A stretch of DNA of 64,000 bases, taken from contig NZ_CP046315.1 in the NCBI RefSeq assembly GCF_009730335.1, forward strand, positions 496,001 to 560,000, read 5' to 3'. Shown here piece after piece: positions 1-64,000 of this stretch. The DNA is from Schaalia odontolytica (lineage in GTDB: Bacteria; Actinomycetota; Actinomycetes; Actinomycetales; Actinomycetaceae). A model generated the notes under the pieces. It worked only from the letters and a program-made list of their open reading frames with translations. It ran no database searches and was not told the DNA's origin. The translations under genes were made by a program, and so were the position numbers. Each line of letters begins with the position of its first letter. Positions within the stretch are counted from its first letter, which is position 1.

Positions 1-2
1 TC

Positions 3-1907
3 GCGGCCGCCGAGGTTCTCATGCGCGCTCGGGGGCTGCAGGGGGTGTTTGTTGCGCTGCCCACGCAGGCCACGACGAACGCGATGTTTGAGCGCGTCAC
101 CGCCTGGCTGACGAGCATTCTGGGCGATGAACCGCAGAAGCTTGGCATCCAGCTCGCGCACGGAAAAAACAGCCTCAATGAGTCCTTCGTGAAGCTCCTC
201 GCGCGCGGCAAGAGCCCCCTTGAGGTGCATGATGATGAGGAAGACCTCGGTCTATATGCGAGCCGATGGATGGGTCAGCGGTGGCGCTCGACGCTGTCGC
301 CGGTTGTGGTTGGCACGATCGACCAGGTGTTGCTCGCAGCCCTGAAGTCGCGTCACGTGCTGGTGCGTCACCTCGGGCTCATGGGCAAGGTCGTCGTCAT
401 CGACGAGGTGCACGCCGCCGACGAATACATGGAGACGTACCTGGAAGCCGCCCTCACATGGCTCGGTATGTACGGGATCCCCGTCGTGCTGCTGTCGGCT
501 ACCCTGCCGCCCGCGCGGCGTCTTGCTCTCCTGAACGCGTATCGCCGCGGCCGTGGTTCGTCGGGCGTGAGCGCTGAGTCGGTCGATGTCATGATCGGCT
601 ATCCGGCTATTTCAACGGTCTCCGCCGCAGGCGTGCGTGTTCATGAAATTGTTGGTGAGGCTGAGGTCCCCAAGCGGATCATCCCGACCTCGCTCGGCTC
701 GCCGCTGGAGATCGCGGAGCTTCTGGACCGCGAGCTCGCCTACGGTGGATGCGCAGTCGTCATCCGCAATACGGTCCGTGAGGCCCAGGAAACATACGAG
801 GCTGTGAGGTCCGTGTTTGGTCGTGAGCAGTCGACCCTGTTGCACTCGCGTTTCCTGGCCGCCGAACGTGCCGCCCGCGATCGCCGCATGCTCGAACTTT
901 TCGGGAAAGATAGTCAGCAACGCCCCTTCAGGCACGTTGTCGTGGCAACGCAGGTGATCGAGCAAAGCCTTGACGTCGACTTCGATCTAATGCTCACCGA
1001 CCCCGCGCCCATGGACCTCGTGCTGCAGCGTATCGGGCGGCTTCACAGGCACGACAGAGCCGAGCGGCCAAGTGGGCTTCGTGGTGCCAGGTGCCTCTTG
1101 ATTATTGAAGACATGACTTCCGATCCCTGGGCATACTCTCGTGGCACCGACTACGTGTACGCGCGCTACGCCGTCCTGCGGACCCTGGGGATCATCGCTG
1201 GTCGCGGAGAAATACTCGTCCGTGAACCGCGGGACTACGCGGAATTGACAACTCTGGCGTATGACGATGATACGCAGGTCGGTCCCACGCCGTGGCGCGA
1301 GGCCTTCGATGCGGCGTTGGAAGAGCGAGATAAAGCACGCGCCCAAGCGCAAGCGAAGGCGACCACCTGGTGTCTCGGCGAAGAGAACACACCCTCCTGG
1401 CAGTCCCTCGAACTCGAAGAAAAATTCCTCGGCAATGCCACGACCGGTGACGAATCAAAGGGACCGGGAGTCGCAGCTGCCCGCGCTGCCGTGCGCGATG
1501 GAGAAGACCAGATCCCCGTCCTCGTTGTCGCCCTCGACCCCGAGCTGGGCAACGTACCAATGGCTCCTCCCATCAGCGGGGCGCCAGAAGGTGACACGCC
1601 TCTCGCAGTCGGTGAATACAACGCACGAGGGCGTATCGCCGACATCTGCTCGTGGAGCATCTCACTGCCGCCGTGGGCATTGCGCGCTCGCGGGCAGAGC
1701 ATCGACGAGGCGGTGGACGCAGTTGCAGGTGCTATCTGGGATGATCCCATCACGACGGAATGGTCGTGTCGCGAGCATCCGTTCCTGGCGGGGGAACTGA
1801 TCCTCGCGATGTACAAAACTCCCGACGGGGAGCGCCTCACGCGCGACCTGTGCGGACACACATTCACATACTCTCTCGAAAGAGGAATGGAGGTGCAGGG
1901 CCAATGA
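3..1907 (+). CDS. cas3: CRISPR-associated helicase/nuclease Cas3, type I-E (5' partial)
   Basis: Cas3 is the helicase-nuclease that Cascade recruits to unwind and degrade target DNA. The frame is open to the left edge of the window, so the ATG at 21 is an internal Met; the HD nuclease domain and Walker A motif lie upstream and are not visible. In the window there is helicase motif Ia (ALPTQATTNAMF), the DEVH Walker B box (IDEVHAAD, about base 400), motif III (LLSATLP, about base 495) and the arginine-finger motif VI (QRIGRLHRH, about base 1030), followed by the C-terminal accessory domain. The stop overlaps the cse1 start (ATGA at 1904), which supports one transcript with the Cascade genes. 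Identification is by motifs plus context and is firm; only the N-terminal half is unknown. Confidence 0.95.
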   Translation, partial: AAAEVLMRARGLQGVFVALPTQATTNAMFERVTAWLTSILGDEPQKLGIQLAHGKNSLNESFVKLLARGKSPLEVHDDEEDLGLYASRWMGQRWRSTLSPVVVGTIDQVLLAALKSRHVLVRHLGLMGKVVVIDEVHAADEYMETYLEAALTWLGMYGIPVVLLSATLPPARRLALLNAYRRGRGSSGVSAESVDVMIGYPAISTVSAAGVRVHEIVGEAEVPKRIIPTSLGSPLEIAELLDRELAYGGCAVVIRNTVREAQETYEAVRSVFGREQSTLLHSRFLAAERAARDRRMLELFGKDSQQRPFRHVVVATQVIEQSLDVDFDLMLTDPAPMDLVLQRIGRLHRHDRAERPSGLRGARCLLIIEDMTSDPWAYSRGTDYVYARYAVLRTLGIIAGRGEILVREPRDYAELTTLAYDDDTQVGPTPWREAFDAALEERDKARAQAQAKATTWCLGEENTPSWQSLELEEKFLGNATTGDESKGPGVAAARAAVRDGEDQIPVLVVALDPELGNVPMAPPISGAPEGDTPLAVGEYNARGRIADICSWSISLPPWALRARGQSIDEAVDAVAGAIWDDPITTEWSCREHPFLAGELILAMYKTPDGERLTRDLCGHTFTYSLERGMEVQGQ

Positions 1908-3574
1908 AGAACCCTGAGTACAACCTACTCGATGAGCCGTGGATACCCGTGCGGCTCGTCGATGGGACCATCACCGATGTCGGCCTGCTGGAGCTACTCC
2001 GGCGCACGACCGACATCGCGGACCTAGCGTGCGAGCTACCCACGCAGAGCATCGCGATTCAGCGACTGATCCTGGCAATCATGTATCGCGTGGCCACTCC
2101 GCGCGATACGCGTGACTGGGTCAGGCAGTGGGACGAGGGTGCGCCCACGGAGCAGATGATCGAGTACCTCGAACGATGGAGGGATCGTTTCTACCTCTTC
2201 GGCGGCCGCTTCCCGTTTATGCAGGTGGCTGATCTGCGCACAGCGAAGGATGCTGTGTCTGGACTGGAGAAGCTGATTGCCGATGTTCCTAACGGTGAGC
2301 AGTTTTTCACGACCCGTCACGGTCGCGCCCTGGCGTGCATACCAGCCTCCGAAGCTGCGCGCTGGTTAGTTCACGCGCAGGCGTATGACCCCTCGGGCAT
2401 CCGTTCGGGAGCAGTCGGTGATTCCCAGGTCAAGGGAGGGAAAGGCTATCCCATTGGCCCAGCGTGGTGCGGACACCTCGGACTCGTGTGGCTCAAAGGA
2501 AAGGACCTCGACGAGACGCTCGTCCTCAACCTGATCCCTGCGACCACCGCGGAGTTGCGTGGCGTCGACAGCTCGACCGACTGGGGAGCATGCAGCTGGG
2601 AGGATCCCGAACCGGAAACCTCCGTTCGCGGTGACTACTCCCTCCTCGACCCCGCGGGTACTCCGAAGGAGCTGAGTATCCCTCGACTTCTCACCTGGCA
2701 CTCTCGCCGCATCAGGTTGGTTGGCGACTCGTCCGGCGTGACGGGCGTTGTTTTGGCACAGGGTGATAAACTCGCCCCCCAGGAGATGCGACTCTATGAG
2801 CCTCAGAGCCTGTGGAGGTACTCAACCCCGCAATCGAAGAAGTTTAAGACCGACGTATACATGCCTCGTAAATTCGAGGCGGGCCGCGCGCTGTGGCGTA
2901 ACCTTCCCGGCACCCTGCCCACCGTGACAACCGTGCAGGGCGTGGATAAGCAGCCCAAGCGTGAGTTCCTCCCCTCCGCGACGCTGTCCTTTCACTACCA
3001 GCTCGACAATGCCTCGATCCAGACCAGCTATCCCAAGGTGATGAGGATTCAGGCTGTTGGCGTTACGTACGGTCCGCAGGAAGCGACGTTCGAGGATATC
3101 TACTCGGACGAGCTGACGTTGTCGGTTGCCGTCATGCGAGTCGAACGCGAGGACCTGTCCGCCCAGATCGACCGTGAGGTTCGTCTGACAGAAGAGGTTG
3201 CCAGGGATGTGGGAACTCTTGCGGCGAACCTCGCGCGTGCCGCAGGCGAGAGCGGTGACGGTGCCGGTGATGGGGCTCGATACCGCGCTAAGGAACTCTT
3301 CTTCTCCGCTGTCGACAACGATTTTAGGGCATGGCTGACCCAGGTCGATGGGCACGAAAGCGCACGGGATGTTGGGTGTCGGTGGGAGTGTATCTTGAGG
3401 CAGCACGCTTTGGGAATCCAGACCGAACTCGTCAGGAGTGCGTCATCGTCGGCAATTGTCGGTCGGGATACCGGCAGGGGATACATGAACGTCGGTATTG
3501 CCGAGAACTACTTCCGGTCGGCTCTCAACAAGCGTCTCCCGGTACAGAACACCAATCAGGAAGGAACGAAATGA
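1904..3574 (+). CDS. casA: Cascade large subunit Cse1/CasA (Cas8e)
   Basis: Large subunit of the type I-E Cascade complex, which reads the PAM and recruits Cas3. The N-terminus has the typical Cse1 opening (YNLLDEPWIPV) and the protein is 556 residues, within the usual range of roughly 500-560. The start at 1904 is chosen because its ATG overlaps the cas3 TGA and because homology to the family begins there; an in-frame extension upstream to 1760 lies inside cas3 and is not credible. The stop overlaps the casB start (ATGA at 3571). Sequence variability of this subunit is normal, so the assignment rests on the N-terminal motif, length and operon position. Confidence 0.95.
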   Translation: MKNPEYNLLDEPWIPVRLVDGTITDVGLLELLRRTTDIADLACELPTQSIAIQRLILAIMYRVATPRDTRDWVRQWDEGAPTEQMIEYLERWRDRFYLFGGRFPFMQVADLRTAKDAVSGLEKLIADVPNGEQFFTTRHGRALACIPASEAARWLVHAQAYDPSGIRSGAVGDSQVKGGKGYPIGPAWCGHLGLVWLKGKDLDETLVLNLIPATTAELRGVDSSTDWGACSWEDPEPETSVRGDYSLLDPAGTPKELSIPRLLTWHSRRIRLVGDSSGVTGVVLAQGDKLAPQEMRLYEPQSLWRYSTPQSKKFKTDVYMPRKFEAGRALWRNLPGTLPTVTTVQGVDKQPKREFLPSATLSFHYQLDNASIQTSYPKVMRIQAVGVTYGPQEATFEDIYSDELTLSVAVMRVEREDLSAQIDREVRLTEEVARDVGTLAANLARAAGESGDGAGDGARYRAKELFFSAVDNDFRAWLTQVDGHESARDVGCRWECILRQHALGIQTELVRSASSSAIVGRDTGRGYMNVGIAENYFRSALNKRLPVQNTNQEGTK

Positions 3575-4221
3575 CCAGCAATGATGCTGCTCCGGAGACC
3601 CCTCCGGATGGCGGTGCGAAAGGTTTGTCAACACGGCGTGCAGTGTACGGACGTGTCGGTGGGCTGATTGTGACTCGGCTCTGGAACAAGACTCCTTCGG
3701 CCCGTGCCCTTCGCGCGCAGCTGAGGGGAGCGCTTTCACAGGAAGCGGGATCAGTGCCCGAGCTGTGGGACCTGACGCTCGATGACCGCCCTGGTTATCT
3801 GGGCGATGAGCCGACCAGAGGCGAGAAGGCCGTTCACGGAGCTCTCACTCTCTGGGCCCTCCATCAGGGCTCAAATTCGAGACCCATGCACGACACGTCG
3901 GACCGTCCGCGCAGCTTCGCGTCCGCAGTCCGAGTTGTGGCCGAGGGACAGAGCGGCGACAAGCGGGCTGAGGAGACTCCGATTTATCGGCGTTTTTCAG
4001 CGGCCGTTCAAGCGCCGACGTTCGAGGGACTTCTTGTGCATCTGCGTTCGCTCATCTCTCAGCTCGAAGCCGCCGAAATTCCCTGTGATTACGCGCAGCT
4101 GGCAGCCGACCTCTTCACGTGGCAGGATCCGCGTGACCGCACGTCCGTCATGCGCAACTGGGGGCGTCAGTTCGCTCGCCCCGCTGAAACCATCCACACC
4201 GAAACCGATTCCGACGACTGA
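3571..4221 (+). CDS. casB: Cascade small subunit Cse2/CasB
   Basis: Small subunit (two copies per Cascade) that stabilises the crRNA-target hybrid. The product is 216 residues and rich in basic and helical segments, with a C-terminal pattern (YAQLAADLFTWQ followed by a Trp-Gly motif) typical of Cse2. The start is the ATG overlapping the casA stop; a longer frame from 3331 lies within casA. The first 20 residues are low-complexity and probably disordered. A 45-base gap separates it from casC, the largest gap in the operon. Confidence 0.93.
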   Translation: MTSNDAAPETPPDGGAKGLSTRRAVYGRVGGLIVTRLWNKTPSARALRAQLRGALSQEAGSVPELWDLTLDDRPGYLGDEPTRGEKAVHGALTLWALHQGSNSRPMHDTSDRPRSFASAVRVVAEGQSGDKRAEETPIYRRFSAAVQAPTFEGLLVHLRSLISQLEAAEIPCDYAQLAADLFTWQDPRDRTSVMRNWGRQFARPAETIHTETDSDD

Positions 4222-4266
4222 CGTCGGACACCACAATCAATCGCTTCATTTGTGAAAGGAAAGACA

Positions 4267-5391
4267 ATGTCCGTCTTCGTTGATATCCACGTCCTGCAGA
4301 CCCTCCCTCCCTCGAACCCGAATAGGGACGACACCGGCGCGCCCAAGAGTGCGACTTTCGGTGGAGTCCAGCGTATGCGCATTTCGTCGCAGGCCATCAA
4401 GCGTGCGACGCGTCAGGACTTCGAGGGAAAGATCGCCGACGGAAACTATGGTGTACGCACGAAGAAGATCGTCGAGCTGGTTGCGCGAACGATAACCGAG
4501 AAGCGTCCCGACCTGGCGGCCGCATCGATTGAGCTCGCTGAGATGGGGCTAAAAGCCATCGGATTTAAACTTGCTGAGCCGCGTGGAAATAAGAGCGACA
4601 AGGAGTTGAAGGAATCTGGATTCCTCGTCTTCCTGTCGGCCAAGCAGATCGAGCATGTTTCGGACGCGTTGATTTCGGTCGCTCATGAGGACGATCCCGC
4701 GGCAGCATTCAAGGAATTGAAGCCGCGTAGCCTCGTGGATACGGATCACTCGATCGATATCGCTCTGTTCGGGCGTATGGTCGCCGAACCGAATGCTTTG
4801 AACGTCGATGCCGCATGCCAGGTTGCCCACGCGATTGGTGTCGGCGCTGTTGAGCGCGAGTACGACTACTACACGGCCGTCGACGACGCGAAGAAGCGTA
4901 GCGACGAGGCCGACGAGGGTGCGGGAATGATCGGCACGATCGAGTTCGCGTCCGCGACGGTGTACCGCTACGCGACGATTAACGTAGACCTGCTGCGCGA
5001 AAACCTGGGCGACGATGCGGTTGCGGATCGAGCCGTCGAACTCTTCGTGGATAGCTTCGTCCGCTCGATGCCGACCGGAAAGGTCACGACTTTCGCGAAT
5101 CGCACGCTGCCTGAGGCTGTTCTGGTTCAGGTCCGTGATGACCAGCCGATCAACATGAGTGGCGCTTTTGAGGAACCGATTATCGCCGGTCAGCACGGCT
5201 TCGCCGAGCTTGCCATTGCGCGATTCGTTGAGTTTGAGTCGCAGCTGCGTGAGCTCACGGGTCTGGAGGCTGTCGAGTCTCTCGTGTCGTGGACGACGCC
5301 TCGTGGCGAGAGCTTCTCGGAGCTTGGCAAGCAGGTGCGCCTGGCGTCTCTCGGTGAAACCGCAGCGGAAGCGGTGCGAGGCACGCGATGA
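4267..5391 (+). CDS. casC: Cascade backbone subunit Cas7e/CasC/Cse4
   Basis: Six copies of Cas7e form the crRNA-binding backbone of Cascade. The N-terminus reads MSVFVDIHVLQTLPPSNPNR and is followed by GVQRMRISSQAIKRATR, the conserved Cas7e RRM and thumb region. The length of 374 residues matches the family. I chose ATG 4267 rather than the upstream in-frame ATG at 4252: an AG-rich ribosome site (GAAAGGAAAG) precedes it and family similarity begins at MSVF. The stop overlaps casD by four bases. Confidence 0.95.
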   Translation: MSVFVDIHVLQTLPPSNPNRDDTGAPKSATFGGVQRMRISSQAIKRATRQDFEGKIADGNYGVRTKKIVELVARTITEKRPDLAAASIELAEMGLKAIGFKLAEPRGNKSDKELKESGFLVFLSAKQIEHVSDALISVAHEDDPAAAFKELKPRSLVDTDHSIDIALFGRMVAEPNALNVDAACQVAHAIGVGAVEREYDYYTAVDDAKKRSDEADEGAGMIGTIEFASATVYRYATINVDLLRENLGDDAVADRAVELFVDSFVRSMPTGKVTTFANRTLPEAVLVQVRDDQPINMSGAFEEPIIAGQHGFAELAIARFVEFESQLRELTGLEAVESLVSWTTPRGESFSELGKQVRLASLGETAAEAVRGTR

Positions 5392-6116
5392 GTGCGGTGC
5401 TCGTCTTGAGGCTGGCGGGTCCCATGCAATCGTGGGGCGCGGACAGCCGATTCACGCGAAGGTCGACGGAGGCTTTTCCCACGAAAAGTGCGCTGGTCGG
5501 TCTGCTCGGTGCGGCACAGGGGCGCAGGCGCAGTGATCCGATCGAGGACCTCGCTGAGCTGAGCCTTGCCGTCCGAGTTGATCAACCGGGGCAGTTGCTC
5601 CACGACTTCCATACGGCGCACAGGGGCGATACGTCGATGCCCTTGTCCCACCGTTTCTACCGGGCGGATGCTGCGTTCGGAGCCTTCATCGAGGGGCCCG
5701 ACGACATGATTGATGCGCTTGCGCAGGCAATTGTTCGCCCAGTGTTCCCGCTGTACCTCGGCAGACGTTCGTGCCCTCCGACCTTGCCGCTACGTCTCGC
5801 TGTCCGGGAGGGCAACGCCTGGGACGCCGTGCGCGAAACTCCGTGGATGGCCTCGACCTACTACCAGAAGAAGCAGCGTCACGATCATTTTGTCCGGATG
5901 CGAGTCGTCGCGGATCTGGGAATTATTCCTCCCGAGGTGGAGAAAGTCGCCCAGCAGACGCTTCAGGATATGCCGATCAGTTTCGACTCGGAGAATCGCA
6001 AATACACCCTGCGTACCGTTGAGGAGACATATATCGACCTGGAGAATCCGCAGTACGTGGAGACGAAGCTGCAGGCCCACCCCGGCCTCGTGCATGATCC
6101 GATGGAGGTGCTCTGA
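5388..6116 (+). CDS. casD: Cascade subunit Cas5e/CasD
   Basis: Cas5e caps the crRNA 5' handle in Cascade. The protein is 242 residues; the N-terminal LRLAGPMQSWGADSRF and PTKSALVGLLGAAQG segments are the family signature, and WMASTYYQKK in the middle is a typical Cas5e segment. The start overlaps the casC stop (ATGA) and the stop overlaps the casE start (TGATG at 6114-6118), so translation is almost certainly coupled. Confidence 0.95.
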   Translation: MSAVLVLRLAGPMQSWGADSRFTRRSTEAFPTKSALVGLLGAAQGRRRSDPIEDLAELSLAVRVDQPGQLLHDFHTAHRGDTSMPLSHRFYRADAAFGAFIEGPDDMIDALAQAIVRPVFPLYLGRRSCPPTLPLRLAVREGNAWDAVRETPWMASTYYQKKQRHDHFVRMRVVADLGIIPPEVEKVAQQTLQDMPISFDSENRKYTLRTVEETYIDLENPQYVETKLQAHPGLVHDPMEVL

Positions 6117-6865
6117 TGTATCTGACACGCATCTACCTCAACCCGCACCGTCGTGGGGCGAAGCAGCTCATGCGCAGCCGGCAGACGCTGCACGCGGCTG
6201 TGCTGAATTGCTTCCCTCCGAGCGTGCTGGATGATCCCGGCGCACCGCGGGTTCTCTGGCGGCTGGACCGTCCGCCGGCCGTTCGGGGAGCTGCTCCTCG
6301 TCAGGGGAGTCCCTCGTGTTCTCTCTACATATCGAGCCCGGTTGCTCCGGATCCCTCGCATATCGTCGAAGAGGCTGGTTACGCGACCGAGGGCGGGGTA
6401 GTCATCCGCGACATGAGTAGTTTCCTTGAGGGGCTGTGGGCTGGGCAGCGGTGGGGTTTCCGCCTCTGCGTCAATCCGACGTTCCGGGAGGGCAGCCAGG
6501 TCAATGCACGGGGACGCAAGAAGGTTCTCGCACACGTCACGCAGGATCAGCAGACGCAGTGGGTCCTCGAACGCGCTGAGAAATGCGGGTTCAGGGTGCT
6601 CACCTCCGCTGAGCTTGGTGGCGAACTACCGGTTCTCGAGGACAGCGACGGGCAACGCGTCGACGGAGCGAATCTGCTGATCAACGGTGTTGAACGCAGT
6701 ATCGCTGAGTTTAAGCGTGGGGAGCGTCGCGTGACCCTTGGGGTCGCCACCTTCGAGGGTGTCCTTGAGGTGACAGACCCTGATGCTCTGCGCAGAGTCC
6801 TTACTCACGGAATCGGCCGAGGGAAGGCCTACGGCTGCGGCTTGATGACTTTGGCTCGGCCATGA
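6116..6865 (+). CDS. casE: crRNA-processing endoribonuclease Cas6e/CasE
   Basis: Cas6e cleaves the pre-crRNA within each repeat, below the CCCCGC/GCGGGG stem, and stays bound to the product. The 249-residue protein has the N-terminal segment with the candidate catalytic His (SRQTLHAAV, about residue 26) and the C-terminal glycine-rich motif (GIGRGKAYGCGLMTLA) that defines Cas6e. The repeats of the adjacent array have the stem expected of its substrate. It starts one base before the end of casD and overlaps cas1 by four bases. Confidence 0.95.
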   Translation: MYLTRIYLNPHRRGAKQLMRSRQTLHAAVLNCFPPSVLDDPGAPRVLWRLDRPPAVRGAAPRQGSPSCSLYISSPVAPDPSHIVEEAGYATEGGVVIRDMSSFLEGLWAGQRWGFRLCVNPTFREGSQVNARGRKKVLAHVTQDQQTQWVLERAEKCGFRVLTSAELGGELPVLEDSDGQRVDGANLLINGVERSIAEFKRGERRVTLGVATFEGVLEVTDPDALRRVLTHGIGRGKAYGCGLMTLARP

Positions 6866-7824
6866 GACCGATCCCCGGGGCGAAGCCGCCAGAACCGAAG
6901 GATCTGGTCCGTGTTCGAGACCGGTTGACGTTCCTCTACGTCGAGCGGTGCACGATCAATCGTGACTCGAACGCGATCACTGTGGCTGATGGTCATGGAA
7001 TCGCCCACGTCCCAGCGGCAGCGCTGTCGGTGCTGCTGCTGGGACCCGGGGTTCGGATCACTCACTCGGCGGTGTCTGTCCTCTCCGAGAGCGGATCGAC
7101 CATCGTGTGGGTTGGCGAGAATGGGGTGCGCTACTACGCGCACGGCTCACCGCCCTCGCGTTCCTCGAGGTTGTTGGAGGCGCAGGCTCGCGCGGTGAGT
7201 GATCCGTCGATGCGGCTGACTGTCGCGCGCAACATGTACTTGATGCGCTTCGCAGGTGAGGACGTGTCGAAACTGAGTCTTCAGCAGTTGAGGGGACGCG
7301 AGGGTGCTCGGGTGCGTCGCTTGTACCGGGAACACTCGCAGCGTACGGGGGTGCCCTGGGATCGGCGCGAGTACGATCCCGAGAACTATGAGGATGGTAC
7401 GGTTGTGAACCAGGCTCTCTCGGCTGCGAATTCGGCGATCTACGGGATCGTTCACGCGGTGATCGTTGCACTGGGATGTAGTCCTGGGCTGGGTTTCGTC
7501 CACAATGGGACTTATAGATCGTTTGTGTACGACATCGCCGACCTGTACAAGGCTGATCTCACTATTCCGATCGCTTTTGATGTCGCGGCTTCTCCGACTG
7601 ACGAGGCCGTGGGCAGTGCCGCTCGTAAGGCCGTCCGCGATGCTGTGCGAGAGTTTCGTTTGCTCGAGCGGTGTGTTGCGGACATCAAGGGGCTGCTGTT
7701 GGTGTCGGGTGCCTTGAGTGTTGAGGATGATGACGATCTGATTGTCGCTGATCTGCGGTTGTGGGATGACCGCGAGGGCGCGGTCGCTGCTGGGGTGTTG
7801 TATGAGGAGAGTGGATCCTGGTGA
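6862..7824 (+). CDS. cas1: CRISPR integrase Cas1, type I-E
   Basis: Cas1 is the catalytic subunit of the Cas1-Cas2 spacer integrase. At 320 residues it matches type I-E Cas1. The conserved region with the metal-binding His and Asp is present as GLGFVHNGTYRSFVYDIADLYK-like sequence (His in GFVHNG, Asp in VYDIADL, about residues 210-230), preceded by the NQALSAANSAIYG helix. It overlaps casE at its start (ATGA) and cas2 at its end (GTGA). Intact acquisition genes agree with the largely homogeneous repeats at the leader-proximal side of the array. Confidence 0.96.
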   Translation: MRPIPGAKPPEPKDLVRVRDRLTFLYVERCTINRDSNAITVADGHGIAHVPAAALSVLLLGPGVRITHSAVSVLSESGSTIVWVGENGVRYYAHGSPPSRSSRLLEAQARAVSDPSMRLTVARNMYLMRFAGEDVSKLSLQQLRGREGARVRRLYREHSQRTGVPWDRREYDPENYEDGTVVNQALSAANSAIYGIVHAVIVALGCSPGLGFVHNGTYRSFVYDIADLYKADLTIPIAFDVAASPTDEAVGSAARKAVRDAVREFRLLERCVADIKGLLLVSGALSVEDDDDLIVADLRLWDDREGAVAAGVLYEESGSW

Positions 7825-8225
7825 TCGTCCTCGTGCTGTCCGCAGTGCCTGAAGGTTTGCGAGGGCACGTGACTCGGTGGTTGATGGAAATCTCCCCGGG
7901 GGTATTCGTGGGGACGCTGTCCGCACGGGTTCGTGAACGCTTGTGGGATATTGTCACCGAGAACATGAAGACTGGGCGTGCCGTCATGGTCTATCGGGCG
8001 CGCAACGAACAGGGCCTGGAGTTCTTGACGTGGGGAGACCCCTGGAAGCCCGTCGACTTCGATGGGCTGACGCTCATGATGCGTCCCTACTACTCCGAGG
8101 GACGAGGCCAATACTCCGAACCTGATCCTGCGGCGCGTCAGTTGCGTAAGCGTCCTGCGATGAGTAACTTTCAGAAGAGGCGCAAAGCTCAAGGCTTTCC
8201 AAGATCTGACCGATCTGCGCGATAA
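7821..8225 (+). CDS. cas2: CRISPR-associated protein Cas2, type I-E
   Basis: Cas2 bridges two Cas1 dimers during spacer integration. The start is a GTG at 7821 whose last bases overlap the cas1 stop; the N-terminus (IVLVLSAVPEGLRGHVTRWL) and the segment SPGVFVGTLSARVRERLWD are typical type I-E Cas2. The length of 134 residues is longer than the E. coli protein (94) because of a basic C-terminal tail after the Cas2 fold. The stop at 8223-8225 lies only 18 bases before the first CRISPR repeat, so the tail-coding DNA probably doubles as the CRISPR leader. Confidence 0.93.
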   Translation: MIVLVLSAVPEGLRGHVTRWLMEISPGVFVGTLSARVRERLWDIVTENMKTGRAVMVYRARNEQGLEFLTWGDPWKPVDFDGLTLMMRPYYSEGRGQYSEPDPAARQLRKRPAMSNFQKRRKAQGFPRSDRSAR

Positions 8226-8243
8226 AAACGCAGGTCAGAAAGT
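8161..8243 (+). promoter_or_regulatory. Putative CRISPR leader overlapping the cas2 3' end
   Basis: The decayed repeats are all at the far (13.6 kb) end, so new spacers must enter at 8244 and the leader must lie just before it. Only 18 bases separate cas2 from the first repeat. The last 80 bases hold an inverted repeat TCTGACC (8205-8211) / GGTCAGA (8233-8239), a small AAAGC/GCTTT hairpin (about 8184-8198) and an A-rich run (8224-8228). That this is the Cas1-Cas2 docking site is inference; no distinct AT-rich leader of normal length is visible. Confidence 0.55.
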
Positions 8244-11200
8244 GTTTTCCCCGCGTGAGCGGGGATGAGCCGTGACCGAGATGCTCATCCCCGCCAAGTA
8301 CAAGGTTTTCCCCGCGTGAGCGGGGATGAGCCCGGAAGTGTGGAAGGAAGGAAGTGTGCGGGGATGTTTTCCCCGCGTGAGCGGGGATGAGCCTTCGATC
8401 GCGCAGCCGTCGTCGAGGCGAACCGTGTTTTCCCCGCGTGAGCGGGGATGAGCCGCCGATCGACCTAGCCGCGTCCCGCCGCTCGCCGTTTTCCCCGCGT
8501 GAGCGGGGATGAGCCTCGGGACAACACAAGTATGTCCCGAAACCGGGAGTTTTCCCCGCGTGAGCGGGGATGAGCCCCCCGATCCCAGCGGGCATCACGC
8601 CGCCCACACGTTTTCCCCGCGTGAGCGGGGATGAGCCATGGGAACACATCGGCGCACTACGTGGCCAGCGGTTTTCCCCGCGTGAGCGGGGATGAGCCGG
8701 TTTTCCTCTTCTCTCAGGGCTTCTCGGCTCCGTTTTCCCCGCGTGAGCGGGGATGAGCCGGACCGCGCAACCAAGGCAAAGCTCATTCATTGGTTTTCCC
8801 CGCGTGAGCGGGGATGAGCCTCGCGCGGCGACCTCGATGCCTGCCTCGGTTTCGTTTTCCCCGCGTGAGCGGGGATGAGCCGCTAACGGATTCGCTGGGC
8901 GAAATCATCGACCAGTTTTCCCCGCGTGAGCGGGGATGAGCCTCGTCTCCTTCGACCCCGGCTCGTTCTGGGACAGTTTTCCCCGCGTGAGCGGGGATGA
9001 GCCCCCGCCAATGGCGTGCGCCGCATGAGCTCCCTCGTTTTCCCCGCGTGAGCGGGGATGAGCCCTGGGATGACGTCGAACCCGTCGACATCATATGGTT
9101 TTCCCCGCGTGAGCGGGGATGAGCCGTGGGTCGCAGAAATGCGCCGCACGCCCGTCGCGTTTTCCCCGCGTGAGCGGGGATGAGCCGCCAGCACGCAGCG
9201 AGGCATCAAGACCCCGCTGGTTTTCCCCGCGTGAGCGGGGATGAGCCGGTTTTCCTCTTCTCTCAGGGCTTCTCGGCTCCGTTTTCCCCGCGTGAGCGGG
9301 GATGAGCCGGACCGCGCAACCAAGGCAAAGCTCATTCATTGGTTTTCCCCGCGTGAGCGGGGATGAGCCTCGCGCGGCGACCTCGATGCCTGCCTCGGTT
9401 TCGTTTTCCCCGCGTGAGCGGGGATGAGCCGCTAACGGATTCGCTGGGCGAAATCATCGACCAGTTTTCCCCGCGTGAGCGGGGATGAGCCTCGTCTCCT
9501 TCGACCCCGGCTCGTTCTGGGACAGTTTTCCCCGCGTGAGCGGGGATGAGCCCCCGCCAATGGCGTGCGCCGCATGAGCTCCCTCGTTTTCCCCGCGTGA
9601 GCGGGGATGAGCCCTGGGATGACGTCGAACCCGTCGACATCATATGGTTTTCCCCGCGTGAGCGGGGATGAGCCGTGGGTCGCAGAAATGCGCCGCACGC
9701 CCGTCGCGTTTTCCCCGCGTGAGCGGGGATGAGCCGCCAGCACGCAGCGAGGCATCAAGACCCCGCTGGTTTTCCCCGCGTGAGCGGGGATGAGCCCCCA
9801 GCTGACCTGCAGGCTGAGGAGATGCTCTTGTTTTCCCCGCGTGAGCGGGGATGAGCCCCCGCCTGGGAGCCGATCGTCGTCGCGCGCCGCGTTTTCCCCG
9901 CGTGAGCGGGGATGAGCCTCGCCGCCGCATGGCTCGACGACGAGGGCGACCGTTTTCCCCGCGTGAGCGGGGATGAGCCCCCAGCTGACCTGCAGGCTGA
10001 GGAGATGCTCTTGTTTTCCCCGCGTGAGCGGGGATGAGCCCCCGCCTGGGAGCCGATCGTCGTCGCGCGCCGCGTTTTCCCCGCGTGAGCGGGGATGAGC
10101 CTCGCCGCCGCATGGCTCGACGACGAGGGCGACCGTTTTCCCCGCGTGAGCGGGGATGAGCCGAAGCCGAAGCCTTCCAGAAAGCGATCACCGACGTTTT
10201 CCCCGCGTGAGCGGGGATGAGCCGTACACCGTCGATGGTGACGGACGCCTCGGTGGGTTTTCCCCGCGTGAGCGGGGATGAGCCCCGCGTTGAATTGGCG
10301 CTCGCCGCGTACAACGCGTTTTCCCCGCGTGAGCGGGGATGAGCCGGAAGCCCTCAACCGTGAGCTCGCGCAGATGACGTTTTCCCCGCGTGAGCGGGGA
10401 TGAGCCGCTCAACGGGCACGTCGATTTCTCACTCTCTGAGTTTTCCCCGCGTGAGCGGGGATGAGCCCGTTTCCAGGTGGTCAGGGTTATAACCGTCGAT
10501 GTTTTCCCCGCGTGAGCGGGGATGAGCCGAACGGCGGCACGAGCATCGATCAGCTCGCAGGGTTTTCCCCGCGTGAGCGGGGATGAGCCCGAGAAAGGCC
10601 GCGCCGGCTGGCGCATCCCCGCGTTTTCCCCGCGTGAGCGGGGATGAGCCTAGATTCGGGGGTTATTTACGTGGGGTGAGTGCGTTTTCCCCGCGTGAGC
10701 GGGGATGAGCCCCGACGATCGCGCACATCATCACGTCGCCGTCTGTTTTCCCCGCGTGAGCGGGGATGAGCCGGCGACATCGGCGAAGCAGGACGCCAAC
10801 TCATCGTTTTCCCCGCGTGAGCGGGGATGAGCCGTCAATAACTTGGTTGTGTGTTGTTGGTTACTTGTTTTCCCCGCGTGAGCGGGGATGAGCCGCGCGT
10901 CTACGCGCGCCTGGACGAACGCCTGTCGTTTTCCCCGCGTGAGCGGGGATGAGCCCACGTCGATGGGCGGCTCGCAGGACAACGGCAAGTTTTCCCCGCG
11001 TGAGCGGGGATGAGCCGGGCTGGTAATCGGCGGGGATCTGCGCGTGGAGGTTTTCCCCGCGTGAGCGGGGATGAGCCCCCGCATTTACCTACCAACAGGG
11101 CCGGGTTGTCGTTTTCCCCGCGTGAGCGGGGATGAGCCTCGATCGCGCGGGCGCTCGTGATGGTGTTGACGGTTTTCCCCGCGTGAGCGGGGATGAGCCG

Positions 11201-13639
11201 CTCTCGGCGCTCATCGACGGATCGGGACAAAAGTTTTCCCCGCGTGAGCGGGGATGAGCCGCCGCTGCCGCCTGGTTCGAGGCCAACCTCCCCGTTTTCC
11301 CCGCGTGAGCGGGGATGAGTCCCGCAGCTATCCGCGCGATTCGTCGAATGGATGGTTTTCCCCGCGTGAGCGGGGATGAGTCGGCGCGGCCCACGCACGC
11401 CTGGTACGTGGACAGGTTTTCCCCGCGTGAGCGGGGATGAGCCGCCGACGATCTCGGTCCCTTCGTGACGGAGTGCGTTTTCCCCGCGTGAGCGGGGATG
11501 AGCCGCCGACGATCTCGGTCCCTTCGTGACGGAGTGCGTTTTCCCCGCGTGAGCGGGGATGAGCCGCCAGATCGTGGTGCCCTTCTTCTTAATCAGATGT
11601 TTTCCCCGCGTGAGCGGGGATGAGCCGGGCGGCTGGGACTGGCTCAAAGACGCCGCCGACGTTTTCCCCGCGTGAGCGGGGATGAGCCGCCGCTCCACGT
11701 CAGCCGTCGCTTATCGAAGTCGTTTTCCCCGCGTGAGCGGGGATGAGCCGCGTGCCCGCAGCTGCGTCACGTTCGCGATACCGTTTTCCCCGCGTGAGCG
11801 GGGATGAGCCCCTCCACGAAGTAGCAACCGCTCTCCTGCCCACGTTTTCCCCGCGTGAGCGGGGATGAGCCGACACCCCGACGAGCGCCCTCGAGGCCGT
11901 GGATGTTTTCCCCGCGTGAGCGGGGATGAGCCTGCCCCCGGCCCCACGTCTTACGCCGGCAACATGTTTTCCCCGCGTGAGCGGGGATGAGCCCTTGTCG
12001 GTCGCATCTGACGCGGCCAAGGCCTCGTTTTCCCCGTGTGAGCGGGGATGAGCCGTCCTGCCCGTCATCGGGAACCTCCTCAACCAGGTTCTCCCCGCGT
12101 GAGCGGGGATGAGCCCCTCCACGAAGTAGCAACCGCTCTCCTGCCCACGTTTTCCCCGCGTGAGCGGGGATGAGCCGACACCCCGACGAGCGCCCTCGAG
12201 GCCGTGGATGTTTTCCCCGCGTGAGCGGGGATGAGCCTGCCCCCGGCCCCACGTCTTACGCCGGCAACATGTTTTCCCTGCGTGAGCGGGGATGGGCCGT
12301 ACTGGCCGATCGGTGGGCAGGATTATGCGATGTTTTCCTCGCGTGAGCGGGGATGAGCCGGCCACAAGGCAGTTCAGGACCAGGATCATGACGTTTTCCT
12401 CGCGTGAGCGGGGATGAGCCGTGCACGATTCCGGTGGTTGTCCCTGTCGTGTAGTTTTCCCCGTGTGAGCGAGGATGAGCCCGGCCGTTCAAGGAGTGCC
12501 AGCCCGACGAGCGGGTTTTCCCCGCGTGAGCGGGGATGAGCCCTCGCCTTGACGCCAGGGGGTGACGATGAAGGTGTTTTCCCCGCGTGAGCGGGAATGA
12601 TCCCGAGCCGCCTACCTTGGTAAAGCCCAGCTCAGCGTCTTCCCCGCGTGAGCGGGCATGAGCCGTATGGTCCGATCACCATCGACGGGGTTAAGCAGTT
12701 TTCCCCGCGTGTGCGGGGGTGAGCTGGACGACTGGCGTGAGCTCGCGGTCGAAACACCGTTTTCCCACCTGAGCGGGGATGAGCCCGGCACCAAGCGTAT
12801 GAGTGGGCTGGTAGCCTAGTTTTCCCCGTGTGAGTGGGGATGAGCCCATGGCCGGGCCCACGCCCTCCGTGAGTGCAACGTTTTCCCCGCGTGAGCGGGG
12901 ATGAGCCCCGGGTGCTGTCAGCCAGGAGCGTGAGCTCCTCGTTTTCCCCGCGTGAGCGGGGATGAGCCCGCCGCCCGCAAGGCCATTGGCGTGCCCTACG
13001 TGTTCTCCCCGCGTGAGCGGGGATTAGCCCGCACATGCCGACCCTGTTCGCACGGGCACAAGGTTTTCCCCGTGTGAGCGGGGATTAGCCCCCGACACGC
13101 CAGCCCCGAGCCGATCGCACAGGGTTTTCCCCGCGTGAGTGGGGATGAACCCACCATGGGCGGCTTCTTAAACGGCTTAGGGAAGTTTTCCCCGCGTGAG
13201 CAGGGATGAGCCTGTGTCAGGCTGGGGGATACCCCGGTTATGGGCGTTTTCCCCGCGTGAGCGGGGATGAGCCGGACTTGGCGCGGCGCTCAACGGCGAC
13301 CCGCAGGTTTTCCCCGAGTGAGCGGGGATGAGCCGTACGAACCGGGAATGATGGCGAAGCTGCTCCCGTTTTCCCCGCGTGAGTGGGGATGAGCCGTACT
13401 GGCCGACTGGTGGTCAGGATCATGTAACGTTTTCCTCGCGTGAGCGGGGATGAGCCCGACAACGGCGGTGGTCGATGGGTTGTGCCGGCGTTTTCCCCGC
13501 CCGCGCGGGGATGAGCCGAAGAAGAGCGGCGGGGATAAGTGGCTCCTCATGTTTTCCCCGCCCGCGCGGGGATGAACCACTGGGTATCAAACACCAGTCC
13601 CTGTGGTACACGTATTCCCCGCTACCGCGGGGTTCTCCA
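8244..13639 (+). CRISPR. Type I-E CRISPR array, 89 repeats / 88 spacers
   Basis: The 28-base repeat begins GTTTTCCCCGCGTGAGCGGG and ends GATGAGCC; its core stem is CCCCGC/GCGGGG with a GTGA loop. Units recur every 61 bases from 8244, with a single 34-base spacer (11627-11660) and one 32-base spacer near 12787. Repeats are almost invariant to about 12050, then increasingly mutated; the last three (13490, 13551, 13612) have different loops but an intact stem. Segmental duplications: 9 units (about 8671-9219 repeated 549 bp later), 3 units (9769-9951 repeated at +183), 1 unit (11441 repeated at +61), and 3 units (11810-11966 repeated at +305). After removing these, 72 spacers are distinct. Orientation follows the cas operon and the repeat handle GATGAGCC. 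Confidence 0.99.
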
Positions 13640-13755
13640 GTGCGCCGTTGGTGTGCATACCCACCGGAATAAACGACAACGAGCCTTGCGCTTCCTAGTA
13701 TCTCTGCCGTATCCTGCTCGGCTACCTAACACACGGATGAAGGAGAAATAAGGAT
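13640..13755. other. Array trailer, no gene seen
   Basis: The 116 bases after the last degenerate repeat contain no recognisable gene. A ribosome-site-like AAGGAGAAATAAGG stands at 13739-13752, just before the ATG of the following broken gene. Confidence 0.5.
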
Positions 13756-14300
13756 ATGAACGAGGCACAGGTGACGGACTTGGGTGCTGGTGAGGCGACG
13801 GAGATGCAGCAGGACGCAAGCGAGGCAACGGCGACGTAGCAGGGCGCGCGCGGGGCGGCTCAGACGCGGATTCGCGCGTACATCACGCACGTGGGCAGCG
13901 AGTATCGCAAGGACGTCACCTCGGGCACCTGCGAGCTCTGCATCGTCGACTGGAGCGCCCGCATCCGCGACATCTCCTTCGAACTCACGGACGTCGACAC
14001 CGGCGCCACGTGGCAGGCAACCACCCCACCCTTCACGTCTGCCGGTGGAACGACATCTGGGAGATACGCGTGAACCCCTTCCACCTCTCCAAAGCCCTCG
14101 CCCACGTCACCCTCGTCGTCGATACGGACCGCCTGGACGATGCAGACGGTCGCACTCTCATCGCGCTCGGCATCCTCGAGGCCGTTGAAGCCTGCACCCG
14201 CTCCTCCGAGATGGTCGAGTGTCTCGACGGCGCCTACATCCACGACGACGACTGGGACGAGGAACAACTCGTCCTCAAGCCCTGGCCCGCCGCAAGATGA
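13756..14300 (+). pseudogene. Disrupted hypothetical gene beside the CRISPR array
   Basis: An ATG at 13756 with a good ribosome site opens a frame (MNEAQVTDLGAGEATEMQQD) that hits an in-frame TAG near 13837, continues open in the same frame to a stop near 14073, and the plausible protein then carries on in another frame from about 14010 (GNHPTLHVCRWNDIWEIRV) to 14300. The two halves overlap where a one-base shift would join them. The C-terminal part is acidic (DDDWDEEQ) and looks like real coding sequence by codon bias. I do not recognise the family. Alternatively, two short genes are present, but the stop near the start and the frame change favour a decayed gene. Confidence 0.5.
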
Positions 14301-14481
14301 CTCTGACGAAGGGTAGAAGTCCTTTCGGCGGTGCTTGGGCAGGCGCAAACAGTCGCGCACACGTTCGTCGAAAAATGGTCATCCAAACGCGCACGCACAC
14401 AGTCAATGCCTGTTGCGCTCGTCACTGTTCCTCAGGAGCTCTCTATCTCTCACTCCTGTGAAACATCCTGTGTAAATGGAT

Positions 14482-14595
14482 GCGCCCACGCGACCGCTCG
14501 CCGCCGGTCTCCACCTCACTCTCCCGGAGTCTCGAGCCTCGCGTGGGCGCGTTCGCGTAAGACTCAGCCCCGACCTCGTGATCAGAGGTCGCGGC
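14482..14595. ncRNA. Candidate structured RNA or terminator pair
   Basis: GCGCCCACGCGA at 14482-14493 pairs exactly with TCGCGTGGGCGC at 14539-14550, leaving a 45-base loop; 15 bases on, AGCC-C-CGACCTC pairs with GAGGTCG-C-GGCT (14566-14595) with loop GTGATCA, followed by CTTGTT. Two consecutive stable helices suggest a folded transcript, or a terminator for the upstream gene remnant. No known RNA family was recognised. Confidence 0.3.
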
Positions 14596-14719
14596 TCTTG
14601 TTGGGCAGGAAATTGTCTGGCATCACCTTTTCGCTCAGTTCTGCTAGTGGTGTAGGCCGCGCGTTCCGCCTTGCTGTCGGGATCATGGAGCGTGACCTGT
14701 TGATGACTGGTGGTGGGTA

Positions 14720-14787
14720 GGGTTTTGCAGCATTAGGAGCTGGCTGTCGGCGTGTCGCCGGCGTGTCGTGCTCCTAATGGTGCAATT
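14720..14787. repeat. Palindromic intergenic repeat, copy 1
   Basis: Arms TTGCAGCATTAGGAGC (14725-14740) and GCTCCTAATGGTGCAA (14770-14785) are inverted copies with one mismatch. The same element, with the same flank GGGTTTTGCAGCATTAG and internal GGCGTGTCG, occurs at 56209-56276, some 41 kb away. Both sit in gene-free DNA. Confidence 0.7.
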
Positions 14788-14834
14788 CCGCCTGTTGGGT
14801 GGTGGTGAGGCTGTGGCGGCAGGTCTCGTGGTCT

Positions 14835-14960
14835 CCAGAAATTTCGCATGCAATTCCCGTGAGCATATTTCAAATTATGCAATCTAATCGTTGATATTCT
14901 GCTATTTTTGGGGTTGGGCCGATTCGTGCTGTGGGGGAATTGCATGCGAAATTTGTCTGG
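14835..14960. repeat. AT-rich inverted repeat pair
   Basis: The left arm (CCAGAAATTTCGCATGCAATTCCC, 24 bases at 14835-14858; key core TTTCGCATGCAATT) is an inverted copy of the right arm at 14935-14960, with a three-base difference near the outer end. The 76-base interior is AT-rich and carries no gene. It may be a small non-autonomous element or a regulatory site. Confidence 0.6.
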
Positions 14961-15043
14961 TGGCGCGTGTTGGTCGCGCGTGTGCGGAGCTGTCGGGTGC
15001 GCATTCCTCCAACCGGCCCCTGTCCCAGGCGAAGCTCATGGGC

Positions 15044-15076
15044 AAAACAAAAACCCCGAAGCAAAAGCTTCGGGGG
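15044..15076 (-). terminator. Rho-independent terminator of the tRNA cluster
   Basis: The hairpin CCCCGAAGC-TTTT-GCTTCGGGG (15054-15075 read on the minus strand) is followed by TTTTTGTTTT. It lies just past the 3' end of tRNA-Phe. Confidence 0.9.
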
Positions 15077-15084
15077 CTTGCTGG

Positions 15085-15157
15085 TGGCTCCGACCGGCGT
15101 CGATCCGGTGACCTTTCGATTTTCAGTCGAACGCTCTACCAACTGAGCTACAGAGCC
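15085..15157 (-). tRNA. tRNA-Phe(GAA)
   Basis: Read on the minus strand: acceptor GGCTCTG / CGGAGCC, D-arm TAGCTCAGTTGGTAGAGC, anticodon loop CTGAAAA giving GAA, T-arm CCGGATCGACGCCGG, discriminator A. No CCA is encoded. It is the last gene of a Glu-Asp-Phe cluster. Confidence 0.97.
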
Positions 15158-15184
15158 AAGACCTGAACCAAAAGGTCTGGTCGG

Positions 15185-15258
15185 CGACCCCGACGGGACT
15201 TGAACCCGCGACCTCCGCCGTGACAGGGCGGCGCGCTAACCAACTGCGCTACGGGGCC
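15185..15258 (-). tRNA. tRNA-Asp(GTC)
   Basis: Read on the minus strand: acceptor GGCCCCG / CGGGGTC with one G-T pair, anticodon loop CTGTCAC giving GTC, T-loop GGTTCAAGTCC, discriminator G. Middle gene of the cluster. Confidence 0.97.
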
Positions 15259-15310
15259 TTACAACAGGTAAGACCTATTGAATTGTTCCAATCACGATTG
15301 CGACCGGTGG

Positions 15311-15383
<73 letters not shown>

Positions 15384-15534
15384 CTGCTTGGCCGTCGAAC
15401 TGGCGTCCGAAGACGGGAGATAGTTTAGGCAGAACGCGCGCGGCACGTCAAAACGAAATTAAGTGACAGCTAACACATTACCGAAAAACGTTGCAATTGT
15501 GCGGAATTCCCAGGATTTCATCAGCTGTCCGACC

Positions 15535-15540
15535 TAGGCT
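15535..15540 (+). promoter_or_regulatory. -10 element TAGGCT, leaderless promoter
   Basis: TAGGCT is followed by exactly six bases (TGATGC) and the ATG at 15547. The same hexamer and spacing precede purD. This supports 15547 as the start and a transcript with no 5' leader. Confidence 0.55.
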
Positions 15541-15546
15541 TGATGC

Positions 15547-18500
15547 ATGACTATGACACCAGCACTCGGTGCCCTCGCCCAGGTTTCGGACGCCCTGACG
15601 CGGGCGGCCGCAGACGCGCAATCAGGAGCGGAGGCCGCCGTAACCACGACCATCGACCTCACCCTCCTGATTCTCGGCCCGATTATCGGTGCCTTCGTGG
15701 GTGTCGTCGTCTCGGTCCTCCTCTCCGCCCTCTTGCGTAAGGCCCTCGCAAAGGCAGCCACGGCCTCGTCGATCCTGGCGCGCGTGCGCCGCCCGGGCCA
15801 CTTCACGTTCGCGGCCTGGGGAGCGTGGGCGGGACTCGGCATCGCCCTGGTCAACCCCCACCTGTCCGACTGGAACGGCACGTCGATCACGACGTTCCTC
15901 ATGCACGTGCTGCTCATCGTCGCCCTCGCCTGCCTGACCTGGATGGCGTACGCCGCCGCGTGGGTCTTCGAGGACGCCGCCAAGGCCCGCCAGGATTCTG
16001 ACCAGGGACGCTCGCGTCGCTTTGAGACCCAGGCCCAGGTGCTGCGCCGCCTCACCCAGTCGATCGTCGTCGTCGTGGGCGTGGTCGCCATCATCAGCAC
16101 CTTCGAGGTCGCCCGCCAGGCCATGACCACCGTCCTGGCCTCCGCCGGCGTGATCTCGGTGATCTTCGGTCTCGCCGCCCAGCAGACCCTCGGCAACGTG
16201 TTCGCTGGCCTGCAGCTAGCCTTTACCGACGCGATCCGCGTGGGCGACGTCGTCGTCGCCGGCGAGAAGAAGGAAACCGGCTCCGTCGAGGAAATCACGC
16301 TCTCCTACGTGGTCGTGCGCATCTGGGACGAGCGCCGCCTCATCATCCCGTCGCGCTACTTCACGCAGACGCCCTTCGAGAACTGGACGCGCCGCGCCGC
16401 CGCCCAGCTCGGCACCGTCGAGCTCAAGCTCGACTGGTCCGCGCCCATGACCCTCATCCGCGCCAAGGTCGAGCAGCTCCTGACCGCCACCGACCTGTGG
16501 GATGGTCGCACGTGGGGCGTGCAGATCACGGACTCCGACGAGTACACGGTCACCGTGCGCGTCCTCGTCTCCGCGAAGAACTCCGGTCACCTCTCCGACC
16601 TGCGCGCCTACATGCGCGAGCAGCTCATCTCGTGGATCGTCACCGAAGAGCCGTGGGCGCGCCCCGCCCAGCGCATCGAGCCGCGCCAGACCGTCACCGT
16701 CGAGCAGGACATGAGCCGCGAACGCATCGCGCGCCTGGCCGCCGAGCTCGCCGGGATCTCCGGCACGAACGAGGCCGTGGCCGCCACGGGCACGTCGGCT
16801 TCCCACGCGGGTACGCCCGCGTCGGCCGGCGAGCAGTCCGGCGCCGCGACGGGTGGCGCCGCCTCCGCGATCTCCGCGTCCGCCGCCACGGCTGCCGCCC
16901 CGAAGGACCCCGCCCACGCCGCGCGCATGGTCGCCGCCCGCCGCAAGGCCAAGCGCGCCCGCCGCCGCGCCATGGCCGACCGCCAGCGCGAACTCGCCGA
17001 GGGCGGCCCCAGCACCTCCCGCGACGAAACCCAGGTGATCTCCAAGAGCGCGCTCCGCAAGATCATCGAGGCCGCCGGCAACGCGAACCCGCAGCTCACT
17101 CAGACCCTCACCACAACCTCCATCGGCCGAGGCGAACGCTTCTTCTCGGGCTCCGCCGAGGCCGAGGAACGCGCCGCCGCCCTCACGGGCCCGGGTGAAG
17201 AGGTCTACGCCGAGCGCGAGGCCGAGGCCCGCCGCGCCCAGGAGCGCCGCGAGGCCCACAAGCGCCGCGAAGCCGATGCTCTCGACCCCGCGGCAACCCT
17301 TGCCCTGGCGGCCGTTGGCGTTGAGCCGGTGGTTGCTGGCAATGAGGCGCCCGACAACGAGGAGCCCGACGCTGCTCAGGATGTGGCCGCTAATTATGCG
17401 GCCGCCGAATCTGCTGCCGCTGGATCCGAAATCGCTGACGACCAGACCGAGGGCGTAAAGCCTGAGGCCGACGCGCAGTCCGCCGATGGCTCTTCCGCTG
17501 AGGAACAGGCCACCGACGTGCAAGCTGCTCCCGCGCAGGGTGAGGCCCCCGCCGACGCTGCCACCGATGCTGGCGCATCCGCCGATTCCGGCGACTCGCG
17601 CGCCGTCGATTCGCAGGAGGGCAGCGCCCCCGTCGAGGACGCTGAACCTGAGGGCGCACCCGCCCCCGACGCACCCGAGGAAACGGGCGACGAGGAGGAG
17701 GCCCAGGCCTCGTCGGACGTCGAACTGTCCGCGGACGAGCAGGAGACGACGCCGATCCCCGCGCGTGAAACATCCGTGAAACATCCCGTGCAGGTGCCCC
17801 CGCCCGTGCGCACGGGCCGACCCGTCATGACCGACACAGTCCAGGCGATCGCGCCGGCGCTCGTGCCGCCGCCCGCGCCGACCCCTGCCGAGATGGCCGC
17901 ATCGCGCGCGCCCGAGGACGAGGCCGACGAGCCCGCCGTCCACCCCGGCTGGTACGCGGTCGCCGAAGAGGCCCGCCTCGACGCGGAAACCCGCCCCACG
18001 CCCACGGTGAAGCACGCGCGCGTGTCCATCATGGACTTCTTCCCCGCCGTTGCCCCCACCGGCGCCGAGGCTAACGTCCTGCGCGCCGTCACCGGCCAGA
18101 TCCCGGCCATCGAGCCCCCGGAACCCAAGCCCGAAAACGCTGAGTCTGCGGTGGCCGAAAAGGCCGCGACCGATGAAGCCGCGGCGCCCGAGAGCGCGCC
18201 CGCGGAGGACGTGGCCCCCGAGGTTGAGGCGCGCGAGGCCAAGGCTGCGGAGAACGACGCCGCCGACGGACCCACTGCCGACGAGACCGCCGTCATGGAT
18301 CCCGTGGAGGCAGCAGAGGCTGGCGCGCTCGACTCGGACGCCACGCAGGTCCTGCCCTCGGTCGACGAGCCCGTGGACGAGACCCTCGTGATGCTCGCTG
18401 CGGACATCGCCGAGCCGGCTTCTGAGGCCGCGAAGGCTGCGGAGGCCGCCGCGACAGACGTCTCTGCGGCGGAAGAGGAAGCCCCGAGGAACAAGGAGCC

Positions 18501-18678
18501 CGCCAAGAAGACGGCCTCCACCAAGACCGGCGCGAAGAAGGCTCCCACGAAGAAGGCAGCCACCAAGAAGGCCACCGCGAAGAAGCCCGCCGCCAAGAAG
18601 GGTGCCGCCAAGAAGGCGGCTCCCAAGAAGGCAGCAGCAAAGAAGACCTCCAATGCAGGGCCCTCCACCAATGAGTGA
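15547..18678 (+). CDS. MscS-family mechanosensitive channel with long disordered, H1-like tail
   Basis: A membrane channel of the small-conductance mechanosensitive type, expected to release solutes on osmotic downshock. Residues 1-30 are an extracytoplasmic lead; hydrophobic helices lie at about 36-66, 80-100, 115-140 and 170-225. The pore helix and beta domain read VFGLAAQQTLGNVFAGLQLA-like sequence (here IFGLAAQQTLGNVFAG), then IRVGDVVV, GSVEEITLSYVVVRIWD and IIPSRYF, the standard MscS core ending near residue 380. The remaining 660 residues are exceptional: an Ala/Glu/Pro-rich acidic region, then a lysine repeat tail from about residue 985 (units such as AKKAPTKKAATKKATAKK) like histone H1 or the HupB tail. 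The whole is 1043 residues against about 290-400 for simple MscS proteins. The frame is continuous and ends in GPSTNE. Confidence 0.85.
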   Translation: MTMTPALGALAQVSDALTRAAADAQSGAEAAVTTTIDLTLLILGPIIGAFVGVVVSVLLSALLRKALAKAATASSILARVRRPGHFTFAAWGAWAGLGIALVNPHLSDWNGTSITTFLMHVLLIVALACLTWMAYAAAWVFEDAAKARQDSDQGRSRRFETQAQVLRRLTQSIVVVVGVVAIISTFEVARQAMTTVLASAGVISVIFGLAAQQTLGNVFAGLQLAFTDAIRVGDVVVAGEKKETGSVEEITLSYVVVRIWDERRLIIPSRYFTQTPFENWTRRAAAQLGTVELKLDWSAPMTLIRAKVEQLLTATDLWDGRTWGVQITDSDEYTVTVRVLVSAKNSGHLSDLRAYMREQLISWIVTEEPWARPAQRIEPRQTVTVEQDMSRERIARLAAELAGISGTNEAVAATGTSASHAGTPASAGEQSGAATGGAASAISASAATAAAPKDPAHAARMVAARRKAKRARRRAMADRQRELAEGGPSTSRDETQVISKSALRKIIEAAGNANPQLTQTLTTTSIGRGERFFSGSAEAEERAAALTGPGEEVYAEREAEARRAQERREAHKRREADALDPAATLALAAVGVEPVVAGNEAPDNEEPDAAQDVAANYAAAESAAAGSEIADDQTEGVKPEADAQSADGSSAEEQATDVQAAPAQGEAPADAATDAGASADSGDSRAVDSQEGSAPVEDAEPEGAPAPDAPEETGDEEEAQASSDVELSADEQETTPIPARETSVKHPVQVPPPVRTGRPVMTDTVQAIAPALVPPPAPTPAEMAASRAPEDEADEPAVHPGWYAVAEEARLDAETRPTPTVKHARVSIMDFFPAVAPTGAEANVLRAVTGQIPAIEPPEPKPENAESAVAEKAATDEAAAPESAPAEDVAPEVEAREAKAAENDAADGPTADETAVMDPVEAAEAGALDSDATQVLPSVDEPVDETLVMLAADIAEPASEAAKAAEAAATDVSAAEEEAPRNKEPAKKTASTKTGAKKAPTKKAATKKATAKKPAAKKGAAKKAAPKKAAAKKTSNAGPSTNE

Positions 18679-18727
18679 TGGGGATAGGTGAACGGGCCCC
18701 GGCCTCGTCAATGAGGTCAGCGCGAGG

Positions 18728-18775
18728 AAAACGGACCGCCCGGGCCCGTGCACACATGTGCGTGGGCGCGGGCGG
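18728..18775. terminator. Large hairpin between the MscS-like gene and the EamA gene
   Basis: GGACCGCCCG (about 18733) pairs with CGGGCGGTCC (about 18770), and the interior TGCAC-ACAT-GTGC continues the stem with two mismatches. It ends a few bases before the -10 of the next gene. No T-run follows, so it may be a Rho-independent-like stop or a protein site. Confidence 0.45.
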
Positions 18776-18780
18776 TCCGC

Positions 18781-18786
18781 GACAAT
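18781..18786 (+). promoter_or_regulatory. -10 element GACAAT, leaderless promoter
   Basis: GACAAT is followed by six bases (AGAGGC) and GTG 18793. The msrB promoter at 19879 has the same hexamer and spacing. Confidence 0.5.
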
Positions 18787-18792
18787 AGAGGC

Positions 18793-19809
18793 GTGACCGC
18801 TCCCGATCCTGCCTCCCGCAATGAGATGCCCGACCTGAATCCTGCCCCTGACCAGCAGGCCGTCCTCGACCCGCAGGATGCACCCGACCAGAACGATCCC
18901 CCCGGCGGGCACGTCACTGGCGCCGACCATGCTGCCCTCGCTGCCAGGCTCGTTCTTCCGATCATCGGTATTGCTCTGGCCGGAACGATCCTGGGTGTCG
19001 CAACTCCCATCACCATTGCGTGGATGATCCTGGTCCCTGCGGCGATCGTCCTCCTCGTATGGAAACGGCCCTGGCGTCAGCGCCTCGACCTGCGTGGGCT
19101 GGGCATTGCCGTGCTCGTTGGGCTCCTGGAAGTCGGGTACGCCAGCCTCGTCTTCTCGGCGATGAACCATCTGCTCGTAGGTACCGTTGCGGTGTTCTTG
19201 ATGACCATCATCATTCCTGTTGGTGTGGTCCACGGGCGGGGGAAGCTTCGCTTCCTCAGCTTGGCTCTCGCCCTGGCGGGGCTGGTCGCGTTCGTGAGCC
19301 AGGCACCCCCGAGCACCGTTAACGGCAATGTGCAGCAGGCGAGCATGATGGCGAGTATCTTTGCTGGTCTCTCCCTGTTGCTCCTAACGGCGGTGCAGGC
19401 TGCCGTACCGCGCCTCGGCTACGACCGCGGCACGATCCGCGGGGTGGGACTCACGATCGCCGCCGCGGGATTTGGTGTGTGGGACGCCGTCTCCGGTGTA
19501 ATTCCCGCCCTGACCGGGTCTTTTATCGCGGTCATCGTTGCGGTAAGCCTCCTGATGTTCATCATTCCCGCCGTGCTGCTTCGCGTCGGCGATCAAGGGG
19601 CATATACGCGAACTGCAGCCCGCTACAACGCCTTCTACCCCGCAGTTGCGATGGTTGTCGGTGGCATCGTGCTCGGACAGGTTCCCAGCGTCCTCGATCT
19701 CCTCGGTCTCGCGCTCGTCACCGGCGCGCTCTGGATCATGTCGGGCGTGACGATCGTTCCGCGGCGCCTCTTCGGCAAGCGCGGGTCCGGAGCGGTGACC
19801 GCGGACTGA
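18793..19809 (+). CDS. EamA-like (DMT superfamily) membrane transporter
   Basis: Predicted inner-membrane transporter with about ten hydrophobic helices arranged as two repeats of five, as in EamA/RhaT proteins. The first 45 residues are Asp/Pro-rich and cytoplasmic; helices start at ALAARLVLPIIGIALAG. The motif VLLVWKRPWR closes helix 2 and recurs as LLAWKRPWR in the gene at 20309, which shows the two are paralogues. The GTG at 18793 is preferred to the upstream ATG at 18748 because it fits the leaderless -10 and the upstream part falls within a hairpin. The substrate is unknown; EamA members export amino acids, nucleosides or other metabolites. Confidence 0.75.
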   Translation: MTAPDPASRNEMPDLNPAPDQQAVLDPQDAPDQNDPPGGHVTGADHAALAARLVLPIIGIALAGTILGVATPITIAWMILVPAAIVLLVWKRPWRQRLDLRGLGIAVLVGLLEVGYASLVFSAMNHLLVGTVAVFLMTIIIPVGVVHGRGKLRFLSLALALAGLVAFVSQAPPSTVNGNVQQASMMASIFAGLSLLLLTAVQAAVPRLGYDRGTIRGVGLTIAAAGFGVWDAVSGVIPALTGSFIAVIVAVSLLMFIIPAVLLRVGDQGAYTRTAARYNAFYPAVAMVVGGIVLGQVPSVLDLLGLALVTGALWIMSGVTIVPRRLFGKRGSGAVTAD

Positions 19810-19878
19810 GCCCCCGCCTCGTCGATCGAGGCGCGCAAGGAAAGCGGCCGCACGCGTGCGAGGGCGCGGGCGGCGCGG

Positions 19879-19884
19879 GACAAT
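19879..19884 (+). promoter_or_regulatory. -10 element GACAAT, leaderless promoter of msrB
   Basis: GACAAT, six bases (AGATCC), then ATG 19891. The upstream 70 bases resemble the corresponding region before 18793, including GC-rich hairpins. Confidence 0.5.
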
Positions 19885-19890
19885 AGATCC

Positions 19891-20295
19891 ATGAACGCAA
19901 CTGATCCCGCTGCCCGCACCGACGCCGAGTGGAAGAAGCTCCTGAGCCCCATGCGCTACCACGTGCTGCGCGAGGCCGGCACCGAGCGCCCCTTCACCGG
20001 TGAGCTCCTCGATGAGGCGCGCGTCGGCACCTACTCGTGCGCGGCCTGCGGATCCAAGCTCTTCGACTCCGACGCGAAATTCGACTCCTCCTGCGGGTGG
20101 CCCTCCTTCTTCCAGGCGCACGACGGCGCGACCGTCGAGAGTGTCGACACCAGCCACGGCATGATCCGCACCGAGGTGCGCTGCGCGACCTGCGGCTCCC
20201 ACCTCGGCCACGTGTTCCCCGACGCGCCCGACCAGCCCACCGGCATGCGCTACTGCATGAACTCGGCGGCCCTCACCTTCGCGCCCGCCCAGTGA
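19891..20295 (+). CDS. msrB: Peptide methionine-R-sulfoxide reductase MsrB
   Basis: MsrB reduces the R epimer of methionine sulfoxide in proteins, with thioredoxin as reductant. The 134-residue protein has both zinc-binding CxxC pairs (CAAC about residue 46, CATC about residue 93), the SSCGWPSF motif and the catalytic Cys in [10 protein letters not shown] near the C-terminus (the family norm is RYCxNS). It is a free-standing MsrB without an MsrA domain. The stop overlaps a GTG that may have been the original start of the next gene. Confidence 0.95.
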
Positions 20296-20325
20296 ACGCG
20301 CCCGCCCAGTGAACGCGCCCGCGCA
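20292..20325 (+). repeat. 17-bp tandem duplication at the msrB/EamA junction
   Basis: GTGAACGCGCCCGCCCA (20292-20308) is followed directly by GTGAACGCGCCCGCGCA (20309-20325). The first GTG overlaps the msrB stop; only the second opens the transporter frame. Confidence 0.85.
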
Positions 20326-21169
20326 GCGCCCCGTCACCGACCGCATCCCGCCCCAGCTCTACATCGTCGGCTCTGGCCTCATCCAGTACGTGGGCGCGGC
20401 TCTCGCGGTTATTGCCTTCGCGTCCGTCGAACCCGCCTCCGTCGCCTGGTGGCGCGTCCTGACCGGCACGATCGTTCTCCTCGCCTGGAAGCGCCCGTGG
20501 CGCGGCGGCCTCACGCGCTCCGACCTGGCTATTTCCGCGCTCTTTGGCGTCATCATCCTGACGATGAACTCCTCGTTCTACGAGTCGATCGCGCGGATCC
20601 CTCTGGGGACCGCCGTGTCTATCGGGTTCATCGGCCCGGTTGCCGTCGCCGTCATACGAGGCCGTGGCTGGCGGCCGCGCATTGCCGCTGTCCTCGCGTT
20701 CGCGGGGGTGGCGTGCATCGGCGGGCTCGCCCTCGACCTCAGCGTGCCGAGCGTGCGCGTCGGCGTCGCCTGGATTCTCCTTGCGGCCCTCGCCTGGTCG
20801 GCTTACATCGTCGTCGGGCAGAAGGCCTCGACCACGCGCGACGGGGTCACGAACCTGGCGCTCGGATGCGCGTGGGGTACCCTGTTTTTCGCGCCCATCC
20901 TCGGGCCGGGCGCGATGGCACCCCTAGCCTCGTGGAAGCTGATCGCCATCGTCGTCGGGGTGGGCCTCCTGTCCACCGCGATTCCCTACACCTTCGAGGC
21001 GCTCGCGATGCGGCGCCTGGCGGCGTCGACCTTCGCGCTGTTTGCCGCGATCCTGCCGGCCACCTCCGCCCTGGTCGGGGCCGTCATGCTCCGTCAGATC
21101 CCCGGCGTCTTCGAGCTGATCGGTCTGGTCCTGGTGTCGGTCGCGGTCTGGCTGGCCTCGCGCGATTAA
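20309..21169 (+). CDS. EamA/RhtA-like DMT transporter
   Basis: A 286-residue inner-membrane protein with ten predicted helices in two EamA repeats, resembling RhtA-type threonine/homoserine exporters (FASVEPASVAWWRVLTG, SSFYESIARIPLGTAVSI, PYTFEALAMRRLAASTFALF). It is a paralogue of the transporter at 18793. The GTG start is fixed by the duplicated 17-base unit. Substrate unproven. Confidence 0.85.
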   Translation: MNAPAQRPVTDRIPPQLYIVGSGLIQYVGAALAVIAFASVEPASVAWWRVLTGTIVLLAWKRPWRGGLTRSDLAISALFGVIILTMNSSFYESIARIPLGTAVSIGFIGPVAVAVIRGRGWRPRIAAVLAFAGVACIGGLALDLSVPSVRVGVAWILLAALAWSAYIVVGQKASTTRDGVTNLALGCAWGTLFFAPILGPGAMAPLASWKLIAIVVGVGLLSTAIPYTFEALAMRRLAASTFALFAAILPATSALVGAVMLRQIPGVFELIGLVLVSVAVWLASRD

Positions 21170-21539
21170 GGGTTTTCGGCGGGGCACTTTCCCGGTTTTC
21201 TGTGCCGGTGTGTCCGCGCCATCCCTCAGGTGCGCGTCAGTGCGGCCTAACGCCTGCCGATGTGCCGGCGGTCGGATGCGCGCACGTTGCGATGTTACAA
21301 ACGTCGTCAAACCACCCCGTTTTTCAAGGGGGTTTAGCGCTCCTTGTTACAAACGTCGTCAATCCGAGCCCGAAATCGGCTTTTTCTGGCGTTTTAGCCC
21401 GCGGATTGACGACGTTTGTAACATACGGGGTCGGAGACGCGTTGAAAATGCTGCGGATTGACGACGTTTGTAACAACAGCCGGGCGCGTCGGCCTTTCGA
21501 GGGGTTCCTATGGGTTTTGTCCTGGGGTGTTGAAGCCCC
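21170..21539. other. Gene-free region with symmetric repeat array
   Basis: This space between two convergent transporter genes carries no gene. It holds the four-copy element at 21294-21474 and a short CCGA/TCGG hairpin followed by CTTTTTC (about 21363-21386). Confidence 0.7.
21294..21474. repeat. Symmetric F-F-R-R repeat array (17-bp unit)
   Basis: GTTACAAACGTCGTCAA occurs twice forward (21294-21310, 21346-21362) and twice inverted as TTGACGACGTTTGTAAC (21406-21422, 21458-21474), all four exact. Gaps are 35, 43 and 35 bases, so the block is symmetric about its centre. The inner pair extends to a 21-22 base inverted repeat with TCCG/CGGA. Function unknown. Confidence 0.85.
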
Positions 21540-22784
21540 TCAGTCGAGGTTGAGCTGGCGGGGCGTGTGCTTGCCGCCGCGGGCGATCACCCAGAACGCG
21601 AACCATGCACCGGCGGAGCCGACGATCATGACGAGCACCATCGGCACGGCGCTGTCGCCGCCCGAGGTCGCCAGGGGAGCGGCGATGCCGTTCGCGATCG
21701 ACTGGAACACGCCCATGACGGACGAGGCCGTGCCCGCGTGCTCGCGCGCCTCGCTCATGGCCTGCGCGGCCGAGTTGCCGAAAATGAACGCGTTCGCCGT
21801 CATGACCAGCGCGAAGCCCATGCACGTGAGAATCAGCGGCAGGTCGAGGAGGAAGATCGAGATCGCGAGTGTCACCACGCCGGTCGCGGCGATCGTGAGG
21901 CCCGTGATGATGAGCGTGCGCGGCGTGAAGTGCGAGATCAGGCGAACGTTGACCAGAGCGAATCCGGTCGACAGCAGCGCGTTGAACGCGAACACCCATG
22001 CGAAAGCCATGGGGGACAGGCCCAGCGGGCCCTGCAGCACGTAGGTGGCGTTCGAGATGTAGCCGAACATGCAGAAGCTCGAGAAGGCGTTGGTCAGCAT
22101 GAAGCCCACGAAGGGGCGGATGCGTACGACCTGAACGAGGCCGTGGAAGAACCGTGGAATACCGCCGGGGTGGCGGCGCTCCTCGGGCAGGGATTCGTGT
22201 ACGACGAACCACGCGAGGGCCGCCATGAGCAGCGTGAAGGCGGCGAGCGCCCAGAAGACGACCCTCCACGTCGCGTGCGTGATGATGAACGCGCCGAGGA
22301 CCGGGGCGAGCATCGGCGCGAAGCCGACGATCGCCTGGAGGAGGCTCATCGCGCGAGCCAGCGTCTTGCCGTGCGCGACGTCGACGAGGATCGCGCGCGC
22401 CACCGAGGAGGCGACGCCGCCGCCGAGGCCCTGGAAGACTCGGCCAACGAGGAGCACCCAGATGTTGGGCGTGAACACGCAGATCATGGAGCCGACGAGG
22501 GCGATGATGCCGCCTGCGATGATGGGGCGGCGGCGGCCGATCTGGTCCGAGATGGCGCCGCCCAGGACCTGGCCGGACGCGTAGCCCACGAAGAAGGTTG
22601 TGAGAGTGAACCCGAGCATCGTCGAGTTCGTCGCCAGGTCCGCCGTGATCTGCGGGAACGCGGCTGAGTACATGTCGGTCGCCATCGGGGGCACGGCGTT
22701 CTGTACGGCCAGCGTGATCAGCAGGGCAACCGTGAGCGCCCCGCCGACGATCCCGCCGCGGTCCTGGGTGTCGTGACTCGTCAT
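21540..22784 (-). CDS. MFS drug-resistance transporter, Bcr/CflA type
   Basis: Twelve-helix major facilitator exporter of 414 residues. The N-terminal half has the Bcr/CflA pattern (VPPMATDMYSAAFPQI, then GQVLGGAISDQIGRRRP, the MFS loop 2-3 motif, and GRVFQGLGGGVASSVARAI). The likely role is export of drugs or small metabolites. The start ATG at 22784 is supported by a leaderless -10 (CACAAT, six bases upstream on the minus strand). It converges with the EamA gene; the next gene on the minus strand lies upstream at 22924. Confidence 0.9.
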   Translation of the reverse strand: MTSHDTQDRGGIVGGALTVALLITLAVQNAVPPMATDMYSAAFPQITADLATNSTMLGFTLTTFFVGYASGQVLGGAISDQIGRRRPIIAGGIIALVGSMICVFTPNIWVLLVGRVFQGLGGGVASSVARAILVDVAHGKTLARAMSLLQAIVGFAPMLAPVLGAFIITHATWRVVFWALAAFTLLMAALAWFVVHESLPEERRHPGGIPRFFHGLVQVVRIRPFVGFMLTNAFSSFCMFGYISNATYVLQGPLGLSPMAFAWVFAFNALLSTGFALVNVRLISHFTPRTLIITGLTIAATGVVTLAISIFLLDLPLILTCMGFALVMTANAFIFGNSAAQAMSEAREHAGTASSVMGVFQSIANGIAAPLATSGGDSAVPMVLVMIVGSAGAWFAFWVIARGGKHTPRQLNLD

Positions 22785-22790
22785 GATGTG

Positions 22791-22796
22791 ATTGTG
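22791..22796 (-). promoter_or_regulatory. -10 element CACAAT, leaderless promoter
   Basis: On the minus strand CACAAT is followed by CACATC and then the ATG at 22784, again a six-base gap. Confidence 0.5.
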
Positions 22797-22923
22797 CACC
22801 CTCGGGGGCGCAAAATAGACGACTCGGTTGAATATTTGATGCATCTCGCACGTCGCAGGCGGTGACGTGCACACATGTGCACTGGCTGGCAGCGCTCCTT
22901 CCGCGCGAACGGCTCGACCGCGC

Positions 22924-23997
22924 TCACTCCTCGTCGTTGCTCGCCTCCAGCGCGTCCGCCGCGGCCTCGATCTCCTCGCGCGTCGGGCAGGAGGCCGGCC
23001 CGACGACCGTCGTGGACAGGGCGCCCGCGCAGTTGGCGAGGAGGAGTGCCTGCTCGGTGGGAATACCCTGAGCGAGGGAGGCCGCCAGGACTCCGGAATG
23101 CGCGTCGCCCGCGCCGTTCGTGTCGATCGCCTTGACGCGAGGCGTCGGGACATGGATCACGTCCTCATTGCGGGCATTCGGGGCTGTCCCGGCGGGGAGC
23201 ACAAAGTATGCGCCCTCGGCTCCCGCGCGCACGAGAACGGGGCGATCCAGCACAGCGAGCACCCCTTGAGCCACCTCGCGAGGCTGGTCGCATCGGTTGC
23301 GAACGCTCGCATGGCCTCTCTGGTGAACGATCTCCTGAGCCTCCCTGTGGTTCATCGAGACGATGACGTCGTCAGAGGGCAGTCCCTCCGGGATTCCAAT
23401 GACAGGGGAGACATCCAAGACGACGTGTACGCCCTCGGGGAGGGCGCGCAGCGCTGCCTCCGCAGCCTCGCGGTTCGCGGGGTGGTCCATCAGGTAGCCG
23501 TCAACGTAGAGCACATCCCCTGGATTCATCGTGCGCACGAAGTCTGCCCACGCGCTCGCGGGTGCCATCGTCTCGGCGCCCTTTGTGGAGATGAAGGTGC
23601 GCTCGCCCGTGCGGTCCGTGAACGCGATGCAGAACCCGTTGTCAATGCCCGTCACGCGAGGCCCGAGGTCAGTGATCCCCTCGTGCGTCAGCGCCGCTTG
23701 GATGAGAGAGGAGTAGGGGCCGTCGCCGATTGGGCTGAGGGAGACGGCCTCGGCCCCCATGCGCCGCGCCGCCACGAGGGCGTTGAAGCCGCCGCCCACG
23801 TGCATTCCCTCGTCGATGGCCCACACGTCACCACCCGGCGAGGGCAGAGCCTCGCCGCGCACGGCGAGGTCCACGAGGATCTGCCCCATGAGGACGACCC
23901 GCCCGACAGGACCGTTCCCGTTGGTTGAACCGCGACCGCAGGGAGGCGTCGGTTGTGCGTCCGGAATTGGATGGGTGGTATCAGAGAGCGGAATCAT
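22924..23997 (-). CDS. PfkB-family sugar kinase (kinase half of unit D)
   Basis: Ribokinase-like (PfkB) kinase of 357 residues that would phosphorylate a sugar or nucleoside with ATP. The N-terminal PfkB region reads RVVLMGQILVDLAV, then GGGFNALVAARRMGAEAVSLSPIG; the C-terminal signature DTNGAGDAHSGVL (about residues 292-304) contains the anion hole and catalytic Asp. The first 30 residues are a Pro/Gly-rich linker. It starts 11 bases after the preceding gene, with GAGGAGA as ribosome site. The linker and the neighbouring frame indicate that this is the detached kinase half of a fourth ADP-ribosylglycohydrolase-kinase unit. Both kinase signatures are intact, so it may be active. The substrate is not deducible. 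Confidence 0.85.
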   Translation of the reverse strand: MIPLSDTTHPIPDAQPTPPCGRGSTNGNGPVGRVVLMGQILVDLAVRGEALPSPGGDVWAIDEGMHVGGGFNALVAARRMGAEAVSLSPIGDGPYSSLIQAALTHEGITDLGPRVTGIDNGFCIAFTDRTGERTFISTKGAETMAPASAWADFVRTMNPGDVLYVDGYLMDHPANREAAEAALRALPEGVHVVLDVSPVIGIPEGLPSDDVIVSMNHREAQEIVHQRGHASVRNRCDQPREVAQGVLAVLDRPVLVRAGAEGAYFVLPAGTAPNARNEDVIHVPTPRVKAIDTNGAGDAHSGVLAASLAQGIPTEQALLLANCAGALSTTVVGPASCPTREEIEAAADALEASNDEE

Positions 23998-24008
23998 GCT
24001 GTTTCTCC

Positions 24009-26867
24009 TCAGTTGGATGTCGCATCATCGGAGACGTGCACCCGCCGTTCGACGAGGCGCTCGGCCAGGGGAGCTATGCCCGGGTGGGAAACCCTCTCGA
24101 TGGTGGCGAGGTCGTCGGGAGAGAACATCGTGATGCCGCAAATCGCCCCTTGAACGGCGCTGGAAATCGCCGCGATCAAACTTGTCTCCCCGCCGAGGAT
24201 AGCGGCGTTGGTAGCGGCGAAGCGTGATTCGCTCTTGTCAACGAGTGCGAAGGCAGCAGGAACCGACTGCGTCGGATCCGCAGACGTGCCGATCGATTCG
24301 CGCAGGCGCTCGTATATGTCGTCACCGAAGTGGAGGACAATGCCAATCGCCTTGCACGTCGCTTGCAGCACGTCAGGCCCGCTGCTCGCGGAACCATGCG
24401 GGGGAAGATCGGCCACGTAGTTGATGACTTCTTGCAGGAAAGAAACGATTCCACTGGCCCTGTAGTTTTTCTTGTCAATGCCCAACGAGATTGCCGCGGC
24501 GACGAGAGCGGCGGCCTGGAACTCCTGCCGGGTGAGGTTCTCGTTTCCGCAGGCCTGCCACACGGCCTCCGCGAAGGCCTCGGGATCTGTCGTCACGGTC
24601 GCGATGCCCACCGGAATAGCGCGCAGGACGTAGCGAGAACCCGCCAGCTCATCACCCGCACGGTCCTTGGCCTCGCCCCTGAGAGGGGAGGTGCCTTCCG
24701 AGAGTAGCGCCGATGATGACGCGAGAACCTCGCTCGTGACAGCAGTGAGTGTTCCCGCGGGTGCTCCTGGCATCGCGGGGTGCGAGGTGGGCGCATCCTT
24801 CAGAGAGGAAGACCGATGGTAGAGCTCCTGAACCTGCTCCGTCGGCATACCCATAGCGGGAATGCCGATTGCGTCGCCGAATACGACTCCCGCCAGGGCC
24901 CCGAGGGCGCGGGCACGGCGCTCCAGCTCAACATCGTCTCGCTCTGGCAGGGCGCGAGCCGAGGCCTCGATCTGTTCGCGCGTGGGGCACGAGGCCGGAC
25001 CGGGCATCGTCGAGGCCAAGGCCCCCGCGCAGTTTGCAAGGATGATGCTTCGCTCTATTGCGTTCCCCTCAGCGAGGGCGGACGCGAGGGCTCCCGTCCA
25101 GACGCTGTACGCCCCGTCGTGGTCGGTGGACACGACGGTAGGGGCATGGAAACGGGTTCGTGGCTCGCTCGCCTCGTCCGTCGCGTGGCGCGGTCGCGCG
25201 AGGAAGGACTCGTACGTCATCGTGCTGATGAGCGCGGAACGATGGAAGAGGGACAGGATGAAGCTCGCGGCGTGAGCAGGGACGCGGGAGGCATCGAAGG
25301 CAGTGCGATCAGACATAAAGCGCATGCCCAAGGGCTCCACCGACCCCTGGTCCAGCACCATCAGCACGTTATCGTTCGGAAGAGAACGCGGACCGATGAA
25401 AGCTCCCGACACGTCCAGGACGACGCGCACGTGACGGGGGAGGTGGGCCAACGCATGCTCGGCCGCCGCTAGAACAGGCGGGTTGTCTTCGATGCTCGCG
25501 TCGATGTAGAGCACGTCGGAGCGACCCAAAGTGCGGATGACCTCGTCCCATGCGTCCTCGGGCATGCCGCTGATCCTGGCGTTCTTATATCCCCCGGCCT
25601 GCGTGGTGACGGGTGAAGCAAAGCCGTTGTCGCACCGAGTGACGCGCGGACCCGCGTCGATGATCCCTTCGCGTGCCAGGGCATCAGCGATGATCGAGGC
25701 CCGGGGACCCTCGCCGATCGGACTGAGGGAGACGACCTCCACCCCCATGGCGCGTGCTGCGCGCATCGCCGGGAAGGGGCGTGCGAGGTGGACGCCCTCA
25801 CGGGTCGACCACTCAGCGCCTGTGGGAATGCGCTCATCTTTGGTACGTCGGTCGAATCGCAGCATCAGTTCAGACATGATGATGACCCGGCCAGACGACG
25901 CCCCTGCAGCGTTGGAATCCCGCGGTTCATCGGCGCTCTGGTCATCGGCATCGGCGCGGGTGGACGCACCAGATTCAGACGCCTCGAAGGGGGAAGGGTC
26001 ACGCCGGGGCACGCGCGGAATGGCGTCGCCCAGCGCTCGACGGATCCAGTCGATGGGAGCCGGAGGGTACAGTTCGAGGAGCTGGCCGGCAATCCCCAGC
26101 CAGTCCACGTGAACGTCCTCAGAACATTGTGCGAGATCGAGATCCGAGAGTACTCCGCTGGGTGCAAAGACCCCAGAAAGCGTCTCCGCAACCGCCTCGC
26201 ACAGCGCCGGTGAGCCGCTCAACGCGAAGCACTTCGAGGCCTCGTCGGCGCCTTGTGGAGAGGCGGCCAAGAAGAAAGCGAGCGGAACGATCCGGCTGGA
26301 GGGAGTGCAGTCTGACAGCGTTTCCTGAAGTACAGGCGTGGGCGACGAGCGCAGATCCGATTGGGTATTGGCAACCGCCTTCAGGGTGCGCTGGGCCACC
26401 TCGAGCACGTCCGCGCCGCCGTCTTCTTCGCCGCGCGGGGACACCGCGCTCACGACATCAACCGCGTCCCACAGGGTGTCGATGTGGGAGCGACGTTGGG
26501 TATTGATGCCGATGGACACCGCAGCAGCAAGAAGTGCGGCGGACTGGAACTCGTTCCGGTTCGTGCACCCGCACGCAAACCATACGGTCTCGGCAAAGGC
26601 CTCGAGGTCGACCGTCGACAGTGCGATGCCGACCGGAATCGCACACAGGAGGCGAGCATCCGCGCTCGCGGCGGGGGTTGACCAACGTCCGGAGCGAATG
26701 CTGCGCAGGCCGTCTGGGGCTTTCATGAGTCGCGTGGCAACGGCTATCGCCGATGTTACGACCGCGCCGACGGGCCTGTTGGGCACCTCGAGCGTGGCCG
26801 AATGTGCTGCGTCTGCGCGGGCCAAGCCTGCCAGCGCACCAAGAGCGTAGGGGAGTCGTAGATCCAT
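24009..26867 (-). CDS. Three-domain ADP-ribosylglycohydrolase-like/PfkB-like/ADP-ribosylglycohydrolase-like protein (units C + D-N)
   Basis: A 952-residue protein with three regions: residues 1-285 resemble ADP-ribosylglycohydrolase (ALGALAGLA start, CAIPVGIALSTVDLEAFAE), 326-640 resemble PfkB kinase (GRVIIMSELML, SPIGEGPRASII, CPTREQIEASA) and 652-952 resemble ADP-ribosylglycohydrolase again (ALGALAGVVFGDAIGIPAMG, IPVGIATVTTDPEAFAE). Metal-binding signatures are lost: the first region lacks GDA(L/I)G, TDDT and GGDTDT (FALSGSPALCEAV there instead); the third keeps GDAIG but has TAVTSE for TDDT and GGETSL for GGDTDT. The kinase region has TDHDGAYSVW in place of the NGAGD motif. All three are therefore probably inactive. 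The joint near residue 648 (base 24,920) looks like a fusion of two tandem units. Ribosome site AAGGAG precedes ATG 26867. Confidence 0.8.
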   Translation of the reverse strand: MDLRLPYALGALAGLARADAAHSATLEVPNRPVGAVVTSAIAVATRLMKAPDGLRSIRSGRWSTPAASADARLLCAIPVGIALSTVDLEAFAETVWFACGCTNRNEFQSAALLAAAVSIGINTQRRSHIDTLWDAVDVVSAVSPRGEEDGGADVLEVAQRTLKAVANTQSDLRSSPTPVLQETLSDCTPSSRIVPLAFFLAASPQGADEASKCFALSGSPALCEAVAETLSGVFAPSGVLSDLDLAQCSEDVHVDWLGIAGQLLELYPPAPIDWIRRALGDAIPRVPRRDPSPFEASESGASTRADADDQSADEPRDSNAAGASSGRVIIMSELMLRFDRRTKDERIPTGAEWSTREGVHLARPFPAMRAARAMGVEVVSLSPIGEGPRASIIADALAREGIIDAGPRVTRCDNGFASPVTTQAGGYKNARISGMPEDAWDEVIRTLGRSDVLYIDASIEDNPPVLAAAEHALAHLPRHVRVVLDVSGAFIGPRSLPNDNVLMVLDQGSVEPLGMRFMSDRTAFDASRVPAHAASFILSLFHRSALISTMTYESFLARPRHATDEASEPRTRFHAPTVVSTDHDGAYSVWTGALASALAEGNAIERSIILANCAGALASTMPGPASCPTREQIEASARALPERDDVELERRARALGALAGVVFGDAIGIPAMGMPTEQVQELYHRSSSLKDAPTSHPAMPGAPAGTLTAVTSEVLASSSALLSEGTSPLRGEAKDRAGDELAGSRYVLRAIPVGIATVTTDPEAFAEAVWQACGNENLTRQEFQAAALVAAAISLGIDKKNYRASGIVSFLQEVINYVADLPPHGSASSGPDVLQATCKAIGIVLHFGDDIYERLRESIGTSADPTQSVPAAFALVDKSESRFAATNAAILGGETSLIAAISSAVQGAICGITMFSPDDLATIERVSHPGIAPLAERLVERRVHVSDDATSN

Positions 26868-26882
26868 TCTCGTTTCTCCTTG

Positions 26883-28850
26883 TCAGGCCTGATCGCGGCT
26901 CTTTAGTCCAGTGGCCGCCGTCTCGATAGCGTCTCGAGCGGACAGTGAGGTCAGGGTCCCCAGAGCAGCCGCGCAATTGGCCAGCAGGACCCCTCGTTCG
27001 GCACTCATGCCCAGCGCGAGGCAGGCTGCCAGCGTTCCGGAATGAACGTCCGCCATTCGCTCGGCCCTGACCGTTGGGCTGAACGGAGGTCCCGGAACCC
27101 GCGTGAGAGAAGGGGACAGAATGCGGGCGTCATCCAGCGTGGGGCGAACGAACAGCGCCTCGTTGTCGGCGTTGCGCAAGACGATGTGGCGTTCGCTGAG
27201 CAGGCAGAGAGCTGTTGCCTGATGCTCGGGCCGGTCGTTGTAACGCGCGAGAGAAGAATCCACGCCGAAATGCTCCCTGAATGTCGTATGGTTGCCGACT
27301 CGTAGCGACACGAGAACATTGTCGAGGGGGAGATTGCCGGGGACGCCCTCGTCCGATGCCCCGTCGAATACGACGCGCACGTGTTCGGGAAGTCCTCGTA
27401 GGGCCTCGTTCAAGGCTTGTGCCGTGGGCTCGTGTCCCATGAGAGCCCCATCGATCCACAGGATGTCCGAGGGACCCAAGGCCTGGAGGGATTCCGCCCA
27501 CTCGCGCGATGCCAGGGAGGGAAGTGGGGTGGTCGTCGAGAGGGTCATATGCCAGTCGCTATTGGTCCCGCGCAGGATCATGCGGTACCCCTCGTCGGCA
27601 GAGAACTGGAGGCGGTATCCGTTATCCACTCCGCTCAGGTGAGGGCCCGCGTCGATGATGTTCATACGTCGCAGGGCCTGCGCGATGATCCGCGCGTTGG
27701 GCCCCTGCCCGATTGGGCACAGCGAGACGACCTGAGCGCCCATGTGGCGAGCCGCCTCCATGGCCCTGTAACAACCTCCCGCGGTCCACCCGCGGTCCGA
27801 CGCCCACACGTGTTCCCCGAATTCTGGGTACTTGTGCCCGTGCATGATGTGGTCAGCGAAGAGTTCGCCGAGGAAAACGACGCGTCCGAGCTGAGCGTCG
27901 GCGCGGAGCGCCTTGAGGGATACGTGTGGGGCTACGGAGGGGAAGTAGCGTTGGCGCGTGTTCTCGCCAGAATCGGTGTCCTCGAACGAGGAGGGGCCCG
28001 ACGGTGCGATCGGGCACGAGGGCCCGTCAGGGACGAGGGGATCGCCCGGGTAAGGGACCCGGCAGGAGAGAATTCTCTTCGCGTTCTCATTCGGATCAAA
28101 TCGGAGGGATTCCTCGACCATGCGTGCCCCGTAGGAGCGTAGGAAATCTGCGCCCCGCACCGCTCCGACCAGGGCGCATGCGGTGGAAAGGATTGTGCTT
28201 GAGTGAACCCCTAGCCGAAGGGGAGAGGTCAGGATGCGGCGGTCCTGGTAGCGGGAGGCCAGGGCGAAGGTCATGGGAACGATCTGCGAGAGCGAATCGC
28301 CCGCACCGATCTCCTCGACGAGACGCTCAAGGGGCGACTCGGCGCTTGCGTTCATGTCGCTGACGATGTTCATTGCCCTGCGCGTCGCGGCTACGACGTC
28401 AGGCTCCGGGCTCCACTCTCCGCGTGGCTCCAACGACGCAGCGACATCGATAGCGCGGACCAGGGTGTCTTCGACGCTAAGGTTCGGGCTGTCGAGGCCG
28501 AGCGAAACAGCTGCTGCGACCAGTGTTGCCGCCTGAAACTCCCGGCAATGTGGTTCCTCGTCCTCGCAGTAGTTCCATACGGCGTCTGCGAAGGCCTGCC
28601 GGCCGCAGGTTGACGTGTATGAGCCAGCCTGGGCGGCGTGGACCAGCAGCTGAGCCAACCGGTGGGATGACAACTTCATGGAGGGGAACGAGGGCTTTTC
28701 TGCGGAATTTTGGAGCCTCAGCAGCGCGAGGATGCGCTCGCTGAGGCTTGCCGCCTCGTTGCCGTTCTCGACCAAGGTATCCATCGTGAGGACGTGGTCG
28801 AAAGCGAATCCGATCGTGGGCCCCTGGGCGCGGTCAAGACGTGGGTCCAT
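26883..28850 (-). CDS. ADP-ribosylglycohydrolase-like/PfkB-like fusion, probable pseudoenzyme (unit B)
   Basis: A 655-residue protein aligned end to end with unit A. Residues 1-260 are the ADP-ribosylglycohydrolase-like half: the Pro/Ala core is recognisable (CGRQAFADAVWNYCEDEEPHC and FQAATLVAAAVSLGL) but the N-terminus (GFAFDHVLTMDTL) has lost GDALG and TDDT, and LGVHSSTILSTACALVGA replaces the GGDTDT helix. Residues 320-655 are PfkB-like (GRVVFLGELFADHIM, SLCPIGQGPNARII) with AERMADVHSG in place of NGAGDAHSG, so the catalytic Asp context is lost. It begins three bases after the unit A stop, implying translational coupling. The long undamaged frame argues for a retained, non-catalytic role. 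Confidence 0.8.
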   Translation of the reverse strand: MDPRLDRAQGPTIGFAFDHVLTMDTLVENGNEAASLSERILALLRLQNSAEKPSFPSMKLSSHRLAQLLVHAAQAGSYTSTCGRQAFADAVWNYCEDEEPHCREFQAATLVAAAVSLGLDSPNLSVEDTLVRAIDVAASLEPRGEWSPEPDVVAATRRAMNIVSDMNASAESPLERLVEEIGAGDSLSQIVPMTFALASRYQDRRILTSPLRLGVHSSTILSTACALVGAVRGADFLRSYGARMVEESLRFDPNENAKRILSCRVPYPGDPLVPDGPSCPIAPSGPSSFEDTDSGENTRQRYFPSVAPHVSLKALRADAQLGRVVFLGELFADHIMHGHKYPEFGEHVWASDRGWTAGGCYRAMEAARHMGAQVVSLCPIGQGPNARIIAQALRRMNIIDAGPHLSGVDNGYRLQFSADEGYRMILRGTNSDWHMTLSTTTPLPSLASREWAESLQALGPSDILWIDGALMGHEPTAQALNEALRGLPEHVRVVFDGASDEGVPGNLPLDNVLVSLRVGNHTTFREHFGVDSSLARYNDRPEHQATALCLLSERHIVLRNADNEALFVRPTLDDARILSPSLTRVPGPPFSPTVRAERMADVHSGTLAACLALGMSAERGVLLANCAAALGTLTSLSARDAIETAATGLKSRDQA

Positions 28851-28853
28851 CGT

Positions 28854-30959
28854 TCAGTCCTCCTGCTCGGCCAGTGCGTCTGCTGCGGTCTCGATCTGGG
28901 CTCGGGGTGGGCATGTTGCGGGCCCCGCTGCGGTTGATGCCAGGGCTCCCGCGCAGTTGGCCAACAGGAGCGCCCGTTTGAGGGAGACCCCTTGCGTCAG
29001 GCAGGCGGAGAGAACGCCTGAGTGGGCATCGCCAGCGCCGTTGCTGTCGACGGCCCGGATTCTCGGGGTTGGGATATGGAAGGTGGGCAGAGCATCCGAG
29101 GGGGCATACGGTGCGAAGTAAGCGCCGTTCGCATCCTTATGGACGAGTACGTCGCGGTGAAGTCGCGAGGCCAACGTTGTTGCCGCGTTATCTGCTGGCG
29201 TCCAGGAGAGAAACTGTCGTTCCTTCTCTGGAATCCTGGTCCACAGAACCTGCGATTCCTCGTAGTTCATGGAGATGATGGCGCTCGAGGGCAGTCCGTT
29301 CGGGATACCGATGGTGGGGGAGACGTCGAGGACGACTCGTACGCCCTCGGGCAGGGCGCGCAGGGCATTCTCTGCGGCAATCCTGTTGGCAGGATGATCC
29401 ATCAGGGACCCATCGATATACAGCACATCCACGGGGTGCAACGAGCACACATAGTTTGCCCATACGTTCTCAGGTGCCATCGCCTCCGCGCCCTTCGTCG
29501 CGATGATCGTGCAGCTGCCGTTGCGCGCAATGAGCACGGTGCGCATAGCGTTGTCGCAGTCTGGAACCCGCGGGCCTGCGTCGACGATTCCCTCTCGCTT
29601 GAGGGCCTCCTCGATCAGCGAGGCGTTCGGGCCGTCACCGATCGGGCTGAGGGAGATGGCCTCGGCTCCCATGCGGCGAGCGGCCACGAGGGCGCTGAAA
29701 CCAGCCCCAACGTGTATGCCCTCATCTGTGCCCCGCCCAGAGCCGCCGCCGTATATCGGCCCGGTGCCCTGCAGGACCCGGTCCACGAGGATCTGGCCCA
29801 TGAGGACCACGCGGCCCGCGGGGGAGGCAGGCGACGAGGTGGGGGCTGGCTCCTCCGGAGAAGTGACGCCGCGCGAAACCTCGGGCCTGGCGTCTGAAGA
29901 GGCATCCGTTGCAGCGTCCTCCGGGCGCCCGACAAGCGCCTGATCGCGCAGCGCCAGGAGATCCCCGGCGACGCTGGACAGGCCGAGGTGGGAGATCTCC
30001 TCGATCATCGAGAGGTTGTCTGTGGGGAGAACCTCGACCCCGAGGGCCGCGCCCAGGATTGCGCCCGCGATCGCGCCGATTGTGTCGGTGTCCCCGCCGA
30101 TGTTGGCGGCGTCCAGGAGGGCCTGCGGGGAGGGATCTCGCGCGAGCAGCGCGAAGGCCATAGGGATCGCGTGCGCCGAGGCCACGGATGTTCCCACCTG
30201 TTCGACGAGGCATTCCAGGGATGAGGAGGCGGGGTTGACGGCCAGCTGCATGGCCCTGCGCGTCGCGGCAATGACGTCCGGGTCTGGGGTCCACGCGCCG
30301 CGATCGGGGAGGGAATCGACGTAGGTGAGGGCCTTCCACAGCAGGCCCCTCAGATCCAGGGATGGTGAGCGCGTCGCGTCAATACCCATGGATACGGCTG
30401 CCGCCACGAGGGCAGCCGACTGGAAGCCCTGTCGCGTCGCGTGCGTGACCCGGCACGACGACCACACGGCCTCGGCGAAGGCCTCCGGATCCTCCGTCGA
30501 GACCGCAATACCGATCGGGGTGACGCGCATCGCCGCGCCGTTTGTGGTGCCCTCGCCGCCTACGGTCAGCGGGTCCTCGCCCGCGCGCACGCGCTCGAGT
30601 GCCGCCTTCGTTGAGGGGCCCAGCAGGTCGAGTGACCCTCGCTCGATCATTGAATCCTCCCAGGCCAGCAGGGCGTGGGCGAACTCGACCGCATTGAGGG
30701 CAACGCGACCCGAGGACGAGCCCCGGCTTCGTATTAAGAGGGACGCGACCAGCAGCGCCTGTTCCGTGTCGTCCGTGACCGACCCCGCCGGCATCCCCGG
30801 CGCGTAGGGCTGGGAGGCGTCGCCGTCGACGAGGCCGGTGATGCGCCCGTACACCGCGCGGATCTGCGCAGGTGACATCTCCTGCGTCGGCATGCCCAGC
30901 GCGTCTCCGAGCGCCAGGCCGGCCAGGGCGCCATGCGCGTGAGAAAGACGAGGATCCAT
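28854..30959 (-). CDS. Bifunctional ADP-ribosylglycohydrolase-PfkB kinase fusion (unit A)
   Basis: A 701-residue two-domain protein. Residues 1-345 are an ADP-ribosylglycohydrolase with all three metal-site signatures: LALGDALGMPTQE (about 15-27), SVTDDTEQAL (60-69) and NIGGDTDTIGAIAGAILGA (286-304). A Pro/Ser linker (350-380) leads to a PfkB kinase (GRVVLMGQILVD at 382; DSNGAGDAHSGVL at 638-650). The family removes ADP-ribose from proteins or cleaves related glycosides; the kinase would phosphorylate the released sugar or a nucleoside. That coupling is inference. Start ATG 30959 is preferred to the longer frame because GGAGGTG stands six bases upstream. It is first in an operon with units B, C and D and follows tRNA-Lys by 69 bases on the same strand. 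Confidence 0.87.
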   Translation of the reverse strand: MDPRLSHAHGALAGLALGDALGMPTQEMSPAQIRAVYGRITGLVDGDASQPYAPGMPAGSVTDDTEQALLVASLLIRSRGSSSGRVALNAVEFAHALLAWEDSMIERGSLDLLGPSTKAALERVRAGEDPLTVGGEGTTNGAAMRVTPIGIAVSTEDPEAFAEAVWSSCRVTHATRQGFQSAALVAAAVSMGIDATRSPSLDLRGLLWKALTYVDSLPDRGAWTPDPDVIAATRRAMQLAVNPASSSLECLVEQVGTSVASAHAIPMAFALLARDPSPQALLDAANIGGDTDTIGAIAGAILGAALGVEVLPTDNLSMIEEISHLGLSSVAGDLLALRDQALVGRPEDAATDASSDARPEVSRGVTSPEEPAPTSSPASPAGRVVLMGQILVDRVLQGTGPIYGGGSGRGTDEGIHVGAGFSALVAARRMGAEAISLSPIGDGPNASLIEEALKREGIVDAGPRVPDCDNAMRTVLIARNGSCTIIATKGAEAMAPENVWANYVCSLHPVDVLYIDGSLMDHPANRIAAENALRALPEGVRVVLDVSPTIGIPNGLPSSAIISMNYEESQVLWTRIPEKERQFLSWTPADNAATTLASRLHRDVLVHKDANGAYFAPYAPSDALPTFHIPTPRIRAVDSNGAGDAHSGVLSACLTQGVSLKRALLLANCAGALASTAAGPATCPPRAQIETAADALAEQED

Positions 30960-31028
30960 GCTGCACCTCCAGCGCGGGCGCGCGCCCGCAGATAGCGTGA
31001 ACGCCCCGGAAAATCCCGAGGCGACCAG

Positions 31029-31100
31029 TAGGCCCAGGGGGACTCGAACCCCCAACCTACGGATTAAAAGTCCGCTGCTCTACCATTGAGCTATAGGCCC
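31029..31100 (-). tRNA. tRNA-Lys(TTT)
   Basis: Read on the minus strand: acceptor GGGCCTA / TGGGCCT with G-T pairs, D-arm TAGCTCAATGGTAGAGC, anticodon loop CTTTTAA giving TTT, T-loop GGTTCGAGTCC, discriminator A. Lies directly upstream of the ADP-ribosylglycohydrolase-kinase operon. Confidence 0.96.
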
Positions 31101-31131
31101 AGCAGCCCCATTGTAGGAGGAAGAAGTCCAC

Positions 31132-31761
31132 ATGGCCCAATCGAAGATGCCGCGACGCCCCGCCATGCTTGACGCCGCCAGGGCTGACGCCATCATCGGC
31201 GACGAAGACCCCGCGGCCAGCGCCGCCGTCGCCCACACCGCCGCCTGGGCCCTCATGGGCGTGGGCGACGAGACCTTCACCGACGCCGACGTGGCTCGCC
31301 TGCGCGAGACCGTGCGTACTAGCGGGGTCGACACGATCGCGCACGTGTGGTCGCGCAGCCCAGAGTTCACCCTCCCCGGCGCGCTGTGGCGCGTCTACCT
31401 GCTGCACGAGTGGTACCACCGTGACCCTCTCCTGGTGGCCGAGCGCTACGCCGAGGGCTCGCGCGCGCCCATCATCCAGGGCCTCGAAGCCCCCGTCGAG
31501 CTGCGGCCCCTGAGCCTCATCATGGAGGAAGTCGACTCGCTGCTGCGCGGCGACCTGACCGACGACGACCTCGAATACGTGCTGGGCGAGGCTTCGCGCG
31601 CCATGCGCGTGCTCGCCGCCGGCGAGGCCGGGGCCCTGTGGATCGAAGACCCCGCCGACCCGCTCGCCCACCGCGTCACCATGCGTCACTCCGCGCTGCT
31701 GGTCACTGCCGACGAACTCGATGTCGCCGCGCGCGAGGCGGCCGTCGGCACCCTCGACTGA
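31132..31761 (+). CDS. Conserved hypothetical protein
   Basis: A 209-residue soluble protein, Ala-rich and acidic, with no signal peptide or membrane helix. The segment LPGALWRVYLLHEWYHRDP and a C-terminal run (VEYVLGEASRAMRVLAAGEAGALW-like) look conserved and helical, but I cannot assign a family. Ribosome site GGAGGAAGAAG precedes the ATG. It is divergent from tRNA-Lys with only 31 bases between, so the two promoters overlap. Confidence 0.75.
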   Translation: MAQSKMPRRPAMLDAARADAIIGDEDPAASAAVAHTAAWALMGVGDETFTDADVARLRETVRTSGVDTIAHVWSRSPEFTLPGALWRVYLLHEWYHRDPLLVAERYAEGSRAPIIQGLEAPVELRPLSLIMEEVDSLLRGDLTDDDLEYVLGEASRAMRVLAAGEAGALWIEDPADPLAHRVTMRHSALLVTADELDVAAREAAVGTLD

Positions 31762-31873
31762 CCCCGCGTTCGCTGCGTCGTTGCTGATCTCGGCGTACCC
31801 TGGACGGCCTCGTGGAAGGCCCGAACCGGGGTGACGTGGCGCGCCCACCAGGGCACGGGCGCGCGCGGGCGAC

Positions 31874-31879
31874 TACCCT
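31874..31879 (+). promoter_or_regulatory. -10 element TACCCT, near-leaderless promoter
   Basis: TACCCT is followed by seven bases and the ATG at 31887; the same arrangement, with a one-base longer gap, as the other leaderless genes here. Confidence 0.4.
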
Positions 31880-31886
31880 TGTCCCT

Positions 31887-33146
31887 ATGCGTCCGATGCC
31901 AGCCCCCCGCCCCCAGCGACTCGTTCGCTCTGCGGGCGCGCTTGTCTGGCGCTTCACGGACCCCGAGCGCGTCGCTGTCCCCGGCGAGTCCATCGACCCA
32001 GCGGACATCGAAGTCCTCATGGTTCATCGGCCGCGCTACCACGACTGGTCCTGGCCCAAGGGCAAGACCGAACACGGTGAATCCCTCGTCGCCGCCGCCG
32101 TGCGTGAAGTCGAGGAGGAAACAGGCCAGATCATCACGCTCGGCGCGCCTCTGACGACCCAGCGCTACCGCCTGGGTGGCGGACAGACCAAGGAAGTCCA
32201 CTACTGGGTGGGCACCCCCGTCCCCGCCGGTCACGCGTCCGAGCGCCTGCGAGCCCCCGTCGCGCGCGCCCCGCGCACCGAAATCGACCAGACCGCGTGG
32301 ACCTCGCCCGAGCGTGCCGCCGACATGCTCACGCGCCGAGGCGACCGCCGCCTCCTCGCCGACATCGTCGCCCGCGCCCGCGAGGGCCGCCTCGTGACAA
32401 CCACGCTCCTCGTCCTGCGTCCGGGGCAGGGCCTTACTCCGCGCCTCGACGAGGCCGGGGGCGCCCGCGCGACCGCCTCTCCTTCCGCTTCTTCCGGCGG
32501 TTCCGCGGCACCTGCTGAGGCAGCGGCTCCTTCCAAGCCTCGCCCCGCGCCGACCCCAGCGATGGTGGCGTCGGCCGCGGCCAGGAGGGCCGCCCAGGTG
32601 GAGCAGGGCTCGGCGAAGAAGGTTGAGACCGCGCCGGAACCCGTCGACCCGCCGCTCAGCCGATTCGGCGTGCGCCAGGCCTTCGACCTCATCGACCTGC
32701 TCTCGAGCTTCGGCGTGGCCCGCGCCTTCGCGTCGCCGGCAGCCCGCTCGCGCCAGAGCCTCACCCCGTGGGCGTCGATGGGCGGGGGCTCGGTGACGCT
32801 CGTCGAGTCCCTCGACTTGGCCGTCTCCGGTCCGGACGCACAGATCGACGGCGAGGCGCGCCTCGGACGCGTCCGCGCCTTCGCGGCCGAGCGCCTGCGC
32901 GAGCACGCGTCCCCCACGGTCCTGTCGGTCGCGGGAACGGCTCGCGACGCCATCATCGAGGAAATCCGCGCCTACGCGTCGGCTCCCGTCGCCGGCGGCG
33001 AGGCGCCGTGCCTGAGGCACGGCCAGGTCCTCGTCGCCCACGTCGAACACGCCGGTGATTCCCTGACGGTCGCCGCCCTCGAAACGCACGGCGTCACCAC
33101 GAAGGACCCCGCCGCCCGCGCGCGCAAGGCCTCCAAGAAGCACTGA
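31887..33146 (+). CDS. Nudix hydrolase with degenerate histidine-phosphatase domain (MutT1-like)
   Basis: A 419-residue two-domain protein. The Nudix domain (about residues 10-145) has the box GKTEHGESLVAAAVREVEEETG with all catalytic Glu residues, so it should hydrolyse nucleoside diphosphate derivatives such as oxidised dNTPs or (di)adenosine polyphosphates. The C-terminal half (about 245-410) follows the layout of the histidine phosphatase domain of mycobacterial MutT1 (SSFGVARAFASPAARSRQSL, then SLDLAVSG) but the RHG motif carrying the phospho-accepting His is absent, so this half is probably inactive. An Ala/Pro-rich linker joins them. The ATG at 31887 is favoured over 31812 by domain boundaries and the -10 spacing. 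Confidence 0.85.
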   Translation: MRPMPAPRPQRLVRSAGALVWRFTDPERVAVPGESIDPADIEVLMVHRPRYHDWSWPKGKTEHGESLVAAAVREVEEETGQIITLGAPLTTQRYRLGGGQTKEVHYWVGTPVPAGHASERLRAPVARAPRTEIDQTAWTSPERAADMLTRRGDRRLLADIVARAREGRLVTTTLLVLRPGQGLTPRLDEAGGARATASPSASSGGSAAPAEAAAPSKPRPAPTPAMVASAAARRAAQVEQGSAKKVETAPEPVDPPLSRFGVRQAFDLIDLLSSFGVARAFASPAARSRQSLTPWASMGGGSVTLVESLDLAVSGPDAQIDGEARLGRVRAFAAERLREHASPTVLSVAGTARDAIIEEIRAYASAPVAGGEAPCLRHGQVLVAHVEHAGDSLTVAALETHGVTTKDPAARARKASKKH

Positions 33147-33172
33147 GGCGGCCCGGCATAAGCCGAGCCGCC
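33147..33172 (+). terminator. Hairpin after the Nudix gene
   Basis: GGCGGC-CC-GGC-ATAA-GCC-GA-GCCGCC starts right after the stop codon, followed by TCCTCTCC. Probable terminator, with a pyrimidine-rich rather than a pure T tail. Confidence 0.55.
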
Positions 33173-33267
33173 TCCTCTCCATCCGCGAGGCAGCGGTGTG
33201 GAAGAGCGGCCTTCGATAAAGAGTGATCCGCATCGGTCGCATTCGCAGTAGATAGAACGTAAAAGTA

Positions 33268-33304
33268 TCGGGTGGTGTGCGACCTAAGGTCACACACCAC
33301 CCGA
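33268..33304. terminator. Strong bidirectional hairpin between convergent genes
   Basis: TCGGGTGGTGTG (33268-33279) pairs with CACACCACCCGA (33293-33304) and GACCT/AGGTC continue the stem inside. It sits between the convergent Nudix and lipoprotein genes. Confidence 0.8.
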
Positions 33305-33328
33305 TGACGTTCGGAGGGTCGACGGACC

Positions 33329-33766
33329 CTACAGGCCCGACTCCTTCACCGACGAGGTGAGCTTCGAATGATCCAACGGACGCGCCAGGCACACGATCGA
33401 TCGATCGTTTTGCGCCCACGAATCCTTCGTCGGGATCATCCACGTTGCGTCGAGCGACGAGGTCAGGTAATCCGACCCCACGTACGCGTCGAACGCGGAA
33501 ATGCACTCGGTCTCGGCCTGCCGGTTGAGCGCCTCGGCGCCCGGGAAATCCCCGTCCGGCGCGGACGCCAAGGCGAAGACCTCAGCGTCGTGCTCGCCCG
33601 TGCAGCTGGTCTTATCGATCGTCGTCGCCGTGGTCGCGCTCTTATCCTCCGGCAGGAGGATGCACTGCCCGACTCGCATGTGCATGACGGACGAATCCGA
33701 GCATGCCGCGAGCGGGGCGGCGGCAAGAGCCACTACCGCAGCTGTCACGACGAAGCGACCACGCAT
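33329..33766 (-). CDS. Septum-formation-like lipoprotein
   Basis: A 145-residue secreted lipoprotein: Arg-containing n-region, hydrophobic core VVTAAVVALAAAP and lipobox LAAC at about residue 22. The mature part has the C..HDAEVFA pattern and paired cysteines seen in the actinobacterial septum-formation (DUF/PF13845-type) domain. The family is named for a Mycobacterium protein and its biochemical role is unclear. The start overlaps the stop of the phosphate transporter (ATGA), so it is the last gene of a DUF47-pit-lipoprotein operon. Confidence 0.7.
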   Translation of the reverse strand: MRGRFVVTAAVVALAAAPLAACSDSSVMHMRVGQCILLPEDKSATTATTIDKTSCTGEHDAEVFALASAPDGDFPGAEALNRQAETECISAFDAYVGSDYLTSSLDATWMIPTKDSWAQNDRSIVCLARPLDHSKLTSSVKESGL

Positions 33767-34830
33767 CAGTGAACTCCCAGAGGCAGCGCCACGACGAGGT
33801 ACACGATGCCTGACACCAGGGCGGCGGCCGGCAGGGTGAGGAACCACGCGATGACGATGTTGCCCGCGACGCCCCAGCGAACCGCCGAGAAACGCTTCGT
33901 GCAACCCACACCCATGATCGCCGTCGACACGACCTGCGTCGTCGAGATGGGGGCGTGAATGACGTAGGAGCACAGGTACAGGATCGAGGAGGACACGGCC
34001 TCGGCCGTGAAGCCGCGAGCCGGATCCAGGTCGATGATCTTACGGCCGATCGTACGCATGATGCGTCCGCCGCCGGCCATCGTGCCCAGCGAAATCGCCA
34101 GAGCACCCGAGACCTTGACCCACAGCGGCACGTTCATCTCGCCCGTGATGGGATCGAGGATGTTGTGGTGCTCGCCGTAGCCGCCGGCCAGCAGCGCCAT
34201 GACGATGATGCCCATCGTCTTCTGCGCGTCCTGGATGCCGTGGCCCAGAGCCATGGCCGCCGAGGAGAAACGCTGAGCGGCGCGGAAGCGGCGCATCGTG
34301 CGGTGATACTGCGCCTTGCGCAGCGCCCACAGCACGATCTTCATGGCGATGTAGCCGATGACGAAACCGATGATGGGGGAGGCGAACATCGGGATCACGA
34401 CGTGGCTCATGATGCCCCACCAGTGCACGACAGTGCCGCTCATGAGGCCCGCGCCCACCATGCCGCCAATGAGGGCGTGCGAGGAGGACGAGGGGAGTCC
34501 GAACCACCAGGTGATCAGGTTCCAGATACAGGCGCCCAGCAGGGCGGCCAGGATAATGACCAGGCCCTTTTGCTGCATCTCCACCATGGGAGACTCGGCA
34601 TAGTCGCTGATCGAAATAATGCCTTTGCCGACAGTCTTTGCGACGGCCGTGCCCATCATGGCGCCGATGACGTTCATCGCTGCGGCCATGAGGAGCGCCG
34701 CGCGAGGAGTCCACGCGCGCGTCGACACGGAGGTCGCGATCGCGTTCGCCGCGTCGTGGAAGCCGTTGGTGTAGCTGAAGAACAGCGCGACGGCGATGAC
34801 GACGCAGACGAGGATCAGATTCAGATCCAC
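33766..34830 (-). CDS. pit: Low-affinity inorganic phosphate transporter, PiT family
   Basis: A 354-residue membrane protein with the two PiT signatures: YTNGFHDAANAIATSVSTRA near the N-terminus and the inverted C-terminal copy (GAGLMSGTVVHWW region and GVGCTKRFSAVRWGVAGNIV). It imports phosphate, usually as a metal-phosphate complex, driven by the proton gradient. It starts three bases after its DUF47 partner and overlaps the lipoprotein gene at its end. Confidence 0.93.
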   Translation of the reverse strand: MDLNLILVCVVIAVALFFSYTNGFHDAANAIATSVSTRAWTPRAALLMAAAMNVIGAMMGTAVAKTVGKGIISISDYAESPMVEMQQKGLVIILAALLGACIWNLITWWFGLPSSSSHALIGGMVGAGLMSGTVVHWWGIMSHVVIPMFASPIIGFVIGYIAMKIVLWALRKAQYHRTMRRFRAAQRFSSAAMALGHGIQDAQKTMGIIVMALLAGGYGEHHNILDPITGEMNVPLWVKVSGALAISLGTMAGGGRIMRTIGRKIIDLDPARGFTAEAVSSSILYLCSYVIHAPISTTQVVSTAIMGVGCTKRFSAVRWGVAGNIVIAWFLTLPAAALVSGIVYLVVALPLGVH

Positions 34831-34833
34831 GGC

Positions 34834-35466
34834 TCAGGATTCCTTCAGTGCGAGGGACTCGATGACGTTGGCCAGCTCCTCGAACGCGTCGGCGCAGGAC
34901 TCGAGGCCCTGAACGATGTCCTTGAGCTTGATGATCGTGACCGGGTCAAGGCCCGAGTCGAACAGGGCCGTCAGGGTGCGGCGGTAGGCCAGGTCGCCCT
35001 CGTTCTCGAGGCGGTTGACCTCGATCCAGTAGTCGCGCATGTCCACGGGCGACTTGAGCTTGGGCATGTTCTCGGCGGTCAGGTCCGCGCAGTGCTGGAT
35101 AACCGCGATCTGCTCGTTGAGCAGGGAGACCAGGGAGGAGGGGATGTCGGCAATGCCGTAGACGACCAGGAGGTCGCCGGCCTCGTCGATGAAGTCGAGG
35201 CAGTCGTCCAGGTGCGACGCCAGCGACTGCAGATCCTCGCGGTCGAAAGGCGTGATGAACGAGGAGTTAATGCGCTGAACGATCGCATGGTTCAGCTCGT
35301 CGCCGCGGTGCTCAACCTCGTGGAGCTGATCGCGCAGGGCGATGCGCTCTTCGGGGGAGGCGGCGTAGATGTGCGAGAGGAACTCGACGGCCTGCACGAG
35401 CTGGCGGGCCTGAGAGGTCAGATCTTCAAAAAAGTCAGGGCCTTGGGTCTTAGAACGGAGTCCCAT
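34834..35466 (-). CDS. DUF47 family (PhoU-like) Pit accessory protein
   Basis: A 210-residue all-helical protein of the DUF47/PhoU-like family (FFEDLTSQARQLVQAVEFL, HEVEHRGDELNHAIVQRINSSFITPFDREDL with metal-binding E..H..D pattern). Such proteins are encoded next to PiT transporters and modulate phosphate uptake. ATG 35466 is preferred over an upstream ATG at 35499 because GGAAGGACC stands before it and family similarity begins at MGLRSK. Confidence 0.92.
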   Translation of the reverse strand: MGLRSKTQGPDFFEDLTSQARQLVQAVEFLSHIYAASPEERIALRDQLHEVEHRGDELNHAIVQRINSSFITPFDREDLQSLASHLDDCLDFIDEAGDLLVVYGIADIPSSLVSLLNEQIAVIQHCADLTAENMPKLKSPVDMRDYWIEVNRLENEGDLAYRRTLTALFDSGLDPVTIIKLKDIVQGLESCADAFEELANVIESLALKES

Positions 35467-35714
35467 GGTGTATTCGGTCCTTCCAATGGTGAACAGCACT
35501 GTTGTGCTACGTGTAATCGTCGGTCATGGGGTGGTGAGACTTCAAGTTCAGAGATGGAATTGCGACCCCATAATCGGTGTTCTATCTCACGACGATGGGT
35601 GATTGGATGACTTCCGTCGCATCCACGAGGTCGGGGCGGGGTGTGGCCTTCATAAAGACCCTTGTGGGTGGGTTGAAGGTCCCTATCGGTCGGGCGGTGT
35701 GTGACGTGTTCGAC

Positions 35715-35720
35715 TATGAT
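35715..35720 (+). promoter_or_regulatory. -10 element TATGAT upstream of pckG
   Basis: TATGAT, near the -10 consensus, is followed by six bases (TGAGGT) and a GTG at 35727, the same geometry as the leaderless promoters elsewhere in the window. Confidence 0.55.
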
Positions 35721-35726
35721 TGAGGT

Positions 35727-35774
35727 GTGACCGGGACCAAGCTCCCGCAAGCGCGGGTGAGGGGTCCGGCATGA
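35727..35774 (+). CDS. Putative leaderless 15-residue upstream ORF before pckG
   Basis: GTG at 35727 opens a 15-codon frame (MTGTKLPQARVRGPA) ending in TGA at 35774, 63 bases before the pckG start. Its start lies six bases after a -10 element, so it would be the first thing translated on the pckG mRNA. It might act as a leader peptide. Coding is unproven. Confidence 0.35.
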   Translation: MTGTKLPQARVRGPA

Positions 35775-35837
35775 TTGATTCTGTCAATCGAGGACGCAAC
35801 TGCGACCTCGACAATCCGAAATGCCTCAGGAGGCAAA

Positions 35838-37673
35838 ATGTCCGTGACCGAACAGGACGTGCGTGCAGCCGCTCCGGCGAACGCTCCCGAAGATGTCATC
35901 AAGTGGGTTGCTGAAATTGCTGAGCTGACCACGCCTGACGCCATCGAGTTCTCCGACGGCTCCCAGGAGGAGTGGGATCGCCTGACCTCTCAGATGGTCG
36001 AGAGCGGCATGTTCACCAAGCTCAACGAGGAGAAGCGCCCCAACTCGTTCCTGGCTCGCTCCAAGCCGTCCGACGTTGCGCGTGTTGAGTCCCGTACCTT
36101 CATCTGCTGTGAGAAGGAAGAGGACGCTGGCCCGACGAACCACTGGGCCGACCCCAAGGAAATGAAGGCCATCCTGCGTGAGAAGTTCACGGGCTCCATG
36201 AAGGGCCGCACCATGTACGTGGTGCCCTTCTCCATGGGCCCCCTGGGCGGCCCCATCTCCCAGCTCGGTATTGAGATCACCGACTCCCCCTACGTTGTCG
36301 TCAACATGCGCATCATGACCCGCATGGGTGCTGCTGCCATGGACCTCATCAACGAGGGCCGCGTGTGGGTTCCCGCCGTTCACTCCGTCGGCGCTCCCCT
36401 CGAGCCCGGTCAGGAAGACTCGACCTGGCCCTGCAACGACGAGAAGTACATCACCCACTTCCCCGAGACCAACGAGATTTGGTCCTTCGGTTCGGGCTAC
36501 GGCGGCAACGCCCTGCTCGGCAAGAAGTGCTTCGCCCTGCGTATCGCCTCGACGATGGCAAAGCGCGACGGCTGGATGGCCGAGCACATGCTCGTCCTGC
36601 GCCTGACGCGGGAGTCCACGGGCCAGCAGTTCCACGTCACCGCCGCCTTCCCGAGCGCCTGCGGCAAGACCAACCTCGCCATGCTCCAGCCCACGATCCC
36701 CGGCTACAAGGTCGAGACCGTCGGCGACGACATCGCGTGGATGCGCCCCGGCCAGGATGGACGCCTGCGCGCCATCAACCCCGAGGCGGGCTTCTTCGGC
36801 GTCGCCCCCGGCACCTCCTACAAGACCAACCCCATGGCCATGGAGACCGGCAAGGCGAACTCCATCTTCACGAACGTCGCCCTGACCGACGACGGCGACG
36901 TGTGGTGGGAAGGCATCGACGGCGAGGTCCCGGCGCACCTGATCGACTGGCACGGCAACGACTGGACGCCTGAGTCCGGCGAGAAGGCTGCTCACCCGAA
37001 CAGCCGCTTCACCGTTCCGGCCTCGCAGTGCCCGATCATCTGCCCCGACTGGGAAGCCCCCGAGGGCGTTGCGGTTGACGCCATCCTCTTCGGCGGCCGC
37101 CGCGCCACCAACGTCCCGCTGGTCGCCGAGCAGTACGAGCCCGCCCACGGCGTGTTCATCGGCGCCTCCGTGGCCTCCGAGGTCACCGCGGCCGCGACCG
37201 ACGTCAAGGCAGGTTCGCTGCGTCACGACCCCTTCGCCATGCTCCCCTTCTGCGGCTACAACATGGCCGACTACTGGGGTCACTGGCTGGAGATGCAGGA
37301 CAAGCTGGGCGACAAGTTCCCGAAGGTCTACCAGGTCAACTGGTTCCGCAAGGACGAGGACGGCAACTTCATGTGGCCGGGCTACGGCGACAACGCCCGC
37401 GTCCTGGACTGGATCGTTCGTCGCGCGGCCGGTGAGGTCGAGGCGATCGACGGCGTGACCGGCCGCTACCCGAAGTTCGAGGACTTCAACCTCGACGGCC
37501 TGGACATCGACGAGGCCGTGTGGGCCAAGCTCTTCGCGATCGATCCCGACGCGTGGGCCGCCGAGATGGACGACACGGAGGAGTACTTCTCACAGTTCGG
37601 CGATAAGCTCCCCGCCGCCATCACCGAGCAGCTGGCGAAGTTCCGCGAGCGCATCGCCGCCGCGAAGGCCTGA
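35838..37673 (+). CDS. pckG: Phosphoenolpyruvate carboxykinase (GTP)
   Basis: Catalyses oxaloacetate + GTP to phosphoenolpyruvate + GDP + CO2, the link between the TCA cycle and gluconeogenesis (or CO2-fixing anaplerosis in the reverse direction). At 611 residues it has the GTP-type length, with the P-loop [13 protein letters not shown] (about residue 272), the metal site [16 protein letters not shown] and the [16 protein letters not shown] region. ATG 35838 is chosen because AGGAGG precedes it by seven bases; the in-frame ATG at 35775 would add 21 residues without family similarity. A strong terminator follows. Confidence 0.97.
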
Positions 37674-37699
37674 GCCGCAGCATCGTCCGCTTCAAGCGG

Positions 37700-37743
37700 A
37701 GCAGCGGGGGACCCGACCGAAAGGTCGGGTCCCCCGCTGCTTG
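37700..37743 (+). terminator. Rho-independent terminator of pckG
   Basis: AGCAGCGGGGGACCCGACC and its exact complement flank a GAAA loop, followed by TTGTCCCC. The stem is about 19 base pairs. Confidence 0.85.
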
Positions 37744-37878
37744 TCCCCTCCGTCCCCGGTAGCGTCCAAGACGCTGGACGAGGGGAGCGGGCGCTCCCGT
37801 CCCACGGGTTCCCGAAAACGTGGTGAGCGCACTAAACTAACCACAGCACCACTTTTCCCGTGCCCACTAGGAGACTTC

Positions 37879-38868
37879 GTGGCCGAATACCTCACAGATG
37901 CGGAACTCGCCCAGGCGAAGGACATGCTCAACCGCATAACCATGATCTACCAGGCGAAAGTTGTCGGGCAGGAGGATCTGCGGACGGCGCTGACGGCATG
38001 CCTGCTGGCAGGCGGTCACGTCCTGGTCGAGTCGGTGCCCGGTCTGGCCAAGACCACCGCAGCCCAGACTTTGGCCTCGGCGGTGTCGGGAACGTTCCAC
38101 CGGATCCAGTGCACGCCGGACCTCATGCCCAACGACATCGTTGGATCTCAAATCTGGAACCAGGCCTCGGGTGAGATGGTCACCCAGCTGGGACCCGTCC
38201 ATGCGAACCTGGTCCTGATGGACGAGATCAACCGTTCCAGCGCGAAGACTCAGTCCGCGATGCTGGAGGCAATGCAGGAAGGGCAGACGACGATCGGCGG
38301 AGTCAACCACCGCCTTCCCCGCCCGTTCATGGTGATGGCCACCCAAAACCCCATCGAAGAGGAGGGAACGTACGTCCTCCCCGAGGCGCAGATGGACCGT
38401 TTCCTGCTCAAGGAGATCATCACCTACCCGGCCCCCGTCGAGGAGCTTGAGGTCCTTGAACGCATCGACTCGGGAGTGATGAGCCTGCCCACCTCCTCCG
38501 AGCCCGTGTCCATCACGGACGTGCTGCTGCTCCAAGACCTGACGCGACGCATCTACGTGCACAGCACGCTCAAGGCGTACATCGTCGACATCATCAACAC
38601 CACGAGGGGCGCCGGACCCAATCCGCTGCCGGGTTGGACCAAGCACGTGCGTGTGGGCGCCTCGCCGCGAGGCGCCATCGCACTCATGCAGATATCCCAG
38701 GCGCTGGCCCTCATGGATGGGCGCAACTACGTGGTTCCCGACGACATCAAGAAGCTGCGCTACGGCATCCTGCGGCACCGTATCATTCGTACCTTCGATG
38801 CCCTCGCCGACAACGTGTCGGTGGAGGGGCTCATCGACGCGGTGTTCAACGCGGTTCCGGTGCCGTGA
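37879..38868 (+). CDS. MoxR-type AAA+ ATPase
   Basis: MoxR ATPases act as chaperones for metal-ion or VWA-protein maturation. The 329-residue protein has a variant Walker A (ESVPGLAKTTAAQ), Walker B (LVLMDEINRSS), sensor 1 (MATQNPIEEEGTY) and sensor 2 (GASPRGAIAL). The start is a GTG at 37879 with TAGGAGA upstream; a longer in-frame start at 37741 falls in the pckG terminator. It is followed by a DUF58 gene, and with it forms the first part of a Bat-type operon whose other genes resume at 45908. Confidence 0.93.
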   Translation: MAEYLTDAELAQAKDMLNRITMIYQAKVVGQEDLRTALTACLLAGGHVLVESVPGLAKTTAAQTLASAVSGTFHRIQCTPDLMPNDIVGSQIWNQASGEMVTQLGPVHANLVLMDEINRSSAKTQSAMLEAMQEGQTTIGGVNHRLPRPFMVMATQNPIEEEGTYVLPEAQMDRFLLKEIITYPAPVEELEVLERIDSGVMSLPTSSEPVSITDVLLLQDLTRRIYVHSTLKAYIVDIINTTRGAGPNPLPGWTKHVRVGASPRGAIALMQISQALALMDGRNYVVPDDIKKLRYGILRHRIIRTFDALADNVSVEGLIDAVFNAVPVP

Positions 38869-38908
38869 CGGGGGCGCTCGTGGACCGGCGATCACCAGGA
38901 GAACCAGC

Positions 38909-39802
38909 ATGCCAGTGAGGTCGCGTGAGATCCACGCACTGTCGACGCGGATCCAGTTGCCCGTCCTGCGCAAGCTGCTGTCCGTCATGGAGGGGCAGCA
39001 TTCGGCGCTGAGGTGGGGCCGTGGCTGGGAGTTCATGGACCTGGCGCCCTACCAGCCCGGTGACGACGTTCGCGAAATCGACTGGGCGGCGACGGCACGC
39101 ACTGGTTCGCCGGTCATCAAGAGGCACGAGGCCACGGCGAACCTGCAGGTTATGCTCGTCGTCGACACGGGCCGCGAAATGGGCGCTCTCGCCCCGTCGG
39201 GCGAGTCCAAGGAAGAGGTCGCCCTCACCGCATGCGAGGCGATCGCATGGCTGAGCGTGGCGCGCGGAGACCAGATCGGCCTCGTCGCCGGTGACGCCGA
39301 GCGCGTGCGCTTCATGCCTGCCCGATCCGGCAACGCCCACGCCGAAACCATCATGCGCCGCATCGAGGAGGACATCACGCTGTCCTCCCCGCACTCGGAT
39401 GTGCCCAAGCTCCTGGCGCGCGCGCGGACGGTGACCCGACGCCGCAGCCTCATCGTCATCGTCACGGACGCAACCCAGCCCGAGCCGACGCGTCTGTCCG
39501 ATGACATCATCAAGTCGCTGAGCGTGCGCCATCAGGTCATCCAGGTGTCGGTGGCCGACATGAATCCGGCGGATATTGACCAGGATAAAACCGTTATCGA
39601 CGTCAACGAGGGGCCCCTTCCGGACTTTCTGCGCAGGGACGAACAGCTGGCCCGCGAGGCGAGCATGGTTGTTGAGCAAAGGCGCGCCGCTGTCGCGCAC
39701 ATGCTTGACATGCGCGGCGTCATCCAGGTGAGCGTGGGCTCCTCGGAGGAGGTTCCGCGGGCGCTGCTCAGGGCGCTGCAGCGCTCGGGAGCCCGCAGAT
39801 AA
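38909..39802 (+). CDS. DUF58 domain protein
   Basis: A 297-residue protein with the DUF58 hallmark YQPGDDVREIDWAATART followed by VIKRHEA, and a VWA-like fold with LMVVDTGREMG-type strand (here MLVVDTGREMG) instead of a full MIDAS. These proteins accompany MoxR and VWA proteins. Start ATG 38909 has CAGGAGAACC upstream. The next gene is a pilin in a separate cluster, so the usual downstream partners are displaced. Confidence 0.9.
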   Translation: MPVRSREIHALSTRIQLPVLRKLLSVMEGQHSALRWGRGWEFMDLAPYQPGDDVREIDWAATARTGSPVIKRHEATANLQVMLVVDTGREMGALAPSGESKEEVALTACEAIAWLSVARGDQIGLVAGDAERVRFMPARSGNAHAETIMRRIEEDITLSSPHSDVPKLLARARTVTRRRSLIVIVTDATQPEPTRLSDDIIKSLSVRHQVIQVSVADMNPADIDQDKTVIDVNEGPLPDFLRRDEQLAREASMVVEQRRAAVAHMLDMRGVIQVSVGSSEEVPRALLRALQRSGARR

Positions 39803-40016
39803 ACAGGGGTTGGTCCCCCGTGGTCGCCGCGCGTCTCTCTACCGAGTGGTATTCAACTGAGAGCTAGCGCACAGAATTGCCGGTATTTTACATGGGGTCG
39901 TGAGATAGCTTTCAAATTTCCCGGCAATCATAGTTTTCTCGGGTCACCTCTCATATATTTGTTGCTGAACCATCCATCCCGTCACACATAGTGCGGAAGT
40001 TATGAGAGGAAGACTA
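39803..40016. promoter_or_regulatory. AT-richer promoter region of the pilus cluster
   Basis: 214 bases of lower GC than the surroundings. ATTGCCGG (39876-39883) and CCGGCAAT (39921-39928) form an inverted pair 37 bases apart, a possible regulator site. No -10/-35 could be assigned with confidence. Confidence 0.45.
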
Positions 40017-41618
40017 GTGAGCAGGAAGTACGCGCCCCTCGGGCGGCGAATGATCGCCGCCGCGGGTGCTCTCAGCCTCGGCGTCGCCGGGGTCGTTGCG
40101 ACCAGCGTCGCCACCTTCGCCGAGGATCCGGCCTACGGCACGATCAACCAGAACGCTACGGGTTCGATCGTCGTCCACAAGCACCTGAAGAACGCCACGG
40201 GCACCATGGGCAAGGTTGACGGCACCGCCGACTCCGGTGGCGACGGCGTCGACGGCGTCACCTTCAAGGCCTACAAGGTCTCGGGCCTGGACCTGTCCAA
40301 GCCCACCGACTGGGACAAGCTCGCCGCCCTGGCCGACAACGTCCCGTCCAACGCCTGCGCGGATCCCGCCCACCCGACCCTGGGCGACAACGCGCCCGCC
40401 GTCGACACCGCGGCTTCCGCCGAGGGCACGACCGCGGGTGGCGGCACGACCACCCTGGCTGGCCTGTCCGTCGCGGCGTACCTGGTCTGTGAGACCGAGG
40501 CTCCCGCCAACATCGTCGAGAAGGCCAAGCCCTTCGTCGTCACGATCCCCTTCCCCAACACCACCAACGGTGGCGAGGGCAAGTGGCTCTACGACGTGCA
40601 CGCCTACCCCAAGAACCAGAAGATCGAGATCGACAAGACCATCTCCGATCAGACCGTCAACGGCGTGGGCCTCGGCTCGCGCGTGACCTTCCCCGTCTCC
40701 ACGACGATCCCCAGCCTCGACGCTGATACGAACTTCACCTACTTCTACATCCGCGACCGCCTGGATGATCGCCTCGCCGACGGCAAGGTCGACAAGATCA
40801 CCCTGGGTGCCGACACGCTGGCCGAGAACACCGACTACGTGCAGTCCAACACGGGCGGCCTGGTCGTCGTCTCCTTCACGCGCGCCGGCCTGGCCAAGCT
40901 GAAGGAGAACCCCAACAAGAAGCTTGAGGCGATCTTCTCCGGCACGGTCTCTGCCATCGGCGACGGCACCATCAAGAACAAGGCCAACCTGGTGCAGGAC
41001 ACGCACTACGGCGCCATTCCTCCGAACGAGCCGCCGTCGACTCCTCCGACCGAGCCGAACAACCCGCCGACCTCCCCCGAGGTCTCCACGGACTGGGGTA
41101 ACGCCCAGCTCCTGAAGTTCGACGCTAACTCCGGCGCCGCCAAGACCGGCATCAAGGGCGCGAAGTTCAAGGTCTACAACGCCACCGAGCCCTACGCCGC
41201 CGACTGCTCCGCCGCTACCAAGGCCGGCGACCCGATCACGGTGAATAACAAGACCGAGTTCGTCTCCGATGACGCGGGCCTCGTGGCAATCGACGGCCTC
41301 TACGTCGGCGACTCCGTTGGCTCCGCCGGCCAGGGTTCCCAGGGCGCGACCAAGCGCTGCTACGTCGTCGAAGAGGTCGAGGCCCCCGCGGGCTACGTCC
41401 TGCCGCAGAAGACCACGACCGGCATCTCGGTCTCCAAGGGCACCCTCGCCGCTGCCACGTACAGTGCGGAGATCGCCAACAACAAGCAGCCCGTTCCCCA
41501 GCTGCCCCTCACGGGTGCCAACGGCCAGCTGCTCATGACCATCGGCGGCATCTCTCTGGGACTCATCGCCGTTGGTTCCACTATGGTGATCCGCTCGCGC
41601 AAGCGCAGCGAAGCCTGA
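40017..41618 (+). CDS. Major fimbrial subunit (SpaA/FimP/FimA-type LPXTG pilin)
   Basis: Pilin monomer of a sortase-assembled pilus. Signal peptide about residues 1-38 (RRMIAAAGALSLGVAGVVA), then the pilin motif WLYDVHAYPKNQ (about residue 195) whose Lys accepts the isopeptide link, a Cna-B domain with the E-box YVVEEVEAPAGYVLP (about 455), sorting signal LPLTG (about 498), a hydrophobic helix and RSRKRSEA tail. Of two starts, GTG 40017 is favoured (GAGAGGAAG five bases upstream); ATG 40002 adds five residues. A perfect hairpin follows the stop. First of three genes with the tip adhesin and sortase. Confidence 0.93.
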   Translation: MSRKYAPLGRRMIAAAGALSLGVAGVVATSVATFAEDPAYGTINQNATGSIVVHKHLKNATGTMGKVDGTADSGGDGVDGVTFKAYKVSGLDLSKPTDWDKLAALADNVPSNACADPAHPTLGDNAPAVDTAASAEGTTAGGGTTTLAGLSVAAYLVCETEAPANIVEKAKPFVVTIPFPNTTNGGEGKWLYDVHAYPKNQKIEIDKTISDQTVNGVGLGSRVTFPVSTTIPSLDADTNFTYFYIRDRLDDRLADGKVDKITLGADTLAENTDYVQSNTGGLVVVSFTRAGLAKLKENPNKKLEAIFSGTVSAIGDGTIKNKANLVQDTHYGAIPPNEPPSTPPTEPNNPPTSPEVSTDWGNAQLLKFDANSGAAKTGIKGAKFKVYNATEPYAADCSAATKAGDPITVNNKTEFVSDDAGLVAIDGLYVGDSVGSAGQGSQGATKRCYVVEEVEAPAGYVLPQKTTTGISVSKGTLAAATYSAEIANNKQPVPQLPLTGANGQLLMTIGGISLGLIAVGSTMVIRSRKRSEA

Positions 41619-41621
41619 TAC

Positions 41622-41659
41622 CCCGGTTCTTCAGCGGTTCCTTCCGCTGAAGAACCGGG
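41622..41659 (+). terminator. Hairpin between pilin and tip adhesin genes
   Basis: CCCGGTTCTTCAGCGG and its exact complement flank TTCCTT (41622-41659). Without a long T-run, it likely lowers read-through so that the major pilin mRNA exceeds that of the downstream genes. Confidence 0.7.
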
Positions 41660-41775
41660 CCCCGCACGGGTCGGCGCGGCCGCGAGAATGGCTCTCGGAT
41701 CGTGCCGACCCGTGGCCCGTCCCAGTCAATACTTGTGCGAAAACGATTTACGTCGAACTAATCATTGGAGTTGAA

Positions 41776-44658
41776 GTGACCCAGCACGCCCGAACACAGC
41801 GCCGCGCCACGCGGTTCTCACGCTTCGCGGTCGCGTTCGCGGTCTGCGCGGCCGTCACCGCCGCGCCGATCCTGCCCAACGCGGCCCAGCCTGCCCAGGC
41901 TGCGGCCGAGGGAGTCCCCAGCGGGTCTCTGCCCGCGACCTTCGCCACGGGGGGCATGGGACGCTTCAAGGACTCCATCCAGTGGCTCCAGTGGGCCGAC
42001 TACGACAAGGACTTCAAGGGCAAAGAGAAGCCCAATGTCCCCGTCCTCGGCGTGGGCGAGGGGCCGAAGGAGTTCATCAACCACCGCGACCTGGGCGACG
42101 CGGGCTCCCTGGTGACCACCTGCACCCTGTCCAACCTCACCCACGACACCCCCGCGCCCGGCACGCCCAAGCAGCAGACCGAGGGGCCCCTGGTCGCCAC
42201 CATCCCGGGCGCCTGGGCGGGCGACGCCCTGGACAACCTCTACAACGTCGGCGGACCCGGCTCGTGGAGTGACGGCTCCGAGGTGTGGCACTCCGGGCTG
42301 ACCTACCCCAAGGACTACGTCAACAAGAATCAGATGGTGATCGGCCTGGCCAACGGATACGCCTACAACGGGGGAAACGCCTGGGACGGCAAGAAATGGG
42401 ATCAGACCACCGACCACCGACCCACCGGCTACAACGCCCGGGTGAGCGTCGACTACAGCTGCAAGGCCGAGATCTACGGCAGCGACGGCACGATCACCAA
42501 CGTTCCCATCCAGGGCCTCGTCTTCGCCGACGCCGAGGCCTCCTCCAGGCGCTTCGGCATCAAGAGCTGGGCCACCAGCGACCGCCAGGATGAGTGGGTC
42601 CAGGCCACCGTGAAGAAGACCGACGGCAACAGGCCCCCGCGCTGGAGGGTCCTGGACACCATGCGCTCGCGCGCCTGCATCAGCAAGAACACCGGCAAGC
42701 AGGTCACCACCGACGGCATCGTCTCCGACGGTGGGCGTACCCTGCGCCTCATGCCCTCCGACGAGGAATGCGTCTACCAGTCGGGCGGCACCTACTCCAA
42801 GCCGAACGGCTACGGAGGCCCCGACGCCGTCATGTTCATGGAGGGCGCCACCTCCGCCACCGTCACCATGCAGGGCGCGGGCTACTCCGCCGTTGCGCTC
42901 GGCCTCGTGGTCGCCACCGACTACGGCGACGCCCCCGACTCATACGGCATCGCCTCCTCCGTCTTCCAGCCCACCTGGGAGGGCGGCGAGGTTCGCTCGA
43001 CCACCGACCTCTTCAAGGTCTCCCCCCAGGCCCGAATGAACATGGACAGGGTGTCCCCCCGCCTCGGCGCCTACATCGATGCCGAGCCCAACCAACCCTT
43101 CAGCGCCGACGCCCTCGGCGACGATATAGACGATTCGACGAACGACGAAGACTCCGTGACCCTACCCGCCGACGGTATCCGCACCCAGCCCGGCGCCACC
43201 TACAACCTGTCCCCCACGTGCGCGGGCGCGGGCAAGGTGGCCGGCTGGATCGACTGGAACCACAACGGCACCTTTGATGCCGGTGAGAAGTCCAACGAGG
43301 CGCCCTGCGCATCCGGCAAGGCGCAACTGTCGTGGACGGTCCCCGCCGACGTCGTGCGTTCCGTCGACGGCGAGGACGGAGTCGGCAGCGCCACCTACAT
43401 GCGACTGCGCATCACCGCCGACAACAACGGCAACGGCCAAAAGCCCGTCGGCGGCACCGCCACCGGCGAGGTCGAGGACTACCGCGTCGCAGTGCGCGTT
43501 CCCACCCTGCAGCTGGTCAAGAACGTCGACAACAAGTACGCCACCGCCGAGGTCGCGGGCCTGGGTGCCGACCAGTGGACACTCACCGGCGGCGCGGGCA
43601 CCTACACCGCGACGGGCAACGGCACTACGGGAGGGCCCACCGTCGTGCGCACCGGCAACAACGACCTCTCCGAGACCACCGCCAACCCCGCCGGCGCGGG
43701 ATACGAGATGGGCCAGTGGAGCTGCGAGCAGGCCCCCGGAACCGTGGGCGAAAACTACTCCTCGTCCCTCAGTGGCACCACGACGGACGGACGGGCGCAG
43801 CTCCAGGTGCGCGGCACCGACCGCGTCCTGTGCACGATCACGAACACCGCGAAGCCAGGCTCGCTGACCTGGAATAAGGTCGACTCCGACGGAATCACAC
43901 CCCTGGCGGGCACCACCTGGACTCTGACCGGGCCGAGTGTGCCCCGCAACGCCACGGTCGAGGACTGCACCGCCGGCCCGTGCCCCGCCCAGCCCTACAA
44001 GGACCAGGATCCGGCCCCCGGATCCTTCGCGATCAAGGACCTCAAGTGGGGGACCTACACCGTGCGTGAGACCAGCGCCCCCGTCGGCTACCAGGTGAAC
44101 CTGCAGGCATACACCTTCCCGCAGATCGCCCCCGCTTCCCTCGAGGCAACCCTGAATGCCGCCGTCGTCAACGAACGCAAGACCGGATCACTCACCTGGA
44201 AGAAGGTCGACGCATCGAACACGGCTACCGCGCTGGAAGGCTCGGAGTGGACCATCAGCGGCGGTGCGCTGCCGGGCGCCGTGACCATCATGGACTGCAA
44301 GGCCGCCTCGGCTGCCCAGTGCCCCAAGCCGGCGGGCGCGACCTACTACGACTCCGACCCTGCCGCGGGTTTCTTCGCGGTGACGGGCCTGCCGTGGAGT
44401 GACACTGCGTATGCTCTGACGGAGAAGAAGGCCCCGGCCGGCTACCGCCTCGACGCGACGCCGCGACCCTTCACCATCACTAAGGATGCGCTCGACTACG
44501 CCTTCGCGCCCATCACCAACGACAAGCAGGGTGTTCCCGCCATCCCGCTTACCGGTGGTTTTGGCGCTGACGCCTACGTGATCGGCGGCATCGTCGCTGG
44601 CCTAGGCGCCACCGGCGCGGCCGCGGCCATCAGGCGCCGTAAGGCCCGCACGGCATGA
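41776..44658 (+). CDS. Large surface adhesin / pilus tip protein with LPXTG-like signal
   Basis: A 960-residue cell-wall-anchored protein. Signal peptide about 1-40; residues 45-400 are a large N-terminal adhesive region of the CshA/thioester-like sort; GDAPDSYG (about 383) through GEVEDYRV (about 575) is a GEVED-type domain; two Cna-B-like domains follow (each starting GSLTW-KVD, near 695 and 800). The sorting signal is IPLTGG, then a hydrophobic helix and IRRRKARTA tail. GTG 41776 is preceded by GGAGTTGAA. The position between major pilin and sortase fits the tip or minor subunit. Ligand unknown. Confidence 0.88.
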   Translation: MTQHARTQRRATRFSRFAVAFAVCAAVTAAPILPNAAQPAQAAAEGVPSGSLPATFATGGMGRFKDSIQWLQWADYDKDFKGKEKPNVPVLGVGEGPKEFINHRDLGDAGSLVTTCTLSNLTHDTPAPGTPKQQTEGPLVATIPGAWAGDALDNLYNVGGPGSWSDGSEVWHSGLTYPKDYVNKNQMVIGLANGYAYNGGNAWDGKKWDQTTDHRPTGYNARVSVDYSCKAEIYGSDGTITNVPIQGLVFADAEASSRRFGIKSWATSDRQDEWVQATVKKTDGNRPPRWRVLDTMRSRACISKNTGKQVTTDGIVSDGGRTLRLMPSDEECVYQSGGTYSKPNGYGGPDAVMFMEGATSATVTMQGAGYSAVALGLVVATDYGDAPDSYGIASSVFQPTWEGGEVRSTTDLFKVSPQARMNMDRVSPRLGAYIDAEPNQPFSADALGDDIDDSTNDEDSVTLPADGIRTQPGATYNLSPTCAGAGKVAGWIDWNHNGTFDAGEKSNEAPCASGKAQLSWTVPADVVRSVDGEDGVGSATYMRLRITADNNGNGQKPVGGTATGEVEDYRVAVRVPTLQLVKNVDNKYATAEVAGLGADQWTLTGGAGTYTATGNGTTGGPTVVRTGNNDLSETTANPAGAGYEMGQWSCEQAPGTVGENYSSSLSGTTTDGRAQLQVRGTDRVLCTITNTAKPGSLTWNKVDSDGITPLAGTTWTLTGPSVPRNATVEDCTAGPCPAQPYKDQDPAPGSFAIKDLKWGTYTVRETSAPVGYQVNLQAYTFPQIAPASLEATLNAAVVNERKTGSLTWKKVDASNTATALEGSEWTISGGALPGAVTIMDCKAASAAQCPKPAGATYYDSDPAAGFFAVTGLPWSDTAYALTEKKAPAGYRLDATPRPFTITKDALDYAFAPITNDKQGVPAIPLTGGFGADAYVIGGIVAGLGATGAAAAIRRRKARTA

Positions 44659-45653
44659 TGCGCCCCGGGGGACCCGAGAGACGGGTCCCCCGGCGCACGC
44701 GCGCTATGGCTCCAGCTCCCGACACCGCACCGGCAACGCCGAGTGCCTCCGCAACCTCCTCGACCGCTCCCCGCGACGCGCGGCGGTGGAGGTTCTCCGT
44801 GATCTCCCTGATTCCCTCCCTCCTCGCCCTGGCGGGAATGCTCCTCTTCCTCTACCCGTCGATCTCCGCGTGGATCGTTCAGTACAACCAATCCCAGATC
44901 ATCGCCCAGTACGAGGACTCCGTGAGCAAGGCCGATCCCTCCGCCGCGGAGCAGCTTGCCCTCGCCCACCGCTACAACGACGCCCTGAGCTCGGGGGCCG
45001 TCCTCCAGGCCAACTCGAACGTGCCCACCGGCGACGGGACAAGCGGGGACGCGAGCCTGGACTACAACGCGATCCTCGCCGCCGACAGCTCCGGGCTCAT
45101 GGGCAGGCTCAAGGTTCCCGCCGCCGACATCGACCTGCCCATCTACCACGGCACCGACGATGAGACGCTCCTGCGCGGCCTCGGACACCTGGAGGGAACG
45201 TCGCTCCCCGTCGGCGGGCAGGGGCAGCGCACCGTCGTCACCGGACACCGTGGGCTGGCCGAGGCGCGCATGTTTACCGACCTCGACAAGGTGCAGGTCG
45301 GAGACACCTTCACCTTCGAGGTGTTCGGGGAGGTTCTCACCTACCGGGTCTTCGACAAGAAGGTCGTCAACCCCGAGGAGACCGAAGCCCTGCGCTCCGA
45401 ACCCGGCCGAGACCTCGCCACGCTCGTGACGTGTACCCCCCTGGGCATCAACACGCACCGCATCCTCGTCACCGGGGAGCGCGTCTACCCCACGCCGCAA
45501 CGCGACATTGACGCTGCGGGTGCCGCCCCCGACATCCCCGGCTTCCCCTGGTGGGCGCTCGGTCTCCTGGGGGGAGTCTCACTGATCGGTCTGTACATCT
45601 GGCGATCCGGTTACCCGCCGCGCCCCAAGAGGCGTCCAACACTGAACAAATGA
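44655..45653 (+). CDS. Class C (pilus) sortase
   Basis: Transpeptidase that links pilin subunits. It has an N-terminal and a C-terminal membrane helix, catalytic His in VVTGHRGL (about residue 197) and Cys/Arg in TLVTCTPLGINTHRILVTGER (about 257-275), and a C-terminal helix WWALGLLGGVSLIGLYIW, all class C features. No clear lid DPW/DPF motif was seen. The longest frame starts at ATG 44655 overlapping the adhesin stop, but a strong hairpin covers 44660-44696, so translation may begin at ATG 44706 (MAPAPDTAP), just after the hairpin; neither has a clear ribosome site. Confidence 0.92.
   Translation: MMRPGGPERRVPRRTRAMAPAPDTAPATPSASATSSTAPRDARRWRFSVISLIPSLLALAGMLLFLYPSISAWIVQYNQSQIIAQYEDSVSKADPSAAEQLALAHRYNDALSSGAVLQANSNVPTGDGTSGDASLDYNAILAADSSGLMGRLKVPAADIDLPIYHGTDDETLLRGLGHLEGTSLPVGGQGQRTVVTGHRGLAEARMFTDLDKVQVGDTFTFEVFGEVLTYRVFDKKVVNPEETEALRSEPGRDLATLVTCTPLGINTHRILVTGERVYPTPQRDIDAAGAAPDIPGFPWWALGLLGGVSLIGLYIWRSGYPPRPKRRPTLNK
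44660..44696 (+). terminator. Hairpin at the adhesin/sortase junction
   Basis: GCGCC-C-CGGGGGACCCG pairs with CGGGTCCCCCGGCGC around an AGAGA loop, starting two bases after the adhesin stop and lying inside the longest possible sortase frame. Confidence 0.6.
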
Positions 45654-45907
45654 GAGAAAATATCGCCGATTAGGCCCCGTGGTGGCGCTCGCGCCGCAGG
45701 GTGACGCCGAGCCGGGCATTAGCACTATCGCGCCCGGCGTGGCACAATCAGGTGAACGCGGCGTCGGTGTGACCGCAATATGCACGGTCGACCGACGCCC
45801 CGATGGCGACGGGGAAGAGGGTGCAATGACACGACGAGCGACGGCGGTGCCTCGCACCGATCGCGCCCGGACCGTCCCGCTCCCGCGCCCAGGCGAAAGG
45901 TACGGCA
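45654..45907. other. Spacer between the pilus cluster and the resumed Bat-type operon
   Basis: About 250 bases. A 30-codon frame with ATG 45826 (ribosome site GAAGAGG) ends at 45918, overlapping the next gene; it is rich in Arg and Pro and may be a leader frame for coupling or chance. No other feature is evident. Confidence 0.4.
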
Positions 45908-46420
45908 ATGTCCGGTAACCTCATTGAAGGCCTTCAAGAACCCGTCATATACCCCCACTGGATGTGGATCTTGGGGGTCGCACTGCTCCTCGCCGTCCTC
46001 GGCTGGGTAGCGTACAGTCTGTGGGCCTGGTGGCACTCACGCGAGGGCAGCGTCACTCACCTGCAGACCATCTCCCAGGCCAGGCGGGCCCGATACCACG
46101 ACTACGTCAACCAGATCGCCCAGCGCCGCGCCTGCGGAGAACTTGACGAGCGCGGAACCCACCTGGCGGTGGCCGGCCTCATGCGCGCCCTCGGCACCGA
46201 GCGCTCCGGCCGCGACCTCGAGGTGGCCACCGTCGCGGAGATCCGCGCCCTCGTCCCCACCTGGCCCCAGCTGGCTCTCGTCCTGGAGGCCTGCGAGACG
46301 CCGAGCTTCATCGGCGAACGCGCCGATGGCGCCGCTGGGGGACCCTCCCTGCCCGGCGGCGCACAGGGGGCGGGCGGCACCGACATCCTGATCCTTGCCT
46401 CGCAGGCGGTAGACGCATGA
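45908..46420 (+). CDS. DUF4381-like membrane protein of Bat-type operon
   Basis: A 170-residue protein with one N-terminal membrane helix (WILGVALLLAVLGWVAYSLW) and a cytoplasmic helical domain. Size, topology and position before two VWA genes match the short DUF4381-type component of MoxR/VWA operons, but sequence similarity cannot be verified here. It overlaps the next gene by four bases (ATGA). Confidence 0.6.
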   Translation: MSGNLIEGLQEPVIYPHWMWILGVALLLAVLGWVAYSLWAWWHSREGSVTHLQTISQARRARYHDYVNQIAQRRACGELDERGTHLAVAGLMRALGTERSGRDLEVATVAEIRALVPTWPQLALVLEACETPSFIGERADGAAGGPSLPGGAQGAGGTDILILASQAVDA

Positions 46421-47433
46421 GATTCACCTGGCTCATCTTCGTCGTCCTCGGTGTCGTGCTCGCCGCGACCTGCGCCGGCTGGCTGCTCGCCCGTCGAGCC
46501 GGCGTGCGTTCGGGCAAGAAGGGGTGGGTGGCAAACACGGGCTACCTGCGCGGCCTGCCGAAGTACCAGGCGCTCGTGCGTCGCACGCGCGCCTCGCTGG
46601 CCATGGCCTTCGTCTGCTTCCTGATCGCCGTCATCGCGACCTCCGTGTCGGCGGGCGCGCCCGTCGACCGCTACGTCAAGCATGACAAGTCTGCGAGCCG
46701 CGACATCGTCCTGTGCTTGGATGCCTCCGGATCGATGCTGCCCTACGACTCGAAGATCGGCGGGGCTTTCCGAGAGATCATCTCCCACTTCGAGGGTGAG
46801 AGGATCTCGCTGCAGCTGTGGGACGCATACTCGATGACGATGTTCCCGCTCACCGACGACTACGAAATGGCCACCGACGTTCTCCAGGACATGTCGGACA
46901 CGATCGACACCGGCCTGACGCGCATTGGCGGCAGGTTGAGCGCGACGCAGGAACTCTTCGACTACCTTGCGCCCGTCATGGATGAGAACCAGGAAGTCTC
47001 CTCGATCGTCGGCGATGGCCTGGCCTCGTGCGTCATGGGTTTCGACCATAACGACAAGCAGCGTTCCCGCACCATCCTGCTGGCCACCGACAACGAGGTG
47101 TACGGCGACGGCGTCTACAACCTGAGCGAGGCGATCGAATTCGCGAAGAGCCAGGGTGTGACGGTCACCGCGCTGTACCCGGGATCGGATATCACCCTGA
47201 GCTCCGAGGCCCTGCAGCTGCGTGACGAGGTCCGTAAGACCGGCGGCGACTTCTACGATGCCTCGTCCCCATCGTCCGTGGATCGTGTGGTGAAGCAGAT
47301 CGAGGCCGAACAGAAAGAAGAACTCGACTCCGCTGGCAAGATGCTGGAGACGGACCGCCCCGGCGCCGCCCTCGGGTGGACACTCTTCGGCGTCGTGTCC
47401 CTGCTCGGTCTGCTGGCGTTCGGGAGGCTCTGA
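46417..47433 (+). CDS. VWA-domain membrane protein (BatA-like)
   Basis: A 338-residue protein with two N-terminal helices, a von Willebrand A domain with a complete MIDAS start (LCLDASGSM, about residue 104) and a C-terminal helix. Fits BatA of the MoxR-associated operon. The wider role of these operons (stress tolerance, periplasmic maturation) is known only in outline. The next VWA gene starts one base after its stop. Confidence 0.85.
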   Translation: MRFTWLIFVVLGVVLAATCAGWLLARRAGVRSGKKGWVANTGYLRGLPKYQALVRRTRASLAMAFVCFLIAVIATSVSAGAPVDRYVKHDKSASRDIVLCLDASGSMLPYDSKIGGAFREIISHFEGERISLQLWDAYSMTMFPLTDDYEMATDVLQDMSDTIDTGLTRIGGRLSATQELFDYLAPVMDENQEVSSIVGDGLASCVMGFDHNDKQRSRTILLATDNEVYGDGVYNLSEAIEFAKSQGVTVTALYPGSDITLSSEALQLRDEVRKTGGDFYDASSPSSVDRVVKQIEAEQKEELDSAGKMLETDRPGAALGWTLFGVVSLLGLLAFGRL

Positions 47434-47434
47434 C

Positions 47435-48469
47435 ATGATTTTTCGCCCCGTCTTTCACCTGGCTGTCCTGGGCATCATCGCCGTGCTCGGCGCGCTCTTC
47501 GTGTTCCTGTCGGCCAAGCGTGCCACCCGCCGCCACGTCATGGATGTTCTGCGTCGCTTCCTCATCGTCGTCACAGTCATCATCATGGGCGCAGGCCCGT
47601 CGATCCCCGGCGAGGCCCAGGAAGTGACCTCGACCCTCGAGGTCTACTTCGTCATTGACCGCACCGGCTCCATGGCCGCCGAGGACTGGGACGGCAGCAA
47701 GCCCCGCATCGACGGCGTGCGCAACGACATCTCGATCATGATGAACATCCTCACCGGCTCACGCTTCTCCATCATGTCCTGGGATTCGAGAGCCCACACG
47801 GACCTGCCGTTAACCTCCGACGCCTCCGCGGTCATCTCATACATGGATTCCTTCGACCGCGAGCTCTCCAGTTCCTCCCAGGGATCGTCGGTGAACCGAC
47901 CCGCCCAAGACCTCGCCAAGCTCCTGAAGAAAAACAAGGAACGCCACCCCCAGAACGTGCGCGCCCTCTTCGTCTTCTCCGACGGCGAGACCTCCAACCA
48001 GAACCACTGGACCAGCGCACCCTCGGGTGAGGCCAGCGACTGGGATGCTGTCAAGGAGTACATCGATGGCGGCCTCGTCCTCGGCTACGGTACCGAGGAA
48101 GGTGGCCCCATGAAGGTACTGCGCCTGGGCGACAGCGGCTCCCAGAGCGGCGGTGAACCCGAGTACATCCACGACTCCTCGCAGCCTGGTAACCCGATCG
48201 CCATTTCGAAGATCGACGAGGCCGCCCTGAAGGATGTCGCCTCACGCGTAGGCGTCGACTACGTGCACTCGCCCGACAAGTCGGCGATCGAATCGCACGC
48301 TCGTTCCGTGCTCGACAAGGCGACGACGCTCGCCGAGTCGCGCAATCTGAAAGACACGTATCGCTACATCATCTGGCCCTTCGCGCTCCTTCTCGGGGCT
48401 CTCCTCGCGTGGGAGGGTGCCACGCTGGCGCTGCGCGCCCAACAGTTGAGGAACTCCCATGCCATCTGA
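47435..48469 (+). CDS. VWA-domain membrane protein (BatB-like)
   Basis: A 344-residue protein with N-terminal helices, VWA domain with MIDAS VIDRTGSMAAED (DxTxS variant, about residue 72) and a C-terminal helix. Paralogous to the preceding gene, as BatA and BatB usually are. It overlaps the TPR gene by 11 bases. Confidence 0.85.
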   Translation: MIFRPVFHLAVLGIIAVLGALFVFLSAKRATRRHVMDVLRRFLIVVTVIIMGAGPSIPGEAQEVTSTLEVYFVIDRTGSMAAEDWDGSKPRIDGVRNDISIMMNILTGSRFSIMSWDSRAHTDLPLTSDASAVISYMDSFDRELSSSSQGSSVNRPAQDLAKLLKKNKERHPQNVRALFVFSDGETSNQNHWTSAPSGEASDWDAVKEYIDGGLVLGYGTEEGGPMKVLRLGDSGSQSGGEPEYIHDSSQPGNPIAISKIDEAALKDVASRVGVDYVHSPDKSAIESHARSVLDKATTLAESRNLKDTYRYIIWPFALLLGALLAWEGATLALRAQQLRNSHAI

Positions 48470-49496
48470 GAACTCGCAGCCTGAAGCAGACCTCCTCCCC
48501 TTTGGCGCGCCCCAGGTCGATCCCGTCGATGCGTCCGTTCGTGCGAAGCTCACCAAAGCCTCGTCGGGCAAACAGAAGATCCAGCGCAACCCCCGTGCGC
48601 TGCGCCCTCTGTGGTACTCCATTCCGATCCTCGTCATCGTGCTGAGCGTCGCCGCGTACCTGATCGGCCTCTCGCTCTGGTCGCGCTCGTCCCTGAGCCA
48701 CTGGAAGGCGCAGGAATACAACATCGCCCAGACGGGCTACGAAGGCCAGATGGCGTGGACGAAGATCGGCATCGAGCGCTGGGTCGCGCACTACAACCGC
48801 GGCACCACTCTCGTGCGTCAGGGACAGACCGACGAGGGCGTGACGGACCTGCGTACCGCCTTCGACCTCGTCCCCAAGGCCACCGAGGTCAAGCCGGGCC
48901 GACTCGAGCCCTTCTCCTACGAATGCCGCGTTCGCGTCAACCTCGCGATCGGCATCGAGATTCAGGGCGACGTGCAGGCTGCCGCCGGCGCGTACGCAAA
49001 TGCCGCGACTATCTACCAGGAAGCCGAAGAGACCGTAGCGCCCTGTCAGACCGCCTCCAATTCCAGTCAGAACCAGTCTGACGACCAGAACCAGTCCGAT
49101 AACAAGGACCAGTCGAGTAACCAGAACCAGTCCGGCAAGCAGGGCCAGTCCGGTGACCAGCAGCAGTCTGGCAACCAGTCCGATAACCCCGCCGACCAGA
49201 ACAAGGAACGCGTCGAGGACAAGAAGCAGAAGGCTGAGGAGCAGTCCCAGGAGCAGGGCGACCAGCAGCAGGACCAGCAGGACAAGGGATCGAAGGATCA
49301 GCAGGACAAGGGATCGAAGGATCAGCAGACGAACCCGAGTCCCAGCCCGAGCCCCTCGCCGAACCCCTACGAGGGCGAGACCCCGGAAGAGAAGCAGCGC
49401 CGTGAGGAGCTGCAGCACAAGAACGATCAGCGTAACAAGGACCAGCGCGACAAGAAGGATGACCGCCGCAGCGGCAACCCGAACGGCGCCTGGTGA
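48459..49496 (+). CDS. TPR-like membrane protein with Gln/Ser/Asp-rich tail (BatC-like)
   Basis: A 345-residue protein: cytoplasmic N-terminus, one helix at about 48-70, a TPR-like helical region (HYNRGTTLVRQGQTDEGVTDLRTAF and following) to about 185, then a low-complexity tail of Asn/Gln/Ser/Asp repeats (units like NQSDDQNQSDN and KDQQDKGS) and a charged end. The order VWA-VWA-TPR corresponds to BatA-BatB-BatC. The tail DNA is repetitive and may vary in length between strains. Confidence 0.8.
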   Translation: MPSENSQPEADLLPFGAPQVDPVDASVRAKLTKASSGKQKIQRNPRALRPLWYSIPILVIVLSVAAYLIGLSLWSRSSLSHWKAQEYNIAQTGYEGQMAWTKIGIERWVAHYNRGTTLVRQGQTDEGVTDLRTAFDLVPKATEVKPGRLEPFSYECRVRVNLAIGIEIQGDVQAAAGAYANAATIYQEAEETVAPCQTASNSSQNQSDDQNQSDNKDQSSNQNQSGKQGQSGDQQQSGNQSDNPADQNKERVEDKKQKAEEQSQEQGDQQQDQQDKGSKDQQDKGSKDQQTNPSPSPSPSPNPYEGETPEEKQRREELQHKNDQRNKDQRDKKDDRRSGNPNGAW

Positions 49497-49548
49497 GGGC
49501 CGCAAGCCCGTCTCACTTTCGCTGTGACGTGCACCCATAAAACACCAC

Positions 49549-49567
49549 GGTGGCCCGGAAGGCCACC
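49549..49567 (+). terminator. Short hairpin upstream of purD
   Basis: GGTGGCC-CGGAA-GGCCACC; lies ten bases before the purD -10 and may terminate the upstream operon. Confidence 0.45.
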
Positions 49568-49576
49568 AAACACCGA

Positions 49577-49582
49577 TAGGCT
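49577..49582 (+). promoter_or_regulatory. -10 element TAGGCT, leaderless promoter of purD
   Basis: TAGGCT, six bases (TGAATC), then GTG 49589; the same hexamer and gap as at 15535. Confidence 0.55.
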
Positions 49583-49588
49583 TGAATC

Positions 49589-50923
49589 GTGAAGGTTCTT
49601 CTCGTTGGTAACGGGGGTCGCGAACACGCGATCGCCCGTGCGCTTGTACGAACGTCCACCCCCGAGCATCCTGTTCAGCTCGTCGTCCAGGCGGGTAACC
49701 CCGCGCTGGAGCAGCTGGGTCGCTCCCTGACAATGGATCCCCTGGATCCGAAGGACGTCGTCCGTCGCGCCACGTCTGAGAACGTCGACCTCGTGGTCGT
49801 CGGCCCCGAGGCGCCGCTCGTCGCGGGCGTCGCGGATGCGGTCCTGGACTACGGAATCCCCGTTTTTGGCCCGACGAAGGACGCGGCGCGTCTCGAGGCC
49901 TCCAAGTCTTTCGCGAAGCAGGTCATGGCCGATGCCGGCGTGGCGACGGCTCGCGCCTTCACGTGCACCACGATGGACGAGGTCGAGGCCGCGTTCGACG
50001 ATCTGGGTGCCCCCTACGTCGTGAAGGATGACGCGCTTGCCGCCGGCAAGGGCGTCGTCGTGACCACCGACCGCGCCCAGGCCTCGGAGCATGCGCGCGC
50101 CTGCCTGTCGCGCGACGGGGGAGCGGTCGTCATCGAGGACTACCTCGACGGCCCCGAGGTCTCCCTCTTCTGTTTCGCCGACGGTGCTACCGTCGTGCCG
50201 CTGCAGCCCGCGCAGGACTTCAAGCGCGTGGGCGACGGCAACGAGGGCCCGAACACGGGCGGCATGGGCGCCTACAGCCCCCTGCCGTGGCTCCCCGAAG
50301 AGGCCACGCAGCGCATTGTCGACGAGGTGGCCCAGCCCGTCATCACCGAGATGGCGCGTCGCGGCACCCCCTTCCGCGGCCTCCTGTACTGCGGCCTCGC
50401 GATGACCTCGAAGGGCATCCGCGTCGTCGAATTCAACGTGCGTTTCGGCGACCCGGAGACCCAGGCGGTCCTCGAGCGCCTCGACTCCCCGCTGGCCCCC
50501 ATCCTGTACGCGGCCGCGACCGGCACTCTCGCCAAGGTCCCCGCCCCCGTGTGGAGCGAGGACGCGGCCGTCACGGTCGTCATGGCCTCGGGCGGCTACC
50601 CGGGCCCCACGGATACCGGACATGAGATCACGGGTATCGAAGCGGCCGAGGAGCTCGACGGCATCCACGTCATCCACGCCGGTACCTCTGAGGAGATCAC
50701 CGACGACCCGACCGACGTCGCAGCCGGATGCTGCGGCTTCGAACCGACCTACGCACTGGTGAACTCCGGCGGCCGAGTTCTCGATGTCGTCGCCCGAGCG
50801 GCCACGCTCGACGAGGCGCGGGCGCTCGCCTATCGCGGCGTCGACCTCATTCACTTCGACGGGGAGCACCACCGCAGCGACATCGCGACGTGGCCCGCCG
50901 ACCTGGTCGTCACCCTCGACTGA
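49589..50923 (+). CDS. purD: Phosphoribosylamine-glycine ligase (GAR synthetase)
   Basis: Second step of purine synthesis: phosphoribosylamine + glycine + ATP to glycinamide ribonucleotide. At 444 residues it shows the PurD N-terminus (MKVLLVGNGGREHAIA), ATP-grasp segments (YVVKDDALAAGKGVVVT, GGMGAYSP) and the metal site in EFNVRFGDPETQ. The start is GTG 49589, fixed by the leaderless promoter and family start. First gene of a purDCSQL run. Confidence 0.97.
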   Translation: MKVLLVGNGGREHAIARALVRTSTPEHPVQLVVQAGNPALEQLGRSLTMDPLDPKDVVRRATSENVDLVVVGPEAPLVAGVADAVLDYGIPVFGPTKDAARLEASKSFAKQVMADAGVATARAFTCTTMDEVEAAFDDLGAPYVVKDDALAAGKGVVVTTDRAQASEHARACLSRDGGAVVIEDYLDGPEVSLFCFADGATVVPLQPAQDFKRVGDGNEGPNTGGMGAYSPLPWLPEEATQRIVDEVAQPVITEMARRGTPFRGLLYCGLAMTSKGIRVVEFNVRFGDPETQAVLERLDSPLAPILYAAATGTLAKVPAPVWSEDAAVTVVMASGGYPGPTDTGHEITGIEAAEELDGIHVIHAGTSEEITDDPTDVAAGCCGFEPTYALVNSGGRVLDVVARAATLDEARALAYRGVDLIHFDGEHHRSDIATWPADLVVTLD

Positions 50924-50942
50924 GAAACCCCTGAGGAACATC

Positions 50943-51944
50943 ATGACCGCCACCCCCCACGGCTGGACCCCGCTGAGCGCGGGCAAGGTTCGCGACATCT
51001 ACGCTCCCGACGAGGCCGTGGTCGGCCCCGCACCGCAGACCGCTACTCAGGCGGACCGCCCGCGTCACGCGAAGGCTGGCCCGGAGGCACTCCTCATGGT
51101 GACCTCGGACCGCATCAGCGCCTACGACTACGTGCTGCCCACGCTGATCCCCGGCAAGGGCGCGGTCCTCAACCAGCTCGCCATCTGGTGGATGGGTCAG
51201 CTGCGTCCCCTCGTGGAAAACCACCTGCTGGCCGTGGGTACGAAGGCGCCGGCCGAGGCCTCGCGCGCCCTAGAAGGCGCCCAGCCCACGCGCTTCACGG
51301 TGCCCGCCGAGGTCGATGGGCGCGCGGTCGTGTGCCGCAGCCTGCACATGATCCCCATCGAGTGTGTCGTGCGCGGCTACCTGACCGGCTCCGGCCTGGC
51401 CGAGTACCGCGAGTCCGGATCCGTGTGCGGCATCAAGCTGCCCGAGGGCCTGACCGAGGCCTCGCGCCTGGAGGAGCCGATCTTCACGCCCGCCGCGAAG
51501 GCCGAGCTGGGCGAGCACGACGAGAACATCACTTTCGAGCAGACCGTCGAGCGCATCGGCGAGGAGCTCGCGGTCGCCATCCGTGACCTGTCGATCTCCC
51601 TGTACCGGGCCGCCCGCGACATCGCCGCCGAGCGTGGCATCATTATCGCGGACACCAAGTTTGAGTTCGGCATCGACGTGACCACGGGCGCGCTCGTACT
51701 CGCGGACGAGATCCTCACGCCGGACTCCTCGCGATTCTGGCCCGCCGACCAGTGGGTGGAAGGCCAGGTCGCTCCCAGCTTCGACAAGCAGTACCTGCGC
51801 GACTGGCTGGTCTCCGAGCAGTCCGGCTGGGACCGCTCCTCGGGCGCCAACCCGCCCGCGCTGCCCGAATCCGTGGCCGCCGCGACCGCCGCGCGCTACG
51901 TCGAGGCATACCGCCGACTCACCGGGTCGGACCCCATCCTGTAA
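50943..51944 (+). CDS. purC: Phosphoribosylaminoimidazole-succinocarboxamide synthase
   Basis: Joins CAIR and aspartate to SAICAR with ATP. The 333-residue protein has GKVRDIYAPD, TSDRISAYDYVLPTLIPGKG, the IPIECVVRGYLTGSG motif and IIADTKFEFG with VLADEILTPDSSRFW, all SAICAR synthetase hallmarks. The length is of the longer actinobacterial/yeast type. It follows purD by 19 bases. Confidence 0.97.
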   Translation: MTATPHGWTPLSAGKVRDIYAPDEAVVGPAPQTATQADRPRHAKAGPEALLMVTSDRISAYDYVLPTLIPGKGAVLNQLAIWWMGQLRPLVENHLLAVGTKAPAEASRALEGAQPTRFTVPAEVDGRAVVCRSLHMIPIECVVRGYLTGSGLAEYRESGSVCGIKLPEGLTEASRLEEPIFTPAAKAELGEHDENITFEQTVERIGEELAVAIRDLSISLYRAARDIAAERGIIIADTKFEFGIDVTTGALVLADEILTPDSSRFWPADQWVEGQVAPSFDKQYLRDWLVSEQSGWDRSSGANPPALPESVAAATAARYVEAYRRLTGSDPIL

Positions 51945-51949
51945 ACAAA

Positions 51950-51966
51950 CTTGCCCGCCGGGCAAG
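51950..51966 (+). terminator. Short hairpin between purC and purS
   Basis: CTTGCCC-GCC-GGGCAAG, six bases after purC; no T-run. Possibly an RNA-stability element. Confidence 0.35.
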
Positions 51967-52008
51967 ATGCACGGCGGGATCCTCACCAACAACACAAGGA
52001 GGAACGCC

Positions 52009-52290
52009 GTGGGGCGAATCATCGTGGAAGTGATGCCGAAGCCGGAGATCCTGGATCCCCAGGGTAAGGCTGTCGGTTCGGCGCTGCCCAGGCTCGGAAT
52101 CACGAGCTTTGAGGCCGTGCGCCAGGGTAAGTGCTTCCACCTGAGCGTGGACGGTCCCGTCACCGACGAGCTCCTGGACCAGGCCCGCAAGGCAGCCGAA
52201 GAGGTCCTGTCCAACCCGATCATCGAGGATGTCGTGCGCGTCGAGGCCATCGACGAGGCCGACGCCCGTTACGCGGGAGGCGTGCAGTGA
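52009..52290 (+). CDS. purS: FGAM synthase subunit PurS
   Basis: Small structural subunit that bridges PurL and PurQ. The 93-residue product has the PurS fold pattern ([35 protein letters not shown]). The GTG at 52009 is chosen because AAGGAGG stands six bases upstream; the upstream ATG at 51967 would include it. The stop overlaps the purQ start (GTGA). Confidence 0.95.
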
Positions 52291-52994
52291 CCCGCGTCGG
52301 AGTCGTCACCTTCCCCGGCACCCTCGACGAACGCGACGCCGCCCGCGCGGTTGAAATCGCGGGCGCGCAGGCTGTGTCCCTGTGGCACAAGGACGCCGAC
52401 CTGCACGGCGTCGACGCGGTCGTCATCCCCGGCGGCTTCTCCTACGGTGACTACCTGCGCTGCGGTGCGATCGCGGCGACCGCTCCCGTCATGAGCGAAA
52501 TCGTGCGCGAAGCCGGACGAGGCCTGCCCGTCCTGGGCATCTGCAACGGTTTCCAGGTCCTGTGCGAGTCGCATCTGCTCCCCGGCGCGCTCATCCGCAA
52601 CGACCACCAGAAGTTCCTGTGCCGCGACCAGGTGCTGCGCATCGAAAACGCGGACACCGCGTGGACGCGCGCCTACGGCGCCGGCGACACCATCACCGTC
52701 CCCCTCAAGAACGGCGAAGGCAACTTCCAGGCGGCCCCCGCCGAGCTCGAACGGCTCGAGGGTGAAGGCCGCGTCGTGTTCCGCTACGTCGACTTCAACC
52801 CCAACGGCTCCGCCAACGACATCGCGGGCGTCACCAACGCCGCGGGCAACGTCGTCGGCCTCATGCCCCACCCCGAGCACGCGACTGAGGCCGGCTTCGG
52901 CCCGCTCTCCCTCGGACCCGACGGCGCCAGCCACCACGGCGGCACCGACGGACTGGGCATCTTCCGTTCCGTCCTCGCATCCCTCGTCGGCTGA
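52287..52994 (+). CDS. purQ: FGAM synthase subunit PurQ (glutaminase)
   Basis: Class I glutamine amidotransferase that supplies ammonia to PurL. It is 235 residues with the nucleophile in [13 protein letters not shown] (Cys about residue 85) and the His/Glu pair in LMPHPEHA near the C-terminus. GTG start overlapping purS. Confidence 0.97.
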
Positions 52995-53063
52995 CGACGC
53001 CACCGCACCCTCACCCGTGAGGGAGCCCCGGCCTCGTCCCAGACCTTTCGAATGGAAACACGA

Positions 53064-55421
<2,358 letters not shown>

Positions 55422-55448
55422 GCGTTCGCGTCTGAGTTGTAGCGCCAA

Positions 55449-55476
55449 GGGGCGCGGGCCTGCGGGCCCGCGCCCC
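55449..55476 (+). terminator. Hairpin after purL
   Basis: GGGGCGCGGGCC-TGC-GGGCCCGCGCCCC followed by TGTGCTGTGTT. Probable terminator of the purine operon. Confidence 0.65.
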
Positions 55477-55776
55477 TGTGCTGTGTTGGTGCTTGATCTG
55501 TGGCTCTGCTTGTGTTGCTTGTAGCGCTGCTGGTGTTCCGGGCACTGTCGGGCCCGGCCGCCCGCGAGACTAGGCGACTTCGCTTCGCTCGGCGCCGCGT
55601 CTCGAAGCCCGCCCGTGCCCTCCGGTCCCTCCGGCGCCCTCCACACCGGTGGGGCCGGGTCGCTGATTGACGCGTCGTCTCGGAGCCCGGTCAGGCCCCG
55701 TCGCCACCGCACAGGTGTCGCGTCCACACCTCGCTTGCCGCATTGCTTGCCTTTTCGGTGCAACGCGTTGCCAGGC

Positions 55777-55939
55777 TGAAACCGGTGATACCTTTGCGGC
55801 CCGGTCTTTGTGCGTGGGTGAAACCGCCATTACCTTTGCTCGCTCGAAACGTGTGTTTTTGCTGCATTGTGGGCGAGCAAAGGTGTCGCTGGTTTCATGC
55901 GTACCCGTGAACGAGCTAGCAAAGGTGGTGGCGGTTTCA
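55777..55939. repeat. Symmetric F-F-R-R repeat array (21-bp unit)
   Basis: TGAAACC(G/A)NNNNNACCTTTGC-type units lie at 55777-55797 and 55819-55839 (forward) and 55877-55897 and 55919-55939 (inverted). Gaps are 21, 37 and 21 bases, so the block is symmetric; the inner pair is extended by CTCGC/GCGAG. The conserved ends TGAAACC and ACCTTTGC surround a variable middle. Confidence 0.75.
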
Positions 55940-56208
55940 TTTGGGCGCGAAATAGTTCGCCCTGCGCGCTCAAAATACCCCAAATTTGGCGTTTTTGTGC
56001 TCGCTGGGCGAGTTTTTCGCGGAAGAGCCGCTGGAGCGGCTGTGCTGGGCGAGTTTTTTCGTGCGACCGAGTGGTGATAGCTGGTGCTGGGCTAATTTTG
56101 TCTCGTCGTGGTACGGTCCTTCTGCACTGTTGCCCGGCTTCTATCGTCTGTGGGAACCGCAGCCAGGCCCCGCAGGCTTCGGGACGGCCTCCAGACCTGT
56201 GGCGGTGG

Positions 56209-56276
56209 GGGTTTTGCAGCATTAGAAGGTGGCGGGCGCTGTATGCCCGGCGTGTCGCAGCTCTAATGATGCTATT
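56209..56276. repeat. Palindromic intergenic repeat, copy 2
   Basis: Same element as 14720-14787: GGTTTTGCAGCATTAG, internal GGCGTGTCG and inverted arm CTCTAATGATGCTATT. Several differences between the copies are matched on the other arm, keeping the stem. Confidence 0.7.
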
Positions 56277-56429
56277 GCCCCCGTCTCACGTCGGTGAGTT
56301 GGTTGTTTGAGGCGGTGTAACGCCCGAAGAGCAGACCACCCCGCCCACAACGGCCCGTTACATCGTTTTCGCCGAGGTGGTCTGCGATTTGGGCACAACG
56401 ATGCCGGGCGTGGCGTGTTCTTCGCGCCT

Positions 56430-56528
56430 AAACCCTTGAACATACGTGTTAACCCCTTGATACGCACGCGAACCCCTTGATACGCACGTAAACCACTAGA
56501 CATACATGTGGGCGGCGCCGCCCACATG
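56430..56528. repeat. Tandem 20-bp repeats ending in a 24-bp palindrome
   Basis: Four adjoining units of the form AACCCCTTGATACGCACG (56430, 56451, 56471, 56491; the outer two diverged) lead into the perfect palindrome CATGTGGGCGGC/GCCGCCCACATG at 56505-56528. Related single copies follow at 56679-56697 and, inverted, at 56749-56769. Confidence 0.75.
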
Positions 56529-57025
56529 AAAACCATCGGGCCCACGTGCAGGTCATCGGGCCTGCGTGCGTATTCGCGGGTGTGCATGTGGCTCAGCTGC
56601 TTCGTGAGAGCTTCTCGTGCCGCGGTGAGAGCGATCGTGCAGGCAGCGATGGCAGCTGGGCCCATCTACTGGCAGTGTTAACCCGTCAATGCGCAGCTAA
56701 ACCCAGCTACTGGCAGCTGGGCGCAGCCGCCCACACTCCACCAGGTGGGTTAACGTGCGCATCAAAGGGCCCAGGCGGCCACCTGCTCGACCCGAGCGCA
56801 CGCAAGTGAGCTGGCACGCCCCCGCGCATACGCCCAGGTACTCCAGCCACCAACGAGTACCGGTGCGAAGCGTCATGAAGCAATGTCACGGTGAACAGAA
56901 GCAGCGTCCACCGTGTTCTGTGAGAACGCCCCGAACGCGTGCCATTTGGTCGAAGTGCTACCAAAAGCCCACCAATCTTTGGCATACTGAGGGGCGGAAA
57001 TTATCCACCATCACAGGAGCTGCCC

Positions 57026-57793
57026 GTGCCTGAGCAAAACGTCCCCACTACAACTGAGCAGGCCCAGGCCTCGTCTGAGAGTGCCAGCAAACCCAGCCTG
57101 GGCCGCGTGATTGCCGCCTGGGCGGTGCACGCGTTCACGATCTCCGGGCTCGTGTGGGCGACGCTCGCGCTGTTCGCGATTCTCGACAACAACATCCCCA
57201 TGATGTGGCTGTGGTTCGTCATCGCCCTGATTGTTGACGGTGTTGACGGCACGCTGGCCCGCAAGGTCGGAGTCCGTCAGGTCATTCCCTGGTTCGATGG
57301 CGGCGTCGTCGACAACCTCGTTGACTACCTGACGTGGACGTTCCTGCCGGCGCTCTTTATGGCGGTGTATCTGCCGTTTGGGCCCAAGCCGCTTCCGGTC
57401 ATCATGATGGTTGTCATCATCGTCTCCTCTGTATTCTGCTACGCGAACGACGGAGAGAAGTCGAACGATAACTACTTCGTGGGTTTCCCGGCGGCGTGGA
57501 ACTGCGTTGCGATTGTCATGTACGTGCTTCAGACTCCTGCGTGGGTCAATATCGCCGCGACGATTTTCCTGGCGATCATGACGCTGGTCCCGCTGCACTA
57601 CACGCACCCGGCGCGTGTGAAGCGTTTCCAGATCCCGAACATCATCGGTGCGGCCGCGTGGATCGTCGCGTGCGCGTACCTGGTGGTCGTGTACCCGGTC
57701 CAGCCCCTGTGGACTCTGATCCTGTTCTGGGTTGGCGGCGGCTGGTTCATGATCGCTGGCTTCATCCGCACTGCGACCGGTGAGGACAAGTAA
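57026..57793 (+). CDS. CDP-alcohol phosphatidyltransferase, phosphatidylcholine synthase-like
   Basis: Integral membrane enzyme of 255 residues with about eight helices. The CDP-alcohol phosphotransferase motif is present as DGVDGTLARK...DGGVVDNLVDY (Asp 71, 74, 96, 100); the 12-residue gap between AR and G, longer than in PgsA-type enzymes, matches the Pcs family that makes phosphatidylcholine from CDP-diacylglycerol and choline. The choline specificity is inferred, not shown. Start GTG 57026 has AGGAG seven bases upstream. It is preceded by 1.5 kb of repeat-rich non-coding DNA and followed by a terminator. Confidence 0.8.
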   Translation: MPEQNVPTTTEQAQASSESASKPSLGRVIAAWAVHAFTISGLVWATLALFAILDNNIPMMWLWFVIALIVDGVDGTLARKVGVRQVIPWFDGGVVDNLVDYLTWTFLPALFMAVYLPFGPKPLPVIMMVVIIVSSVFCYANDGEKSNDNYFVGFPAAWNCVAIVMYVLQTPAWVNIAATIFLAIMTLVPLHYTHPARVKRFQIPNIIGAAAWIVACAYLVVVYPVQPLWTLILFWVGGGWFMIAGFIRTATGEDK

Positions 57794-57818
57794 TCTCGCG
57801 CGCCGCGAACGAATACGA

Positions 57819-57849
57819 ACGTCCCCCGGGCATTGCGCTCGGGGGACGT
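57819..57849 (+). terminator. Terminator after the phosphatidyltransferase gene
   Basis: ACGTCCCCCG-G-GC-ATTGC-GC-T-CGGGGGACGT, an almost perfect stem, between convergent genes. Confidence 0.75.
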
Positions 57850-58033
57850 CGTCATGCAAGGTCGATGAACGGGTGCGCACTGATGCCACGCGAGGATAGG
57901 GCGGGTCTCAGAGGAACGAGGCCGGGGTGGGCTTCGACACGCGGCGCCGAACGTAGTGAGGCTGCCAAGTCTCGCGGGCGGCCGAGGCCTCCGGCACCCG
58001 GAGCGCCAGCTGGACGCAGCCGCATCGGCGTGC

Positions 58034-58942
58034 CTACAGCTGCTCTGCAAGGCCCTTCTTGACGGCGCGGTCGCGCTGGTAGCGGAAGACTTCGAGGAAG
58101 ATGCCGCCGAAGAAGATCAGCGCGATGGCAGTCCACACGCCGGGGGGAGCGTGGCGCCCGTACATGAGGAAGTACACGTAGGGCGCGATGAAGGTGATGG
58201 CGGCGGTGATCGCGCCAACGACGCGGTGCCAGAGCTTCTGCCCGGCGACCATTTCGATGAGGCCCCACGTGTAGGGGATGGCGGTGATCATGTCGATGGC
58301 CCACAGGATGCGCCAGTCGCCGTGGAAGTGGGGGACGTACATGACGGGCACGGCTCGCGCCACCGAATACACGAGGACGACGACGTAGGCGATGAATTTG
58401 GGGTTGCGGCACAGCCGGAGGAACGCGGAGCGCTCAATGATGGATGCCCCGACGGCGCGCGAGGCGTGGGTGGCGTGTGACGAGGTCGTGAGCGTGTCGA
58501 GTCCGGCCATGGCGACGCGCATGAATTCGCGTTGCTCGTCGGTGCCGGCCGCCCAGTGCTCCAGCAGCTCGAGGGGAGACAGGGCGATGGGGGTGTAGCC
58601 GTCGCGTGGCTGGCCGGCGTCGTGGATGACGTCGTCGCCGAGGGCTTCGCGCAGGCGGGCAAGCTGTTCGGTGGGTATTTCAGCGATCCACAGGCGGACG
58701 CGGCGTTGGATGGCGTCGTGGAGTTCGTGGGAGAGCGCGTGTCCTGCGGCGGAGTGGGGGGAGAAGCCTTCGGTGGCGATGTCTGCGAGGGCTCCGGGAT
58801 ATTCGACGATCCGGGTCGTAAGGTCGCCGGCGCGGTCAACGCCGGAGACTTTGATGATGGTGGCCGCGTCCCACTGGTAGCTGCGTGCGATCTCGATGTC
58901 GAGGATCGAACGTAGCGTAATCAGGGAAGCTATGTCGGTCAC
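58034..58942 (-). CDS. Hypothetical membrane protein
   Basis: A 302-residue protein with a soluble N-terminal part (about 1-180, helical and acidic) and four to five membrane helices in the C-terminal third (FIAYVVVLVYSVARAVPVMY, IDMITAIPYTWGLIEM, VVGAITAAITFIAPYVYFLM, VWTAIALIFFGGIFLEVF). It ends in a basic RDRAVKKG segment. The start is GTG 58942 with GAGAGGCC upstream. I do not recognise the family. Confidence 0.7.
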   Translation of the reverse strand: MTDIASLITLRSILDIEIARSYQWDAATIIKVSGVDRAGDLTTRIVEYPGALADIATEGFSPHSAAGHALSHELHDAIQRRVRLWIAEIPTEQLARLREALGDDVIHDAGQPRDGYTPIALSPLELLEHWAAGTDEQREFMRVAMAGLDTLTTSSHATHASRAVGASIIERSAFLRLCRNPKFIAYVVVLVYSVARAVPVMYVPHFHGDWRILWAIDMITAIPYTWGLIEMVAGQKLWHRVVGAITAAITFIAPYVYFLMYGRHAPPGVWTAIALIFFGGIFLEVFRYQRDRAVKKGLAEQL

Positions 58943-59029
58943 GGGTGGCCTCTCGTCGGAAGTGATGTATCCATTGTGCCTGACAAGGCGGTCGGAATGC
59001 ACGCCCGGGGACGGGGTGGCAGTGCCGCG

Positions 59030-59035
59030 TAGAAT
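59030..59035 (+). promoter_or_regulatory. -10 element TAGAAT, leaderless promoter
   Basis: TAGAAT, six bases (CGGGGT), then ATG 59042. Confidence 0.55.
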
Positions 59036-59041
59036 CGGGGT

Positions 59042-59410
59042 ATGGCGAAACGACGGATTGACCCCGGTGAGGGGATGGTGGCGCTGCGTTCGTGGCGCGA
59101 TGCTGTGGAGCGCGGCGAGGAGCCTGCGCGTGCGGTCGTATTGACGGCGGTGCGCTTCACCCTCGAGGAGCTTGGTATCTCGCATCCCGGCCGAGCGGTC
59201 GAGGTGCGCGTGCCTCCCGCCGGCGCGGTGCAGATCCTGCCGGGGACGACGCACCGGCGCGGTACGCCGCCCGCCGTCGTGGAGACCGACGCGCGCACGT
59301 GGCTGTCGCTCGCGTGCGGCCTTCTCACGTGGGACGAGGCCGTGGCTGCCTCCCGCGTCAGCGCGTCGGGGGAGCGCACGGACCTGGGGCCCCTCCTGCC
59401 GGTCGTGTGA
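59042..59410 (+). CDS. SCP2-like sterol carrier family protein
   Basis: A 122-residue soluble protein matching the small actinobacterial SCP2-like family: AVVLTAVRFTLEELG, HPGRAVEVRVPPAGAVQ, HRRGTPPAVVETDARTWLSLACG and ASGERTDLGPLLPV are the conserved blocks. SCP2 folds bind hydrophobic ligands; the bacterial role is unknown. It stands alone with its own leaderless promoter. Confidence 0.85.
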   Translation: MAKRRIDPGEGMVALRSWRDAVERGEEPARAVVLTAVRFTLEELGISHPGRAVEVRVPPAGAVQILPGTTHRRGTPPAVVETDARTWLSLACGLLTWDEAVAASRVSASGERTDLGPLLPVV

Positions 59411-59440
59411 ACGCAGGGGAGGGGCGTCGGTCTGCGGGGC

Positions 59441-59719
59441 TCAGGCCTCGAGCTGGGGCACGCCGAAGCGCGCCTCGAGCTTAGGGGCAAGCCACTTCTG
59501 TGAGCCCTTGTACGCGTAGCGCTGGGCGACGGCCGCGATGGCGGCGGAGGTGGCCGCGAAGAGGACCAGCGAAGCGATGGTGACGTCGTCGGAGTCTTCG
59601 GCGGGAATGGGGCGTCCGGTGGCGACCTTCCAGCCGACTTCGAAGACCTTGGAGGCGGCGAAGGCCGCTCCGGCGATGACGGCGGTAGTGGCGAGCTTTT
59701 CGATGGTGGCTGAATCCAT
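59441..59719 (-). CDS. DUF4235 family small membrane protein
   Basis: A 92-residue protein with two hydrophobic helices (TTAVIAGAAFAASKVFEVGWKVATG and ASLVLFAATSAAIAAVAQRYA), the pattern of the DUF4235 family common in actinobacteria. AGGAGG precedes ATG 59719. Function unknown. Confidence 0.75.
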   Translation of the reverse strand: MDSATIEKLATTAVIAGAAFAASKVFEVGWKVATGRPIPAEDSDDVTIASLVLFAATSAAIAAVAQRYAYKGSQKWLAPKLEARFGVPQLEA

Positions 59720-59859
59720 GGTTGCCTCCTGGTGTGGGGGTGGTTGTCCCTGTGCGCGTGCGCACGCTTCCATGATGCCCCACGCGGCGCTCTTGCGCGA
59801 GGCCCACAGGTACCCTGTCTTATGCTTGGACGGTAGTGTTCCCGGCTGAAGGATTCCTT

Positions 59860-61152
59860 ATGGCTCGCGCCCGCTCTGTTTTTGCGTTGTCTGCCCTCCT
59901 TGTTGCGGCGACGACGGTGGCGGCTTGTACGCCGTCCGTGTCCTCGAGTGCGCCTCGGGATCCGTTTGCGTCGCCGATCGTTCCTGGCCAGAGCGCGCGC
60001 GCCTCGTCGAGCACGGCGGGGCATGGGACGATCGACGCTCCGACTCCTCGTAGTGGCTCGGGCACGCTGACCGTCGCCCTGGTGGGTGGCGCGCAGCTGC
60101 CGATGGAGACCGCGCAGGAGTTCACGAAGGCGACGGGCTTCACGGTTGTGGCGGTGCCGGTGGATGGTGTGGATGCGCTGTCAAAGGCGGGCGTGGACGT
60201 GGTGCTCGGCCTGGATGGAGCGGACGCCCTGCAGGCGACTGCGGCGGGCACGATCGCCGCTTCGGCGCCTCAGGATACTGCGACGCTTGCCGGCACGGTC
60301 GTGGACGGTGCCGCTGCGGCGATCGCCTACGGCCGCGACGACGTGTGCGTCATCGCCGACAAGTCGTGGATGAGTGCGAACGGCCGCCCGCTGCCGACTT
60401 CGTTCGGCGATCTGACCTCGCCGCGTATCCGCGCGCTGCTGACGGTCCCGGACCCGGCCTCGTCGTCGGTGGGCCGCGCCTTCGTGCAGGAGGCAGCCGC
60501 GCAGACGGGCGAGGGACTGGGTTCTTTCGCGCAGTCCCTCAACCCGCGTGTGGATTCCTCCCTGGGTGGTGCCATCGCCGCGTGGACGGCCGGCGCGCAC
60601 GTGTCCGAGGGCTACCTGTCCGAGGTCGCGGGTGCCTCCGCGGGTTCTTCCGGCGCGTATCCGCTGATCGTGGCCCCGCGTTCGCTGGCGGCCGCTGCAG
60701 CGACGAATACGGGCGCCGATTCCTACGGCACTGCGATCTCCTCGACGTGTATCGCTCGCATCATGTACGCGGCCCCCACGTCCTCGCCCGCGTCGGACGG
60801 TGCAGAATCCCTGATCGCGTGGCTGCAGGGTGAAACCGCGCAGCGCTCCCTGGCCACGACGGGTGCCGTCTACCCGATCGATGGTGTGCTCGCAGCCGAC
60901 ACGAAGGCCGGCTGGCTGATGGGCATCACCGGCGACCCGATCGTCGCCGACGAGACCGTCGGTTCCCTCGACGCGATGAGCGCATGGCTGGCCACGTGGA
61001 CCTCGGCGCTGGCCTCCCCGGCGCCGGCCGCGCCGAGTACTCCCGATCCCGTGACGGATCCGGGCACGCAGGACGTCGAACCGGAGCCGGCTCCCGCGGA
61101 TAACCCTGCGGCCGACACGGGATATGAGGATTCGAGCGACGACGAGGAGTAA
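59860..61152 (+). CDS. Solute-binding lipoprotein of ABC transporter, ThiB/thiamine-type fold (substrate uncertain)
   Basis: A 430-residue secreted lipoprotein: signal helix FALSALLVAATTVAAC with lipobox TVAAC (Cys about residue 23), a Ser/Pro-rich linker, then a periplasmic-binding fold (TLTVALVGGAQLPMETAQEF, VDVVLGLDGADALQA, AIAYGRDDVCVIADKSWM) like thiamine- or iron-binding proteins, and a Pro/Asp/Glu-rich C-terminus. A -10 (TATGCT at 59821) and AAGGA before ATG 59860 support the start. No permease genes are adjacent, which is unusual. Confidence 0.75.
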   Translation: MARARSVFALSALLVAATTVAACTPSVSSSAPRDPFASPIVPGQSARASSSTAGHGTIDAPTPRSGSGTLTVALVGGAQLPMETAQEFTKATGFTVVAVPVDGVDALSKAGVDVVLGLDGADALQATAAGTIAASAPQDTATLAGTVVDGAAAAIAYGRDDVCVIADKSWMSANGRPLPTSFGDLTSPRIRALLTVPDPASSSVGRAFVQEAAAQTGEGLGSFAQSLNPRVDSSLGGAIAAWTAGAHVSEGYLSEVAGASAGSSGAYPLIVAPRSLAAAAATNTGADSYGTAISSTCIARIMYAAPTSSPASDGAESLIAWLQGETAQRSLATTGAVYPIDGVLAADTKAGWLMGITGDPIVADETVGSLDAMSAWLATWTSALASPAPAAPSTPDPVTDPGTQDVEPEPAPADNPAADTGYEDSSDDEE

Positions 61153-61176
61153 TCCCCGCCGGACGCATTCCTTTGG

Positions 61177-61206
61177 AGTCAGCCTCGCAGCATTGCGGGG
61201 CTGACT
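61177..61206. terminator. Bidirectional hairpin between convergent genes
   Basis: AGTCAGCC-T-CGCA-GCAT-TGCG-G-GGCTGACT; it overlaps the last codons of the minus-strand gene, and TTTGCATT follows on the plus strand. Confidence 0.65.
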
Positions 61207-62498
61207 TTGCATTCCTCTCCGATGCGCATGGGGGCGATGAGGCCGGCTTCGCGCAGCTTGAGGAGGCGCGGTACGGTGCGCTCGACGACCTTCCACGGGT
61301 CGATCGTGTTGAGGTAGATGCGCGTGCCACCCTCGAAACCCGCGAGTGTCGAGATGCGCCACTTGAGCAGGATTCGCCAGCGCATGGGCGTGGACACGGT
61401 GGGCGGGCGGTGGTACCACTCCTCGTTGGCGGGCACCTCCACGCCCGTCGCGGCGTGCGCGGCGTGCAGGATATCTGAGATCCCCCGCATGGCCTCGGGG
61501 CTGACCTCCCACGGGTTTTTCGGCTCGTCCAGGGGCCAGATTGCGATGCCGGGGAAGCGATGCCCGAAGCCAGCCAAGGCGACGGCGTGCTCGTTCTGGG
61601 CGATGAGGAGCTTGCGCGTGGCTGCGACCGTGAAGATCTGGTCGTAGATGTCGGGCTGGGCGCGCAGGCGCTCCAGCTCGGCCTCGGTCTGTACGGACAT
61701 GTCGTCGATCGCGACGAGCTGCTTGTGCAGGTGGTCGAAGGACGCGCCCGCGGGGCGCAGCCAGTTCTGGAATGTCGCTACGTAGCGGACCGCGGGATCC
61801 AGGTCGTACAGGTCGCGCATTGAGCGGGCTGTGTAGGCGGTGTACTGCTCATGTTCGTCGGGGGTGAGGGTGCCGGACCCGGCCAGCTGGTGGGCCTCGG
61901 TGGCGCCGTCGACGAAGTGGCGCCTGCCGATGATCAGGTCGTGCCCGCCGGAGAAAAAGCCGTTGGCGGATTGTAGGCGCGCGGTCTCGCTGGTGGCTGC
62001 GAACTCGCCTTCGCTCATGCCCGAGGCCAACATGCGCGAGCGGACGACGTTCATGACGTGCTCGTAGCCCGCGTCCGAGGCCAGGTAGTGGGCCATGCGG
62101 CGACGGTCGTCCTCGGAGGGGACGTGCCCGTGGTTGAGATGCCAGTAGTTGTAGGAGACGATCTCGAACAGGTTAGGAATGCGTCGGAATTCTGCGACCG
62201 TGTCGCCGAGCTGATCCGCGCCGAGGGCGTCCAGCTGCTCCCAGGACCCGTCCTCGTGGCGCACCAGGCGCGACTTTTCGGGCGGGGTTTCAAGGTATCG
62301 GCCGGAACAGAACGCGCAGTGGTGTCCGTCGGCCTCGTGGTCGATGGGGTTGTGATCCGTGTGCGGTGCGGTGAGGGGCCGGTTGCTGCGGCCCGGAACG
62401 GTCCACACCTCTGTGCCCGTGAGGAGGTTCTGCTGTTTAACGGTACCGTCGGCCAGTCGAACGATGGCGCGGTCGGCGCGCGTGAGCTTGGAAGCCAT
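61179..62498 (-). CDS. GalT-like (HIT-superfamily) protein, DUF4921-type
   Basis: A 439-residue cytoplasmic protein. HHCAFCSGRYLETPPEKSRL carries a zinc-type Cys pair as in galactose-1-phosphate uridylyltransferase, and ASFDHLHKQLVAID has the HxH-like active-site motif (His-Leu-His). The remaining regions (NLFEIVSYNYWHLNHGH) fit the DUF4921 family of actinobacteria. It probably transfers or hydrolyses a nucleotide on a sugar phosphate; the substrate is unknown. The start ATG 62498 fits the leaderless -10 TACGAT six bases upstream. Confidence 0.75.
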   Translation of the reverse strand: MASKLTRADRAIVRLADGTVKQQNLLTGTEVWTVPGRSNRPLTAPHTDHNPIDHEADGHHCAFCSGRYLETPPEKSRLVRHEDGSWEQLDALGADQLGDTVAEFRRIPNLFEIVSYNYWHLNHGHVPSEDDRRRMAHYLASDAGYEHVMNVVRSRMLASGMSEGEFAATSETARLQSANGFFSGGHDLIIGRRHFVDGATEAHQLAGSGTLTPDEHEQYTAYTARSMRDLYDLDPAVRYVATFQNWLRPAGASFDHLHKQLVAIDDMSVQTEAELERLRAQPDIYDQIFTVAATRKLLIAQNEHAVALAGFGHRFPGIAIWPLDEPKNPWEVSPEAMRGISDILHAAHAATGVEVPANEEWYHRPPTVSTPMRWRILLKWRISTLAGFEGGTRIYLNTIDPWKVVERTVPRLLKLREAGLIAPMRIGEECKVSPAMLRG

Positions 62499-62504
62499 AC
62501 TTGT

Positions 62505-62510
62505 ATCGTA
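62505..62510 (-). promoter_or_regulatory. -10 element TACGAT, leaderless promoter
   Basis: On the minus strand TACGAT is followed by ACAAGT and the ATG at 62498. Confidence 0.5.
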
Positions 62511-62517
62511 CCCGTCC

Positions 62518-63396
62518 TCAGAGTCGGTCCATGGTGGCCGGATGTGACCCCATGCGACCGGACTCGCCCGCGTCGAGAGCGTCGATGCGTGCGGTCTGTT
62601 CGGGATCCAGCGAGAAGGAGAACACGTCGAAGTTGGCGGCCATGCGCTCACGACTCAGGGTCTTGGGGAAGACGACGTGGCCGCGATCCAGCGCCCAACG
62701 CAGCGTGACCTGCGTTGGTCCCACGCCGAGCTCAGCGCCGATCTCGACGAGCGTCGGGTCGGTGACCGCGCGTCCGCGCGCCAAGGGGGACCATGCCTCG
62801 AACACCATGCCGAGTCCCTGTGCGTAGGCGCGCAGGTCGGCGTTGGGGAAGAAGGGGTGGGATTCAACTTGGAGGACGTGCGGGGCGACCGTCGCGACCT
62901 CGCGGACTGCCTCGACGTGCTCGCGCTCGTAGTTCGACAGGCCGATCGCGCGTGCGCCGCCTGCGTTGAAGGCGTCCTCGAGGGCGGGCCAGGGCAGGGC
63001 GACGTCGCCTCCGTAGAGTGTGGGCAGCGGCCAGTGCACGAGGAGGAGGTCCACGTAGTCGGTGCGCAGGTCCTCGAGGGAGCGCCGGATGGATGCGGCT
63101 GCCCGATCGGGTTCGTGGTTCGAGTTGTCGACCTTCGTCGTGATGAACAGGTCCTCGCGCGCGATGCCCGATGCCTCGAGCGCCGCCCCGACTTCGGCCT
63201 CGTTGCCGTACATCTGAGCGGTGTCGATATGACGGTACCCGACCTCGAGGGCGCGGCTCACCGCGCCGTACGTGTCCTCGGGCGCGACCTTGTAGGTGCC
63301 GAAACCGAGCACGGGGATGGGTGATCCCGTCGGGAGCATAAAGGTTGGAATCGGGGACGAGGCCGGGGCGTTCTCGGCGGGAAGCGGGGTGTTCAT
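62518..63396 (-). CDS. Aldo/keto reductase
   Basis: NADPH-dependent oxidoreductase of 292 residues. The AKR signatures are present: VLGFGTYKV, GYRHIDTAQMYGNEAEVG (catalytic Asp and Tyr), TTKV (Lys), DLLLVHWP (His), and the cofactor segment PKTLSRERMAANFDVF. It resembles the 2,5-diketogluconate reductase/morphine dehydrogenase-like group; the substrate cannot be told. AGGAGG precedes ATG 63396. Confidence 0.93.
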   Translation of the reverse strand: MNTPLPAENAPASSPIPTFMLPTGSPIPVLGFGTYKVAPEDTYGAVSRALEVGYRHIDTAQMYGNEAEVGAALEASGIAREDLFITTKVDNSNHEPDRAAASIRRSLEDLRTDYVDLLLVHWPLPTLYGGDVALPWPALEDAFNAGGARAIGLSNYEREHVEAVREVATVAPHVLQVESHPFFPNADLRAYAQGLGMVFEAWSPLARGRAVTDPTLVEIGAELGVGPTQVTLRWALDRGHVVFPKTLSRERMAANFDVFSFSLDPEQTARIDALDAGESGRMGSHPATMDRL

Positions 63397-63463
63397 CGGT
63401 GAATCCTCCTAGTCGTTCCCAGTGTAGCCTCCCGCACGCGCTGCGGTCGCTGTCGTCTTCGAT

Positions 63464-63640
63464 ATGAGCGGGCTGGAGTGCGAGGAGGTCTGCGAGGTGC
63501 TGGCCGGTGTTGAATTCACTGACCTGCACCCCGACGAAATGCCCCTGCTGGCGAGCGCAGATGGTGAGTTCTGGGCGGTTACTGCGCCTTCATCGCCGGG
63601 GGTGCTCTGGGAAAATATCGAGGATGTTCTCTCCGAGTAG
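63464..63640 (+). CDS. Small hypothetical protein
   Basis: A 58-residue acidic frame (MSGLECEEVCEVLAGVEFTD... ending in ENIEDVLSE). Codon use is actinobacterial, and the frame extends 39 bases upstream of the ATG to a TAG. No ribosome site is evident. It may be the end of a decayed gene or a real small protein. Confidence 0.35.
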   Translation: MSGLECEEVCEVLAGVEFTDLHPDEMPLLASADGEFWAVTAPSSPGVLWENIEDVLSE

Positions 63641-64000
63641 TCCAACTCCTGAACCGCAGATCTCACAGTCTGAGAACGTCGGGTGACAAATTATTTCTGT
63701 CCTGGCGGTCAGTTGGTCTGTTTGCGGCGTTTTCCTGGATTTGGATGCTCGCGGTCCTCTCTTTTGAGGGGTCTGACCGTGTGAGTAGAGAAGCGCTGAA
63801 ATGTCGCTGAAAAACCCTTGAATAGCGTCTGCAATGTGGTTGATTCTTAAATTCGTATAACGGTCAATATCTGTGATATAGCGCGAAAATTCGGGGACTC
63901 CTGTCTAATCAGGCGGTAGACTTTATGTTAGGTAACCCTCCGTCAATTCCCCGCTCTAAGTGCAAAATTCGCGTACGATAGATACTGTTCAACCACGATC
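63641..64000. other. AT-richer gene-free end of window
   Basis: 360 bases, increasingly AT-rich toward 63840-64000, without a reading frame of interest. It looks like the upstream region of a gene beyond the window. Confidence 0.5.

Follow-up and report, generated by a model that had tools for sequence, protein, structure and literature searches.

A tandem array of ADP-ribosylglycohydrolase and PfkB-type kinase units in Schaalia odontolytica contains selectively maintained pseudoenzymes

Results

Organization of the array

The window analysed here is a stretch of 64,000 nucleotides from the genome of Schaalia odontolytica (contig NZ_CP046315.1, positions 496,001 to 560,000). Its minus strand carries, between positions 22924 and 30959, four units in which an ADP-ribosylglycohydrolase (ARH) domain is paired with a PfkB-type kinase domain; the units lie head to tail and are distributed over four genes (Table 1). 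These genes are separated by gaps of 3, 15 and 11 bases, and a purine-rich Shine-Dalgarno sequence precedes each of the four start codons (GGAGG for the ATG of unit A).

Table 1. Genes and features at the array locus (window positions).
Feature	Position	Strand	Remarks
Unit A, ARH + PfkB kinase fusion	28854-30959	-	701 aa; PF03747 8.5e-60, PF00294 1.4e-23
Unit B, inactive ARH + inactive PfkB kinase	26883-28850	-	655 aa
C + D-hydrolase gene	24009-26867	-	952 aa; PF03747 6.3e-11
Unit C, inactive ARH + inactive PfkB kinase	24933-26867	-	Initial two thirds of the 952-aa gene; approximate inner limit
Hydrolase half of unit D, continuous with the end of unit C	24009-24932	-	Boundary approximate
Unit D kinase, separate gene	22924-23997	-	357 aa; PF00294 1e-35
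tRNA-Lys(TTT), directly upstream of unit A	31028-31100	-	Marks the syntenic site in many relatives
Bcr/CflA-type MFS transporter, directly downstream of array	21540-22796	-	TIGR00710 234.2 bits, cut-off 200.9

The PF03747 gathering cut-off (26.2 bits) is exceeded by unit A (203.3 bits) and by the C + D-hydrolase protein (42.9 bits, the strongest stretch lying in the D half). The PF00294 cut-off (25.8 bits) is exceeded by unit A (84.1 bits) and by the D-kinase (124 bits), the C + D-hydrolase protein scoring 21.3 bits, below that threshold. Unit B matched no Pfam family at E<=1, falling short of both cut-offs, and showed sub-threshold ribokinase matches (1.5e-4 and 1.2e-3); the unit B proteins of two relatives, G031 and G024, scored 23 and 19 bits with PF03747, again under the 26.2-bit cut-off. 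The homology of unit B, for which there is no Pfam match, is apparent from comparison with A and its relatives: in hhalign profile-profile alignments with the active two-domain protein, covering both domains, B and C both scored 100% (E 1.3e-82 and 4.8e-115, respectively). Coordinates and architecture, as judged by Pfam and hhalign, are thus those of the first-pass annotation, which had described four tandem homologues of one two-domain design.

Active-site motifs

Motifs were examined in alignments of 41 ARH and 38 kinase domains. The ARH domain of unit A has TDDT, TNGAAMR and GGDTDT intact. Its kinase domain keeps NGAGD but has lost GGxxN, with GAGFSA in place of the GGGFNA, or a similar sequence, of active relatives. 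Since the substrate-site motif of the A-kinase is altered in this way, the D-kinase, which keeps GGxxN as well as NGAGD, is the only kinase of the window with both motifs. The motifs initially reported as kept in unit A are confirmed, the altered kinase substrate site being a refinement; the corresponding claim of motif loss in B and C is borne out by the alignments. Neither kinase motif is kept in full in the B- and C-kinases. The NGAGD aspartate is present in the window's own B and in the C-kinase of genome G012, and the remaining B and C orthologues have diverse residues at its position. The D ARH domain keeps GDA and has lost TDDT and GGDTDT, so three of the four ARH domains of the window are without the motifs. 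In B ARHs the central block with TDDT and DLLGPSTK is missing altogether, and the stretch around DLLGPSTK is missing in all 15 inactive ARHs.

Outside arrays, TDDT, TNG.AMR and DTDT are kept in 20 of 20 ARHs, and motifs of the GGxxN and NGAGD types in 17 of 18 kinases, the exception being a truncated sequence from a fragmentary genome. Within the six arrays, all tested motifs are found in 6 of 21 ARHs and 6 of 20 kinases. Every one of the six contains exactly one full-motif ARH and one full-motif kinase, the latter being the first kinase in G023, G024, G026 and G031 and the last in the window and G012.

Selection on the inactive units

One-omega codon models, which average over sites, were fitted on fixed trees to each domain set. 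With all orthologues included (3 to 6 sequences per inactive set), omega = 1 was rejected for every inactive set tested (2dlnL 171-360); in a close trio of genomes it was rejected for B and C as well (2dlnL 21-117). The best grid values of omega were 0.15-0.25 for the inactive sets and 0.1-0.4 in the close trio, with 0.1-0.15 for active domain sets. Values so far below 1 lead us to reject the notion that the inactive units are decaying pseudogenes. In addition, the B and C frames are open in all five carrier genomes found. Both the long open frames remarked upon in the first-pass annotation and its view of B and C as retained, non-decaying pseudoenzymes are thereby upheld, dN/dS being well below 1 in B, C and the D ARH domain. 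The predicted model of the B kinase half superposes on ribokinases, suggesting that the ribokinase fold is kept; the structure matches listed for this model are kinases only, and the statement on fold covers the B kinase half alone. GC3 is 0.67-0.82 in most inactive units and 0.80-0.86 in the D units of G024 and G026, the flanking genes having 0.80-0.94.

B, C and the D ARH domain are thus pseudoenzymes: the motifs are lost, purifying selection is kept and, for the B kinase half, so is the predicted fold. Since selection keeps these dead copies in shape, they probably do a non-catalytic job.

Distribution among relatives

Among the 35 genomes of the genus, six (that of the window, G012, G023, G024, G026 and G031) have an array of at least two units or a rearranged form; array status was judged from matches alone in genus genomes for which no locus was fetched, and G010, too fragmentary, was neither counted as an array nor included in the dN/dS sets. 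Full-length profile matches to B occur in 5 of 213 genomes of the family, all within the window's genus. An assembly artefact is unlikely, since the window's own genome is a single contig of 2.43 Mb and arrays recur in other genomes. Named records among the matches include Schaalia sp. ORNL0103 and Actinomyces sp. HPA0247. The locus is also carried by a record titled Sanguibacter keddieii 250_SKED (G012; L040/L046), which is placed in the window's genus and is probably misnamed.

The arrays differ in composition. G031 has units A, B and C; G023 is without the D-kinase; in G024 and G026 unit D is full-length but inactive. In G012, A-ARH, C-kinase and D-ARH form one frame, accompanied by the D-kinase, on a contig that begins inside unit A and stops short of the tRNA, so that further units may have preceded it. 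G058, labelled as the same species as the window, has one single gene in which the hydrolase side of A is joined to the D kinase. The former lies within a 10.6 kb match to the window (96.7%) and the latter within a 6.5 kb match (95.1%), and the block from the A-kinase to the D-hydrolase is missing. G020 shows the same single-gene state. The array is therefore dispensable. Flanks are syntenic where visible, and the MFS neighbour adjoins the array, or the single gene, at 13 of the 18 loci compared; in this comparison it was not found beside the G026 array. The graded loss of active sites proposed at first, seen as a process within one strain, does not describe this pattern: the array is old and shared, and close relatives have, lack or have rearranged the segment that runs from A-kinase to D-hydrolase.

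Copy number varies elsewhere at the site as well. The gene at 33329-33973 (minus strand), beside a pit phosphate transporter gene, is represented by two to four adjacent diverged relatives in L041, L042, L043, L047 and L049. Further afield, ARH-kinase fusions are present in another genus of the family (L090, L091 and L092, from G093, G072 and G078), and for this reason the fusion either predates the window's genus or arose more than once. In L090 and L092 the gene after the fusion belongs to the NCS1-permease cluster (see below), as confirmed by Pfam for L090.

Trees and synonymous divergence

In domain trees, which were midpoint-rooted with long branches flagged, the inactive domains form clades across species. 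The B-ARHs of five genomes group together (100/100), as do the C-ARHs of five (100/100) and the D-ARHs (96/86). B-kinases and C-kinases likewise form separate groups (100/100 each); for the kinase tree the programme warned of a possibly spurious joining of the B and C clades. The window's A-kinase groups with the A-kinases of other arrays (99/94), and its D-kinase joins the kinase portion of G058's single-copy gene (100/99). Unit D had been taken for a split fourth unit. Its hydrolase half is indeed fused to C, its kinase is separate and the motifs are as described; given that the kinase groups with the G058 single-copy gene while the hydrolase belongs to an inactive array lineage, it is not simply that. 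Support in a tree of five flanking genes was mostly low (34-56) apart from a few forks.

Synonymous divergence (NG86; high values are near saturation) sets the array apart from its flanks. Between the window and G023, dS is 0.08-0.18 for the five flanking genes, 0.53 for A-ARH and 1.00-1.34 for the six other shared array domains. The corresponding values are 0.15-0.31, 0.47 and 0.93-1.44 against G024, and 0.23-0.70 (a single gene reaching 0.70), 0.43 and 1.13-1.41 against G031. With G012, two flanking genes give 0.20-0.25, A-ARH 0.31 and the D-kinase 0.44, the C-kinase and D-ARH giving only 0.83 and 0.92. A control across the whole window, with genes selected greedily for low dN/dS and nearest tblastn matches that may be paralogues where the fetched stretch holds no orthologue, gave a median dS of 0.16 (maximum 0.87; 17 non-array genes) against G023, 0.04 (maximum 0.15; 29 genes) against G058, 0.32 (maximum 1.12; 23 genes) against G026 and 0.44 (25 genes, several above 1, cas genes included) against G024. 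Values of 1.0 or more against G024 were obtained for the cas genes at 3331-6865 and for the gene at 38633-39802, and the gene at 45908-46420 reached 1.12 against G026, on a par with B (1.01). The array thus ranks with the window's most diverged loci without being the sole one.

A few of these genes deserve mention on their own account. The CRISPR-associated genes at 3331-6865 (plus strand) include Cse2 (3331-4221) and a CT1975-like gene (4252-5391) by Pfam, suggestive of a type I-E system; they exceed a dS of 1 against their nearest matches in G024 and show 0.01-0.04 against G058. The gene at 45908-46420 (plus strand, 170 aa, no Pfam match at E<=0.001) adjoins two VWA-domain genes and, outside the array, shows the highest divergence from G023 (dS 0.87, 59% identity). 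One of two EamA-like genes (18748-19809, plus strand) is 63% identical in G023 and G024 and was not found in some loci (e.g., L041 and L042).

A fast intrinsic clock is disfavoured as the source of the deep divergence because dS of B and C is not raised among G024, G026 and G031 (0.06-0.34 for their B and C domains, mostly at or below the 0.23-0.63 of the flanks). From the dS pattern of array versus flanks, we read the array as a set of old haplotypes passing between lineages by recombination in the flanks.

Operon context

Gene context was compared across 27 loci. One ORF cluster lies between or beside ARH and kinase in 11 of them, and all four members checked are NCS1-type permeases (PF02133); another cluster occurs in six loci, both members checked being GntR+UTRA proteins. 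The resulting layout, GntR/UTRA - ARH - NCS1 permease - PfkB, is found in full in some relatives. The transporter of the window, by comparison, is a Bcr/CflA efflux-type MFS protein and not an NCS1 permease. Because the layout of the relatives is that of the E. coli yegW-yegTUV genes, their context suggests that a small N-riboside is taken up and salvaged, rather than that an ADP-ribosylated protein is the substrate, and the active pair probably salvages such a compound. In the account of PMC10819704, yegW-yegTUV had no gene with a clear function in 2024, the yegTUV operon is tied to glycogen accumulation, and ADP-glucose is suggested. In the transport test described in PMC11241209, YegT moved none of gemcitabine, uridine, cytidine and xanthosine.

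Discussion

The explanation that we tentatively favour, while holding it to be far from secure, is a salvage-type pair of ARH and PfkB kinase whose duplicated, non-catalytic paralogues are retained as working proteins, most likely as partner subunits. One ARH N-glycohydrolase and one PfkB sugar or nucleoside kinase would make up the active pair, cleaving an N-ribosyl compound and phosphorylating the product. An old tandem duplication would have supplied the non-catalytic paralogues. As the inactive units share the fold and a tight gene row with the active one, they may associate with it in a structural or regulatory capacity, the kinase domains being the most likely contact, and adjust its activity or specificity. 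The segment running from A-kinase to D-hydrolase would be passed on as a single piece, and homologous recombination within the conserved flanking regions would carry it from one lineage to another. The salvage explanation has to contend with the dispensability of the array, with the adjacent transporter, which is not of the NCS1 type and was not found beside the G026 array, and with the yegTUV findings, namely the link to glycogen and the negative transport test of YegT. Deep, exchanged haplotypes, moreover, are commoner in conflict loci than in metabolic enzymes.

It is this haplotype pattern, together with the part of an ARH as an immunity protein elsewhere (PMC3482391), that makes a conflict locus the main rival, albeit a doubtful one. 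The extra units would then form a poly-immunity or decoy array that binds or absorbs an attacker of ADP-ribose or ribosyl chemistry, such as a competitor's effector or a phage factor, selection keeping divergent haplotypes. An array deeper in dS against G023 (1.0-1.3) than the 17 non-array genes of the control, and present or absent inside one species, would be expected of such a locus, which would also be at home in one tight gene row and require no catalysis; PMC3482391 describes tandem poly-immunity loci that vary between strains within a species. However, the four array proteins had no match in the PADLOC defence library at E<=0.01, the operon of the relatives is of a metabolic type, and omega is below 1 throughout. 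Rather less probable is that B, C and the D ARH domain are new enzymes with another chemistry, or free ligand sensors, acting independently of A. Strong selection despite loss of the old motifs would fit, as would the ribokinase fold predicted for B, but B and C orthologues differ among themselves at the former catalytic position of the kinase. The reverse idea, that these units are functionless remnants of duplication decaying slowly and refreshed by recombination, could appeal to the lower GC3 of most of them, to frequent rearrangement and fusion and to absence from sister genomes; it was disfavoured already and is very improbable, omega = 1 being rejected for all inactive domains tested (for B and C also in the closest three genomes), the B and C frames being open in five of five carriers and ribosome-binding sites being kept.

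In a bolder proposition, which we consider unlikely as it stands, the locus would be a polymorphic array. Deeply diverged haplotypes of the A-kinase to D-hydrolase segment with its inactive paralogues, found across species and present or absent within one, would be under balancing or frequency-dependent selection around an always-intact pair, the dead units serving as interchangeable specificity or decoy subunits.

To our knowledge, most descriptions of bacterial pseudoenzymes concern single proteins. At this locus, selection has preserved several in succession next to a single active pair, and in several species. Genomes with one copy, including one of the same species, serve as natural controls, so that the purpose of the dead paralogues becomes open to simple comparison of strains and deletions. 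For strain XH001 of S. odontolytica, a saturated transposon library has been reported (PMC12369343). The array could also give a handle on ARH and kinase pairs of the yegUV type. The families of its parts are known. Searches of an open-access library did not bring up a conserved series of inactive ARH-PfkB paralogues accompanying an intact pair, and among the matches listed no title or abstract opening concerned ARH-PfkB tandem arrays or ARH pseudoenzymes.

Of the systems known, several share features with the array. Motifs and PF03747 membership link unit A to DraG, ARH3 and Tri1, ARH3 and DraG being among its PDB sequence matches. Unit A differs from them by its fused kinase, and three of the four ARH domains of the window by the lack of the motifs; its scores lie far below the equivalog cut-offs for DraG (TIGR02662, 73 of 337.05 bits) and Tri1 (NF041672, 50.8 of 490 bits). 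The D-kinase, with PF00294, GGxxN and NGAGD, resembles ribokinase and other PfkB kinases, whereas the B- and C-kinases lack both motifs; neither A (68.1 bits) nor the D-kinase (96.6) reaches the ribokinase cut-off (TIGR02152, 299.65). Homogeneous poly-immunity loci (SUKH and others), as presented in PMC3482391, similarly consist of tandem diverged paralogues that vary within a species, but the proteins of the window are large, two-domain and of a metabolic type. The yegW-yegTUV genes of E. coli (the GgaR regulon), as outlined in PMC10819704, encode the ARH YegU, the PfkB-type sugar kinase YegV, the transporter YegT and a GntR regulator. The E. coli genes are single and separate, whereas the window has ARH and kinase as fusions, in several mostly inactivated copies, beside a Bcr/CflA-type MFS transporter.
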